The notes below the pieces were generated by a model that was not told the origin of the DNA, searched no databases, and saw nothing but the letters and a program-made list of their open reading frames with translations. A stretch of 64,000 bases of DNA from Hemileia vastatrix (Eukaryota; Basidiomycota; Pucciniomycetes; Pucciniales; Zaghouaniaceae). The stretch lies in assembly GCA_030280995.1 (NCBI GenBank), contig JASXTE010000009.1, positions 35,076,001 to 35,140,000 on the forward strand, read 5' to 3'. Shown piece after piece: positions 1 through 64,000 of this stretch (its first letter is position 1; each line of letters opens with the position of its first letter). The translations under genes were made by a program, and so were the position numbers.

Positions 1-578
1 GTTGTTGCTTTGGTGCAGTGTTGGGTGCTCTGGTTTCTTCTTGGGGTCCTCTGACAGTTCTCCTAGAATTTTTGGAAAATTTGGAGTTTTTGGACCTTGG
101 AAGGTTTAGCTGCATTGCTCTGTGAGCAGTGGGAGGTGATTGCGTAGAGTTGTTTTTGTTGATTGATTTAATTTGGCTGTTTTCTGGTTATTTTTGGAGG
201 TTTTGAGCCTGATTTTCACTGTGCAGTGAGGCGGGCAGGCCCCCTGGACGTGGTCTAGAAGCCTGGGAGCTGATCTTGAAGCTTTTGGAGCTAATTTAGC
301 AGAGATAAAAGCAGTTTCTTGGGAAGCTAAGGCTGGTGTTTTGGGAAGAGTTCTGGATCTTCTGGAAGGTGCTGAAGATAAAGAGTAAGAGGAAGGACCA
401 AGCTCTGGGGATCTGGTAGGGGATCTGGAGATGTATTTATGAGAAGGTGAAGGAGGAGGAATAAGGTAGTTGGAGTCTCTGTCACATTGTTTCTTTTTGG
501 AGTAGCAAGAATCACAAGCCCTGTTGCAGAATTTGGCTTCAGGATTTGGAAGAGTGAATGTGCAAGGTCTTCACATGT
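1..578 (+). mobile_element. Copy B of family C LTR element, 3' region, left piece
   Basis: This stretch is closely similar to 26692-27280 inside copy C, so it belongs to the 3' accessory region of a plus-strand family C retrotransposon whose 5' part lies before the window. It holds the 3' two thirds of exon 1 of an antisense Zn2Cys6-type gene (c1). It stops at 578, where family A element 579-14215 is inserted; the same element resumes at 14216. The ATGT at 575-578 is repeated at 14216-14219 and is the target duplication. Confidence 0.8.
1..578 (-). pseudogene. Antisense Zn2Cys6-type gene c1 (copy B), 3' piece of exon 1
   Basis: Read on the minus strand from 578, this continues the c1 gene that starts at 14301. 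It encodes the second half of the cysteine cluster (RACDSCYSKKK-type block near 495-520), a Ser/Pro-rich linker and a basic stretch. The frame is broken: the codon after the insertion point is TGA where copy C has TGC, and a further TAA occurs near 110. The reading frame runs past the point (about 230) where copy C has its own TAG, so the two copies decayed independently from a longer open frame. No function is likely to remain. Confidence 0.65.
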
Positions 579-1694
579 TATGGTAAGGTAAACTCTTACA
601 GTCGCCTTGCTGTAAGCAGAATCCGGAGGAGATATGTGGATTTAGCTGAAAACCCCGTCCTTCCAATAAAAATAACAAAATGGGTGTTCTAAATCACTAA
701 GCTAACCAATCTACTTAGATCTGATTGATAAAAAATAATGAAACTCTAAAATAATTAACGCTTATTGAGATTTAAAGAAAGTGGCTGTTGATAAAGAAAT
801 ACTGATAACAACAATTAAGGTGTACCAGTGAAAGATCTGTAAAGATTGACTTTTATGTTTTTATAATATTTTAAATTTATATGAGACAGCAATAATCAAG
901 TCCCAGCGACAAAGACCTTTCTAAAGATACCCTGTATGAAGTGTTATTTAAACTGTTGAATTGTATTTCTAAGATGTTATGTAAAAAATAATAATGTTAT
1001 AAGGGTATTACAAGTTATTTTAATTTGTTGAGTAATAAAAAATGAGTCTGTGGTGGTTAAAGATTAAGCTGTATGATGTGTCCCCCCTCTCAATTTCGAG
1101 TTTGAGAGTCGCTTAAGTATTCCTAGTCACGTGCCTAAGTTTTCCCCTCCAGAGCTCTTCCAGAGTCAATCTGGAGCCCGTACGGAGTCCGTACGGAGCC
1201 GGAACGGAGTCCGTCCGGACTTCCGGACTCAATTTAGAACCTTAAAACCATAATAAAAAATCTAGAAAAATTACACACAATAGAGCTACTTCCCCTTTAC
1301 CTACCAAACTAATTTTCGTAGTCTGCGCAGCTCTAATTACCCCGTGAAAATTCATCAAAGTTAGGTAATTTTTGAAAAACGTAAATATTTCTATAAAACT
1401 TTAAAATTCATTTAAAAATATAAGAAAAATAGTAAAAATTCTGGGAAAATTTCCCAAGGTTCTTGAGTGACTCGACTTGATACTTATAAATTTTTCAGAC
1501 CGTAAAAAATATGTTTTCTCCGCAAAATAAATTGTTTTCGTGTAGGCATTTGCTCGTGACCAATTTCTTCATATTTAAAACTCCAATAAATTAAATAAAA
1601 CCCTTTTATATAAAAAAATAATAACGCCAATCTTGCACGCCGTAATAACTCCATTTACATACTTAGGTGCCGTACTAAACTTTAGGCTACCACA
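579..1694 (-). repeat. 3' LTR of family A element (1116 bp)
   Basis: Almost identical to 13100-14215. It ends beside the polypurine tract at 1695-1704. It carries a GC-rich array of CGG triplets at 1172-1230 and a CACGTG box at 1128-1133; the rest is AT-rich. Because gene a1 starts 124 bp inside the element on the plus strand, this LTR could act as its promoter reading inward. Confidence 0.95.
1172..1230. promoter_or_regulatory. 11-bp-period CGG/CCG triplet array in the LTR
   Basis: The array reads as consecutive 11-bp units of the type GGAGTCCGTAC, with CGG and CCG triplets in direct, inverted and everted arrangement (for example TCCGTACGGA and TCCGGACTTCCGGA). It is a sharp GC island in AT-rich sequence and lies about 590 bp upstream of gene a1. 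Zn2Cys6 proteins of the Gal4 class bind paired CGG triplets. That these are targets of the element's own a1/a2 proteins is inference. The 11-bp spacing would put units on the same DNA face. Confidence 0.6.
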
Positions 1695-1704
1695 TCCTCC
1701 CTCC
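1695..1704 (-). other. Polypurine tract of family A element
   Basis: On the minus strand the ten bases before the 3' LTR are GGAGGGAGGA, the expected plus-strand primer. The same decamer precedes the LTRs at 15668, 28653, 30031 (minus strand) and 44089, so it is shared by families A and C. Confidence 0.8.
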
Positions 1705-1817
1705 AATCGAGAATGTCCCCATTCTTAAAACTTTGCATAAGTGGTTGAACACAATATTCATCTTTAACCTTCAACCACCATCTTCTTTAATCAACTATAA
1801 AATTCATCTTCATCAAT

Positions 1818-2510
1818 ATGTCTTCCAAAGAACTTGTCGCTCCATGTGAACTCTGCGCTCGATACCAGGTACCTTGTTTAATGTCCAACCCTAATCTTCC
1901 TGGCAGAACAGCTTGCGACTTATGCCGTGTGAAAAAAGTCAAATGCAACCGGCCAATAGTTCCTTCTAAAACAAACGTATATTTAGGACCAGCAGCTCTC
2001 CCTGATCCCTCAACTTCTAAAAAGCGATCCAAAATTCCTGTATTCTTAAAACGAATAAGATCAAAAACAGCTTCAAAAGTTCAATCTTCATCAGCGGATC
2101 CCGGCCTAATTTTGCCTTCACAAGATCCTAATCCTATAACGCCAGTACCCCCAACTAACTTTGCTGAGACTATGTTTCCTGGCTCTAAATGTAAGACCCT
2201 ATTTATCTTACTAAAAAAAACTTTTAATCAAAATTGACTAAACCTATAACTTAATAACATATTTGAACTTCTAGCTGTCGAAATAACCAACACTGATGAT
2301 GTTGGTAGAGTGAAGACGGACTATATCAATCATTACCCAAATTTTCATCGCTATCTTTTTCTTGACTTTACTAATGAGTTGAAACAAAAAATGCTGGCCT
2401 ATTTTCAAGAAACTCCAGCTAATAACCATGAAGACCTCATGAAAAGAAGAATTTTAATGCAAAGCTTTGATAATGATGTTGAACAATTTCAAAGAAATTA
2501 TCTTTTCTAA
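1818..2510 (+). CDS. Antisense Zn2Cys6-type protein a1 (two exons, intact)
   Basis: A putative DNA-binding protein encoded opposite to the retrotransposon's own genes. Exon 1 is 1818-2190, the intron 2191-2274 (GTAAGA...CTAG, 84 nt, phase 1) and exon 2 2275-2510, giving about 202 residues. Residues 10-43 fit CX2CX6CX12CX2CX6C, the Zn2Cys6 binuclear cluster spacing, with the basic run (RVKKVK) between the last two cysteines rather than in the first half. A Ser/Pro/Lys-rich linker follows, then a C-terminal helical block with AYFQETP and MKRRIL that recurs in the other antisense genes. A TATAAAA lies about 25 bp before the ATG. The only antisense gene of the window without an obvious lesion. 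DNA binding and a regulatory role are inferred from family resemblance. Confidence 0.75.
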
Positions 2511-3094
2511 CAGTATAACTTGATAAAATTTTGTTTTTGCTTGGTCTTCTTAAACTCTCAACATAAATGATGTTTTCTTCTTCTCTGGCTTGATATAACA
2601 TAAAATAAAATAATATAAATCTTGTGATGATTCCACTACTGAGAGCAAGGTTTGAATCCCTTCAGACTCCCATATACCAGTCTTCCTTCTTGTCACAGCA
2701 TTGAGAGAGTGGATCTTCCTATGAGCCGAATACTCCTGATTCCAACCTCATAGGGCCCCCCACTGAGCCGAATTCTATGATTCCAATCTCGCCATAAGGT
2801 CCTCCAAGCTTCACACCAAAAATGGCCTAACAATGAGGCACTAAAAAAAATCATTCCCTAAAATACAACTACCATCCTAACTTCTGATTCCTTCATCACA
2901 ATTTGCAAACTTTGCTATACAGCAAACCCATAAAATACTTTTGCCAGGCTTCCAACAATAATATTAACTTTAGACCATGTTAAAGCGCCACAAATTTCAC
3001 CTAATTAACCATTATGCTTTCCTTAGCATCATCACCACCTAAAGTTTTAACCTCCTAAAGCTATCAGCACCCAATTCCAGAAATAATTGAATAA
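2511..3094. other. Spacer between a1 and hairpin array
   Basis: No reading frame is supported. Two related 40-bp units around 2718-2810 each contain GAGCCGAAT and GATTCCAA. The first is bounded by a perfect 8-bp inverted repeat (CCTATGAG at 2718-2725 and CTCATAGG at 2747-2754), so it could fold. The block is conserved in A' (about 30960-31420) and inverted in A'' (about 43440-43880). Confidence 0.5.
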
Positions 3095-3563
3095 CCAGTT
3101 TAGAGTCTTAGTGGACAGTGATAAATTAAAAGATTGAATTGAGTTATCCAAACAAGATTGACATTCCAATTTAAAGTCTTGGTAGACCAAACATATAATC
3201 GATTGCCAGTTTATGGTCTTGGTGGACCAAAGATCGTTTAGGTGCATAAATAACTTGAAATATTCCTAAATAAGGCTTAGGCTTGACCAAAGATTGAATA
3301 AATTTGATAATCCAGTTTAATGTCATAGTGGACCAAACATTTGATCGACAAGTAATCCAGTATAAGGCCATAGTGGTCCAACGAATGTTGAATTATCCTG
3401 CAGATATTAATTTTCCAGTTTAAAGTCATAGTGGACTAAACAATGAATGAACTACCAGTTTAAAGTCATGGTGGACCAAACATTTAATCGATAAGAAATC
3501 CAGTTTAAGGTCATGGTGGACCCAACAGCTTGATAACAATCCAGTTTAAGGTCTTGGTGGACC
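3095..3563 (-). repeat. Array of nine hairpin motifs (noncoding)
   Basis: Nine irregularly spaced copies start near 3095, 3166, 3206, 3312, 3357, 3415, 3455, 3500 and 3541. In element sense (minus strand) each is a 4-bp stem such as GGTC/GACC or AGTC/GACT around a 6-nt loop such as CACCAA or CACTAT, followed by TTAAACTGG. Spacing of roughly 35-105 bp and divergent spacer sequence argue against a simple tandem repeat. Confidence 0.8.
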
Positions 3564-3669
3564 TAACAACTTCTCTATCCTTGAACCCAGATTCTGCCAC
3601 CAGCTTTCTTCATCCTAGTTTCAAGTTTTCTTCTTCAAAAAAAAAAAAAAAAAAATATCTCCTAACAAG

Positions 3670-4684
3670 ATGAAACCTTCTGACTTCATTGCTTCAGCTT
3701 ATCAATCTTGCAAATACTGTGCCTTCACCCATAGGGAATGTATCTTCTCTTTTAACTGGCAAAAGCACACTTATAACAGGGCCTGTTTATCCTGCTATGA
3801 GAAGAAAAGAAAATGTTCTGGCTTGAACTGTGGTTCTTTCCCCATCACTGCTACTAGCTTCGCCGCCTTCTGCAATCCTCCTCCTTCTTCTTCACCTTCT
3901 ACTCCACCCCCTATTCCATCAACCTCTAAAGATCCCATACCTTTTTCTCCATCAGCCTATTTAAACCTTTCTCCATCACCTAATCCTCTGGGTCCTTCTC
4001 TCCAATCTAGACTTGCTGCTACTCCCCCAAGAACTATTGCTGCTCCCAGGGCCATGCTTCAACCTTCTAACAATTCTTCTCCTTCTTCCAACATCTTGAA
4101 GCACAAAAGGTCCTATAATAGCCAGCAGTCTTCATCTTCTCTTGTATCATCCAAAAGGCCCAGAACATCTACTTCAAACACCAAATCCAACACCAGTCCT
4201 CCTCATCTATCAAAAATAAAAAATCCTTTTCTAAACATAAAAAAATCCCACTCCATTACCAAGTAAGCCATTTATCTATGATCATGATAGTGTTGACACA
4301 GGTTAGTTGTCTCTTTTTATTTTCTTAATCTTCAGGTTTTAATTTGCTGATATTTTAATTTGATAAGCGTCCACCGGTTCTCCAATTTCATATTCTGCTT
4401 ATAAACTACCAGAACCTAATCCAAGCTTTCCTAGAGTTCCCATTCACCTAGTGTCTGAAAAGCTTTTTGCCAATTTTAATAACCTTATCGCTTATTTCCA
4501 ACGATACCCGCCCTCTGATAGATCAGAATCTTGGATGAGAGAGCAACTGTTAAGAGACCTTTTCAAAATAGCCAACTGGCTTCAACACTATCGTGACCGT
4601 GAAATAAGATTCGAATCCCAGGAAATCGATCAAGGTCCTTCTAAATTTTCTAATTTCGATTCTTCAAAAGATAACAACCCTTGA
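3670..4684 (+). pseudogene. Antisense Zn2Cys6-type gene a2 (frameshifted)
   Basis: Second antisense gene of family A. Exon 1 starts at 3670 (ATG after a pyrimidine-rich leader and an A run). Residues 15-50 fit CX2CX6CX14CX2CX6C with RACLSCYEKKRKC in the second half. A long Ser/Pro-rich linker follows. By comparison with A', exon 1 should run to 4301, with a phase-1 intron 4302-4367 and exon 2 4368-4684 encoding a C-terminal block with LIAYFQRYP and REQLLRDLF, like a1. Here a 22-nt insertion near 4223-4245 shifts the frame and gives a stop at 4264-4266, so this copy likely makes only a 198-residue truncated protein that keeps the Zn cluster. Confidence 0.65.
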
Positions 4685-4759
4685 TGGTGCTCTTCCTGGT
4701 ATGTAGCTTTCTTGAATAATGTTTGAAAAATAAAATATAAACATCTAAACTACCTAAAA

Positions 4760-4844
4760 CTAAAATACCTTTTATTATTATTTTTTTTTTTTTTTTTTTT
4801 TTTATTTTTTTATTATTTTTTTTTTTTTTTTATTATTATTTTTT

Positions 4845-4893
<49 letters not shown>

Positions 4894-4943
4894 TTTTTTT
4901 ATTTTTTTATTTTTTTTTTTTTTATTTTAATTTTAATTTTTTT

Positions 4944-4991
<48 letters not shown>

Positions 4992-5125
4992 AAATAAAAG
5001 ATTTTAGAAAAGATAGTTTTGAAATAAAAGTTAAAATTTAATTTTTAAAGAAAGATAAACGAATGTGAAAAGAAAGATAAAAAAAAGTAAATAAAAAAAA
5101 ATTTTAAAATAAAATTTTAAAAGAT
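4760..5125. repeat. Poly-T / AT low-complexity tract
   Basis: About 230 bp of nearly pure T with scattered A (4771-4984), then A-rich sequence to about 5115. The equivalent tract is shorter in A' (33060-33310) and reversed as A-rich sequence in A'' (42290-42510). It lies just downstream of a2 exon 2 and may include an expanded poly(A)-derived or slippage tract. No gene is seen. Confidence 0.8.
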
Positions 5126-5166
5126 GCCCCCCGGCCATTTGATGAGCCGTACCCTCGACATCATAC

Positions 5167-5192
5167 CCACATCCAAGTGCAACTTGATGTGG
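5167..5192 (-). other. Conserved stem-loop H3 (3' region)
   Basis: In element sense: CCACATC, AAGT, loop TGC, ACTT, a bulged G, then GATGTGG, giving an 11-bp stem. The same fold is conserved at 42126-42151 (A'') and with changed inner stem pairs at 25409-25433 (C), which supports a structured RNA. Confidence 0.55.
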
Positions 5193-5261
5193 TTACACAA
5201 TTTTAAGAAATTGAAAAGAAAAGAAAAGAAATGAAAGTTTTTAGAAGATAATTTTTATAAT

Positions 5262-5323
5262 GATGATCACTGGGTGGGCTCCCTCCAATTTATAAAAATG
5301 ATTAGAGACCACCAGTGAGCATC
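5262..5323 (-). other. Conserved long hairpin H4
   Basis: The two ends are imperfect inverted repeats of about 19 bp (GATGCTCACTGGTGGTCTC against the GGGTGGGCTC side) separated by about 25 bp. It is conserved at 41994-42056 (A'') and 25176-25235 (C), always in the same order relative to H2 and H3. Confidence 0.5.
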
Positions 5324-5530
5324 ACCTTTACATTAATTCATAATATATATAAAAAAAAATCACAATCTAACATAAAAAATCAAAAACAAAATAAAAAAAA
5401 TCTTGAATCCGGCGTTGAGAGCGGTGTCTCTTGATTCGTTCCAGTTTATAGTCTTAGTGGACTTCCTAAAATTAAAAGACAAAGCCAGGATTCAACTAGT
5501 AACAGGGAAAATTTTGGAAACGAACATTAT

Positions 5531-5571
5531 GGGGTAATTGTGTATAGAGCAGCCAGCCCATCAATTACCCC
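5531..5571 (-). other. Conserved stem-loop H2 (GGGGTAAYTG hairpin)
   Basis: A perfect 10-bp stem, GGGGTAATTG with CAATTACCCC, closes a 21-nt loop containing GGGCTGGCTGCTCT. Copies lie at 14724, 24737, 24996, 27747, 33995 and 41736. The two copies at 24737 and 24996 have GGGGTAACTG paired with CAGTTACC, a compensatory change. Confidence 0.65.
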
Positions 5572-5788
5572 CACACTTGCCAATATTAAATTAAGAAGGT
5601 TCCCCTGTGAACACTTCTTCCAATAAATTTTAAAATTTTCCAACACTATCTTCACCCATATTTTAAGAATTTTATGTTTTCGAAAATTTCAAAGAAGGTC
5701 TTCTTGCATTTCGTTATATTTCATCACAGTTTCATCGCCCATATGCAGTGTAATGATAGTCAAGTATTTTTGATAAAAAATAAGAAGA

Positions 5789-6055
5789 TAGTTTATACTC
5801 GTTGCAGAGGAATAAATTTAATAAAAGTCATTAAAATTGTAGTTTATCCTCATTTCGGAGTTGATAAAATTTAAGAAATTTCATAGTTTATCCTCATTGC
5901 GGAGGAATCCATAAAGTTTCATTGATATCATAGTTTATCCTCATTGCGGAGGAATAAATTTAATAAAAGTCATTAAAATTTTAGTTTATCCTCATTTTGG
6001 AGTTCGTCCAAATAATTTCATAAATGTCATAGTTTATCCTCATTGCGGAGGAAGA
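5789..6055 (-). repeat. Hairpin motif array after and across the pol stop
   Basis: About six copies of the CCTC/GAGG version (loop CGCAAT, tail ATAAACTAT), at roughly 47-bp spacing. The one at 6029-6053 encodes the last residues RNEDKL and the stop of pol; the rest are downstream. A single AGTC-type copy lies at 5442-5465. Confidence 0.75.
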
Positions 6056-9000
6056 CTTCGGCACTCCTGGTGCCTCTAGGATAGAACCGTTTCACTTGAT
6101 CGGCCGCTACCCTCTTCTTTAATACTACTCCATCCAACTCTTCTAGCACATATGAACCGCCGGAAACTTGCTCCTTGATTTTATACGGTCCATTCCACCT
6201 ATCTGCAAACATCTTTCCCCACTGACTTTACAAAATCCTATTATACACCAGGACCATATCTCCTGGGTTCAAAGGTTTCCTTAATCGATGTGCCAACCGC
6301 TCATCCCAATATCTAACTGATTGATTTCGGATCTTCATCATCCGCGAATATGCCTTTTCTAAATATTCTTCTTTCTTTTCTAGCTGCATCATTCTTGCAC
6401 ACAATAAATCTTCAGTAGTTTTGACCGTGTCCCAGTCAACTCCAAGATATGATTCAGCTTCTAAATCAACCGGTAAAACTGCTTTCTGTCCAAAAACAAT
6501 TTCATAAGGTGAAAATCCGGTCGTCCTTTTGGCAGTGATTCGATCAGCAAATAAAACTAAAGGTAAATAGTGCCTCCACTTTTTGGCACTTGTCCCACAC
6601 ATTTTAACTAAAGCATCCTTAATAACTTGATGCCCTCTTTCAACCATTCCTTCAGCTTCAGGATAATATGGGGTTGCTACCCTAACCTTTGATCCAACTT
6701 TCAATACGGCCTCTTTAAACTCTGTCCCAAATTCAGGACCTCCATCTACCGTCACCAACTTCATCACCCCATACCTATATACCCAATTATTCAAAAAAAA
6801 TTCTGCCACATTTTTGGCAGTTAAATTAATAAGAGGCGCTGCCTCTACCCAACCAGATAAATCATCTCTGGCCACAATTAAATATTTATACCGTCCCTCT
6901 TTTATATGAACGGCATCTAAACTAACTCTTCCAAAGAGCGTATATTCACCGGTCGCGCGTCCAGGTTCTTTTGGCCTTAAATAACTTCGTCTTTGACATT
7001 CTTCGCATGACTGAACCCACTGTTTAACAGCCATCTTCATGCCAGGCCACCAAAATCGATCAGAAATTCTTCTAAACGTTTCTCCAACGCCTCTATGCCC
7101 GAGATCTTCATGCAGTGATTTCAAAACTAATTCTTGCCCCTTCTGTTGAGTTATAACTACTTGAGGATTTGGATACCTCCTCCTCATTAAACGTCGACCA
7201 GATAGGTAAAACGTAGATGACTTCCTCTTGATAGCCACCCATTCATCGTCTACACAATCTTCTGGCCTCTCTAAAGTCAACAAATATTTGACTAACAAAA
7301 AATAAAAACCAGTCTGACCCCAGACTTCATCTTGAAAATCGATTAATATAACATCAATAGGGACTTCTCTATCACCAATATCACCTGCACATGAATGAGC
7401 CAATAATAGTTGACCCCTAAATAAATTTTTAATCGAGCTATGTCGCCGTTTTTCTTCTGAACCTTTGGATCCTTTGTAAACCGTATTTGAAAATACCTCT
7501 TTCTCTTTATCCACCTTTTTATTTAAATTCTCTAATTCTCCAACATATACACCATTCCTTAATTTACTACTATCCCACACTACCAATCCATCTTCCTCTA
7601 CATACACCACATCTTCTTCTACCTCCTCTCTGCCGAATTTATCTACACCTTTATTAACATAAAAACTATTTTCCAGTTTATCCTCTTTGTGGAGGTCATC
7701 AACACCATAATCTGAACATAATAGTCCTGCCAGTTTAACCTCATGGGGGAGGTATGGAAAGTCTTCAGCTCCTTTAGTGCTGGCTTTGATAATAGGTATA
7801 TCTTCATCGAACTCTTCTGAGTCTGAATCTTCTTCAGTGGGTGGTCTTCTTGATAAACCATCTGGCATAGTAAAAGTCTTGCCAGGCTTATGAACTAAAT
7901 CAAATGAAAAATGTTGAATAAAAGCTACCCATCTCGTCATGGGTGCGTTCGGTAAACTTGGGGAATTAATCATCTGGATTAACGATTTCGCATCCACTTG
8001 CAACTCAAAATGTTGCCCCCACAAAATATGCTGAAGTTTCTTCAGTATTTTCGCCACACCACATAATTCCAATTTTGGTTGAGAATATCTTGATTCGACC
8101 TCAGTAAATACTACAGATTCATACCTAACTGGCCTGATGTAACCAGCTTTATCCATCTGAGACAAAACCGCCCCAGCTGCAACCTGACTTGAATCAACTG
8201 CTAAATAAATTCTGCCAGCTCCTTTTCCATAATCCAACTTGTGCAGGACTAAATCCTTCCCTACAACCTCCTTCAACTTCACAAACGCCTTCTCACACTC
8301 TTCATCCCACTCCCAGTCTGAATCCTTTCTCGTCAACCGTCTCAATGGAGCTGCCAATGAAGAAAAGTCCTTAATAAACATTCTAACATATACGCAAACG
8401 CCTAAAAACCCTCTAACTTCGGTTGTATTCTTGGGTCTTGGCCAGGACTGAATTTTGTTAACTTTCTTCCTGGACATAATCCTACCCTCTCTACATACCA
8501 CATGGCCTAATATTTCTAAGGCTGGCACACAACATGAAAATTTTGAACCTGAAATAGTTAAACCAGCCTCTTCAATTCGAAACAAGATTCTTTCTAAAGT
8601 AATTGCAAACTCCCAAATGAATTTGCGTATCCCGGGATTCTCTTCCAACACCTGGTTATCATAGTCGGTTGTTGGTCCCTTAATTCCTCCATCATCTATA
8701 AAGATTCCAGCATATTGTGGAATTTCATCTTGAAGGATCCAAGCCATCTGAGCTTGATAAACTGCAACCAAATTTGTTGCTCCTTGAGGTAATCTTGTTA
8801 ACTGTAAACGTCCAAGTGGCGTATCGAATGTAGTGAGAGGCCTTGAGTCCGGATGTAACTCTCTCTCATCATATCCAACCATAATATCTCCCAAACCATA
8901 ACACACTCTCCCTGCAAACGCTTCAACAAACTCCTCAGCACTAGGCGGTATCCCAGCATCCTTTATTGTAACCCTATTTAATTCCCTAAGATCATGAACA

Positions 9001-10332
9001 ACTCTAAGCTTGCCATTCGGTTTCTTGATACAAAATACAGGACTAGAATAACTTGACGTTGATTGCTCATACAGTCCAGTGCGTATCCGTTCTTTGACAA
9101 CTTCAATATAGGCTTCTTTCAATGCAGCCGGAATAGGAATTGGTTTCTGCTGCCAGGGTTCATGACATACCACAGGAATCTTGTAAGGCTCCCCATAGGA
9201 ATGCTTCAACACACCCCTCTCCTCTTCTACAAAAGCAATGGCCTTCTCTCGCTTGACCATCACATCCAACAACAACTTCTTCTCTTCTCCAGACAACCAA
9301 CCATCAGGTCCAAAATTAACAACACCCAGTCTCTCAAAAGTGATTCTTGACGTCTCAGAAAATTCAGGCGGATTCTTTACCAAGGGACTTTCATAAGGAT
9401 CTCTTGATAACCTTGGTCTTCTCAAAGGTGGATTTAATTCAGCAGGTAGCGGTTCATTAATAGGTCGAACTTTATTTGCTACCTTCTTATATTTGGCTGC
9501 GTCCACATCTAAATTAACTTGAGGTAAAACATTTTCTTTTGTATCACCATTAAAACTTTCATCAAATGAATCTTCTTCATCGCCAGAATCGGAATAAGAA
9601 AAATTAGAAAAATATTTTATTTCATTTTTAAATTTTACCCTTTTCTCCTTTCCCTCGTCTAATTTATAAACAGATTTTCCAACACCTTTGCTTCCCTTAT
9701 CCAACAGTAAATCACCCGTAAAGAAAGTCGGCAGTTTAACCTCTTGCTGGAGGCCCGGAATTGAATTTTCACAAAAATTATTTTTTTGAGTTTTAATTAT
9801 ACTAAGATTTTTAATCGAATTTTGATGTGATATTTGCAGTTTACCCTTTTGCTGGAGGTCCAAAATAGAAGGAGATAATTGCAGTTTAACCTCTTGCTGG
9901 AGGTCCCGAATAACATTTTCACATAAGTTATTTTTTTGTGTTTTACTTATACTGAGATTTTTAATCGAGTTTTGATGTAATTTTTGCAGTTTACCCTCTT
10001 GCTGGAGGTCCATAATAGAAGGAGATACTTGCAGTTTAACCTCTTGCTGGAGGTCCATAAAACATACCCTTCCAATTTTTATCCAACCTAATTTGGCCCA
10101 TTTTTCCTTTTTCACCGTTTTTAAAATTAATAGAAAAACCGGGTAAATCCAATAAACATATAGAAAAGTCCAAAACGTATTTGCACTCCAAAGTAATATT
10201 AACAGAAAATAATTGAGAATCCACTTGAATTATCTCCAAGTGAGCTGACCTATTGCAATCCGGGATCTCATCCTGAGGAGAGATTACAACATTAGAGCGA
10301 TCAGCCCTTGCTACCCCAAAAAATGAGGGCAT
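6027..10332 (-). pseudogene. pol: Pol polyprotein (RT, RNase H, integrase), family A
   Basis: Encodes the replication and integration enzymes of the element. The frame opens in the -1 frame across the gag end (first ATG at 10332). An N-terminal linker contains repeated DLQQExKLQ peptides made by hairpin motifs. RT follows (FIDDGG active site near 8690-8705), then RNase H (LAVDSSQ near 8190), an integrase HHCC zinc finger (HEDLGH ... CEECQ, 7000-7115) and an integrase core with D, D and E (LDAVHI, VDGGPEF, EGMVERGHQ). There is no chromodomain. Two lesions show against A' and A'': one extra base near 10058, which shifts the frame between the first 93 residues and the rest, and a TAA at 6228-6230 that cuts off the last 60 residues. 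The 1295-codon frame 6228-10115 is otherwise open. Confidence 0.88.
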
Positions 10333-12923
10333 TCATCCCTTTCTAACAAACATAATTCACCAGAAGCCGTCCATTTTATATGCCGCTTCTTGGTGCAAAC
10401 ACAACACTGGCACAGAGTAGTAATCCCTGGCCGTGTTTCCCAACCTTCATCTCCAGGAGGTGCTAACCGCATATGTAACCTCCGCATATCTTCACCAGTG
10501 ATCTCCAAACTAATCCCCATGCCAGCTTGATACCCTATCCTGGCCTCAAAATCCATCAAAAAAGGACCCCCAAGAACAGTTTTGACTGCTCCTCTAGCCA
10601 CATAAAAGTGAACCTTACCAACAGATCCACCAATGCCTAACCTGACATGCTCAGCTGTACCCATCAGCTCTGTTGCATGCCCTCCAATACCTCTGAGGTT
10701 TCCCCCAGTTCCACTTTTAATTGGCAAGCCTATACTTGTTGCTTGCTCCAATGAAATTAAATTAATTTGAGACCCTGAATCGACCAAGGCCTTTACTTCT
10801 TTACCATTAAGAGTTACCACCAGGTAACCCAGGGGAGCAGAAAAATGTGTATCTACATCTTCCCCAAACTTTTCAGCATTTTCACAAATATATTCCACCT
10901 CTCCAGTGGAAACCCGACGCCTCGTCAAATGCTTCTTTTGCTTTTCAGCAAGCGCCGGACTAATCGTAAATAACTCCCCCAAAGATAAGGGAATCTGAAG
11001 TTGATTCACCCTATTCAAAACTGCGTCCATCGCATTAGCTTGACCAGAAACTACTGGCCGCTCATACTGGACCTTTGATTTAACAACCTTGGCCCTGGGT
11101 ACCTCTTGAGGTCCAACCAAGCCATCTTCACCCCCCATTATAACATCTTCACTTTCTATAACCCTAACTCCGTCACCAGCTTCTTGCACTAATCCTGATC
11201 CATCGCTAGTCCTTCTTACACCCTCCATTGGGATGGGACCGCTAAAACTTGGTCTGGGTAGAGACGCCAACGGTACGTCCTCCTCAGAATCCGAATCATC
11301 CTCTGGCATAGGCTCACCAATTAAATCAAACTTGCCATAACTAGGGGGCCCCATATCAGCAATCCCCTTCTGCATTTTATATAATTCGTCCTTAGAGTAA
11401 GGGTTCAATTTGTTGGCGGCAGTTTGAGCACTAGAATTCTTGTCCTTAGAGTAAGGGTTCACTTTGTTATTGGCCTTGCCAGGATTAGCCCTCAATTGGC
11501 TCTGAATGCTACTTTTCGCCTTAGTAGCGGCTGCTCTTCTAGCAGCATTAACATCGTATTCGCCAGCCATACAGCTACCCTCCACCTGGGCAACCGTCGC
11601 CAGCTCTAAACCACCATAAGAAGTAGAAAATGTGGATTTACTGACCTCTTTCTCTTTACCTTTGTCAGCTTTTCCACCATTACCGTTACCATTTTTGCCA
11701 CCCTTGGCATTAACATCTTCATCCGTCACCTCTTCAAATCTGGCTCTTCTTTCAGCCGTTAAACTTCTTCTGACCAAATCAGAAGGAGACTGTCCATCAC
11801 TGGGCTTGATGAACAAACCATCAGGAAATTTATAAACGTTACCATCAAATAAAACTCGCCCAGCATCCATATCCTTATCTAGAGCAAAACAAACTGTTGC
11901 TCTGTGCCCCCTCCTATTACAATAGGAGCACACCTTTGGCTCATCGTAGCCACCTCTATATCCATTACTACCACCATTCCCACCATTTCTCCCATTGCCT
12001 GGGAAGCGGTTACCATTGTTATTGCCATTATAATTTCGACGTTCATAACCTCTAGTCTGATAAGAAGTCGACGTCGACGAAGAAGTGATTGGGGCCTTAT
12101 TGGCCTTCTGGGTTTCTTGAACAAATATTTTTAATTGTTTAGTTAAATCGGCCAGGTGATTGACCATCTTATTATCCACATTACCCTCAACTTTAGCAGC
12201 AGGTAATCCCATTTGAGCCTTCTTGGCCTCCTGGGCTTTGACCATAATATCGTTATTTTCGGCCAAAACTTCGCTAACCTTGCTGACATATTGAGTGCAT
12301 GACTCTTGATATTTGTCCAACGCCAATAACTTAAGATGGGCCTGAATGTTCTCTTTGATAACCTCCAGAGCCGGCAGTTTCTGCTCACCATTAGGCAGTT
12401 CCTTCATCAAATCTTTTCTTGAAAGATCCTTCAAGACGTCCATACGAATATCCCTGCTGCATGCTGACCAAAACAAATCTTTTGCTTGGTTCTCATGCAC
12501 TAACTTGTCCACCAGTATGAGATATTCCACCACTTCATCAAACTGAACACAGAGCTTTTTAAAGTCAGCCATAGAAGAAACACCACCTTTTGCTTGCCAG
12601 TCTCCAACAATTTTATTGAGGTCCATCATAGTAAACCTAACACCCCATCTATCAACCATAGCTTTAGAAAGCTTAACCCAATCCTTGTCCTTGAATGCCT
12701 GCATAGCAATAACCTCTTTTTCCACCTCCCTATTGGCAATAAAAAATCTAACTTGCTTCACCATATCCACATGAGAAGCACCATCAACAGCAGCAGCAGC
12801 TTCATACCTGCTAATGAACCATTTAACCTCCTCCCCATCAAACTTTGGGCCATCCCAAGAAACAATTCTAACTGAGGGAGTAAGAGGGTTAGAAGATCCA
12901 GAAGCAACAGCAGAAGAAGACAT
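10311..12923 (-). CDS. gag: Gag-protease polyprotein, family A (intact)
   Basis: A structural polyprotein of about 870 residues. Start ATG 12923 is chosen because it follows the primer site and the motif MSSSA matches the family C start; an upstream open frame reaching the LTR is ignored. Capsid-like region about residues 15-230 (WDGPKF, VKWFISRYE, MVDRWGVRFT); Gly/Asn/Arg-rich segment then a CX2CX4HX4C zinc knuckle (CSYCNRRGHRATVC, about 329-343); acidic and Ser-rich spacer; aspartic protease near residue 711 with LVDSGSQINLIS (DSG active site) and ending in an LGG block. The last codons overlap pol by 22 nt at a slippery run. Confidence 0.9.
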   Translation of the reverse strand: MSSSAVASGSSNPLTPSVRIVSWDGPKFDGEEVKWFISRYEAAAAVDGASHVDMVKQVRFFIANREVEKEVIAMQAFKDKDWVKLSKAMVDRWGVRFTMMDLNKIVGDWQAKGGVSSMADFKKLCVQFDEVVEYLILVDKLVHENQAKDLFWSACSRDIRMDVLKDLSRKDLMKELPNGEQKLPALEVIKENIQAHLKLLALDKYQESCTQYVSKVSEVLAENNDIMVKAQEAKKAQMGLPAAKVEGNVDNKMVNHLADLTKQLKIFVQETQKANKAPITSSSTSTSYQTRGYERRNYNGNNNGNRFPGNGRNGGNGGSNGYRGGYDEPKVCSYCNRRGHRATVCFALDKDMDAGRVLFDGNVYKFPDGLFIKPSDGQSPSDLVRRSLTAERRARFEEVTDEDVNAKGGKNGNGNGGKADKGKEKEVSKSTFSTSYGGLELATVAQVEGSCMAGEYDVNAARRAAATKAKSSIQSQLRANPGKANNKVNPYSKDKNSSAQTAANKLNPYSKDELYKMQKGIADMGPPSYGKFDLIGEPMPEDDSDSEEDVPLASLPRPSFSGPIPMEGVRRTSDGSGLVQEAGDGVRVIESEDVIMGGEDGLVGPQEVPRAKVVKSKVQYERPVVSGQANAMDAVLNRVNQLQIPLSLGELFTISPALAEKQKKHLTRRRVSTGEVEYICENAEKFGEDVDTHFSAPLGYLVVTLNGKEVKALVDSGSQINLISLEQATSIGLPIKSGTGGNLRGIGGHATELMGTAEHVRLGIGGSVGKVHFYVARGAVKTVLGGPFLMDFEARIGYQAGMGISLEITGEDMRRLHMRLAPPGDEGWETRPGITTLCQCCVCTKKRHIKWTASGELCLLERDECPHFLG
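10317..10323 (-). promoter_or_regulatory. Programmed -1 frameshift site T_TTT_TTG
   Basis: In gag frame the codons are CAT TTT TTG GGG TAG. Slipping back one base gives TTT GGG GTA GCA, which enters the open pol frame. The equivalent site in copies C and E is T_TTT_TTA, the heptamer used by HIV-1. A downstream structure is not obvious by eye. Confidence 0.65.
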
Positions 12924-13079
12924 CCCAATAAGTAATGAAAAGCGTGAACAATTGATAAAATAACAAGCCTCTTGCAGGCCAATAACAAAGATCCAATTAG
13001 AGTTCCAGAAAATAAGCCTCTTGCAGGCTAATAACGTTCTTGATCCAAGTAAGTCTTTAAAGAAAGCTAGAGAAATCGA

Positions 13080-13097
13080 ACCCCACGTTGGGCGCCA
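13080..13097 (-). other. Primer binding site, tRNA-Lys type
   Basis: Two bases after the 5' LTR the sense strand reads TGGCGCCCAACGTGGGG, matching the known tRNA-Lys(1,2) primer site of several retroviruses at 17 positions. The same site follows the family C LTR at 17964. Confidence 0.8.
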
Positions 13098-13099
13098 AC

Positions 13100-14215
13100 T
13101 ATGGTAAGGTAAACTCTTACAGTCGCCTTGCTGTAAGCAGAATCCGGAGGAGATATGTGGATTTAGCTGAAAACCCCGTCCTTCCAATAAAAATAACAAA
13201 ATGGGTGTTCTAAATCACTAAGCTAACCAATCTACTTAGATCTGATTGATAAAAAATAATGAAACTCTAAAATAATTAACGCTTATTGAGATTTAAAGAA
13301 AGTGGCTGTTGATAAAGAAATACTGATAACAACAATTAAGGTGTACCAGTGAAAGATCTGTAAAGATTGACTTTTATGTTTTTATAATATTTTAAATTTA
13401 TATGAGACAGCAATAATCAAGTCCCAGCGACAAAGACCTTTCTAAAGATACCCTGTATGAAGTGTTATTTAAACTGTTGAATTGTATTTCTAAGATGTTA
13501 TGTAAAAAATAATAATGTTATAAGGGTATTACAAGTTATTTTAATTTGTTGAGTAATAAAAAATGAGTCTGTGGTGGTTAAAGATTAAGCTGTATGATGT
13601 GTCCCCCCTCTCAATTTCGAGTTTGAGAGTCGCTTAAGTATTCCTAGTCACGTGCCTAAGTTTTCCCCTCCAGAGCTCTTCCAGAGTCAATCCGGAGCCC
13701 GTACGGAGTCCGTACGGAGCCGGAACGGAGTCCGTCCGGACTTCCGGACTCAATTTAGAACCTTAAAACCATAATAAAAAATCTAGAAAAATTACACATA
13801 ATAGAGCTACTTCCCCTTTACCTACCAAACTAATTTTCGTAGTCTGCGCAGCTCTAATTACCCCGTGAAAATTCATCAAAGTTTAGTAATTTTTGAAAAA
13901 CGTAAATATTTCTATAAAACTTTAAAATTCATTTGAAAATATAAGAAAAATAGTAAAAATTCTGGGAAAATTTCCCAAGGTTCTTGAGTGACTCGACTTG
14001 ATACTTATAAATTTTTCAGACCATAAAAAATAAGTTTTCTCCGCAAAATAAATTGTTTTCGTGTAGGCATTTGCTCGTGACCAATTTCTTCATATTTAAA
14101 ACTCCAATAAATTAAATAAAACCCTTTTATATAAAAAAATAATAACGCCAATCTTGCATGCCGTAATAACTCCATTTACGTACTTAGGTGCCGTACTAAA
14201 CTTTAGGCTACCACA
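13100..14215 (-). repeat. 5' LTR of family A element (1116 bp)
   Basis: Partner of 579-1694. In sense it runs from 14215 (TGTGGTAGCC) to 13100 (TTACCATA). The CGG triplet array lies at 13691-13751, about 465 bp from the LTR start, where an upstream activating element might be expected. Confidence 0.95.
13691..13751. promoter_or_regulatory. CGG triplet array, 5' LTR copy
   Basis: Same 11-bp unit array as 1172-1230, with five units. The only difference noticed lies at its start (TCCGGAG here against TCTGGAG), which adds one CGG. Confidence 0.6.
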
Positions 14216-14301
14216 ATGTGGATGCACTGTTTGCAGGCATAGTCCTTGGGAGCAGTGAAGCAAGGAAGAGTAGAAGGGTTAACATCAAGAGATCCAACCA
14301 T
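14216..14301 (-). pseudogene. Antisense gene c1 (copy B), 5' end of exon 1
   Basis: Starts at ATG 14301 and encodes about 29 residues ending in DYACKQCIHM, the first two cysteines of the Zn2Cys6-type cluster. Element A is inserted here, between the second and third cysteine codons of the cluster; the remainder is at 578-1. Confidence 0.7.
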
Positions 14302-14453
14302 GACCTGTGGTGAGAAAAGATGATGGAAAGGGATAGGAGGAGATTTTTTGTCAGTGATGGGTAGATGATGAAGTGAAGGTGGAAGTTCAGCAGGCTGGCT
14401 GTAGAGGTGTTCTGTATGAAATTGGCTGCATCTATTTTATGCAAAATTCCGCT

Positions 14454-14918
14454 AGTCCATCAAGACTTTAAATTTAAATCTGGTTTCTGTTAGTCCTCCA
14501 AGACTTTAAACTGGCTGGTTTCAAGATTTTATCAAGACTAGTCCGTCAAGAATTTAAACTGAACACTGTGTTAGTCCCCCTTGACTTTAAACTGAGGATT
14601 GTTGTTGGTTCAGTCCCCCAAGACTATTAACTGAGGAATGGGTTTTGTTGTTGGAGTTGGTTTTGAAAGATTGGTGGAGGGTATCCACAGGGCGAGCCTC
14701 CAAATTTAGCAAAGGCAAGTTTGGGGGTAATTGATGGGCTGGAAGCTCTATTTAAAATTACCCCAGAATGTTAGTTTTTTCTCTGTGTCTTAATGTGGTT
14801 GATATCTGGTTCTGGGTTTATGATTTAGGTTTTTGAGTCCCCCAAGACTTTAAACTGAGGGTTTTTGAGTCCCCCAAGACTATAAAATGAGGATAGTCCC
14901 CCATGACTTAAAACTGAG
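14454..14918 (+). repeat. Array of eight hairpin motifs plus one H2 stem-loop (copy B)
   Basis: AGTC/GACT-type copies start near 14454, 14491, 14538, 14574, 14611, 14836, 14869 and 14894, most followed by TTTAAACTGG or TTTAAACTGAGG. H2 (14724-14764) sits in the middle with nine of ten pairs. All lie in the element's sense strand. Confidence 0.75.
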
Positions 14919-14977
14919 GGTTGTTTGTGGTTACATCCTATAGAGGGTGTGGTCAATTTTTCTTTTCTGAATCAAAC

Positions 14978-15619
14978 TCAAGTACTAGTGGAATTACAGA
15001 GGGAATCAAGAGATGAAATGAAGTGTTCAGAATTAGCCTTGAACTGGTGAATGAGGTGTCTTCTGTTCTCAATTTCCTGTGGATCTCTAGAAGGAGTGGA
15101 TTGGAAGTAGTGAAGCAGAAGTTGTTTCTGTTGAGATGTGTTTTGTTGTAACTTGGCCTTGATAGTGGGCATGTGGTTTGGTGTTGGTGGGGCAATGTAT
15201 CCTACATTGTTATCATCACTATCAGAAGATGGAGGAACTGAGAAGTCATCAGTTTTAAAGTTGAAGGAAGAAATGAAAGTTCTTTACCATCAGATGGACC
15301 ATGGATGGTGGAACTAGTTGTTTTATGGGTTGTGGCACTCTTCTGGGAAGGGTGAAGATTTTTTGATTAATCTGGGTATAAGGATGGATGGCCTAGATCT
15401 TTTGGTGCTTGTAGAAGATGGACCAGGTTGAGGTGGAGGTGAATCTGTTGCAGAAGATAATGGACCAGGTCTGTAGCAGGTCTTCTTTCTGGATTAGCAG
15501 ACATCACAGAACATTCTGTATGGATGGACAGGAGGTGTGATGGTGCAGATTAGATTATTGCCAATGCAGTATTGGCAAAAACCAATTTCAGAGGCAGAAT
15601 TTGGAAGAAAATTGAACAT
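14978..15619 (-). pseudogene. Antisense Zn2Cys6-type gene c2 (copy B)
   Basis: Exon 1 starts at ATG 15619 and encodes CX2CX6CX12CX..., but the codon after the fifth cysteine is TAA where copy C has CAA, and further shifts follow. A phase-1 intron of about 50 nt (15238-15287) and exon 2 (14978-15237) remain open and encode a C-terminal block with LLLHYFQSTP and IENRRHLIHQF, closely like a1. The frame in exon 2 is better preserved than in copy C. Confidence 0.65.
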
Positions 15620-15667
15620 GGTGGTTTGATGAAGAAAGAATGCGGACATTCTTAATGGGAGGGAGGA

Positions 15668-17959
15668 TGTGGTCTTCCAACATTGGCAGGGGCCTTTGTT
15701 GTGTGATCTGGCGCTGTTTGAGCATGTCTTAATTGACATCTGTTAAGGAACTGGGTTATTTTTTGGTTTTATTCCGTGGATATTGGGTCTGCGGGTATGT
15801 GGGTACTATCATTGGATAGCCCCAGTTTTTCTCTATATTTTATGTCTTGTAGACATTTTTCATATTCTAAGTTTTAAGGGGTCATTTCTTCATTTTTCAT
15901 TTATAAAAGATAGCTGTTTAATTTTGCTTTTTGTATTTTACGGGCTAACCTTAAGTCTTAGGGTAAAGTGCTTAGTATTATTGGATAGCGCTAATTTTTC
16001 TCTATATTTCATGTCATAATGTTGTTATAGTGAAATTCTGTGTTTTAAAGGTTTTAGTAGTTGTAGCTACTTTTTCTAAGTAGATTAGGTGTTTTTATTG
16101 GTTTTCTGGCTTCAGGGAGGCCAGGCCGTTCAGGCGGCTCGCTCGCCTCTGTTTTAGAAGGTTGGGGAGCACTTCAGGAGGGTTTTTTATTCAATTTGGC
16201 GGGTACAGGTGCCAGATTGGTGGGTGCACATGGGCTCTTAGATAGTGGTCTGTGTGTACATAGTGAATAAGACAGTTTGGGGCAACCTTATTTATCATAA
16301 AACCATCTGGAGGTGATATCCTTGTTCCTCACTCAGCTTTTCCTGTTTTTTGGCCACAATTTGGCTGTCTTTGTTGCAAGGTTAGTTCTTCATTTAACTC
16401 AACTTTGGCAACTGTTTTCTCTGGTGTAGTCTTGCAAGCTATATCAAGTATTATTGCTGTCTCTGGTGTGGATTTGCAGCCTACATCAAGTATCTTTGCT
16501 TTCTCTGGTGTGGAAATTGGTATAAATTTCAGTTCTTTGGTCTGGTAGTCTGTCTGGTGACTACTTTCTTGGCTCATCAAGCAGTCAAGTGTGTTGAAAA
16601 GGGGATTTAGAAAAACAGGAACCAACTTACTTTAGCAAGTAAATCTCACTCTATTTTTCAAAAGGGACAGGGTATTTTCTCTCTGGTTTTTTCTCCAACT
16701 CCCTTCGTCAAGGCCTATAGCTAGTACTATAGGATTGTCTACAGTGGCCCACCCCCCTCTATTTTAGAAGGTAGTGGAGTGCTGCTGGAGGTTTTTAATT
16801 CTATTTGGTGGGTACAGGCGCCAAATTTGTTGGTGTGCATGGGCTCTGAGATAGTGGTCTCTGTGTACATAGTGAATAAGACAGTTTGGAGCAATTTTAA
16901 TTATCATACAACCATCTGGAGGTGATTTCATTGTTCCTCACTCAGTTTTTCCTGTTTTTTGGCCACAATTGGCTGTGTTTGTTGCAAGGTTAGTTCTTCA
17001 TTTAACTCAACTTTGGCAACTGTTTTCTCTGGTGTAGTCTTGCAAGCTATATCAAGTATTATTGCTGTCTCTGGTGTGGATTTGCAGCCTACATCAAGTA
17101 TCTTTGCTTTCTCTGGTGTGGAAATTGGTATAAATTTCAGTTCTTTGGTCTGGTAGTCTGTCTGGTGACTACTTTCTTGGCTCATCAAGCAGTCAAGTGT
17201 GTTGAAAAGGGGATTTAGAAAAACAGGAACCAACTTACTTTAGCAAGTAAATCTCACTCTATTTTTCAAAAGGGACAGGGTATTTTCTCTCTGGTTTTTT
17301 CTCCAACTCCCTTCGTCAAGGCCTATAGCTAGTACTATAGGATTGTCTACAGTGGCCCACCCCCCTCTATTTTAGAAGGTAGTGGAGTGCTGCTGGAGGT
17401 TTTTAATTCTATTTGGTGGGTACAGGCGCCAAATTTGTTGGTGTGCATGGGCTCTGAGATAGTGGTCTCTGTGTACATAGTGAATAAGACAGTTTGGAGC
17501 AATTTTAATTATCATACAACCATCCGGAGGTGATTTCATTGTTCCTCACTCAGTTTTTCCTGTTTTTTGGCCACAATTGGCTGTGTTTGTTGCAAGGTTA
17601 GTTCTTCATTTAACTCAACTTTGGCAACTGTTTTCTCTGGTGTAGTCTTGCAAGCTATATCAAGTATTATTGCTGTCTCTGGTGTGGATTTGCAGCCTAC
17701 ATCAAGTATCTTTGCTTTCTCGGGTGTGGACATTGGTCTATATTTCAGTTCTTTGTTCTGGTAGTCTGTCTGGGGACTACTTTCTTGGCTCATCAAGCAG
17801 TCAAGTGTGTTGAAAAAGGGGATTTAGCAAACAGGAACCAACTTACTTTAGCAAGTAAATCTCACTCTATTTTTCTAAAGGGACAGGGGATTTTCTCTCT
17901 GCTTTTTTCTCCAACTCCCTTTGTCAAGGCCTATAGATAGTACTATAGGATTGTCTACA
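15668..17959 (+). repeat. Shared, expanded family C LTR (2292 bp)
   Basis: Begins TGTGGTCTTCC right after a polypurine tract (3' LTR of copy B) and ends GATTGTCTACA right before a primer site (5' LTR of copy C), so one LTR serves two tandem internal regions. The uninterrupted single-copy LTR length, from 28653-28927 plus 48702-49518, is 1092 bp. The extra 1200 bp are two additional tandem units of about 608 bp. Confidence 0.85.
16136..17959 (+). repeat. Three 608-bp tandem units inside the LTR
   Basis: Units end at 16743, 17351 and 17959, each with TAGGATTGTCTACA, the LTR's 3' terminus. Units 2 and 3 are nearly identical over most of their length; unit 1 differs more at its start. Each contains a smaller internal repeat with CTCTGGTGT(G/A)G. 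Small open frames within the units are repeats of the same sequence and not convincing genes. Confidence 0.88.
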
Positions 17960-17963
17960 TTTC

Positions 17964-17980
17964 TGGCGCCCAACGTGGGG
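17964..17980 (+). other. Primer binding site, tRNA-Lys type (family C)
   Basis: TGGCGCCCAACGTGGGG, four bases after the LTR end, identical over 17 positions to the family A site. The copy E equivalent just left of 62770 has decayed at three positions. Confidence 0.8.
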
Positions 17981-18050
17981 TAGAACTTGCTAGTTCTTTG
18001 GAATTTCTGTTTTCTTTGGTTGGCTCTTTTTGGTGTTATGGACTGGAAGA

Positions 18051-20430
18051 ATGGATTCTGGTTCTGCTATTCCTGTGGTGACTGTCAGTGGGGGGGATGG
18101 TCCTCCTGCTGTGATGGTTAGGGAGTGTGTTGGGATTAAAACTTGGGATGGTACCAAGTTTAATGTGGAAGATGTGAAGTGGTTTCTGGAGAAGTATGAA
18201 ACTGCTTCTGGTGTGGATGGTGATTCTTACCTGGACATGGTGAAGAATATTTTTTTCTTCATTGGTGATAGGGCAGTGGAGAAAGAGGTTGTGGCCATGC
18301 CTGGATACAAGAAGAGGAATGGGAAATTGTTGTGTAGGGAGATGGTGGATAGATGGGGTGTCAGGTTCACTATGGTGGATCTGAACATGGTTGTCAGTGA
18401 ATGGCAATCTTATGGTGGTGTTGGTAACTTGCATAGTTACAGGAAGTTCCTGCTAAAGTTTGATCTTGTGGTGAAATATTTGGTGGAAGTGGAGGAGCTG
18501 GAACATGAAAATGATGCCTAGAATGTTTTTTGGTCTTCCCTCGCTAGATATGTCAGGATGCATGGTTGAAGGAGCTGTCAAGGAAAGACTTGATAAAGAC
18601 TTATTCTAATGGGGATCAGAAGTTGTCTGCCTTGGACAAGGTGAAGGAGGCTGTGAAGGCCCATTAGAAGTTATTGGCAGTGGACACCGATCAGGAGGGG
18701 TGTGCCAAGTATGTTAGCAAAGTCAGTAAGGCTTTGGTTGAAGAGGAGGTAAGAGTGAAGAAGGAGGAGAAGAATATCGTGTAGGTTCCCAAACAGGATA
18801 GGGACCCAGTGGTGGAGCAGTTGCCTGATCTCACAAAGCAGCTGCATAATTTTGTTCAGGAGTCTAAGAAGGTCAATAAGGCACCTTTTCAGTCTAGAGA
18901 TTTTGATAGGAGGGCTGGTAGGAGTGATCCTTGGGTCTTCTCTTATTGAAGCAGGAGGGGGCATAGGTCCAATGATTGTTGGGCATTATACATGGATGTG
19001 TCTGAAGGAAAGGTGGAATTTGATGGAAGGGTTTTCAAGTTCCCTGACAGTTCATTTGTAAAGCCCAATGAGGGGCAGGCTCCTGTTGATTTGGTGAGGA
19101 GAAGGGGTGGTCTCAATCAAAGGAGGCAAAGGTTTGAGGAGATTCCTGAGCAAGGGAAGCCTTCTGGTAAAGAGGATGATGATGTCAAGGGAAAGGGGAA
19201 GGAGGTCAATCAGGTCTCTTTTTCTACTTCTTTGGTGGTTTGGAGTTGTATTCTTGTGGTGGGCAGTCAAGTGGGAAATGCTTGGCTGGTGTTTATGATG
19301 TGGAAGCAGGAAAGGTGGGAAGGCCTAAGAGCAGTTCTCAGGCCCAAACAAAGCCTAAGGCTTTTAAGGTGGATCCTAAGCTGAGTGCAGCTAGGAAGAA
19401 GAACAGCAAAGAGGAGCTGTACAAGATGAAGAAGGGTATGGCTGACATATGCCCTCCTAGTTTTGGTGCATTGGAAATGAATGGTGAGCCAATGCCAATG
19501 GAGGTTGATTCTGACTCTGAGGAGGATGTCTCTTTGTCTTCATTGCCAAAGCCTGCTGGAGTTAGAGGTTCTGGTGAGGTATCTGCTTTGGTTCCTGTTA
19601 ATGGTAAATATGTTGGTGGTGCTGGTCCTCAAGAAGCTTCTAGGACCAAGGTAGTGAAGCAAAGAGCTCACTTTAAGAGGCCAGTAGTTTCTGGTCAAGT
19701 TTATGTTTTGGAATCTGTCCTGGAAAGGATGAATCAGGGTCAGTTTTCCCTATCTTATGGGGAATTGTATGTTATCAGCCCAGGGTTGGCTGATAGACAG
19801 AAAAAGTTGTTGACCAGGAGAAGAGTTTCTTCTGGTGAGGTAGAATACATTTGTGATTCTGATGAAAAGTTTGGTGAGGGGTTGGAAACTCATTTTTCTG
19901 CTCCTCTGGGATATTTCAATGTCACTCTGAATGGCAGCGAGGCAAGGGCATTGGTGGATTCAGGTTCTCAGATAAACCTGATTTCTTTGTTTGAGGCAAC
20001 TCATTTGGGCCTCCCCATCAAAACTGGTATTGGTAAGAATTTGAGAGGGATTGGTGGCCATGTCACTGAATTGATTGGAACTTCTGAGTTTGTGAAGTTA
20101 GATGTTGTCAGAGCTTCAGGAAAGGTTCATTTTTACATTGCTAAAGGTAATGTAAAAGCAGTTTTAGGCGGGCCATTCTTTATGGATTTTCAGGCAAGAT
20201 TTTGTTATCAATTTGATTTGGGAATCAGCTTGGACTTGACTGGTGAAGAGGAAAGGATGCTTCAGATGAGGTTATCATCACCCGGAGAGGATGGTTGGGA
20301 GACCAGGCCTGGTTTAGATTCAATGTGCCAGTGCATGTATTGTTGCAGGAGAAGGAAAGAAGTTGGTGCTGCCTCTGGTTTTCTGGAGTGTGGCTCAGTC
20401 TCTATTGAGAGTCTGTCTTTTTTAGATTAA
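18051..20430 (+). pseudogene. gag: Gag-protease, family C (decayed)
   Basis: Starts with MDSGS at 18051. It keeps the WDGTKF, VKWFLEKYE and MVDRWGVRFTMVDLN blocks of the family A capsid region. In-frame stops occur at about 18519, 18664, 18781 and 18947 (the last replaces the second cysteine of the zinc knuckle), plus a 1-nt deletion near 18570. From 19240 the frame is open to 20430 and encodes the protease with LVDSGSQINLIS and a C-terminal Cys-rich tail CQCMYCCRRRK. Gag ends SLSFLD at the slippery site. Confidence 0.82.
20418..20424 (+). promoter_or_regulatory. Programmed -1 frameshift site T_TTT_TTA
   Basis: Gag codons TCT TTT TTA GAT TAA; the -1 frame reads AGA TTA ATG AGG and continues into pol. 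The pol ATG at 20430 overlaps the gag stop as TAATG, so re-initiation is an alternative route. Copy E has the same heptamer at 60318-60324 with an overlapping ATGATGA. Confidence 0.7.
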
Positions 20431-23400
20431 TGAGGGCTGATCACTCTAGTGCTACAACCTCTCTCCAAGATGAGGAAATCCCAGGTTGTAGTAGGTCAGC
20501 TCCCTTGGAGATATACCAAGTGGATTTTCAAACTTCTCTTTTTAATGTTTCTCTTCTCTGAAAGTATTCTTCAAGTTTTTTATCAAGTCTCTGTTCTCTC
20601 TCAAGATTCTCAAATATTTTTAATTCAAGCTCAAGGAAGAAGATTGGTTATATATCTTTATTTAAAGATATGTGGAAAAGTTTTGGAGTGGTGAGATTGG
20701 GTTCTAAAAGTAAGTCCTCCCAATTGTGCACCGCTAGGGTTTCTTCTACACCTTTTAAAAAAATTACCTGGGCCACACCTGTAAGCATTGGGGAAACCCC
20801 TGGTTATTCTTGTAGGATAGAAGAAAACTCAAGAAAAAAAGAAAAAAAATTCAAGATAATTCAAGAAAATCAAGAAAAAAATTCAGAAGATAATGAAGAA
20901 AGATGATCATCAAGATCAATTTTTAAGCCTCCAGCATGAGTTTAAACTGCAGAAAATTATGAAGAAAAAAGATCATCAAGATCAATTTTCGGGCCTCCAG
21001 CATGAGGATAAACTGCACAATTTTAAAAGAGTTGATTCCAAAGATGAATCAAGATTTGAAGATTTGGAAGATGGAAGTGAAGATGAAGATTTGGAATTGC
21101 GGAAAAGTTTTGGAAAGGTGAGATTGGTGTGTAAAAGTAAGTCCTCCCAATTGTGCACCGCTAGGGTTTCTTCTACACCTTTTAAAATATTACCTTGGTC
21201 ACACATGTGAGCAATGGGGAAACCCTTGGTTTTTGTTCCAGGTCTGGTGGTGAAGATTTCCTGAAGATCCCTCAAGCTGAAGGTGGAGCGGCAAAGAATA
21301 AGAAGTTAGCGCAGAAGATTAGGCCTGTCAATGAGCCTATGCCTGTGGGTCTGAATCTGCCCTTCAAGTGACCTCCTTTGTCAAGTGATCCGTACTGTAC
21401 TCCTTTGGTGAAGAATCCTCCAGAATTTGTAGAGACGGCTAGGGTGACTGTGGAAAGGTTGAAAGTTGTTAATTTTGGTCCTGATGGGTGGTTATCTGAA
21501 GAAGAAAAGAAGTTGTTGTTGCACATTATTTTGCTAAGGAAAAAAGCTGTGGCTTTTGTTGAGGAGGAAAGGGGTGTGTTGAAGCACTCTTATGGGGAAC
21601 CTTACTTGATTCCTGTGGTTTTTCATGAACCTTGGAAAATCAAACCTATTCCGATTCCAGCCGCTATTAGAGACGATTTTGTGGAGATTGTTAGGGAAAG
21701 AGTCAGGACTGGGTTATATGAGCAATCGACATCCAGTTACTCAAGTCTAGTTTTCTGTGTAAAGAAGCAGAATGGAAAGTTGAGGGTGGTTCATGATCTT
21801 AGAGCCTTGAATAGAGTCACTATCAATGACCCTGGTATGCCACCAAGTGCAGAGGATTTTGTTGAAGCTTTGACTTAAAGGGTTTTTTATGGTTTGGGTA
21901 ATATTATGGGTGGTTATGATAAGAGGGAACTTAATATGGATTCAAGGCCTCTCACAACTTTTGAGACTCCTTTGGGAAGATTTCAACTCACTAGGTTGCC
22001 TCAAGGAGCAACCAAATAAGTAGCGGTATATCAAGCACAGATGGCTTGGATTTTGCAGGATGAGGTTCCTACTCATTCTGGTATTTTTATTGATGATGGT
22101 GGAATTAAAGGACCATCGACTGATTATGGTAATGAGGTGTTAGCAGAGAACCCTGGCATAAGGAGGTTTGTGTGGGAATATGCAATAACTCTAGAGAGAG
22201 TGTTGTTCAGGATTGAAGAGGCTGGTTTGACCATTTCAGGGTCAAAATTCTGTTGTTGTGTTCCTGATTTGGAAATTCTGGGTCATGTGGTATGTAAAGA
22301 GGGAAGGAGTATGGCAAAGAAGAAGATTAATAAAATGCAGTCATGGCCGAGGCCTAAAAATACTACTGAAGTCAGGGGATTTTTGGGTGTATGTGTATAT
22401 GTCAAGATTTTTATGAAGGATTTTTCTTTGTTTGCTTCACCTTTAAGGAGGTCGACTAGGAAAGATGCAAATTGAGAATGGACTGAAGAGTGTGAAGAGG
22501 CTTTTCTGAAGTTAAAAAGGGTTGTTGGTTAAGATATTGTTCTTCATATGTTGGATTATGGTGTTGGTGCTGGAAAAATTTATCTGGCAGTGGACTCAAG
22601 TTATATTGCTGCTGGTGCTGTTTTGTCTCAGTAGGATAAGACTGGGAGGGTCAGGCCAGTAAGATATGAGTCTGTGGTGTTTAATGAGGTGGAGTCTAGG
22701 TATTCTCAACCTAAATCGGAATTGTGTGGTGTAGCAAAAAATTTAAAGAAGCTACAGACTATTTTGTGGGGGCAGCATTTTGAGCTGCAGGTGGATGAAA
22801 AATCTTTAGTTCAGATGATCAATACATCTAGTCTTCCAAATGCTCTAATGACTTGGTGGGTGGCATTTATTCAACATTTTTCTTTTGACCTGGTACATAA
22901 ACCAGGCAAAACTTTTACGATGCCTGATGGATTATCAAGGAGGCCACCTACAGATGAAAATTCTGAGGCTGAAGATTTTGATGAAGATGTTACAGTGGTT
23001 AGTGCTAGCACTGAGGATGCTGAAGATTTTTCTGACCTCCCTCAAGAGGATAAACTGGCTGGATCTGATCTTGATTCTGGTGATCGGGATGTTTTTGTTG
23101 ATGAAGATGGAGTTGTTGTTTGTGACAGCTCAAAATTGAAAAAGGGTGTTTTTGTTAGTGAACTGGATTCTCACAAGGTTCAGTGGAAAGAGAGGGAAGT
23201 GCCAAAATTTAAGTATTGGTGTCCTGGTTGGGCTGGTCAATTGGCTCATGTTCACACTATTGATTTTGATGACAGAGTTGTACCCTTGGATGTTGTTTAG
23301 TTGGATTTTGAAGATGAGACCTGGGGTCAGTCTGGGTTATATTTTATTTTGGTGGAATATCTGTTGACCTTGGAAAGGCCAGATAGTTGTGATGATGATA

Positions 23401-24612
23401 CTTGGTTGGAAATTAAGAGGAAGAGTACTGGATCTTATGTGTCAGGAAGAAGGTTGATGAGGAGAAGACATCCTAATCTTCAAGTTGTGGTGACTGATAA
23501 GAAGGGTCAAGAACTAGTGTTGAAGTCTTTGCATGAAGACCTTTGTCATAGAGGCTTTGGGGAGACTTATAGAAGAGTAGCTGACAGATTTTGGTGGCCA
23601 GGTATGAAGTTGGCTGTGCAGGGTTGGGTCCAATCTTGTTAAGAATTTTAAAGAAGAAGTCACTTGAATCCTAAAGAGGTGGGCCATGCTACTGGTGAAA
23701 CAACTGTTTTTGGAAGAGTCAGTCTAGATGCTGTCCATATAAAAGAGGGCAGGTATAAATACTTGATTGTTTCTAGGGATTATTTGTCTGGTTGGGTTGA
23801 GGCAGTGCCTCTGGTTAATTTGACTGCCAAGAATGTGGCAGAGTTTTTGAAGAAGGAGTGGATTTATAGGTATGGGTTGATGAAGTTGGTGAATGTTGAT
23901 GGCGGACTATAGTTTGGTGCCAAATTTAACGAATCTGTGGCTAGTGTTGGTTCTAAAGTTAGAGTGGCTACACCTTATTATCCTAAAGCTGAAGGCATGG
24001 TTGAAAGAGGCCATCAAGTTATCAAGAATTCTTTGGTAAAGATGTGTGGGGATAGTGCTGAAAAGTGGAGGCATTATTTACCCTTGGTGTTATTTGCTGA
24101 TAGGGTTACTGTTAAGAGGACAACTGGTTATTCTCCTTACAAGTTAATTTTTTGGTAAGAAATCTGTTCTACCAGTGGACTTGGAAGCTGTCTCTTATCT
24201 TGGCATTGATTGGGATGATGTGCACTCAACGGAAGAATTGCTCTGTGCCAGGATGCAACAGTTGGAATGTAGAGAGGAATGTTAAGAGAAGGCATACTTT
24301 AGAATGATGAAGATTAGGAGTCAATCAGTCAGGTACTGGGACAGGAAGTTGGCTCATAGCATCAGGAATCCCTTGAAACCTGGTAGTTTGGTTTTGGTGT
24401 ATAATAGAAGTTTGGAGAGTAAGTGGGGATAAATGTTTGCTAACAGATGGAATGGACCTTACAGAGTCAGATCTCAGTTGTCTGGAGGTTCTTATGTTTT
24501 GGAGGAGTTGGATGGTGAAGTCTTGAAAAAGAGAGTGGCTGCAGACCAGGTAGAGGTTCTATCCCAGGGGCACTAGGCATGTAGAAGATTGACTCTGCAA
24601 TGAGGATAAACT
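20430..24612 (+). pseudogene. pol: Pol polyprotein, family C (decayed)
   Basis: Same order as family A: N-terminal linker with two hairpin-encoded LQHExKL peptides (20925-21015), RT (FIDDGGIKGP near 22085), RNase H, acidic linker with DLPQEDKLA (23031), integrase finger (HEDLCHRG, lost second Cys pair by stop at 23640) and core (LDAVHI, VDGG, EGMVERGHQ). At least eight in-frame stops or shifts are visible (for example 21363-21380, 21876, 22017, 22474, 22530, 23298, 23640, 23910). A duplicated segment near 20670-20760 and 21105-21190 sits in the linker. Ends near the RNEDKL-type hairpin at 24595-24612. Confidence 0.85.
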
Positions 24613-25800
24613 ATGGAACGTTCTTTATGTTTTGGAATTTATTTTTTTTGGTGTTGCAGAGCAACTTTTGTGTTGGAAAATTTTTGTTAGAAGGTACCCA
24701 TGGGTGGGGCTTGTAGATTTGATCTTGTCAAGTGTAGGGGTAACTGATGGACTGGCTGCTCTGTAGAACAGTTACCCCAGATTGTCTGCTTCCAACCCTT
24801 TCTCTTAATTTGGTTGAACCCTAGTATTTGTTTCTTTTCACAGGTTTTAGTCCTCTATGACTTTAAACTGGAAATTCCTTTGGTCTTCAAGTGCCGGACT
24901 CTTCACTTTTATTGGTTTGGTTTATTTTGTTGGATGTTGTGTTTTTGTTAGAAGGTACCCAGGGAGGGCTTCTAGATTTTATTTTGGCAAGTGTGGGGGT
25001 AACTGATGAGCTGGCTGCTCTGTAGAACAGTTACCACATAATGTCCGTCTCAAGTCTTTTGTTTGTTCCAGTTGAATTCTAGTTCTGTTGTTTATTATTC
25101 AGGTTTCAAGACCACTATGACTTTAAACTGGTTTGGGACTGGCTTCTTTATCTTTGGTTCTTTTGGATTGGCTGTGGATCACTGGTGGTCTCCCATCATT
25201 TTTACTTATTGGAGGGAGCCCACCCATTGATTATTTCTATGGACCGGACTTTCTTTTATTGGACCATCTATGGAGCTTGACTGTCTTTGATTTTGTAGTT
25301 ATGTTTTTTGCTAGATAGTAGTTTCAGATTATTTTCTTTTTTCTCTTTTTTTCTTTTAATTTTTTATGGGGATTGTTAAAATTATAAAATTTAAAAAAAA
25401 GGGTCTTACCACATCAGGGTCACCTGGATGTGGGCAAGCATTGGTGGGGAAAGGCTCATCAATTGGCCGGGAAATGCTATTTTATCATTTTAGTTTTTTT
25501 TTTTTTTTTTCACCCTAATTTTTTGAATTTCGTTTTCTGTTAATCATTTAAAAGATATAATTGTGTATCCACATCAAGGTACACTTGGATCTGGGCAAGG
25601 TATCAGGGGATCAGCTCATCAATTGGTTGGGGGATACCATTTGCATTATTTTTTTATCTTTGATTTTATTTCGTTTATTTTTATTTTATTTTATTTATCA
25701 ATTTTTAATTTTAGTATATTAGTAGATTAGTAGAAAAAAAATAATAATAATATATATATTAGAATTTATAGCTATTAATTGTTTTTTTATTATTTATTTA
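24613..25800 (+). other. Structured 3' region of family C: H2 twice, H4, H3 twice
   Basis: No gene is supported. H2 stem-loops lie at 24737-24778 (10 pairs) and 24996-25037 (9 pairs). Hairpin motifs with TTTAAACTGG lie at 24849 and 25107. H4 is at 25176-25235, and H3 at 25409-25433 and again at 25569-25594. The H2-motif block and the H3 block are each duplicated. The tail to 25800 is T/A-rich with TATATA runs. Order and orientation match family A. Confidence 0.6.
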
Positions 25801-26039
25801 TTATTATGTTTCTAATCTTTTTTCAGGAGCTTATTGTCTGGATAATGAAGCTTCTGGAGGATGGTCTGGATTATGATGTCATTTTTGTTTTTTGTTGGTG
25901 TTGTGGGAAGCACTGTGTTCTTTGAAGTGCATCCTGCTGGAGAGATTATATGGATTGTAATGGGCAGGAATTGGATTAGAAGGAAGTTCAGAGGAGGAAG
26001 AAGAAGAGGCAGGAATGGAGTGCTGGAAGGTGTGCTTAA

Positions 26040-27362
26040 TGATCATAGACATCTTCCAGTGGTCGTACAACAGGCGCTTTCTCAGGTATTTTTCAAAGTC
26101 ATTCAAAGGCTTTTAGCATGTTTGAATACATGCTGCTGAGGTGTTGTTTCATGTCTCCATAATCCAGGGTCAAAGAAGTTTCTAGAGGTTGGCCAACTCC
26201 AATAGTAGATTCAAGAGGAGGGGTGCCAACTAGACAAGAAGAATTGGATAAGTAATTATTTTTGTTGAAGAAATTGGATGATATAAAGTGGTACTTACAG
26301 ATTGAAAGCTCATCAAATTTGTAAGCAGCCGTAATTTGGACATCTGAAGATTTTGGATTGGTCATAGTAAGTGGATCAATCAGGGAAAGATATGGATTCT
26401 ATTTGTCATCCTCTGAAAGGTTTTAAGAAGATGAACTAGGAGACTGATTCTCTTGTGGCCTAGTTGGAGCATCAGGTCTGCTGTTGCTGTTGTTAATATT
26501 TCTGCTGGATTTAGTTGGATGAGGTCCTGGTGATGGAGTACCAGGGTTGTTATAAGATGGAGCAGGAGAGGGTGATTTTGAAGCAGATTGATCTCTTCTG
26601 GATGGAGATTTTAGGGAATGGAACTGTCAGAAGAATAGTTGGCTGAAAGAGGAGAGGTTTAGTTTCGTTGTCTTAACTAGCGACAAAGTTGTTGCTTTGG
26701 TGCAGTTTTGGGTGCTTTGATTTCTTCCTGGGGTCCTCTGGTAAGTCTCTTAGAAATTTGGGAAAATTTGGAGTTTTTGGACCTTGGAAGGGTTGGCTAC
26801 CTTGATCAGGGAGCAGTGGGTGGTAATTTCGTGGAGTTGTTTTCGTTGATTCGATGAATTTGGCTGTTTTCTGGTTATTTTTGGAGGTTTTGAGCCTGAT
26901 TTTCAATGTCTAGTGAGGCGGGCGGGCCGCCTGGACGCGGTCTAGAAGCCTAGGAGCTGATTTTGAAGCTTTTGGAGCTAATTTAGAAGAGATAAAATCT
27001 GTTTCTTGGGAAGCTAAGGCTGGTCTTTTGGGAAGATTTCTGGAAGCTGAGTTCCTGGATCTACTGGATGGTGCTGAGGATAAAGAGGAAGAGGATGGAC
27101 CAAGCTCTAGGGATCTTGTAGGGGATCTGGAGAGGTATTTGTGAGAAGGTGAAGGAGGATGAATAGGGTAGTTGTCATCTCTTTCACATTTCTTCTTTTT
27201 GGAGTAGCAAGAATCACAAGCCCTGATGTAGAATTTGGCTTCAGCAGTTTGAAGAGTGAATGTGCAAAGTCTGCACATGTGGATGCACTTTTTGCAGGCA
27301 TAGTCCTTGGGAGAAGTGAAGAAAGGAAGAGTAGAGAGGTCAAAATCAGGGGATCCAGCCAT
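26040..27362 (-). pseudogene. Antisense Zn2Cys6-type gene c1 (copy C)
   Basis: ATG at 27362; the first 45 residues contain CX2CX6CX15CX2CX6C with RACDSCYSKKKKC, matching a2's RACLSCYEKKRKC. A long Ser/Pro/Lys-rich linker follows, broken by an in-frame TAG at about 26910, another stop near 26673 and later frame changes. A Ser/Pro-rich coding stretch is still readable around 26430-26600. A clear GTAAGT...CTAG phase-1 intron lies at 26230-26298, after which a helical block (LTLDYGDMKQHL, then YLRKRLLYDHW after a shift near 26100) replaces the YFQ block of the other genes; that last assignment is weaker. Confidence 0.6.
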
Positions 27363-27514
27363 GATCTGTGGTGAGAAAAGATGATGGAAAGAGATAAGAA
27401 GGAGAATTTTGTCAGTGATGGGTAGATGATAAAGTGAAGGTGGAAGTTCAGCAGTTTAGCTGTAGGTGTGTTCTGTATGAAATTGTCTGAATCTATTTTA
27501 TGCAAAACTCTATC

Positions 27515-27905
27515 AGTCCTCCAAGACTTTTATCTGGCTGGTTTCAAGACTTTATCAAGATTAGTCCGTCAAGACTTTAAACTGAACACTGTGTTAGTCC
27601 CCCAAGACTTTTAACTGAGGATTTTTTGATGGTATAGTACCCCAAGACTATAAACTGAGGAATGTGTTTTTGTTGTTGGAATACTTTGAAAGATTGGCAG
27701 ATGGTATCCACAGGGGGAGCCTCTGAAATCAGCAAAGGCAAGTTTGGGGGTAATTGATGGGCTGGAAGCTCTATTCACAATTACCCCAGAATGTTAGTTT
27801 TTTCTCTGTGTCTTAATGTGGTTGATCTCTGGTTCTGGGTTTATGATTTATGTTTTTGAGTCCCCCAAGACTTTAAACTGAGGGTTTTTGAGTCCCTCAA
27901 GACTA
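27515..27905 (+). repeat. Hairpin motifs and H2 between c1 and c2 (copy C)
   Basis: About six motif copies (27515, 27562, 27596, 27637, 27860 and a partial one near 27892) and a perfect 10-bp H2 stem-loop at 27747-27787. It is the counterpart of 14454-14918 in copy B, from which it differs by a short deletion around 27905. Confidence 0.75.
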
Positions 27906-27965
27906 GGGTTGTTTGTGGTTACATCCTATGGAGGGTGTGGTCAATTTTTCTTCTCTGAATCAAAC

Positions 27966-28604
27966 TCAAGTACTAGTGGAATTACAGAGGGAATCAAGAG
28001 ATGAAATGAATAGTTCAGAATTAGCCTTGAGCTGGTGAATGAGAAGTCTTCTGTTCTCAATGTCCTGTGGTCTAGCAGGAGTGGATTGGAAGTAGTGAAG
28101 CAGAAGTTGTTTCTGTTGAGATGTGTGTTGTTGGAACTTGGCCTTAATTGCGGGCAAGTGGTTTGCGGTTGGTGGTTCAATGGATACTACATTGTTATCA
28201 TCACTGTCAGAAAACTAAGGAACTGAGAAGTCATCAGCTTTATAGAGCGGAAAGAAGGAATAGAATTTTTTACCATCAGATAGACCAGGGATGGTGGAAC
28301 TTGTTGTTTTATGGGTTGTGGCACTCTTATGGGAAGGGTGAAGCTTTTTGATTAATCTGGGTATCAGGATGGATGGCCTAGATCTTTTGGTGCTGGTAGA
28401 AGATGGACCAGGTTGAGGTGGAGGTGAAGCTGTTGCAGAAGATAATGGACCAGGTCTGTAGCAGGTCTTCTTTCTAGATTGGCAGACATTGCAGGACGTT
28501 CTGTATGGATGGACAGGAGGTGTGATGGTGCAGATTAGATTATTGTCAATGCAGTATTGGCAAGTACCCATTTCAGAGGCAGATTTGGGAAGAAGGTTGA
28601 ACAT
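27966..28604 (-). pseudogene. Antisense Zn2Cys6-type gene c2 (copy C), nearly intact
   Basis: Start ATG 28604 is preferred to one upstream at 28724, which lies inside the LTR. Exon 1 (28274-28604) encodes CX2CX6CX12CX2CX6C (CQYC ... CNVCQSRKKTC), the same spacing as a1, and a Ser/Thr/Pro-rich basic linker. Phase-1 intron 28223-28273 (51 nt, with CTGAT branch-like site and CAG end). Exon 2 to 27966 encodes LLLHYFQSTP and IENRRLLIHQL. One TAG at about 28215-28217 interrupts exon 2 unless an acceptor a few bases downstream is used. Position next to the polypurine tract matches a1. Confidence 0.68.
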
Positions 28605-28652
28605 GGTGGTTTGATGAAGAAAGAATGTGGAAATTCTTAATTGGAGGGAGGA

Positions 28653-28927
28653 TGTGGTCTTCCAACATTGGCAGGGGCCTTTGTTGTGTGATTTGGAACT
28701 GTTTGTGCATATCTTAATTGACATCTGTTGAGGAATTGGGTATTTTTATGGTTTTATTTCATGGATATTGGGTCTGCGGGTATGTGGGTACTACCATTGG
28801 ATAGCCCCTGTTTTTCTCTATATTTCATGTCTTGTAGAAATTCTTCATATTCTAAGTTTTAAGGAGTCATTTCCTCCTTTTTCATTTAAAAAGATAGCTG
28901 TTTAATTTTGTTTTTTGTGTTTTACGG
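28653..28927 (+). repeat. 3' LTR of copy C, left piece
   Basis: Starts TGTGGTCTTCC after the polypurine tract GGAGGGAGGA. Interrupted by A' after ACGG (28924-28927), which is duplicated at 48698-48701. Confidence 0.88.
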
Positions 28928-30030
28928 TATGGTAAGGTAAACTCTTACAGTCGCCTTGCTGTAAGCAGAATCTGGAGGAGATATGTGGATTTAGCTGAAA
29001 ACCCCATCCTTCCAATAAAAATAACAAAATGGGAATTCTAAATCACTAAGCTAACCAGTCTACTTGGATCTGATTGATAAAAATAATAATGAAACTCTAA
29101 AATATTTAATGCTTATTGAGATTTAAAAAAAATGGCTGTTGATAAAGAAATACTGATAACAACAATTAAGGTGTACCAGTGAAAGATCTGAAAAGATTGA
29201 CTTTTATGTTTTTATAATAATTTGAATTTTTATGAGACAGCAATAATCAAGTCCCAGCAATGAAGACCTTTCTAAAGATACCCTGTATGAAGTGTGATTT
29301 AAATTGTTGAGTAGTATTTCTAAAATGTTATATATAAAATATAAAGTTATAAGGGTATTACAAATTTATTTAATTTGTTGAGTAATAAAAAATGAGACCG
29401 TGGTGGTTAAAGATTAAGCTGTATGATGTGTCCCCCCCCTCAATTTTGAGTTTGAGATGCGCTTAAGTATTCCTAGTCACGTGCCTATGTTTTCCCCTCC
29501 AGAGCTCTCCCAGAGTCAATCCGGAGCCCGTCCGGAGTCCGTCTGGAGTCCATCCGGACTTCCGGACTCAATTGGAACCTTAAAAACTATAATAAAAAAT
29601 CTAGAAAAATTACATATGATAGAGCTACTTCCCCTTTATGTTCCAATTTAATTTTCGTAGTCTGCACAGCTCTAATTACCCCGTGAAAATTCATCAAAGT
29701 TAAGTAATTTTCCAAAAACGTAAATATTTCTATAAAACTTTAAAATTCATTTAAAAATATAAGAAAAATAGTAAAAATTCTGGAAAAATTTTCCAAGGTT
29801 CTTGAGTGACTCGACTTGACACTAATAATTTTTTCAGACCGTAAAAATAAGTTTTCTCCGTAAAATAAATTGTTTTTGTGTAGGCATTCGCTCGTGACCA
29901 ATTTCTTCATATTTAAAACTCAAATAAATTAAATAAAACCCTTTTATATAAAAATAATAACACCAATCTTGCATGCCGTAATAACGCCATTTACGTACTT
30001 AGGTGCCATACTAAACTTTAGGCTACTACA
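28928..30030 (-). repeat. 3' LTR of A' (1103 bp)
   Basis: Same family as 579-1694. The CGG array at 29520-29569 has fewer 11-bp units than other copies and one unit has lost its CGG (TCTGGAG). Confidence 0.93.
29520..29569. promoter_or_regulatory. CGG triplet array, A' 3' LTR copy (contracted)
   Basis: Units GGAGTCCGTC and TCCGGACTTCCGGA are kept; the array is about one unit shorter than at 1172-1230, showing unit-number variation. Confidence 0.5.
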
Positions 30031-30153
30031 TCCTCCCTTCAATTGAGAATGTCCCCATTCTTATAACTTTGCATAAGTGGTCGAACACAATATTCATCTT
30101 TAACCTTCAACCACCATCTTCTTTAATCAACTATAAAATTCATCTTCATCAAT

Positions 30154-30845
30154 ATGTCTTCCAAAGAACTTGTTGCTCCATGTGAACTCTGCGCTTGATA
30201 CCAGGTACCTTGTTTAATGTCCAACCCTAATCTTCCTGGCAGGACAGCTTGCGACTTATGCCGTGTGAAAAAAGTCAAATGTAACCGGCCATTATTTCCT
30301 TCTAAAACAAACGTATATTTAGGACCAGCAGCTCTCCCTGATGCCTCAACTTCTAAAAAGCAATCAAAAATTCCTGTCTTCTTAAAACGAATAAGATCAA
30401 AAGCAGCTTCAAAAGTTCAATCTTCATCAGCAGATCCCGGCCTTATTTTGCCTTCACAAGATCCTAATCCTATAACGCCAGTGCCCCCAACCAACTTTGC
30501 TGAGACTATTTTTCCTGGCTCTAAATGTAAGACCCTATTATCTTACTAAAAAAAACTTTTAATCAAAATTGACTAAACCTATGACTTAATAACATATTTG
30601 AACTTCTAGCTGTCGAAATAACCAACACTGATGATGTTGGTAGAGTGAAGACGGACTATATCAATCATTATCCAAATTTTCATTGCTATCTTTTTCTTGA
30701 CTTTACTAATGAGTTGAAACGAAAAATTCTGGCCTATTTTCAAGAAACCCCAGCTAATAACCATGAAGACCTCATGAAAAGAAGAATTTTAATGCAAAGC
30801 TTTGATAATGATGTTGAACAATTTCAAAGAAATTATCTTTTCTAA
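30154..30845 (+). pseudogene. Antisense gene a1 (A' copy)
   Basis: Aligns with 1818-2510, with the same intron (30527-30609). Codon 15, within the first half of the Zn cluster, is TGA instead of CGA, so the intact product cannot be made. Downstream ATG 30217 could only give a protein with the second half of the cluster. The remaining frame is open, so the stop appears recent. Confidence 0.75.
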
Positions 30846-31422
30846 CAGTATAACTTGATAAAATTTTGTTTTTGCTTGGTCTTCTTTAACTTTCAACATA
30901 AATTTTGTTTTCTTTCTTCTCTGGCTTAACATAAAATAATAAATAATAAATCTTGTGATGATTCCACTACTGAGAGCAAGGTTTGAATCCCTTCAGACTC
31001 CCAGATACCAGTCTTCCTTCTTGTCACAGCATTAAGAGAGTGGATCTTCCTATGAGCCGAATACTCCTGATTCCAACCTCATAGGGCCCCCCACTGAGCC
31101 GAATTCTATGATTCCAATCTCGCCATAAGGTCCTCCAAGCTTCACACCAAAAATGACCTAACAATGAGGCACTAAAAAATCATTCCCAAAAATCCACTAC
31201 CATCCTAACTTCTGATTCCTTCATCACAATTTTCAAACTTTGCTATACAGAAAACTCATAGAATACTTTTTCCAGGCTTCCAATAATAATATTAACTTTA
31301 GACCATGTTAAAGCGCCACAAATTTCACCTAATTAACCATTATGCTTTCCTTAGCATCATCACCACCTAAAATTTTAACCTCCTAAAGCTTATCAGCACC
31401 CAATTCCAGAAATGATTGAATA
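30846..31422. other. Spacer between a1 and hairpin array (A')
   Basis: Counterpart of 2511-3094, including the paired 40-bp GAGCCGAAT units. No gene seen. Confidence 0.5.
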
Positions 31423-31892
31423 ACCAGTTTAGAGTCTTAGTGGACAGTGATAAATTAAAAGATTGAATTGAGTTATCCAAACAAGATTGACATTCCAGTT
31501 TAAAGTCTTGGTGGACCAAACATATAATCGATTGCCAGTTTTTGGTCTTGGTGGACCAAAGATTGTTTAGGTGCATAAATAACTTGATAAATTCCTAATT
31601 AAGGCCTAGGCTTGACCAAAGATTGAATAAATTTGATAATCCAGTTTAATGTCATAGTGGACCAAACATTTGATTGACAAGTAATCCAGTATAAGGCCAT
31701 AGTGGACCAATAAATGTTGAATTATCCTGCAGATATTAATTTTCCAGTTTAAAGTCATAGTGGACTAAACAATGAATGAACTACCAGTTTAAAGTCATGG
31801 TGGACCAAACATTTGATCGATAAGAAATCCAGTTTAAGGTCATGGTGGACCCAACAGCTTGATAACAGTCCAGTTTAAGGTCTTGGTGGACC
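31423..31892 (-). repeat. Array of nine hairpin motifs (A')
   Basis: Copy-for-copy counterpart of 3095-3563, with mostly single-base differences. Sense orientation (minus). Confidence 0.8.
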
Positions 31893-31986
31893 TAACAACT
31901 TCTCTATCCTTGAACCCAGATTTTGCCACCAGCTTTCTTCATCCTAGTTTCAAGTTTTCTTCTTCAAAAAAATATCTCCTAACAAG

Positions 31987-32978
31987 ATGAAACCTTCTGA
32001 CTTCATTGCTTCAGCTGATCAATCTTGCAAATATTGTGCTTTCACCCATAGGGAATGTATCTTCACTTTCAACTGGCAAAAGCACACTTATAACAGGGCC
32101 TGTTTATCCTGTTATGAGAAGAAAAGAAAATGTTCTCGCTTGAACTGTGGTTCTTTCCCCATTACTGCTACTAGCTTTGCCTCCTTCTGAAAACCTCCTC
32201 CTTCTTCTTCACCTTCTACTCCACCCCCTATTCCATCAACCTCTAAGGATCCTATCCCTTTTTCTCCATCAGCCTATTTAAATCTTTCTCCATCACCTAA
32301 TCCTCTGGGTCCTTCTCTCCAATCTAGACTTGCTGCTACTCCCCCAAGAACTCTTGCTTCTCCCAGGGCCATGCTTCAACCTTCTAACAAATCTTCTCCT
32401 ACTTCCAACATCTTGAAGCACAAAAGGTCCTATAATAGCCAGCAAACTTCATCTTCTCTTGTTTCTTCCAAAAGGCCCAGAACATCTACTTCAAACACCA
32501 AATCCAACACCAGTCCTCCTCATCTATCAAAAATAAAAAATCCCATTCCATTACCAAGTAAGCCGTTTATCTATGATCATGATAGTGTTGACACAGGTTA
32601 GTTGTCTCTTTTTATTTCTTAATCTTCAGGTTTTAATTTGCTGATATTTTAATTTGATAAGCGTCCACCGGTTCTCCAATTTCATATTCAGCTTATGAAC
32701 TACCAGAACCTAATCCAAGCTTCCCTAGAGTTCCAATTCACCTAGTGTTTGAAAAGCATTTAGCTAATTTTAATAACCTTATCGCTTATTTCCAACAATA
32801 CCCGCCCTCTGATAGATCAGAATCTTGGATGAGAGAGCAACTGTTAAGAGATCTTTTCAAAATAGCCAACTGGCTTCAACACTATTGTGACCGCAAAATA
32901 AGATTCGAATCCCAGGAAATCGATCAAGGTCCTTCTAAATTTTCTAATTTTGATTCTTCAAAAGATAACAACCCTTGA
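31987..32978 (+). pseudogene. Antisense gene a2 (A' copy)
   Basis: Exon 1 31987-32596, phase-1 intron 32597-32661, exon 2 32662-32978. The Zn cluster CX2CX6CX14CX2CX6C is intact, but TGA at 32188 (TGC in the 3670 copy) cuts the linker. This copy lacks the 22-nt insertion of the other a2 and shows the correct frame through VDTA into the C-terminal LIAYFQQYP block. Confidence 0.72.
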
Positions 32979-33059
32979 TGGTGTTCTTCCTGGTATGTAG
33001 CTTTCTTGAATAATGTTTGAAAAATAAAATATAAACATCTAAACTTCCTAAAACTAAAA

Positions 33060-33310
33060 TACCTTTTATTTTTTTATTTTTTTTATTTATTTATTTAGTT
33101 ATTTTATTTTTTTATTTTTATTTTTATTTTTTTTTATTTTTTATTTATATTTTTTTTACCATTTAAAATAAAAGATTTTTTTTTTTTTTTTTAAAAAAGA
33201 TAGTTTTGAAATAAAAGTTAAAATTTAATTTTTAAAGAAAGATAAACGAATGTGAAAAGAAAGATAAAAAAGTAATAATTTTTTTTTTTTTTTTTTAAAT
33301 AAAATTTTAA
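33060..33310. repeat. T-rich low-complexity tract (A')
   Basis: Counterpart of 4760-5125 with more A interruptions (TTTATTTAT-like). No gene seen. Confidence 0.8.
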
Positions 33311-33725
33311 AAGATGCCCCCTGGCCATTTGATGAGCCGTACCCTCGACATCATACCCACATCCAAGTGAAACTTGATGTGGTTACACAATTTTGAGAAA
33401 TTGAAAAGAAAAGAAAATAAATGAAAGTTTTTAGAAGATATTTTTTATAATGATGATCACTGGGTGGGCTCCCTCCAATTTATAAAAATGATTAGAGACC
33501 ACCAGTGAGCATCACCTTTAAAATAATTCATAATATATATTAAAGAAAAGAAATCACAATCTAACATAAAAAAATCAAAAACAATATAAAATAAAAAGAA
33601 TCTTGAATCCGGCGTTAAGAGTGGTGTCTCTTGATTTGTTCCAGTTTATAGTCTTAGTGGACTTCCTATAATTAAAAGACAAAGCCAGGCTTCAACTAGA
33701 AACAGGGAAAATTTTGGAAACGAAC

Positions 33726-33986
33726 CACTACGCAATATAGGGGGTGGACTTGCTAGCAAGTCCTCAACCTGAACTCAGATGGAACTCAGATGGAACTCAG
33801 ACTGAACTCATACTGAACCCATACTGAACTCTACTTGAACACCCACCTAAAACTGTTCTGCTGAGTGGTGTTCATCCCTGATTGTATGGTTCCTTTATCA
33901 ATAGCTCAATGTGTGTTCAATCTATGGTGAGTTTGGGTCCAAGGTTGCGGACTTGCTAGCAAGTCCGCCCCCCATATTGTGTGGTG
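33726..33986. mobile_element. 261-bp MITE with 38-bp terminal inverted repeats
   Basis: Inserted in A' only: elements A (near 5525) and A'' (near 41780) keep the empty site. TIRs 33726-33763 and 33949-33986 match at 33 of 38 positions and begin CACTACGCAATAT and (complement) CACCACACAATAT. Each TIR ends in the perfect palindrome GGACTTGCTAGCAAGTCC. The AAC on both sides (33723-33725 and 33987-33989) is a 3-bp target duplication. Termini and TSD length resemble CACTA-type transposons, which is suggestive only. The interior has a short imperfect repeat of GAACTCAGAT-like units (33770-33835) and no coding capacity. Confidence 0.88.
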
Positions 33987-33994
33987 AACATTAT

Positions 33995-34035
33995 GGGGTA
34001 ATTGTGTATAGAGCAGCCAGCCCATCAATTACCCC
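33995..34035 (-). other. Stem-loop H2 (A')
   Basis: Perfect 10-bp GGGGTAATTG/CAATTACCCC stem with the conserved loop. H3 (about 33357-33383) and H4 (about 33453-33513) lie to its left as in element A, before the MITE. Confidence 0.62.
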
Positions 34036-34340
34036 CACACTTGCCAATATTAAATTAAGAAGGTTACCCTGTGAACACTTCTTCCAATAAATTTTTAAAA
34101 ATTTTCCAACACTATCTTCACCCATATTTTAAGAATTTTAAGTTTTTGAAAATTTCAAAGAAGGTCTTCTTGAATTTCGTTAAGCTTCATCATAGATTTG
34201 TCGCCCATAGGCAGTGTAACAACAGTAAAGTATTTTGATAAAAAGAAGATAGTTTATCCTCGTTGCGGAGTTCATCATAAAATTTCGTTGATATCATAGT
34301 TTATCCTCATTGCGGAGGAATCCATAAAATTTCGTCGATA

Positions 34341-36684
34341 TCATAGTTTATCCTCATTGCGGAGGAAGACTTCGGCACTCCTGGTGCCTCTAGGATAGAA
34401 CTGTTTCACTTGAACGGCCGCTACCCTCTTCTTCAATACTACTCCATCCAACTCTTCTAACACATATGAACCGCCGGAAACTTGCTCCTTGATTTTATAC
34501 GGTCCATTCCACCTATCTGCAAACATCTTTCCCCACTGACTTTCCAAACTCCTATTATACACCAAGACCATATCTCCTGGGTTCAAAGGTTTCCTTAATC
34601 GATGTGCCAACCGCTCATCCCAATATCTGACTGATTTATTTCAGATATTCATCATCCGCGAATATGCCTTTTCTAAATATTCTTCTTTCTTTTCTAGCTG
34701 CATCATTCTTGCACACAATAATTCTTCAGTAGTTTTGACCGTGTCCCAGTCAGCTCCAAGATTTGATTCAGCTTCTAAATCAACCGGTAAAACTGCTTTC
34801 TGTCCAAAAACAATTTCATAAGGTGAAAATCCGGTTGTCCTTTTGGCAGTGATTCGATCAGCAAATAAAACTAAAGGTAAATAGTGCCTCCACTTTTCGG
34901 CACTTGTCCCACACATTTTAACTAAAGCATCCTTGATAACTTGATGCCCTCTTTCAACCATGCCTTCAGCTTCAGGATAATATGGGGTTGCTACCCTAAC
35001 CTTTGATCCAACTTTCAATACAACCCCTTTAAACTCTGTCCCAAATTCAGGACCTCCATCTACAGTTACCAACTTCATCACCCCATACCTATATACCCAA
35101 TTATTCAAAAAAAATTCTGCCACATTTTTGTCAGTTAAATTAAAAAGAGGCGCTGCCTCTACCCACCAGATAAATCATCTCTGGCCACTATTAAATATTT
35201 ATACTGTTCCTCTTTTATATGAACGGCATCTAAACTAACTCTCCTAAAGAGCGTATATTCACCGGTCGCGTGTCCAGGTTCTTTTGGCCTTAAATAACTT
35301 TGTCTTTGACATTCTTCGCATGACTGAACCCACTGTTTTACAGACATTTTCATGCCAGGCCACCAAAATTGATCAGAAATTCTTCTAAACGTTTCTCCAA
35401 CTCTTCTATGCCCGAGATCTTCATGCAGTTATTTCAAAACTAATTCTTGCCCCTTCTGTTGAGTTATAACTACTTGAGGATTTGGATACCTTCTCCTCAT
35501 TAAACGTCGACCAGATAGGTAAAACGTAGATGACTTCCTCTTGATAGCCACCCATTCATCGTCCTCACAATCTTCTGGCCTCTCTAAAGTCAACAAATAT
35601 TTGACTAACAAAAAATAAAAACCAGTCTGACCCCAAACTTCATCTTGAAAATCGATTAATATAACATCAATAGGGACTTCTCTATCACCAATATCACCTG
35701 CACATGAATGAGCCAGTAATTGTTGACCCCTAAATAAATCTTTAATTGAGCTATGTCGAAGTTTTTCTTCTGAACCTTTGGATCCTTTGTAAACCGTATT
35801 TGAAAATACCTCTTTCTCTTTATCTACCTTTTTATTTAAATTCTCTAATTCTCCAACATATACACCATTCCTTAATTTACTACTATCCCACACTACCAAT
35901 CCATCTTCCTCTACATACACCACATCTTCTTCTACCTCCTTTCTACCGAATTTATCTACACATTTTCCAACACCTTTATTAACATAAAAACTATATTCCA
36001 GTTTATCATCTTGGTGGAGGTCATCATCACCATAATCTAAACACAATAGTCCTGCCAGTTTAACCTCATGGGGGAGGTCCGGAATAACATTTTCACAAAA
36101 ATTATTTTTTTGTGTTTTAATTATACTGAGATTTTTAATTTTGTTTTGATAAGTTTTTCGCAGTTTACCCTCTTGCTGGAGGTCCGAAATAACATTTTCA
36201 CAAAAATTATTTTTTTGTGTTTTAATTATACTGAGATATTTAATTTGGTTTTGATAAGTTTTTCGCAGTTTACCCTCTTGCTGGAGGTCCGGAATAACAT
36301 TTTCACAAAAATTATTTTTTTGTGTTTTAATTATACTGAGATTTTTAATTTGGTTTTGATAAGTTTTTAGCAGTTTACCCTCTTGCTGGAGGTCTGTAAT
36401 AGAATGAGATACTTGAAGTTTAGCCTCTTGCTGGAGGTCCGGAAACATACCATTCCAATTTTCATCCAACCTAATTTGGCCCATTTTGCCTTTTTCACCG
36501 TTTTTAAATTTAATAGAAAAACCAGGTAAATCCAATAAACATATAGAAAAGTCCAAGACATATTTGCACTCAAAAGTAATATTAACAGAAAATAATTGAG
36601 AATCCACTTGAATTATCTCCAAGTGAGCTGACCTATTGCAATCCGGGATCTCATCCTGAGGAGAGATTACAACATTAGAGTGAT
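34341..36684 (-). pseudogene. pol: Pol of A' with in-frame loss of RT and RNase H
   Basis: Starts at the pol N-terminus (EIIQVDSQLF near 36620). Four DLQQExKL hairpin peptides follow, three of them on near-identical 106-bp tandem units (36060-36420). It then jumps in frame from one motif directly to the DLPHEVKLAG motif that in element A lies after RNase H. About 2 kb carrying all of RT and RNase H is missing. The integrase region remains but has stops or shifts near 35428, 35160 and 34640; the last 89 codons (34341-34610) are open and end RNEDKL. A deletion derivative that could at most be non-autonomous. Confidence 0.82.
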
Positions 36685-37112
36685 CTGATTCAGAATTGGA
36701 TTTAGAGGATTTTTTGCCTCAGGTTTTGTCTTCAGAAGCAGAGACTTTCTGCAATGAAGATATGGATATGGTGGATTTGTTACAATCTCAGGGAGAGATT
36801 GTTAAGGAGAATATGGTTTTCCCTGCACTAATAAAGATTGTAGTGGCATTTGATAATAGAGTGCATAAATTGGATGCACTCATATTTTGGAAAAGGGTTG
36901 TTTATTTTTTATGTCCAATGGTAGGACAAATTATGGGGGTTTATTTTTGGGTTTTATGGAATTGGTGGCTAAGCCCTTGGGGCAAAATTATGGATTATCT
37001 CCAGGAGATATCAAGAATTTAATTCCTATGAAATGAGGATAAACTACCTAAACTGGGCTGAAATTTTCATTTATTGTTATGTCTTCAATTTATTCAGGAT
37101 TCAAATTATTAT
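36685..37112 (+). other. Filler of unknown origin between inverted pol arms
   Basis: About 428 bp with no match elsewhere in the window. It holds an open frame (36696-37022, about 108 codons) with an acidic start and a hydrophobic, Trp-rich segment near its end (residues about 70-95) that could span a membrane. A hairpin motif with GATAAACTA follows at once (37026-37048), so it probably derives from a related, otherwise unseen element. I do not recognise the protein. Confidence 0.45.
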
Positions 37113-40100
37113 GAAGGCCCTCATTTTTTGGGGTAGCAGGGGCTGATCACTCTAATGTTGTAATCTCTCCTCAGGATGAGATCCCGGATTGCAATAGGTC
37201 AGCTCACTTGGAGATAATTCAAGTGGATTCTCAATTATTTTCTGTTAATATTACTTTGGAGTGCAAATACGTTTTGGACATTTCTATATGTTTATTGGAT
37301 TTACCCGGTTTTTCTATTAAATTTAAAAACGGTGAAAAAGGCAAAATGGCCCAAATTAGGTTGGATAAAAATTGGAAGGGTATGTTTTGTGACCTCCAGC
37401 AAGAGGGTAAACTGCAAAAATCTTATCAAAATCCGAAAAAAAATCTCAGTATAATTAAAACTCAAAAAAATAATTTATGTGAAAATTCAACTCCGGACCT
37501 CCAGCAAGAGGTTAAACTGCAATTATCTCTTTCTATTACGGACCTCCAGCAAGAGGCTAAACTGCAAGTATCTCCTTCTATTTTAGACCTCCAGCAAGAG
37601 GGTAAACTGCAATTATCTCATCAAAACCCAATAAAAAATCTTGATAAATTAAAAAACAAAAAAATAATTTTTGTGAAAATTCAATTCCGGTTCTACAGCA
37701 AGAGGTTAAACTTCCAACTTTCTTTAGGGGTGATTTACTGTTGGATAAGGGAAGCAAAGGTGTTGGAAAATCTGTTTATAAATTAGACGAGGGAAAGGAG
37801 AAAAGGGTAAAATTTAAAAATGAAATAAAATATTTTTCTAATTTTTCTTATTCTGATTCTGGCGATGAAGAAGATTCATTTGATGAAATATGTAATGGCA
37901 ATACAAAAGTAAATGTTTTACCTCAAGTTTATTTAAATGTGGACGCAGCCAAATATAAGAAGGTAAAAAATAAAGTTCGACCTATTAATGAACCGCTACC
38001 TGCTGAATTAAATCCACCTTTGAGAAGACCAAGGTTTCAAGAGATCCTTATGAAAGTCCCTTGGTAAAGAATCCGCCTGAATTTTTTGAGACGTCAAGAA
38101 TCACTTTTGAGAGACTGGGTGTTGTTAATTTTGGACCTGATGGTTGGTTGTCTGGAGAAGAGAAGAAGTTGTTGTTGGATGTGATGGTCAAGCGAGAGAT
38201 GGCCATTGCTTCTGTAGAAGAGGAGAGGGGTGTGTTGAAGCATTCCTATGGGGAGCCTTTCAAGATTCCTGTGGTATGTCATGAACCGTGGCAGCAGAAA
38301 TCAATTACTATTCTGGCTGCATTAAAAGAAGCCTATATTGAAGTTGTCAGAGAATGGATACGCACTGGACTGTATGGGCAATCAACATCAAGTTATTATA
38401 GTCCGGTATTTTGTATCAAGAAACCGAATGGCAAGTTTAGAGTTGTTCATGATCTTAGGGAATTAAATAGGGTTACAATAAAGGATTCTGGTATACCGCC
38501 TAGTGCTGAGGAGTTTGTTGAAGCGTTTGCAGGGAGAGTGTGTTATGGTTTGGGAGATATTATGGGTGGATATGATGAGAGAGAGTTACATCCAGACTCA
38601 AGGTCTCTCACTAAATTTGATACACCACTAGGGCGTTTACAGTTAACAAGATTACCTCAAGGAGCAACAAATTCGGTTGCAGTTTATCAAGCTCAGATGT
38701 CTTGGATCCTTCAAGACAAAATTCCACAATATGCTGGGATCTTTATAGATGATGGAGGAATTAAGGGACCAACAACCGACTATGATAACCAGGTGTTGGA
38801 AGAGAATCCCGGGATACGCAAATTCATTTGGGATTTTGCAATTACATTGGAAAGAATCTTGTTTCGAATTGAAGAGGCTGGTTTAACTATTTCAGGTTCA
38901 AAATTTTCATGTTGTGTGCCAGCCTTAGAAATATTAGGCCATGTGGTATGTAGAGAGGGTAGGATTATGTCCAAGAAGAAAGTTTACAAAATTCAGTCCT
39001 GGCCAAGACCCAAGAATATGACCCAAGTTAGAGGGTTTTTAGGCGTTTGTGTATATGTTAGAATGTTTATCAAGGACTTTTCTTCATTGGAAGCTCCATT
39101 GAGACGGTTAACGAGAAAGGATGCAGACTGGGAGTGGGATGAAGAGTGTGAGAAGGCGTTTGTGAAGTTGAAGGAGGTTGTGGGGAAGGATTTAGTCCTG
39201 CACAAGTTGAATTATGGAAAAGATGCTGGTAGAATTTATTTAGCAGTTGATTCAAGTCAGGTTGCAGCTGGGGCGGTTTTGTCTCAGATGGATAAAGCTG
39301 GTTACATCAGGCCAGTTAGGTATGAATCTATAGTATTTACTGAGGTCGAATCAAGATATTCTCAACCAAAATTGGAATTATGTGGTGTGGCAAAAATACT
39401 GAAGAAAATTCAGCATATTTTGTGGGGGCAACATTTTGAGTTGCAAGTGGATGCAAAATCGTTAATCCAGATGATTAATTCCCCAAGTTTACCGAACGCA
39501 CCCATGACAAGATGGGTAGCTTTTATTCAACATTTTTTGTTTGATTTAGTTCATAAGCCTGGCAAAACTTTTACTATGCCAGATGGTTTATCAAAGAGAC
39601 CACCCACTGAAGAAGATTAAGACTCAGATGAGTTCGATGAAGATATACCTATTATCAAATCCAGCACTAAAGGAGCTGAAGACTTTCCATACCTCCCCCA
39701 TGAGGTTAAACTGGCAGGACTATTGTGTTTATATTATGGTGATGATGACCTCCACCAAGAGGATAAACTGGAAAATAGTTTTTATGTTAATAAAGGTGTT
39801 GGAAAAGGTGTAGATAAATTCGATAGAAAGGAGGTAGAAGAAGATGTGGTGTATGTAGAGGAAGATGGATTGGTAGTGTGGGATAGTAGTAAGTTAAGGA
39901 ATGGTGTATATGTTGGAGAATTAGAGAATTTAAATAAAAAGGAAGATAAAGAGAAAGAGGTATTTTCAAATACGGTTTACAAAGGATCCAAAGGTTCAGA
40001 AGAAAAACGTCGACATAGCTTGATTAAAGATTTTTTTAGGGGTCAACAATTATTGGCTCATTCATGTGCTGGTTATATTGGTGATAGAGAAGTCCCTATT

Positions 40101-41430
40101 GATGTTATATTAATCGATTTTCAAGATGAAGTCTGGGGTCAGACTGGTTTTTATTTTTTGTTAGTCAAATATTTGTTGACTTTAGAGAGGCCAGAAGATT
40201 GTGAAGACAATGAATGGGTGGCTATCAAGAGGAAGTCATCTACGTTTTACCTATCTGGTCGACGTTTAATGAGGAGAAGGTATCCAAATCCTCAAGTAGT
40301 TATAACTCAACAGAAGGAGCAAGAATTAGTTTTGAAATCACTGCATGAAGATCTCGGGCATAGAGGCGTTGGAGAAACGTTTAGAAGAATTTCATATCAA
40401 TTTTGGTGGCCTGGCATGAAGATGGCTGTTAAACAGTGAGTTCAGTCATGCGAAGAATGTCAAAGACAAAGTTATTTAAGGCCAAAAGAACCTGGACGTG
40501 CGACCGGTGAATATACGCTCTTTGGAAGAGTTAGTTTAGATGCCGTTCATATAAAAGAGGGACGGTATAAATTTTTAATTGTGGCCAGAGATTATTTATC
40601 TGGTTGGGTAGAGGCAGCGCCTCTTATTAATTTAACTGCCAAAAATGTGGCAGAATTTTTTTTTAAATAATTGGGTATATAGGTATGGGGTGATGAAGTT
40701 GGTAACGGTAGATGGAGGTCCTGAATTTGTGACAGAGTTTCAAGAGGCCGTATTGAAAGTTTGAGCAAAGTTTAGGGTAGCAACCCCATATTATCCTGAA
40801 GCTGAAGGCATGGTTGAAAGAGGGAATCAAGTTATTAAGGATGCTTTAGTTAAAATGTGTGGGACATGTGCCAAAAAGTGGAGGCACTATTTACCTTTAG
40901 TTTTATTTGCTGATCGAATCACTGCCAAAAGGACAACCGGATTTTCACCTTATGAACTTGTTTTTGGACAGAAAGCAGTTTTACCGGTTGATTTAGAAGC
41001 TGAATCATATCTTGGAGTTGACTGGGACACGTTCAAAACTACTGAAGAATTATTTTGTGCAAGAATGATGCAGCTAGAAAAGAAAGAAGAATATTTAGAA
41101 AAGGCATGTTCGCGGATGATGAAGATCAGAAACCAATCAGTTAGATATTGTGATGAGCGGTTGGCACATCGCTTAAAGAAACCTTTGAACCCAGGTGATA
41201 TGGTCCTGGTGTATAATAGGTGTTTGGAAAGTCAGTGGGGAAAGATGTTTGCAGATAGGTGGAATGGACCGTATAAAATCAAGGAGCAAGTTTCTGGCGG
41301 TTCATATGTGCTAGAAGAGTTGGATGGAGTAGTATTGAAGAAGAGGGTAGCGGCCGATCAAGTGAAACGGTTCTATCCTAGAGGCACCAGGAGTGCCGAA
41401 GTCTTCCTCCGCAATGAGGATAAACTATGA
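37113..41430 (+). pseudogene. pol: Pol of A'' (decayed)
   Basis: N-terminal linker with DLQQExKLQ peptides (37391, 37497, 37544, 37587), RT with FIDDGGIKGP (38745), RNase H (LAVDSSQ, 39240), linker with PHEVKLAG and HQEDKLE motifs, integrase. Lesions: frameshift near 37690 at a damaged motif copy, shift near 38040, TAA at 39618, TGA at 40437, shift in the T run near 40660 and a stop near 40764. The last 206 codons are open and end RNEDKL at 41430. Confidence 0.85.
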
Positions 41431-42151
41431 TATTGATGAAATTTTATGGATTCCTCCACAATGAGGATAAAATATGATACCGACAAAATTTTATGAATTC
41501 CTCCGCAACGAGGATAAACTATCTTCTTTTTATCAAAAATACTTTACTATCGTTACACTGCATATGGTCAACGAAACTATGATGAAACTTAACAAAATTC
41601 AAGAAAACCTTCTTTGAAAATTTTCAAAATTTAAAATTCTTAAAATATGGGTGAAGATAGTGTTGGAAAATTTTAAAAATTTATTGGAAGAAGTGTTCAC
41701 AGGGGAACCTTCTTAATTTAATATTGGCAAGTGTGGGGGTAATTGATGGGCTGGCTGCTCTATACACAATTACCCCATAATGTTTGTTTCCAAAATTTTC
41801 CCTGTTTCTAGTTGAATCCTGGCTTTGTCTTTTAATTATAGGAAGTCCACTAAGACTATAAACTGGAACGAATCAAGAGACACCGCTCTCAACGCCGGAT
41901 TCAAGATTCTTTTTATTTTATTTTGTTTTTAATTTTTTTATGTTAGATTGTGATTTCATTTCTTTAATATATATTATCGATTATTGTAAAGGTGATGCTC
42001 ACTGGTGGTCTCTAATCATTTTTATAAATTGGAGGGAGCCCACCCAGTGATCATCATTATAAAAATTATCTTCTAAAAACTTTCATTTATTTTCTTTTCT
42101 TTTCAAATTTCTCAAAATTGTGTAACCACATCAAGTTGCACTTGGATGTGG
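41405..42151 (+). other. Post-pol structured region of A'': motifs, H2, H4, H3
   Basis: Three CCTC/GAGG hairpin motifs across the pol stop (41405-41522), H2 with a perfect 10-bp stem (41736-41775), an AGTC-type motif (41842-41864), H4 (41994-42056) and H3 (42126-42151). Same order as element A. Confidence 0.62.
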
Positions 42152-42289
42152 GTATGATGTCGAGGGTACGGCTCATCAAATGGCTGGGGGGCATCTTTTA
42201 AAATTTTATTTTGAAATCTTTTTATTACTTTTTTTATCTTTCTTTTCACGTTTGTTTATCTTTCTTTAAAAATTAAAATTTAACTTTTA

Positions 42290-42620
42290 TTTCAAAACTA
42301 TCTTTTTAAAATCTTTTATTTTAAATTTAATCATAAAAATAAAGTAAAATAAAAATAAAAAAATAAAATTAAAATAAAATAAATAAATAAAATAAAAATA
42401 AAAATATAAAAATAAAAATAAAAATAAAAAAATAATAAAAATAAAATAAAAATTAAGTAAATAAATAAAAAAAAAATAATAAAAAAAAAAAAAAATTAAT
42501 TAATTAAATCAAAAATATTATTATATTTCTTAGTCTTATTTTTCAGTCTTCATTCTTTTTTAGTTTTTATTCATTTAGCTTAGACAGGAAACAGGGTCTA
42601 GGGGAACTCAAACCTATGGG
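42290..42620. repeat. A-rich low-complexity tract of A'' and short unique tail
   Basis: AAATAAAA-type repeats to about 42510, complement of the T-rich tract in A, followed by about 100 bp with no feature. Gene a2 would be expected next but is absent. Confidence 0.7.
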
Positions 42621-42642
42621 ATTTTACTTCAAGATAGCTGTT

Positions 42643-42880
42643 AGTCCTCCAAGACTTTAAACTGGCTACTTATCAAGACGTTCTTTAAGTTTTTTTATAC
42701 GAATTTTGGATCTGTTAGTCCTCCAAGACTTTAGACTGGCCACTATACAAGACGTTCTTTAAGGTTTTTTTACATGTATTTTGGATCTGTTAGTCCTCCA
42801 AGACTTTAAACTGGCTAATTTTCAAGACTTTCATTAAAGATTTTATATTGGAGCTGTTAGTCCTTCAAGACTTTAAACTG
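42643..42880 (+). repeat. Four 75-85-bp units with AGTC-type hairpin motifs, in place of a2
   Basis: Copies of GTTAGTCCTCCAAGACTTTA near 42640, 42717, 42787 and 42857, with shared flanking sequence (AAGACGTTCTTTAAG), so a true tandem amplification. Elements A and A' have gene a2 here instead. Confidence 0.7.
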
Positions 42881-42954
42881 AATTTCAAGGATGATTAAGA
42901 TTTTATGGATATTTTCGGAGAAGGATTTTTTTTTTATATATAAATCAAATGTTA

Positions 42955-43423
42955 GGTCCACCAAGACCTTAAACTGGACTATTATCAAGCTGTTTGGTCC
43001 ACCATGACCTTAAACTGGATTTCTTATCGATTAAATGTTTGGTCCACCATGACTTTAAACTGGTAGTTCATTCATTGTTTAGTCCACTATGACTTTAAAC
43101 TGGAAAATTAATATCTGCAGGATAATTCAACATTCATTGGACCACTATGGCCTTATACTGGATTACTTGTCGATCAAATGTTTGGTCCACTATGACATTA
43201 AACTGGATTATCAAATTTATTCAATCTTTGGTCAAGCCTAGGCCTTACTTAGGAATATATCAAGTTATTTATGCACCTAAACAATCTTTGGTCCACCAAG
43301 ACCATAAACTGGCAATCGATTATATGTTTGGTCCACCAAGACTTTAAACTGGAATGTCAATCTTGTTTGGATAACTCAATTCAATCTTTTAATTTATCAC
43401 TGTCCACTATGACTCTAAACTGG
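42955..43423 (+). repeat. Array of nine hairpin motifs (A'')
   Basis: Counterpart of 3095-3563 on the opposite strand; stems GGTC/GACC, GGTC/GACT and AGTC/GACT with TTAAACTGG tails, sense orientation again. Confidence 0.8.
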
Positions 43424-43939
43424 TTATTCAATTATTTCTGGAATTGGGTGCTGATAAGCTTTAGGATGTTAAAATTTTAGGTGGTGATGATTCTAAGGAA
43501 AGCATAATGGTTAATTAGGTGAAATTTGTGGCGCTTTAACATGGTCTTAAGTTAAAATTATTATTGGAAGCCTGGCAAAAGTATTTTATGTGTTTGCTGT
43601 ATAGCAAAGTTTGAAAATTGTGATGAAGGAATCAGAAGTTAGGATGGTAGTTGGATTTTAGAGAATGGTTTTTTAGTGCCTCAGTGTTAGGCCATTTTTG
43701 GTGTGAAGCTTGGAGGACCTTATGGCGAGATTGGAATCATAGAATTCAGCTCAGTGGGGGGCCCTATGAGGTTGGAATCAGGAGTATTTGGCTCATAGGA
43801 AGATCCACTCTCTCAATGCTGTGACAAGAAGGAAGACTGGAATATGGGAGTCTGAAGGGATTCAAACCTTGCTCTCAGTAGTGGAATCATCACAAGATTG
43901 ATATTATTTTATTTTATGTTATATCAAGCCAGAGAAGAA

Positions 43940-44040
43940 GAAACAACTTTTTTATTATAAATAATTAAAAGAAGACCAGCTAAAACAAATTTATCAAATT
44001 ATTTTACTAGAAAAGATAATTCTTTTGGAATTGCTCAACC
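43940..44040 (-). pseudogene. Remnant of antisense gene a1 (A'')
   Basis: Only the last codons (NYLF-like end) and 3' flank of a1 are recognisable, followed directly by the leader next to the polypurine tract (44079-44088). Exon 1, the intron and most of exon 2 have been deleted. Confidence 0.55.
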
Positions 44041-44088
44041 ACTTATGCAAAGTTATAAGAATGGGGACATTCTCCATTGGAGGGAGGA

Positions 44089-45212
44089 TGTGGTAGCCTA
44101 AAGTTTAGTATGGCACCTAAGTATGTAAATGTAGTTATTACGGCGTGCAAGATTGGTGTTATTATTTTTATAAAAAAAAATGGTTTTATTTAATTTATTT
44201 TAGTTTTAAATATGAAGAATTTGGTCACGAGCAAATGCCTACACAAAAACAATTTATTTTACGGAGAAAACTTATTTTTACGGTCTGAAAAGATTTTTAG
44301 TATCAATTCGAGTCACTCAAGAACCTTGGGAAATTTTTCCAGAATTTTTACTATTTTTCTTATATTTTTAAATGAATTTTAAAGTTTTATAGAAATATTT
44401 ATGTTTTCAGATAATTTCTTAACTTTGATGAATTTTCACGGGGTAATTAGAGCTGCGCAGACTACGAAAATTAGTTTGGGATATAAGAGGAAGTAGCTCT
44501 ATTATGTGTAATTTTTATATATTTTTTATTATAGTTTTTAAGGTTCTAATTGAGTCCGGAAGTCCGGATGGACTCCTTATGGACTCCGTTTTGACTTTGT
44601 ACGGACTCCGTACGGGCTCCGGATTGACTCTGGAAGAGCTCTGGAGGGGAAAACTTAGGCAAGTGACTAGGAATACTTAAGCGCATCTCAAACTTGAAAT
44701 TGAGGGGGGGGGATACATCATACAGCTTAATCATTAACCACCACGGTCTCATTTTTTATTAATCAACAAATTAAATAAATTGTAATACCCTTATAACTTA
44801 TATTTTATATATAACATTTTAGAAATACTACTCAACAATTTAAATCACACTTTAATCAGGGTATCTTTAGAAAGGTCTTCATCACTGGGACTTGATTATT
44901 GCTGTCTCATAAAAACTCAAATTATAATAAAAACATAAAAGTCAATCTTTACAGATCTTTTACTGGTACACCTTAATTGTTGTTATCAGTATTTCTTTCT
45001 CAACAGCCACTTTTATTTAAATCTCAATAAGCGTTATTTATTTTAGAATTTCATTATTTTTATTAATCAGATCCAAGTAGACTGGTTAGCTTAGTGATTT
45101 AGAATTCCCATTTTGTTATTTTTATTGGAAGGATGGTGTTTTCAGCTAAATCCACACATCTCCTCCGGATTCTGCTTACAGCAAGGCGACTGTAAGAGTT
45201 TACCTTACCATA
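44089..45212 (+). repeat. 3' LTR of A'' (1124 bp)
   Basis: Starts TGTGGTAGCC after GGAGGGAGGA and ends TTACCATA. The CGG array is at 44552-44624. Orientation is opposite to the other family A LTRs in the window. Confidence 0.92.
44552..44624. promoter_or_regulatory. CGG triplet array, A'' LTR copy
   Basis: About six units, including TCCGGAAGTCCGGA and TACGGACTCCGTACGG; two units carry changes that remove a triplet. Confidence 0.55.
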
Positions 45213-47399
45213 TTGTCCCTTGCTCCAATGAAATTAAATTAATTTGATACCCTGAATGGACCAAGGCCTTTACTTCTTTACCGTTAAGAGTTACCAACAG
45301 GTAACCCAAGGGAGTGGAAAAATGCATATCTACATCTTCCCCAAACTTTTCAGCATTTTCACAAATATATTCCACCTCTCCAGTGGAAAGCCGACGCCTC
45401 GTCAAATGCTTCTTTTGCTTTTCAGAAAGCGGCGGACTAATCGTTAATAACCCCCCCAAAGATAAGGGAATCTTCAGTTGATTCACCCTATTCAAAACTG
45501 CATCCATTGCATTAGCTTGACCAGAAACTACTGGCCGCTCATACTGGACCTTTGATTTAACAACCTTGGCCCTGGGTACCTCTTGAGGTACAACCGAGCC
45601 TTCTTCACCTCCTATTAAAACATCTTCACTTTCTATAACCATAACTCCGTCACCAGCTTCTTGCACTAATCCTGATCCATCGCTAGTCCTTCTTACTCCC
45701 TCCATTGGGATGGGACCACTAAAACTTGGTCTGGGTAGAGACGACAATGGTATGTCCTCCTCAGAATTCGAATCATCCTCTGGCATAGGCTCACCATTTA
45801 AATCAAACTTGCCATAGCTAGGGGGCCCCATATCAGCAATCCCCTTCTGCATTCTATATAATTTGTCCTTAGAGTAAGGGTTCAATTTGTTGGCGGCAGT
45901 TTGAGCACTAGAATTCTTGTCCTTAGAGTAAGGGTTCACTTTGTTATTGGCCTTGCCACGATTAGCCCTCAATTGGCTCTGAATGCTACTTATGGCCTTA
46001 GTAGCAGCTGCTCTTCTAGCAGCATTAACATCGTATTCGCCAGCCATACAGCTACCCTCCACCTGGGCAACCGTCGCCAGCTCTAAACCACCAAAAGAAG
46101 TAGAAAATGTGGCTTTACTGACCTCTTTCTCCTTGCCCTTGTCAGCTTTACCACCATTACCATTACCATTTTTTCCACCCTTCGCATTAACATTTTCATC
46201 CGTCACCTCTTCAAATATGGCTCTCCTTTCAGCCGTTAAACTTCTTTTGACCAAAGCAGAAGGAGACTGTCCATCACTGGGCTTGCTGAACAAACCATCA
46301 GGAAATTTATAAACTTTACCATCAAATAAAACTCACCCAGCATCCATATCCTTATCAAGAGCAAAACAAACTGTTGCTCTGTGCCCCCTCCTATTACAAT
46401 AGGAGCACACCTTTGGCTCATCGTAGCCACCTCTATATCCATTACCACCATTCCCACCATTTCTCCCATTGCCTGGGAAGCGGTTACCATTATTATTGCC
46501 ATTATAATTTTGACGTTCATAACCTCTGGACTGATAAGAAGTTGACGTCGACGAAGAAGCGATTGGGGCCTTATTGGCCTTCTGAGTATCTTGAAAAAAT
46601 ATTTTTAATTGTTTCGTTAAATCGGCCAAGTGATTGACCATCTTATTATCTACATTGCCCTCAACTTTAGCAGCAGGTAGTCCCATTTGTGCCTTCTTGG
46701 CCTCCTGGGCTTTGAACATGATATCATTGTTTTCGGCCAAAAATTCGCTAACCTTGCTAACATATTGAGTGCAGGACTCTTGATACTTGTCCAATGCTAA
46801 CAACTTGAAATGGGCCTGAATGTTCTCTTTGATAACCTCCAGAGCCGGCAGTTTCTGCTCACCATTAGGCAGTTCCTTCATCAAATCTTTTCTTGAAAGA
46901 TCCTTCAAGACGTCCATACGAATATCCCTGCTGCATGCTGTCCAAAACAAATCTTTTGCTTGGTTCTCATGCACTAACTCATCCACCAGTATGAGATATT
47001 CCACCACTTCATCAAACTGAACACAGAGCTTTTTGAAGTCAGCCATAGATGAAACTCCACATTTTGCTTGCCAGTCTCCAACAATTTTATTGAGGTCCAT
47101 CATAGTAAACCTGACACCCCATCTATCAACCATAGCTTTAGAAAGCTTAACCCAATCCTTGTCCTTAAATGCCTGCATAGCAATAACCTCTTTTTCAACC
47201 TCCCTATCAGCAATAAAAAACCTAACTTGCTTCACCATATCCACATGAGAAGCACCATCAACAGCAGCAGCAGCTTCATACCTGCTAATGAACCATTTAA
47301 CCTCCTCCCCATCAAACTTTGGGCCATCTCAAGAAACAATTCTAACTGAGGGAGTAAGAGGGTTAGAAGATCCAGAAGCAACAGCAGAAGAAGATATCC
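45213..47399 (-). pseudogene. gag: Gag-protease of A' (truncated by A'')
   Basis: Closely matches 10740-12923. The start ATG has become ATA (about 47396), a TGG is TGA near 47330, and a stop lies near 46335. The zinc knuckle CSYCNRRGHRATVC is intact near 46400. The active-site block reads LVHSGYQINLIS, so the catalytic Asp of DSG is His. The protein is cut at 45213 by the A'' LTR. Confidence 0.85.
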
Positions 47400-47554
47400 C
47401 AATAAGTAAGTAAAAGTGTTGACAATCGATAAAATAACAAGCCTCTTGCAAGCCAATAACAAAAATCCAATTAGAGTTCCAGAAAATAAGCCTCTTGCAG
47501 GCTAAGAACGTTCTTGATCGAAGTAAGTCTTTAAAGAAAGCTAGAGAAATCGAA

Positions 47555-47571
47555 CCTCACATTGGGCGCCA
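47555..47571 (-). other. Primer binding site of A' (two changes)
   Basis: Sense strand TGGCGCCCAATGTGAGG, two bases after the LTR; two positions differ from the element A site. Confidence 0.7.
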
Positions 47572-47573
47572 AC

Positions 47574-48697
47574 TATGGTAAGGTAAACTCTTACAGTCAC
47601 CTTGCTGTAAGCAGAATCTGGAGGAGATATGTGGATTTAGCTGAAAACCCCGTCCTTCCAATAAAAATAACAAAATGGGAATTCTAAATCACTAAGCTAA
47701 CCAGTCTACTTGGATCTGATTGATAAAAATAATAATGAAACTCTAAAATATTTAACGCTTATTGAGATTTAAAGAAAGTGGCTGTTGATAAAGAAATACT
47801 GATAACAACAATTAAGGTGTACCAGTGAAAGATCTGATAAGATTGACTTTTATGTTTTTATAATAATTTGAATTTTTATGAGACAGCAATAATCAAGTCC
47901 CAGAAATGAAGACCTTTCTAAAGATACCCTGTATGAAGTGTGATTTAAATTGTTGAGTAGTATTTCTAAAATGTTATATATAAAATATAAAGTTATAAGG
48001 GTATTACAAATTTAATTAATTTGTTGAGTAATAAAAAATGAGACCGTGGTGGTTAAAGATTAAGCTGTATGATGTGTCCCCCCCCTCAATTTCGAGTTTG
48101 AGAGGCGCTTAAGTATTCCTATTCACGTGCCTAAGTTTTCCCCTCCAGAGCTCTTCCAGAGTCAATCCGGAGCCCGTACGGAGTCCATACGGAGTCAAAA
48201 CGGAGTCCGTAAGGAGTCCATCCGGACTTCCGGACTCAATTAGAACCTTAAAAACTATAATAAAAAATATATAAAAATTACACATAATAGAGCTCTTTCT
48301 CCTTATATCCCAAACTAATTTTCGTAGTCTGCGCAGCTCTAATTACCCCGTGAAAATTCATCAAAGTTAAGTAATTTTCTGAAAACGTAAATATTTCTAC
48401 AAAACTTTAAAATTCATTTAAAAATATAAGAAAAATAGTAAAAATTCTGGAAAAATTTCCCAAGGTTCTTGAGTGACTCGACTTGATACTAATAAATTTT
48501 TCAGACCGTAAAAATATGTTTTCTCTGTAAAATAAATTGTTTTTGTGTAGGCATTTGCTCGTGACCAATTTCTTCATATTTAAAACTCAAATAAATTAAA
48601 TAAAACCCTTTTATATAAAAATAATAACATCAATCTTGCATGCCTTAATAACTCCATTTACGTACTTAGGTGCCATACTAAACTTTAGGCTACCACA
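47574..48697 (-). repeat. 5' LTR of A' (1124 bp)
   Basis: Partner of 28928-30030 but with a longer CGG array. Followed by the ACGG duplication at 48698-48701. Confidence 0.93.
48166..48236. promoter_or_regulatory. CGG triplet array, A' 5' LTR copy
   Basis: Six 11-bp units; three keep CGGAGTCCGTA-like sequence and the TCCGGACTTCCGGA end is intact. Confidence 0.55.
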
Positions 48698-48701
48698 ACG
48701 G

Positions 48702-49518
48702 CTAACCTTATTCTTAGGGTTAAGTACTTAGTACCATTAGATAGGGCTAATTTAGCTCTATATTTCATGTCCCAATGTTGTTATAGTGAAATTCTGTGTT
48801 TTAAAGGTTTTAGTAGTTGTAGCTAATTTTTCTAAGTAGATTAGGTGTTTTTATTGGTTTTATGGCTTCAGGGAGGCCGGGCTGCTTCAGGCTGCGCCTC
48901 TGACGTCGGGTGGCCCGCCCGCCTCTGTTTGAGAAGGTTGGGGAGCGCTCCAGGAGGGTTTTTTATTCAATTTGGCGGGTACAGGCGCCAAATTTGTGGG
49001 TGTGCATGGGCTCTTAGATAGTGGTCTGTGTGTACATAGTGAATAAGACAGTTTGGGGCAACTTTAATTATCATACAACCATCCGGAGGTGATATCATTG
49101 TTCCTCACTCAGTTTTCAATGTTTTTTGACCACAATTGGCTGTGTTTGTTGCAAGGTTAAGTCTTCATTTAACTCAACTTTGGCAAATGTTATCTCTGGT
49201 GTAGTCTTGCAAGTTATATCAAGTATTATTTCTGTCTCTGGTGTGGATTTGCAGCCTACATCAAGTATCTTTGCTTTCTCTGGTGTGGACATTGGTCTAA
49301 ATTTCAGTTCTTTGGTTTAATAGTCTGTTTGGGGACTACTTTCTTGGCTCATCAAGCAGTCAAGTGTGTTGAAAAAGGGGCTTTTGCAAATAGGAACCAA
49401 CTTTCTTTAGCAAGTAAATCTCACTCTATTTTTCTAAAGGGACAGGGGATTTTCTCTCTGGTTTTTTCTCCAAATCCCTTGGTCAAGGCCTATAGCTAGT
49501 ACTATAGGATTGTCTACA
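48702..49518 (+). repeat. 3' LTR of copy C, right piece
   Basis: Continues 28653-28927 and ends TAGGATTGTCTACA. It carries one copy of the 608-bp unit that is triplicated at 16136-17959. Confidence 0.88.
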
Positions 49519-49831
49519 ACATTTAATTTAACTATTTAGTATATATTGTCATTAAATATGCACTATCACAGGGGAAAAAGAATCAACTAGAAATATATTG
49601 TTTTTTTCTTGCATTGGGGGATTCTGAACACCCTTTGAGTTAACTAAATTACATTACAATATGATGTGGGATTAAGTCCCTTGTGCACAATTCTGATTTG
49701 CATCATGGTTTGCTGGAGGGTTGTTACCCTGTGCACCAGCCTGATTTATTTCATGGTATGATGGGGGAGCACCCCCTTGACCTTCTTCACAAAACAGTGT
49801 AAAGTATGGTGGGGGTTCAAACAAGTAACCA
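49519..49831. other. Flank of copy C; target of element D
   Basis: No gene. Contains two imperfect direct repeats of about 55 bp (49677-49730 and 49730-49790; each GTGCAC then TGATTT and CATGGT). The end (GGGGGTTCAAAC near 49811) looks like the complement of a tRNA B box. D is inserted at AACCA (49827-49831); the interrupted sequence resumes at 59562. Confidence 0.5.
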
Positions 49832-51334
49832 TGTCAGGCTAAGGTCAAGTACAAGGACGTGAACTAGCTTGAATGGTCAGTTGTCTAGAAGATTTAAATG
49901 GTCCTATATGAATACTGTAGTATAAATCCAATAAGTAGTTAAATATAATCAAAATTCAAAGGTCTCAGTAATATAATTCTCACTAGTTTTATATATGGCT
50001 TACAATCTTTGTAGTTGGTAGAAAAATAGATTTTATAATTCAGATACTATTCAAAAGTCTTATAAAAGTACTAATTGATATGTATTGTAATTTGTTTGGT
50101 TATATTGGATTAATTGTAAATGATAAAGAATGAATCAATACAACCTAAAAACATCCTCCTTTTATACACACTGAGTTCCCTAATGATTCCCTTGATGTAC
50201 CACCCAATACACAGTTAATCACGCCTCTAAACAACTAATAGACATTCCCATCAACATTCCCAGTGACCCATGACATAATTAGAAGAGTAATAACCGCCAA
50301 AATCCTGAAATAATAAGGGAGATCCATCAAAATTAAAGGAAAAGACAAAAAGAGAGTATATGCGTATAAAACAATAATATTAAAGACTAAAGGAGACTTT
50401 TTAAGGTTAATAATAGCTTAATAATCAGGGGGATTGACTGTAGAAATAATGGGGCTAATCCTGACATTATACTACGTGAAATTCCCATTCAAAAATAACC
50501 AAAATTGACTGAGAAACCACCCAAAAACTTAAAAAAGAGCGTGAGATGTGGGGTAACTACATGCAGTTCTTGGCAGGCGCTTGCACGGGTAAATCCTTGA
50601 CTAAATTTAGGCGAATTTAAGCGTGGTGATGAAATAAAGTGCCAAGAGTGAGGTTATTAATGAAATTAGTGCATATAAACAGGGTCAATGCATTATTAAT
50701 TAAGCTAGGACACTAAATAAGCGCCTGTCGCCTATTTTAGTGTGTTTCCCCACAGTGGGCGTAGAATGTGGGGTAATTATAGTGTGAAAAAGCTAACTTT
50801 GCTGAAAATGAAGCTATTCACACGGGAAAAAAGCAGGCAGTATGTGGCCAGTACACAGAAGCCATTTCTGGCATAAAAAACACCAAATTTGAAAAGTGTT
50901 ATTTTTATGCATTTAAATAGCCAAATCAATAGTTCTAAATGAGCCCAATTGATCTGTCAAAGCGCAATTTTGATATTCTCAATTTTATAGCGCATATAGT
51001 CAATTTTTAAGTGAAATAAAGCGCATTTCTTGTTTTTTGCATAAAACAATGAATATAACAGCTTTAAGTGTACTTAAAAATTATGCAGCCTTATACTTAA
51101 GGTTCTTAAGATTACCCTAACATATCCCAACTTAATATTAAGTACATAAGACCTATAAAAGGTGGATATATGCGTGTATATAAGGTGTTATAATGGCATT
51201 TTTTTGTGTATTATCATAATTTTACTTATGTATACTATTTGTGTACTCTTATTTATTATTCCCATGTATAGTTCATGTGTTTAACATAACTTATAAGTAC
51301 TTTTTACTCAGTCCTGGAGATATACAGGCTGACA
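49832..51334 (-). repeat. 3' LTR of element D (1503 bp)
   Basis: Ends are TGTCAG and CTGACA, a perfect 6-bp terminal inverted repeat. The following bases inside the element (51335-51345, sense GGGTGGGCGAG) are the probable polypurine tract. Confidence 0.95.
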
Positions 51335-51516
51335 CTCGCCCACCCAAAAAAAACAATAAAAAAAATGATAAGTTATACATTTTATTTTATTTAATTTGTA
51401 ATTTTCAGGTATTCAGAATAAATCTGTAGCATTAAAGATTCAACTTTAAAGAAATAAAACATAATAAAATATTATGAGTACTGGTTTTTTAACCCCTCAG
51501 CTGGTTGAACAGAAAT

Positions 51517-54500
51517 TTATTTCTGTTTAAATTTTTTAAGAAGGGTGGATAAATTAGAAATTTCTTTTTCAGGTATCCATTTATCAAATTCATTTGATTT
51601 CCCTTTAAATCTTAGTAAATACTCAGTTCCTTTTTCTTTAGTAAGGATTCTTTTCTTGAGTATTTTTTCAATCTCTGCTTTTTCCACAATTTCTTCAGGT
51701 TGCTTTTTAGGCCTTCCCCTTCTTTTTGGAAATAAGTCAGGATCATTTGCATGGTAAGGTTTCAATAATGAGATAGGGAAAACTGGATGTTTCCTATCAT
51801 ATGGAGCATATAATATGACTTCCACTGCATTATTCCCAACCATTTTATTTACTACAAAAGGTCCTACAAAGGGATCCTTTAATTTAACATTACCTTGTAA
51901 GTTAAAATGTAGTGTTGATATGAGGACTTCATCTCCCTTTTTAAATTCGAATTCTTTATGAGATTTGTCCCACCTTTTCTTTTCATATTCAAATGCTTTT
52001 TGGATGCATTCTTCTGCATGCTTTCTACACATTTGTTGCATATGAATAAAGGATTTAGTGCCAGGGTGTATATCCAACCTTGGTAGCTTATTTAAAAGAT
52101 TTACTGGGGTATTTGGTACATATCCCAGCCAGAGTTCAAATGGTTTCTTCTCTGTTACAGAATGAGTTGTGCTGTTATAAGCAAATTCAAGGCCAGGAAT
52201 TAATGTTACCCAGTCATGTGTGAATTTCTCATTGTCTTTGTATTCTAATCCAAAGGCACAATATCTTCTGATCATGTCTTCAAGAGTTTGTATCATCCTC
52301 TCAGCCAGCCCATCAGTTTGTGGATGGTGTGCTGTAGACAATTTTAATTGACAACCTGATACTTCCATCAAAGATGTCCAGAACTCTGAAGTAAATTTAG
52401 GGTCTCTGTCAGAGATTATGGCTTTGGGGAACCCAGCAGTATTCATCATCTGAGTCCACCATAGTAATGCCAAGTCTTTTGCAGATACCTCTTTATGGGT
52501 AGGGATAAACTTACACATTTTTGTTAATCTATCCACTATTACCCAGCAAGAATTGAAACTTTCTTTTCCTGCTAATGGCAAGCCAGTTACAAAATCCATG
52601 TTTATAATTTCCCATGGAGCTTTTGGCTGCTCTATTTGTTGTAACAACCCAGCTCTCTTCCCAGTTAATCTTTTAGATTTCTGACAAGAGTCACATGTTT
52701 CAATGTATTTTTGTACATCCTCTTTCATGTTTATCCACCAGGCTGTATTTTTAACTCTGGTTAATGTTTTGTTAAAGTCAAAATGACCAGCTAAGATGTC
52801 ATCATGACAAGTACTCAACATTAACTCTTTCATAGAAGGTGGTATTACTATTACATTGCTTAACTTTTTCCTGTAATATATATATCCATCTTCAATTGAT
52901 AGTTTACCTTTTTCCAACGCATTTTTATACTTTGGAGGCAAGGTTTTAATTAATGCACTCATGGAGGCATTTGTTGGATCATTAAGAATGGTAGATAGTT
53001 TAGACAAATCTTTATCAGATGAATAATTTTCCAATATAGTTTGCATAAACTCTTCTTCTAAATCCACTATATAAATCCCAAATATATGTATAACCTCATT
53101 TTCAGGTACATAAGCTGGGTTGTCAGCATCATTTGGCAAAGGGCTTCTTGATAATAAATCCACATTTGAATGCAATGTTCCTGCTCTGTGAGTAATTGTC
53201 ATTCTTCCTCTGTACTCTTGTACAGCTAGTTGCCATCTAAACATGTGCCTATTAGGTGTTTTCATGTTTAGTAATGATTTTACTGCACTGCAATCTGTTA
53301 TAAGTTCAAACTTCTGATCTTCCAGATAGTAATGAAGTTTCTCCAAAGCCCACACCACGGCTAAACATTCTAGCTGTGTGGCACCATACCTTAGTTCTGT
53401 CTTTCTTAAGGTTCTGGATATATAACAGATAACTACTTCAGATAATTTTCCATTTATTATCTGTTTTTGCTGTAAAGCAGCACCCAAACCTATGAAACTT
53501 GCATCAGTGTACAAGATAAAAGGTAGGGTGAAATCTGGCAGTCCCAATATTGGAGCTGACATCAAACATTCCTTTAATTTGTTAAAGGCGTGCTGTCTTT
53601 CATTATTCCAAATGAAAGCTTCATTCTTCCTGATTAATGTTGTTAAAGGGGCTGCAATGGATTGGTAATTTTTAATATATTGTCTATAATATCCACACAT
53701 ACCTAAAAAACTTTGAACCTCTTTTACATTTTTAGGTATCCCAATGTTTTTAATTGCTGCCACTTTATTCTGGTCAACACAAATTTGTAATCCAGATACA
53801 ACATGTCCAAGTACTTTCAAGGATTGAAAGCCAAACTTACATTTCTTTAATGCAATAGTCATATTAATTTCATCCATTTTTTGAAAGACTCTTTTCAGGT
53901 GATTTAAATGTTCATCATATGTTTTTGAAAACACTATGATGTCATCAATATAGACCAATAGCCATCCTTCAACCATTTCTTGATGAAAAACACTATCCAT
54001 CAATTTTTGGAAGACTGAAGGGGCATTCTTTGGGCCAAATGGCATTCTCACATACTTATAAATACCCATATGTGTGGTTATTAATAAGTAATTTTGAGAA
54101 TCTCTTTCCACAGGAATCTGGTGGTAACCCTTGTTCCCATCCAGACAGGAAATATATTTTGCTCCTTGTAAGGTAGCATGGATAGAAGCTATCCTTGGTA
54201 GAGGGTAAATATCATCTACTGTATATGTATTCAGAGCTCTATAATCACCACATAATCTTGCCTTATCTTTTTCATAAGAGATTAATACTGGTGAAATGAC
54301 ACAATACTTAGGTGTTGTGTCCACTTTTTCAACAATACCCATTTCCAACAACAATTTTATATTGTCTTCAATATCTTTCCTTTTTGCAGGAGATGCTGGG
54401 TAAGGTTTCTTTTTTAAACTGCCAGGAATATTATCCAGATCACAGCTTAAAGAGATTTTCATCTCATGGTCTTTGACCAATCCTAGTTCATTTGAGCCAT

Positions 54501-57438
54501 GAGCAAATGCCATAGGATATGATTTAATCAATCTCAAAATATCTTCTTTTTCAATTTTTGAGAGTTGAGGACTGAAAGAGGCCTTTTGGATTTCATTTTC
54601 CAATTCACCCACTTCATTGGTGGTTCTTCCACCTTGCAGTTGTTCTTCTCTAGGAGAAATGGTATATACTGAATTTTCAGAACATATTTTGAATTTTCTT
54701 TTACCATTCACCCCTATGGTGAAACAACTGTTTGCAGGATCTAGTTTAATGCCAAATTTTGTCAATAAATCATTGCCAATAATAAACCAATCACTACAAT
54801 TATTATTATCCATTACTACAAATTCACAAACTGCTCTAACATATCCATTATTATATTTAAAGAATACAGCAGTTTTGTATTTGCCAATTGGATTTAATAC
54901 TGAACCAAAACCCCTCCAGTTCTTTGTCTGAACAGGTTCTAGTTTTTCCTGGTACTTACTATCAAGTTTCATTAATGCATTAAGTGAAACTACACTACCT
55001 GCAGCCCCAGTGTCAAGAATGGCATTCATTTCTTTTCCACATATGATAACAGGTGCTCTGATAGGTGTTATTTTGTAAGTATCATGAGATACATCTTTAA
55101 TTATTTCAGCTTCCTCTATAGAAGTTAAAGATGTGTCTGTATGAGGTATAGCATCATTCAGGAACATTATATCCTGTTCTAATACAAATATCTCATTTTC
55201 ACCATCACTGTAAGATATGTTACTCTTGCAATCCTCACTGGATTCCACATTCTCATCTTCATGATTACTAGGTTCAGAATTTTGTGAGGTTTCAATAACA
55301 TTTATTCTTTTCTTACACGTGTGACCTTTAACCCAAGGTTCATTACATTTGTAACAAGTGTTATTTTCTTGTCTCTTAGGGACAAGGGGAGCTGAAGGTT
55401 TTTTCTTTTCCACTGGTAACTTACTTGTAGTAGGTTTTACCACGTCAACACTTTGTCTGTAATTACTATACTTGGTTTCATATTTGTGGTTTAATAATAT
55501 CTCATTGCATATATTAATGAATCCAGAGGTGTCTCTAACAGTTTCAGTTCTAGCAACAATAATGTCTCTAACTGATATAGGCAACTTGTATATTATTTTT
55601 TCTTTCCACTCTTCATAATCCATTTTTGGATCCATAGCTTTCATGATTTTTATTAAATTCATTAAGAAGACCATGGGTTTTTCTCCAGCATTTGGATTAT
55701 ATCTGGCCCTTTCATACAGTCTTTGTTGAGTGATTCTAAATTTTGGGCCACCAAATTGCCTTTCAATTAGTGCCTTCCATTCATTCCAGGAGTAATTAAT
55801 TCCCTCACTCAATACAGATTCAAACCATAATAAGGCCACATCTGTAAATAAAGATATTAACTTTGAAGTAATTTCTTCATCAGGTAATTTGTATGAAAAT
55901 TTTAAGTTATCAATTCTTTGTATGAATTGTTGCCAATCAGATTTTGAATCCCCATCAAAAGAAGGGTACTGATCTAACTTAGGCCAGTTCTTTTGGCTAG
56001 TTTTTGCTTCCCTAACCTGAGGAATATTGAGTAATTCACTTACTTTAGAAAGATGATCATTTATTTCATCTTTTACTGATTTTATATTCTCAGAGCCCAT
56101 GACACTATGTTCATGTTCCATCATTGGTTTATCCTCAGAGTGTTTCATAAAAACTGGTACTCTTTCTACATAAGAGGTATTATCCTTTATTGTTTCAGTA
56201 TTTTTCAAAATGTTAGCTACTTCAATTTCTACTCTTTGTAACCTATCTTTTATTACAGGTACTTGAGTCAAAGTATCATTAACATTTGAAAAAGACAATT
56301 TTACACGTCCCTCTATGGTAGCCATAATATTCTGAGAGTGTTCTAATTTATTTTCTAAATTTCTAATCTCAGATTTTAATCTTTTATTCTCATTGATTAA
56401 TTCATTATTTGAATTTTCAATAATTTTTAATTTATTGGCTGTGGTACTCAATGATTGTGTTAGCTGTAATAATACATTTTCTGTATTAATGTTTGACTCT
56501 TTTGAGAACTCTTCCAATTTTTCAATTCTTAATAATAATTTACTTATTATTTTTGATTCCATTGGATTCTCTTTTAAAAAATATTCTATTTTTTCTGTGT
56601 CCAATTCAGAAGACTCATTTTCAGGGTCAAGATTTAATTCATTTGGTTCAATTTTTATATTAATAGTATTTTCCTGGTGATCCATAAAACTATTTACATT
56701 GTCCTCATGTAAAGACAAGTTTAAAATATTCTGTTCAAATGAATAATCCTTTAAATCCTTATCAATAATATCCAATATTTCCTTATCAATCTCATTACCT
56801 ATAAGTAATTTATTGTCAGGTTGATATAATTGATCATAAGAAGTTGGATGACTTACCAAGGTCTTATCCCACTTCCTCTGCCTCTCCTTGCCTTTCCCCT
56901 GTAAGGGTGACTGCTGGAGCCCTGCTGTTGAGGATTGTTGTAGTTTTGGGCGTACCAATCCCATTTCCATTTGCTTACTGTAATTTTTTGGTCCTCCTCT
57001 TGGGCTGGAGGTGTTGCTATGAAATTGTTGGTTGCTACTGTTGGTGGTTGAGTCTTTATGTCCACTAGAGCTTGGTTGACTTCTATGAAACCTTGAGCTG
57101 CTCTCTTTTCCAGATTGTTGATCTGGTCCACTATATTGTTGACTCTTACTGTCAAGGTGTTCATTAGGGTGGATAGGGAGTGAACTTGTTCTTGTAATGT
57201 ATTTTTTGATTTCTTTATTGAAACCTGCTTTAGAAGCTTTTCCCTTTCCTCCAGAGACATTGACGGAGTGTTGTTTATTATGGGAGAGTCCTGGCCCTCC
57301 ATTTGAATGTCCTGTAACAGGTCTTTCAGCTCTAGGTCTTAAGTTATAAGGTTTTACCTTATTACTTACAATGTCATTGTTGTCACACATTTTTACGTGG
57401 AATTTAAAGAATTGAAAGTTTAGATATGAAAACTTCAA
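51517..57438 (-). CDS. gag-pol: Gag-Pol polyprotein of element D (1973 codons, intact)
   Basis: Copies and integrates element D. A second ATG at codon 17 (57390) is also possible. Order: Ser/Gln-rich N-terminus; acidic region and coiled coil (about residues 330-375); capsid-like domain (about 490-640, WPKLDQYPSFDGD onward); zinc knuckle CX2CX7HXC (about 694-707); aspartic protease LDTGAAGSVVS (about 808); RT with YIDD (about 1162); RNase H (YTDAS about 1310); integrase HHCC finger (about 1556-1590) and D, D, E core (NMDF, SDRDPKF, AERMIQ; about 1613-1712); C-terminal chromodomain (about 1915-1970, EKILKKR, YLLRFKG, WIPE). Gag and Pol share one frame, so no frameshift is needed. The roughly 490-residue N-terminal extension before the capsid region is long for this group. 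Confidence 0.95.
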   Translation of the reverse strand: MKFSYLNFQFFKFHVKMCDNNDIVSNKVKPYNLRPRAERPVTGHSNGGPGLSHNKQHSVNVSGGKGKASKAGFNKEIKKYITRTSSLPIHPNEHLDSKSQQYSGPDQQSGKESSSRFHRSQPSSSGHKDSTTNSSNQQFHSNTSSPRGGPKNYSKQMEMGLVRPKLQQSSTAGLQQSPLQGKGKERQRKWDKTLVSHPTSYDQLYQPDNKLLIGNEIDKEILDIIDKDLKDYSFEQNILNLSLHEDNVNSFMDHQENTINIKIEPNELNLDPENESSELDTEKIEYFLKENPMESKIISKLLLRIEKLEEFSKESNINTENVLLQLTQSLSTTANKLKIIENSNNELINENKRLKSEIRNLENKLEHSQNIMATIEGRVKLSFSNVNDTLTQVPVIKDRLQRVEIEVANILKNTETIKDNTSYVERVPVFMKHSEDKPMMEHEHSVMGSENIKSVKDEINDHLSKVSELLNIPQVREAKTSQKNWPKLDQYPSFDGDSKSDWQQFIQRIDNLKFSYKLPDEEITSKLISLFTDVALLWFESVLSEGINYSWNEWKALIERQFGGPKFRITQQRLYERARYNPNAGEKPMVFLMNLIKIMKAMDPKMDYEEWKEKIIYKLPISVRDIIVARTETVRDTSGFINICNEILLNHKYETKYSNYRQSVDVVKPTTSKLPVEKKKPSAPLVPKRQENNTCYKCNEPWVKGHTCKKRINVIETSQNSEPSNHEDENVESSEDCKSNISYSDGENEIFVLEQDIMFLNDAIPHTDTSLTSIEEAEIIKDVSHDTYKITPIRAPVIICGKEMNAILDTGAAGSVVSLNALMKLDSKYQEKLEPVQTKNWRGFGSVLNPIGKYKTAVFFKYNNGYVRAVCEFVVMDNNNCSDWFIIGNDLLTKFGIKLDPANSCFTIGVNGKRKFKICSENSVYTISPREEQLQGGRTTNEVGELENEIQKASFSPQLSKIEKEDILRLIKSYPMAFAHGSNELGLVKDHEMKISLSCDLDNIPGSLKKKPYPASPAKRKDIEDNIKLLLEMGIVEKVDTTPKYCVISPVLISYEKDKARLCGDYRALNTYTVDDIYPLPRIASIHATLQGAKYISCLDGNKGYHQIPVERDSQNYLLITTHMGIYKYVRMPFGPKNAPSVFQKLMDSVFHQEMVEGWLLVYIDDIIVFSKTYDEHLNHLKRVFQKMDEINMTIALKKCKFGFQSLKVLGHVVSGLQICVDQNKVAAIKNIGIPKNVKEVQSFLGMCGYYRQYIKNYQSIAAPLTTLIRKNEAFIWNNERQHAFNKLKECLMSAPILGLPDFTLPFILYTDASFIGLGAALQQKQIINGKLSEVVICYISRTLRKTELRYGATQLECLAVVWALEKLHYYLEDQKFELITDCSAVKSLLNMKTPNRHMFRWQLAVQEYRGRMTITHRAGTLHSNVDLLSRSPLPNDADNPAYVPENEVIHIFGIYIVDLEEEFMQTILENYSSDKDLSKLSTILNDPTNASMSALIKTLPPKYKNALEKGKLSIEDGYIYYRKKLSNVIVIPPSMKELMLSTCHDDILAGHFDFNKTLTRVKNTAWWINMKEDVQKYIETCDSCQKSKRLTGKRAGLLQQIEQPKAPWEIINMDFVTGLPLAGKESFNSCWVIVDRLTKMCKFIPTHKEVSAKDLALLWWTQMMNTAGFPKAIISDRDPKFTSEFWTSLMEVSGCQLKLSTAHHPQTDGLAERMIQTLEDMIRRYCAFGLEYKDNEKFTHDWVTLIPGLEFAYNSTTHSVTEKKPFELWLGYVPNTPVNLLNKLPRLDIHPGTKSFIHMQQMCRKHAEECIQKAFEYEKKRWDKSHKEFEFKKGDEVLISTLHFNLQGNVKLKDPFVGPFVVNKMVGNNAVEVILYAPYDRKHPVFPISLLKPYHANDPDLFPKRRGRPKKQPEEIVEKAEIEKILKKRILTKEKGTEYLLRFKGKSNEFDKWIPEKEISNLSTLLKKFKQK
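56853..57302 (-). CDS. Overlapping alternative-frame ORF in element D gag
   Basis: A 149-codon ATG-started frame lies inside the 5' part of gag-pol in another frame. Its product looks protein-like: an amphipathic coiled-coil stretch (about residues 25-90, LQEQVHSLSTLMNTL) followed by an Arg/Gly-rich tail (YRGKARRGRGSG). The gag frame here encodes low-complexity Ser/Gln/Asn/His sequence. It stops at TAA 56853; the same place carries GTAAGT, a good splice donor, so splicing into another exon is an alternative. Could be a leaky-scanning product, an exon, or chance. Confidence 0.4.
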   Translation of the reverse strand: MEGQDSPIINNTPSMSLEEREKLLKQVSIKKSKNTLQEQVHSLSTLMNTLTVRVNNIVDQINNLEKRAAQGFIEVNQALVDIKTQPPTVATNNFIATPPAQEEDQKITVSKWKWDWYAQNYNNPQQQGSSSHPYRGKARRGRGSGIRPW

Positions 57439-58058
57439 AAAGGAGTTTTATCAGTATTTATCAATACCACTGAAGACAATTTTCTTGCTTACTTATTGGT
57501 ATGAAGTGAATATTTAAGTGCCAAAAGTCAAATATGCTTTTATGTGGTCACTTGATTTAACTGGTCTACAATATGTAGCCGTGTTTTTATATTCAAAAGA
57601 AAACAACTGTCAGTATGATTCTTTCTAAATATTTAATGAATTTTACAAACCAATAAAAGAGAAGATTAAGAGTCCTGTTAAAAGAAAACAATTAATCAGT
57701 TTAATTGGTTATCATCTGCAAAGATCACAAATTTAATTGGTCTATTGACAGACTCCCACTAAGAACAATTATATGTTAAATTAGTGGTAAAAATTTTATC
57801 TGCAAAGATCTCAAATTTAATTGGTCTATTAACAGACCCACTAATAACAATTATAAGTTAAATTAGTGGTAAAATTGTTGATTCAATATCACAATTTTAT
57901 AATATAACAGGGCTTCTTTTTCTAAAATCACTATATAAGTGACCCCAACCTGTTGTAATTATCCAAATACTTTTATAGGGATATTATTTACGTGCACCTT
58001 CTCTTGAAAATTTCACTTACCAGGATTATAACAGAATTCTTGAGGAAAAGCCCCCAAT
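57439..58058 (-). other. 5' leader of element D
   Basis: About 620 bp between 5' LTR and gag. No canonical TGGCGCCC-type primer site; the first bases after the LTR are ATTGGGGGCTTTTCC, so the primer is not identified. Two tandem 84-bp repeats lie at 57717-57880 (TTTAATTGGTCTATT in each). Confidence 0.6.
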
Positions 58059-59561
58059 TGTCAGGCTAAGGTCAAGTACAAGGACGTGAACTAGCTTGAA
58101 TGGTCAGTTGTCTAGAAGATTTAAATGGTCCTATATGAATACTGTAGTATAAATCCAATAAGTAGTTAAATATAATCAAAATTCAAAGGTCTCAGTAATA
58201 TAATTCTCACTAGTTTTATATATGGCTTACAATCTTTGTAGTTGGTAGAAAAATAGATTTTATAATTCAGATACTATTCAAAAGTCTTATAAAAGTACTA
58301 ATTGATATGTATTGTAATTTGTTTGGTTATATTGGATTAATTGTAAATGATAAAGAATGAATCAATACAACCTAAAAACATCCTCCTTTTATACACACTG
58401 AGTTCCCTAATGATTCCCTTGATGTACCACCCAATACACAGTTAATCACGCCTCTAAACAACTAATAGACATTCCCATCAACATTCCCAGTGACCCATGA
58501 CATAATTAGAAGAGTAATAACCGCCAAAATCCTGAAATAATAAGGGAGATCCATCAAAATTAAAGGAAAAGACAAAAAGAGAGTATATGCGTATAAAACA
58601 ATAATATTAAAGACTAAAGGAGACTTTTTAAGGTTAATAATAGCTTAATAATCAGGGGGATTGACTGTAGAAATAATGGGGCTAATCCTGACATTATACT
58701 ACGTGAAATTCCCATTCAAAAATAACCAAAATTGACTGAGAAACCACCCAAAAACTTAAAAAAGAGCGTGAGATGTGGGGTAACTACATGCAGTTCTTGG
58801 CAGGCGCTTGCACGGGTAAATCCTTGACTAAATTTAGGCGAATTTAAGCGTGGTGATGAAATAAAGTGCCAAGAGTGAGGTTATTAATGAAATTAGTGCA
58901 TATAAACAGGGTCAATGCATTATTAATTAAGCTAGGACACTAAATAAGCGCCTGTCGCCTATTTTAGTGTGTTTCCCCACAGTGGGCGTAGAATGTGGGG
59001 TAATTATAGTGTGAAAAAGCTAACTTTGCTAAAAATGAAGCTATTCACACGGGAAAAAAGCAGGCAGTATGTGGCCAGTACACAGAAGCCATTTCTGGCA
59101 TAAAAAACACCAAATTTGAAAAGTGTTATTTTTATGCATTTAAATAGCCAAATCAATAGTTCTAAATGAGCCCAATTGATCTGTCAAAGCGCAATTTTGA
59201 TATTCTCAATTTTATAGCGCATATAGTCAATTTTTAAGTGAAATAAAGCGCATTTCTTGTTTTTTGCATAAAACAATGAATATAACAGCTTTAAGTGTAC
59301 TTAAAAATTATGCAGCCTTATACTTAAGGTTCTTAAGATTACCCTAACATATCCCAACTTAATATTAAGTACATAAGACCTATAAAAGGTGGATATATGC
59401 GTGTATATAAGGTGTTATAATGGCATTTTTTTGTGTATTATCATAATTTTACTTATGTATACTATTTGTGTACTCTTATTTATTATTCCCATGTATAGTT
59501 CATGTGTTTAACATAACTTATAAGTACTTTTTACTCAGTCCTGGAGATATACAGGCTGACA
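58059..59561 (-). repeat. 5' LTR of element D (1503 bp)
   Basis: Essentially identical to 49832-51334; ends at 59561 next to AACCA. Confidence 0.95.
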
Positions 59562-59784
59562 AACCACCTCTATGAGCTATATCATAGTAAGCTGGTGGTA
59601 AGGGCTCTTGACCACCAGTGAGAGTTATATATTGGTATCTTGGGGGATTGAACTCTTCACCATCTGTCTGGTTGTTGGTAGTCATTGGTGTCTAACCGTT
59701 AGACTATTGATTTTGATAACACTTTGATCTGATTTTCTTATATATAAATCATATTTTTTACTCAAAATTTATTCAAAATTCATA
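59562..59784 (-). other. tRNA-like (SINE-like) sequence split by element D
   Basis: On the minus strand TAGTCTAACGGTTAGAC (59690-59706) resembles a tRNA A box, and GAGTTCAATCCCC (about 59643-59655) a B box, about 35 bp apart. A second weaker pair may straddle the D insertion (ATAGCTCATAG near 59573 and GTTTGAACCCCC near 49811-49822). It suggests a tRNA-derived SINE or degenerate tRNA rather than a functional tRNA; folding was not verified. Confidence 0.3.
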
Positions 59785-60318
59785 CTAGGAGGCCCAAAAC
59801 AAGATCTTGCAGATCTTTACAAAAATAATTTTTGTCTTCTTTCTTCATTATCTTCAGATTTATTTCTTGATTTTCTTGAATTATCTTGAAGTTTTTATTT
59901 TCATTTCTTGGGTTTTCTTCTTGCCTACAAAAATAACTAGGGTTTTCTACAATGCCCCCAGACGTGGCCAAGGTAATGTTTTTGAAAGGTGTAGAAGAAA
60001 CCCTAGCAGTGCAAAATGGGGGGGGGACTTACTTTTACTCCCCTATATCTACATTCCAAAGCTTTTCGGCATATCTTTCAAGAAAGATATATAACCCATC
60101 TTCGTTTTTGAACTTGAATTAAAACTAATTGATAATCTTGAAAAAGAACATAGATATGATAAAAAAGTTGAAGAATACTTGCAGAGAAAAGAAATATTAA
60201 AAAGAGAAAGTTGAAAATCCACTTGGTATATCTCCAAGGGAGCTGACCTACTACAACATGGGATTTCCTCATCTTGGGGAGAGGATTTAGCACTTGGGTG
60301 ATAAGCCCTCATCATTCT
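59785..60318 (-). pseudogene. pol: Pol N-terminal fragment, copy E
   Basis: Opens MMRAYHPSAKSS in the -1 frame at the gag end, followed by EIPCCSRSAPLEIYQVDFQ as in copy C. Broken by a frame change near 60060 and truncated in the linker before RT. Confidence 0.7.
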
Positions 60319-62678
60319 AAAAAAGACAGACTCTTACTAGAGCCTGAGCCACACTCTAAAGATCCAGAGGTGAATCCCACTTCTTTTCTCCTCCTGAAAC
60401 AATCCATGCATTGACACATGGACAAAAAATCAGGCCTGGTTTCCCAACCATCATCTCCAGGAGATGAGAACCTCATGTGAAGCCTTCTTTTGTCTTCACC
60501 GGTCAACTCCAAAATAAATCCCATGTCAAATTGATAACCAATTCTTGCCTGATAATCCATCAAGAATGGCCAACCCAATACTGCTTTTAAATTACCTTTA
60601 GCAATGTAAAAATGAGCCTTTCCAGAGGCTCCACCACATCCAACTTAACAAATTTGGAGATTCCCATCAACTCTGTTACAAGACCACCTATACCTCTCAA
60701 ATTTACACAAATACCAGTTTTGATGGGGAGGCCCAAATGAGTAGCCTCAAATAAGGAAATAAGGTTAATCTGAGAACCTGAATCCCCCAATGCCCTAGCC
60801 TCCCTGCCATTCAGGGTGACATTTACATATCCCAGAGGAGCAGCAAAATGAGTTTCCAAACCCTCTCCAAACTTCTCAGCAGAATCACATATGTATTTTA
60901 CTTCCCCAGAAGACACTAAAAAATTTTTTTTATCTGTCAGCCAATCCAGGACTGATAGCATATTACTCCTCATTATTAAGGGAAACCTGACCCTGATTCA
61001 TCCTTTCCATGACAGAGTCAATAACATTATATTGACCATAAACTACTGGCCTCTCAAAGTGAGCCTTTGGCTTCACTACCTTGGTCCTTTAATTTTCCTG
61101 AGGACCAGAACTACCAACAGATTTTTCATCAACAGGAATCAAACCCAAACCCTCACCAGAATCTCTAACTCCAGTGGGCCTTGGCAATGAAGCGAACAGA
61201 ACCTCCTCCTCAGTGTCAGAATCCACATCCATAGGCATTGGCCCACCATTCATGTCCAATGCTCTAAAGCTAGGGGGGCCCATATTAGCAATCCCCTTCT
61301 GCATCTTGTACAGCTCCTCCTTGCTGTACTTCCTCCTAGCTGCACACAGCTTAGGATCCGCCTTAGAAGCCTTAGGCTTTGGTGGGCCTGAGAGCTGATC
61401 TTTGGCCTCTCCACCTTACATGCTTCTATATCATAAAAACCAGCCAAGCACTCACCACTTGACTGTCCTCCACATGAATATAATTCTAACCCACCAAAGG
61501 AAGTAGAAAAAGAGACTTTATTCACCTCCTTCCCTTTCCCTTTGACGTCATCATCTTGTTTAATTGAAGAATTAACCTGATCAGGAATCTCCTCAAATCT
61601 TGGCCTACTCTGATTGAGACCAGCCCTTCTCCTGACCATATCCACAGGAGCCTTCCCCTCACTGGGCTTCACAAATTGACCATCAGGTAACTTAAACACC
61701 CTGCCATCAAACTCCACTTTTTACTCTGAGACATCTCTTTTCAGGGCCCAACAATCATTGGACTTATTTCCTCTTTGTCCACAATAAGAGCCAACCCAAG
61801 GATCACTTCTACCAGACTGTCTATCAAAATCTCTAGGCTGAGAAGGTGCCTTATTGACCTTCTTAGCCTCCTGAACAAAAATATGCAGCTGCTTTGTATG
61901 ATCAGCCAACTGCTCCACCATTGGGTCCCTCTCCTGTTTTGGAACCTTCACCATGTTCTTTTCTTCCTTCTCTAACCTGCCCTCCTCTTCAGCCAAAGCC
62001 TCACTGACTTTGCTGACATATTTGGTGCACCCTTCTTGGTAGGCATCCACCACCAATAACTTCAAATGGGCCTCCACCTCCTCCTTCACCTTGTCCAAGG
62101 CAGGCAAATTCTGATCCCCATTAGAAAGAGTCTTCATCAAGTCTTTCCTTGATAACTCCTTCAACACATCCACCCTGACATCTCTAGCCAGGGCGGACCA
62201 AGAAACATTTTTGGCAGCATTTTCATGTGCCAGCTCCTCCACTTCCACCAAGTATTCCACCACAGCATCAAACTGTATTGAAGCTTTATGTAACTATGTA
62301 AGTAACCAACACAGCCAAAGACTGCCATTCACTGACAACCTTATTCAGATCCACCATAGTGAGCCTGACGGCCCATCTATCTACCATTTCCCTACACAGT
62401 AGCTTCCAATCACTCTTCTTGTAGCCAGGCATGGCCGCAAACTCCTTCTCCACTGCTCTATCTCAAATGAAGAAGATAATTTGCTTCACCATGTCCAGGT
62501 AGGAAGCACAGTCTACACCAGAATCAGTTTCATACTTCTCTAGAAACCACTTTACAACTTCACCATTAAACTTGGTACCATCCCAAGTTTTAATCCTCAC
62601 ACATTCCCTATCCATCACCGCAGGCAGACCTTCTCCCCCACTGACAGTCACCACAGAAATACAAGAACTAGAAGCCAT
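60312..62678 (-). pseudogene. gag: Gag-protease, copy E (decayed)
   Basis: Starts MASSS at 62678. Recognisable WDGTKFN, VKWFLEKYE, RKDLMKTLSNGDQ, zinc knuckle SYCGQRGNKSNDC (His of CCHC is Asn) and protease block LGDSGSQINLIS (DSG kept). A TGA near 62465, shifts near 62285 and 61300, and further breaks near 60980 and 60585 inactivate it. Ends SLSFLE at T_TTT_TTA (60318-60324). Confidence 0.8.
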
Positions 62679-62769
62679 TCTTCCAGTCCAAATCACAGAA
62701 AGAGCTAATCACAGGCAATAGAGATTCCAAAGAACTAACAGATCCGTACCCCTCGTTAGGGGCCAGAAA

Positions 62770-63815
62770 TGTAGACAATCATATAGTAATAGCTATAGGC
62801 CTTGACCAAGGGAGTTGGAGTAAAACCAGAGAGAAAAACCCCTGTCCCTTTAAAAAAACACATGAGATTTACCTGTTACAGTAAATTGGTTCCTGTTACC
62901 AAAAGCCCCTTTTCAAAATACACTTGACTGCTTGAACAGTCAAGAAAGTAGTCTCCAGACAGACTACCAAACCAAAGAACTGAAATGTAGACTAAGGTCC
63001 ACACCAGAGAAAGCAATAATACTTGATGTAGGTTGCAAATCCACACCAGAGAAAGCAATAATACTTGCTATAGCTTGCAAGACTATAACAGAGAAAACAG
63101 TTGCTAAGTTAAGTTAAATGAAGAACTCACTTGCAACAAACACAGCCAAATTGTGGCAAGAAAACAGTGAAAACTGAGTGAGGAACAAGGATATCACCTC
63201 TGGATGGTTGTATGATAATTAGAGTTGCCCCAAACTGTCTTATTCACTATATACACACAGACTACTAATTAAGAGCCCATGCACACCTGCAAATCTGGCG
63301 TCCCTGACCATTTCATTGCATAAAACCTCCCTAGAAGCGCTTCCCAGCCCTCTATCACTGAGGCAGGCAGTCTGCCTGAAGCGGCCTGACCACCCTGAAG
63401 CCAGAAAACCACCAAAAAAACCCAAACTACTTAGAAAATTCACCTACAACTACTAAAACCCTTAAAACACATAATTACGCTTTAAAAACATTGAGACATG
63501 AAATGTCAAAAAAATTCCGCTCTTTCCAACAGTACTTTAACTCTAAGACTTAATGTTAGCCCAAAAAACACAAAAAACACAATTCAGCAGCAATCTTTTA
63601 AAATGAAAAGTGAAAAATTATCCCCCAAATACTTAAGGTATTAAAAATGTCATCAAAACATAAAATATAGAGAAAAATTGGGGCTATCCAATGGTAGTGT
63701 CCAGATCCCTGTAGTTCCAATATTTGCTGCGTAATTCCCAAAAATTACTTAATTATTTAAACACTGTCATTTAAGGCATACCAACAAAGGGCTCCGCCAA
63801 TGTTGGAAGACCACA
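62770..63815 (-). repeat. 5' LTR of copy E (1046 bp)
   Basis: Complement begins TGTGGTCTTCCAACA at 63815 and ends GATTGTCTACA at 62770. A single copy of the 608-bp unit; well diverged from the copy C LTR. Confidence 0.85.
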
Positions 63816-63975
63816 GCGTGGAGAGTCTATCTTTCACTGCACTTTAAATATTCCTTAGTAGTGCTTCTGTAATTATCTTACCTGACAACCCTTTTGTTGC
63901 ACCTTTGAGAATTGAGCCTTTTTGCTGCACTCCTGGGAACTTTTCTTTGTTACTGTCAAATGTGTACTACAGTGT
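63816..63975. other. Short spacer between two head-to-head family C LTRs
   Basis: 160 bp with two related segments containing TTGCTGCACTCC and TTGTTGCACCTT; no gene and no polypurine tract before the next LTR. Confidence 0.4.
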
Positions 63976-64000
63976 TGTGGTCTTCCAACATTGGCAGAGG
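63976..64000 (+). repeat. Start of another family C LTR (cut by window end)
   Basis: Begins TGTGGTCTTCCAACATTGG as at 15668 and 28653, in plus orientation. The rest lies outside the window. Confidence 0.7.

What the first reader, a model, noticed from the sequence alone, without database searches (positions are those of the whole stretch)
1818..4684. Retrotransposon carrying two antisense Zn2Cys6-type genes
Between pol and the 3' LTR, on the opposite strand, family A carries genes a1 and a2, and family C carries c2 and c1 in the same positions (27966-28604 and 26040-27362). All four show CX2CX6CX12-15CX2CX6C; the third spacing is 12 in a1 and c2, 14 in a2 and 15 in c1, so the pairs look orthologous. 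Retention of the same two-gene module in two diverged families implies selection, at least in the past. Zn2Cys6 proteins are fungal transcription regulators; finding them as accessory antisense genes of LTR elements is, to my knowledge, not a standard architecture. The basic residues lie in the second half of the cluster, unlike Gal4.
Basis: partly seen in the sequence, partly recalled or inferred. Interest (0 to 1): 0.93.

Follow-up and report, generated by a model that had tools for sequence, protein, structure and literature searches.

The report
Retrotransposon with antisense zinc-cluster gene pair
Two related families of jumping genes in a rust fungus each carry, backwards behind their enzyme gene, a pair of genes for Gal4-like zinc-cluster proteins whose two halves are swapped, which looks like a self-regulating switch for the jumping gene.

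Summary
Element A (579-14215, minus strand) carries a1 and a2, and element C carries c2 and c1, all antisense between pol and the 3' LTR. The six-cysteine pattern occurs five times in six frames of the window, only in these genes, and in none of 30 shuffled windows. a1/c2 and a2/c1 are orthologous pairs, and the two genes are old paralogs: zinc cluster, Ser/Pro linker, short C-terminal part, with a phase-1 intron proposed in each. The cluster looks like a Gal4 cluster with its halves swapped. Between copies A and A', a1+a2 show dN/dS 0.23, like gag (0.25); the decayed C copies show no significant constraint. No homolog was found, although pol matches rust fungi. The A LTRs hold a CGG/CCG array with an 11-bp period, the densest in the window; C LTRs do not. 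Best reading: LTR-driven antisense regulators that act on their own LTR; transcription, splicing and binding are inferred. Antisense accessory genes at this place are known (Retand, Grande, Boty), so this is a new variant of a known kind. The home genome could not be searched.

The parts
579..14215 (-). element A, Ty3/gypsy type (gag 10311-13199, pol 6228-10115), LTRs 579-1694 and 13100-14215
   Evidence: LTR pair 99.19% over 1116 nt; Pfam protease, RT, RNase H, integrase domains
1163..1226 (.). CGG/CCG array, 11-bp period, in the 3' LTR of A
13684..13747 (.). the same array in the 5' LTR of A
1818..2190 (+). a1 exon 1: swapped Zn2Cys6 cluster, Ser/Pro linker, basic patch
   Evidence: dN/dS 0.21 A vs A'
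2191..2274 (+). proposed phase-1 intron of a1
   Evidence: GT...AG, frame joins; no RNA data
2275..2510 (+). a1 exon 2: C-terminal part, predicted helical hairpin
3670..4266 (+). a2 exon 1: swapped Zn2Cys6 cluster and Ser/Pro linker; junction with exon 2 unresolved in this copy
   Evidence: dN/dS 0.23 over 3670-4215
4368..4684 (+). a2 exon 2: C-terminal part
   Evidence: dN/dS 0.25, P 0.08
28274..28604 (-). c2 exon 1, ortholog of a1
27966..28186 (-). c2 exon 2
26910..27362 (-). c1 exon 1, ortholog of a2 (decayed gene)
26040..26229 (-). c1 C-terminal exon after a proposed intron 26298-26230; frame broken in this copy
30154..30846 (+). a1 of copy A', with a premature stop
31987..32980 (+). a2 of copy A', with a premature stop
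3208..3563 (+). hairpin repeats between a1 and a2 (part of a wider set, see Noticed in passing)

Best explanation
a1/c2 and a2/c1 are accessory regulatory genes of a rust-fungus Ty3/gypsy lineage. They are transcribed antisense to gag-pol, the first gene of each pair from inside the 3' LTR, whose edge lies 124 and 49 bases from the start codons. Each encodes a DNA-binding Zn2Cys6 cluster with swapped halves, a flexible Ser/Pro linker with basic patches, and a C-terminal part (predicted helical hairpin in a1) that could pair protein molecules. The proteins most likely bind CGG triplets, for element A the 11-bp-spaced array in its own LTR, and so tune sense and antisense transcription. Shown here: anatomy, paralogy and orthology, coding selection in the A family, sequence signs of the swap, the CGG array. 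Inferred: transcription, splicing, zinc and DNA binding, direction of regulation.
For: Pattern only in these genes, 0 in 30 shuffles; orthologous pairs; proposed phase-1 introns; dN/dS of a1+a2 0.23, 0 of 5000 null draws as low, gag 0.25, pol part 0.35; half-clusters match Zn_clus and Gal4/Lac9 in swapped order; residues at Gal4 Lys17 and Lys18 are K-K in a1, a2, c1 and R-K in c2 (alignment; role of these lysines from PMC3384613 and PMC5559640, passages); 10-14 CGG/CCG per 70 nt in each of five A-type LTRs, at most 5 elsewhere in the window.
Against: No expression data. The CGG array is in A-type LTRs only; the C LTR reaches 5 per 70 nt, and B, without such genes, 1. C copies: dN/dS 0.59 and 0.81, not different from neutral. 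Synonymous sites of a1 and a2 (about 10%) are more diverged than the spacer (1071 of 1107 identical) and the a1 intron (82 of 83), so rates vary. One of three opposite-strand frames of a2 exon 1 also gives a low ratio, 0.32. Copy A'' lacks both genes. The zinc model has low confidence, its 21 Foldseek matches are not significant, and the second matched stretch in each printed structure alignment is not significant on its own.
Confidence: 0.42

Rival explanations
1. The proteins are DNA-binding accessory factors whose main targets are host promoters or chromatin (for example against silencing, or to guide integration), not the element's LTR.
For: Zn2Cys6 type; no CGG array in the C LTR although C carries the genes.
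Against: The densest CGG array of the window lies in the LTRs of the family that carries a1 and a2.
Confidence: 0.2
2. The proteins bind nucleic acid of the element's own RNA, for example the repeated hairpins, and help packaging or RNA fate.
For: 49 hairpins in the A and C elements and none in element B; both families carry hairpins and genes.
Against: The matched domain type is a double-stranded-DNA binder, and nothing ties the proteins to the hairpins.
Confidence: 0.13
3. The antisense RNA itself is what matters (double-stranded RNA or interference with sense transcription) and the coding content is secondary.
For: Antisense RNAs of LTR elements can act without protein (PMC7264820, parts 1-2; PMC10186651, abstract).
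Against: Constraint in the coding frame of a1 and a2 at the level of gag; a1-c2 proteins are 36% identical with no blastn match between these two gene regions at 1e-10.
Confidence: 0.1
4. The genes are passengers: host zinc-cluster genes once captured, now decaying without use.
For: Copy A'' lacks the genes; C copies are decayed.
Against: The same ordered pair in two diverged families, and constraint like gag in A. No homolog outside the element was found.
Confidence: 0.1

Closest known systems
Antisense accessory ORFs of plant Ty3/gypsy elements (Retand with TRP28, Grande gene23, RIRE2)
   Same: Antisense, between pol and 3' LTR, long 3' internal region with repeats, suspected nuclear or DNA-binding regulators (PMC7264820, PMC11963269)
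   Different: TRP28 (PF04195) is not among the Pfam hits of the four proteins scanned here; here a pair of zinc-cluster paralogs, each with a proposed intron
brtn of Boty-like retrotransposons (Botrytis cinerea)
   Same: Antisense additional gene in a fungal gypsy element (PMC7264820; PMC8365987 passages; the original paper seen only as a title in a reference list)
HBZ of HTLV-1
   Same: Antisense regulatory protein with its promoter in the 3' LTR (PMC10186651, abstract); offered as a likeness in working
   Different: Basic-zipper protein (recalled); one gene, in an animal retrovirus
Fungal Zn2Cys6 transcription factors (Gal4, Lac9, Leu3)
   Same: Six-cysteine spacing, two basic residues at the Gal4 Lys17/Lys18 places, linker and C-terminal helical part
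   Different: Order of the two half-clusters swapped; about 183-202 residues for c2 and a1; encoded by a retrotransposon

Membership tests
Fungal Zn2Cys6 (Gal4 class) | Six cysteines, CX2CX6CX5-16CX2CX6-8C | tested here: met
   a1, a2, c1, c2; the upper bound of the middle spacing is mine, chosen to include these genes
Fungal Zn2Cys6 (Gal4 class) | Basic half-cluster first, second half after it | tested here: not met
   Swapped order in Pfam half matches (4 of 8 halves matched, all in swapped position) and in the 3 printed structure alignments
Fungal Zn2Cys6 (Gal4 class) | Two-metal cluster fold | tested here: inconclusive
Fungal Zn2Cys6 (Gal4 class) | Binding to CGG triplets | not testable with these tools
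   Only residues and the LTR array agree
Antisense accessory ORF between pol and 3' LTR (aORF-3R) | Antisense to gag-pol, between pol and 3' LTR | tested here: met
Antisense accessory ORF between pol and 3' LTR (aORF-3R) | Present in most copies, conserved like other element genes | tested here: inconclusive
   Gene traces in 2 of 3 A-type copies and in both C-type copies that reach this region; dN/dS like gag in A; genome-wide count not possible
Retand lineage | TRP28 domain in the antisense ORF | tested here: not met
   Pfam scan of a1, a2 exon 1, c1 exon 1 and a c2 reading shows only Zn_clus hits or none
Ty3/gypsy LTR retrotransposon | Protease, RT, RNase H, integrase in that order, with LTRs | tested here: met
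   Pfam hits in gag and pol ORFs, LTR pair; the rve match (29.4 bits) is under its cut-off of 32.6
HBZ-like antisense retroviral gene | Antisense promoter in the 3' LTR | not testable with these tools
   Only the short distances of 124 and 49 bases to the LTR edge

The most novel reading that the evidence does not exclude
A retrotransposon lineage that carries its own Gal4-like regulatory circuit: two paralogous antisense genes with permuted zinc clusters that recognise an 11-bp-spaced CGG array in the element's own LTR, giving self-activation or self-limitation, together with a family-specific set of hairpins.
Probability: 0.38. Interest if true: 0.85.

Novelty: new variant of a known kind. 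Interest (0 to 1): 0.64.

Why it matters
Antisense accessory genes of LTR retrotransposons are an open puzzle: PMC11963269 calls the function of the plant versions unknown and suspects DNA binding. Here the protein type suggests a target motif, and a matching array sits in the element's own LTR, so the old idea becomes testable. A zinc cluster with swapped halves would also show that the Gal4 module tolerates permutation. An element-encoded transcription factor could also touch host genes.

Tried and rejected
Homolog searches: profile of a1 and c2 (435 candidates, none with E <= 0.01; its c2 row held an early splice guess) and of the four exon-1 proteins (4055 candidates, none with E <= 1). 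The database holds rust proteins, but transposon genes are often left unannotated, so absence is weak evidence. DNA relatives through pol: viral contigs and genome contigs gave none; genome contigs holds bacteria and archaea. The home genome could not be searched: ten identical requests did not complete.

The exon-2 frames in the first selection test were wrong and were redone; the exon-2 values are discarded. The first c2 intron placement (typed) was replaced by that. A CGG array in the C LTR was looked for and not found. The C-terminal model gave 66 Foldseek matches with E <= 10, none with E <= 0.001, of mixed kinds. Rfam gave no match at gathering score. Literature searches on zinc clusters with retrotransposons, antisense or permutation. 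In the rows and abstract starts that I saw, none describes zinc-cluster genes in LTR elements; searches list only 15 of 327, 20 of 424 and 12 of 55 papers. The library lacks most subscription papers, and spellings with brackets cannot be searched. I recall that basidiomycete databases may hold proteins with a similar cysteine order; no call tested this.

Full report
What is there. The window is a nest of LTR elements. Element A (579-14215, minus strand) has LTRs 99.19% identical over 1116 nt (1107 of 1118 with slightly wider ends); those of A' are 1059 of 1104, so A is the younger. A sits inside the c1 gene of an older C-family copy, C' (1-578 and 14216 onward), with a 4-bp target duplication ATGT read from the printed flanks. 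A second A copy, A' (28928-48698), lies in element C with duplication ACGG, and holds a third, inverted copy, A'', that appears cut at its 5' end. Element B (49832-59561) served as a control. Over the 501 pol residues searched, the 17 best of 386 database proteins are 71-76% identical; the named ones among them are two Puccinia species and one bacterial metagenome bin. So the host is a rust fungus or close kin; the species is not known to me.

The genes. a1 (1818-2190, 2275-2510) and a2 (3670-4266, 4368-4684) run on the plus strand, opposite to gag-pol, between pol and the 3' LTR. c2 (28604-28274, 28186-27966) and c1 (27362 downwards) do the same in C. The six-cysteine pattern occurs five times in six frames of the window: a1, a2, the a2 of A', c2, c1; 30 shuffled windows gave none. 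Scores of the zinc parts: a1-c2 78, a2-c1 82, c2-c1 61, c2-a2 57, a1-c1 49, a1-a2 41; none of 500 shuffles reached any of them. C-terminal parts: a1-c2 77 and a1-a2 49, reached by no shuffle; c2-a2 27, reached by 148 of 500, not significant. Each gene can be read with a phase-1 intron before the C-terminal part; for a2 this holds in copy A', not in A, and for c1 only locally. So the pair probably arose by a duplication older than the split of A and C.

State of the copies. a1 of A is open in both exons. In A the exon-1 frame of a2 ends before the donor used in the model; A' differs by a 22-nt indel there, so the junction in A is unresolved. In A', a1 and a2 each have a premature stop. In A'' the body of a1 is missing between two occurrences of an 8-base repeat, with its last codons left, and no coding part of a2 is detectable. 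c1 is broken in C, and in C' it is interrupted by element A.

Selection. A versus A', Nei-Gojobori counts: a1 dS 0.088, dN 0.020; a2 dS 0.109, dN 0.026 (its exon 1 tested over 3670-4215 only); pooled ratio 0.23 over 485 codons, 0 of 5000 null draws as low; gag 0.25; integrase part of pol 0.35; another pol part, A versus A'', 0.38. Codons with a gap or stop in the second copy were dropped. By exon, the signal is clear in exon 1 (a1 P 0.0035, a2 P 0.003) and not in exon 2 (P 0.51 and 0.08). The other two forward frames show no constraint; of three opposite-strand frames one is low in a2 exon 1 (0.32, P 0.0085) and less so in a1 (0.39, P 0.11). C versus C': c2 0.59, c1 exon-1 part 0.81, neither different from neutral. 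The spacer between a1 and a2 (1071 of 1107 identical) and the a1 intron (82 of 83) are less diverged than the synonymous sites, so rates vary along the element.

The zinc cluster looks permuted. Of eight half-fragments, four match Zn_clus: the second halves of a1, a2 and c1 at profile positions 1-15 or 1-16, the first half of c2 at 17-35 (E 6e-5 to 0.04; only a1 passes the curated cut-off). The other four gave no hit. Against solved structures, 11 of 14 rows are zinc-cluster proteins (E 0.003 to 3.9). In the three printed alignments the basic half of the query matches residues 9-26 of Lac9 or Gal4 and the first half matches residues 25-45, each stretch weak on its own. The Leu3 rows align across the centre in direct order instead. 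Gal4 Lys17 and Lys18 contact the target DNA (PMC3384613, passage; Lys18 and the CGG guanines, PMC5559640, passage). They fall on K39 and K40 of a1; a2 and c1 also have K-K and c2 has R-K. AlphaFold gave two short helices at the CX2C sites at mean pLDDT 64.7; 19 of 21 Foldseek matches are zinc-cluster chains, none significant. The C-terminal part of a1 is predicted as two long helices, with blocks 31-70 at pLDDT 93-96, without a significant match.

Cis elements. Each of five A-type LTRs holds 10-14 CGG/CCG triplets in 70 nt; elsewhere in the window the maximum is 5, and shuffled A-type LTRs reach at most 7. CGG recurs at 1183, 1194, 1205 and 1216. B LTRs reach 1. The C LTR reaches 5, which ties for the densest place outside the A LTRs and equals its shuffled maximum, so it is no evidence. 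The start codons of a1 and c2 lie 124 and 49 bases from the LTR edge, so the promoter of the first gene should lie largely in the 3' LTR if the gene is transcribed.

How it would work. Antisense transcription from the 3' LTR yields a1 and, through the same or its own promoter, a2. The proteins enter the nucleus (basic patches seen by eye), pair through the C-terminal helices, and bind CGG triplets in the LTR, tuning the sense promoter that lies in the same sequence in the 5' LTR. Every step after the anatomy is inference.

Comparison. Antisense accessory ORFs at this place are known in plants and in Boty and are suspected regulators (PMC7264820, parts 1-2 of 3; PMC11963269, abstract, passages, Discussion; PMC8365987, passages). 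HBZ of HTLV-1 is the model for how such a gene can work (PMC10186651, abstract). Other extra ORFs are common in rotifer LTR elements (PMC5408684, abstract). No paper in my listings describes zinc-cluster genes in such elements (calls named in Tried and rejected). Hence a new variant of a known kind.

Noticed in passing
3208-10033 (A); 14512-14856 (C'); 21014-27879 (C); 31746-36417 (A'); 37413-43310 (A''): 49 of 122 AGTTTA sites are followed by a perfect 4-bp hairpin with a six-base loop (stems CCTC, AGTC or GGTC; chance about 0.5 to 1), all antisense to pol of the element they lie in (14, 3, 5, 11 and 16 sites), none in element B. Three stem types with both sides changed suggest RNA structure.
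   Followed up: partly
9731-10061 and 36055-36445: Some of these hairpins lie in tandem repeats in the upstream part of the pol ORF and read there as repeated peptides such as DLQQEVKLQ. A search for such a peptide pattern in the 120 listed pol relatives found none.
   Followed up: partly
42515-44039: Copy A'' has lost the body of a1 between two occurrences of an 8-base repeat and shows no a2 coding part.
   Followed up: partly
15668-17959: C' and C seem to share one LTR in which a 608-nt unit occurs three times in tandem.
   Followed up: no
49832-59561: Element B: LTRs 99.9% identical, one ORF of 1973 codons (51517-57438, minus strand) that looks by eye like a gypsy polyprotein with a chromodomain-like end; no family scan was made.
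   Followed up: no
database proteins P0014 and P0036: Pol relatives 72-73% identical are labelled as a Sphingobacteriaceae metagenome genome; probably rust DNA in a bacterial bin.
   Followed up: no
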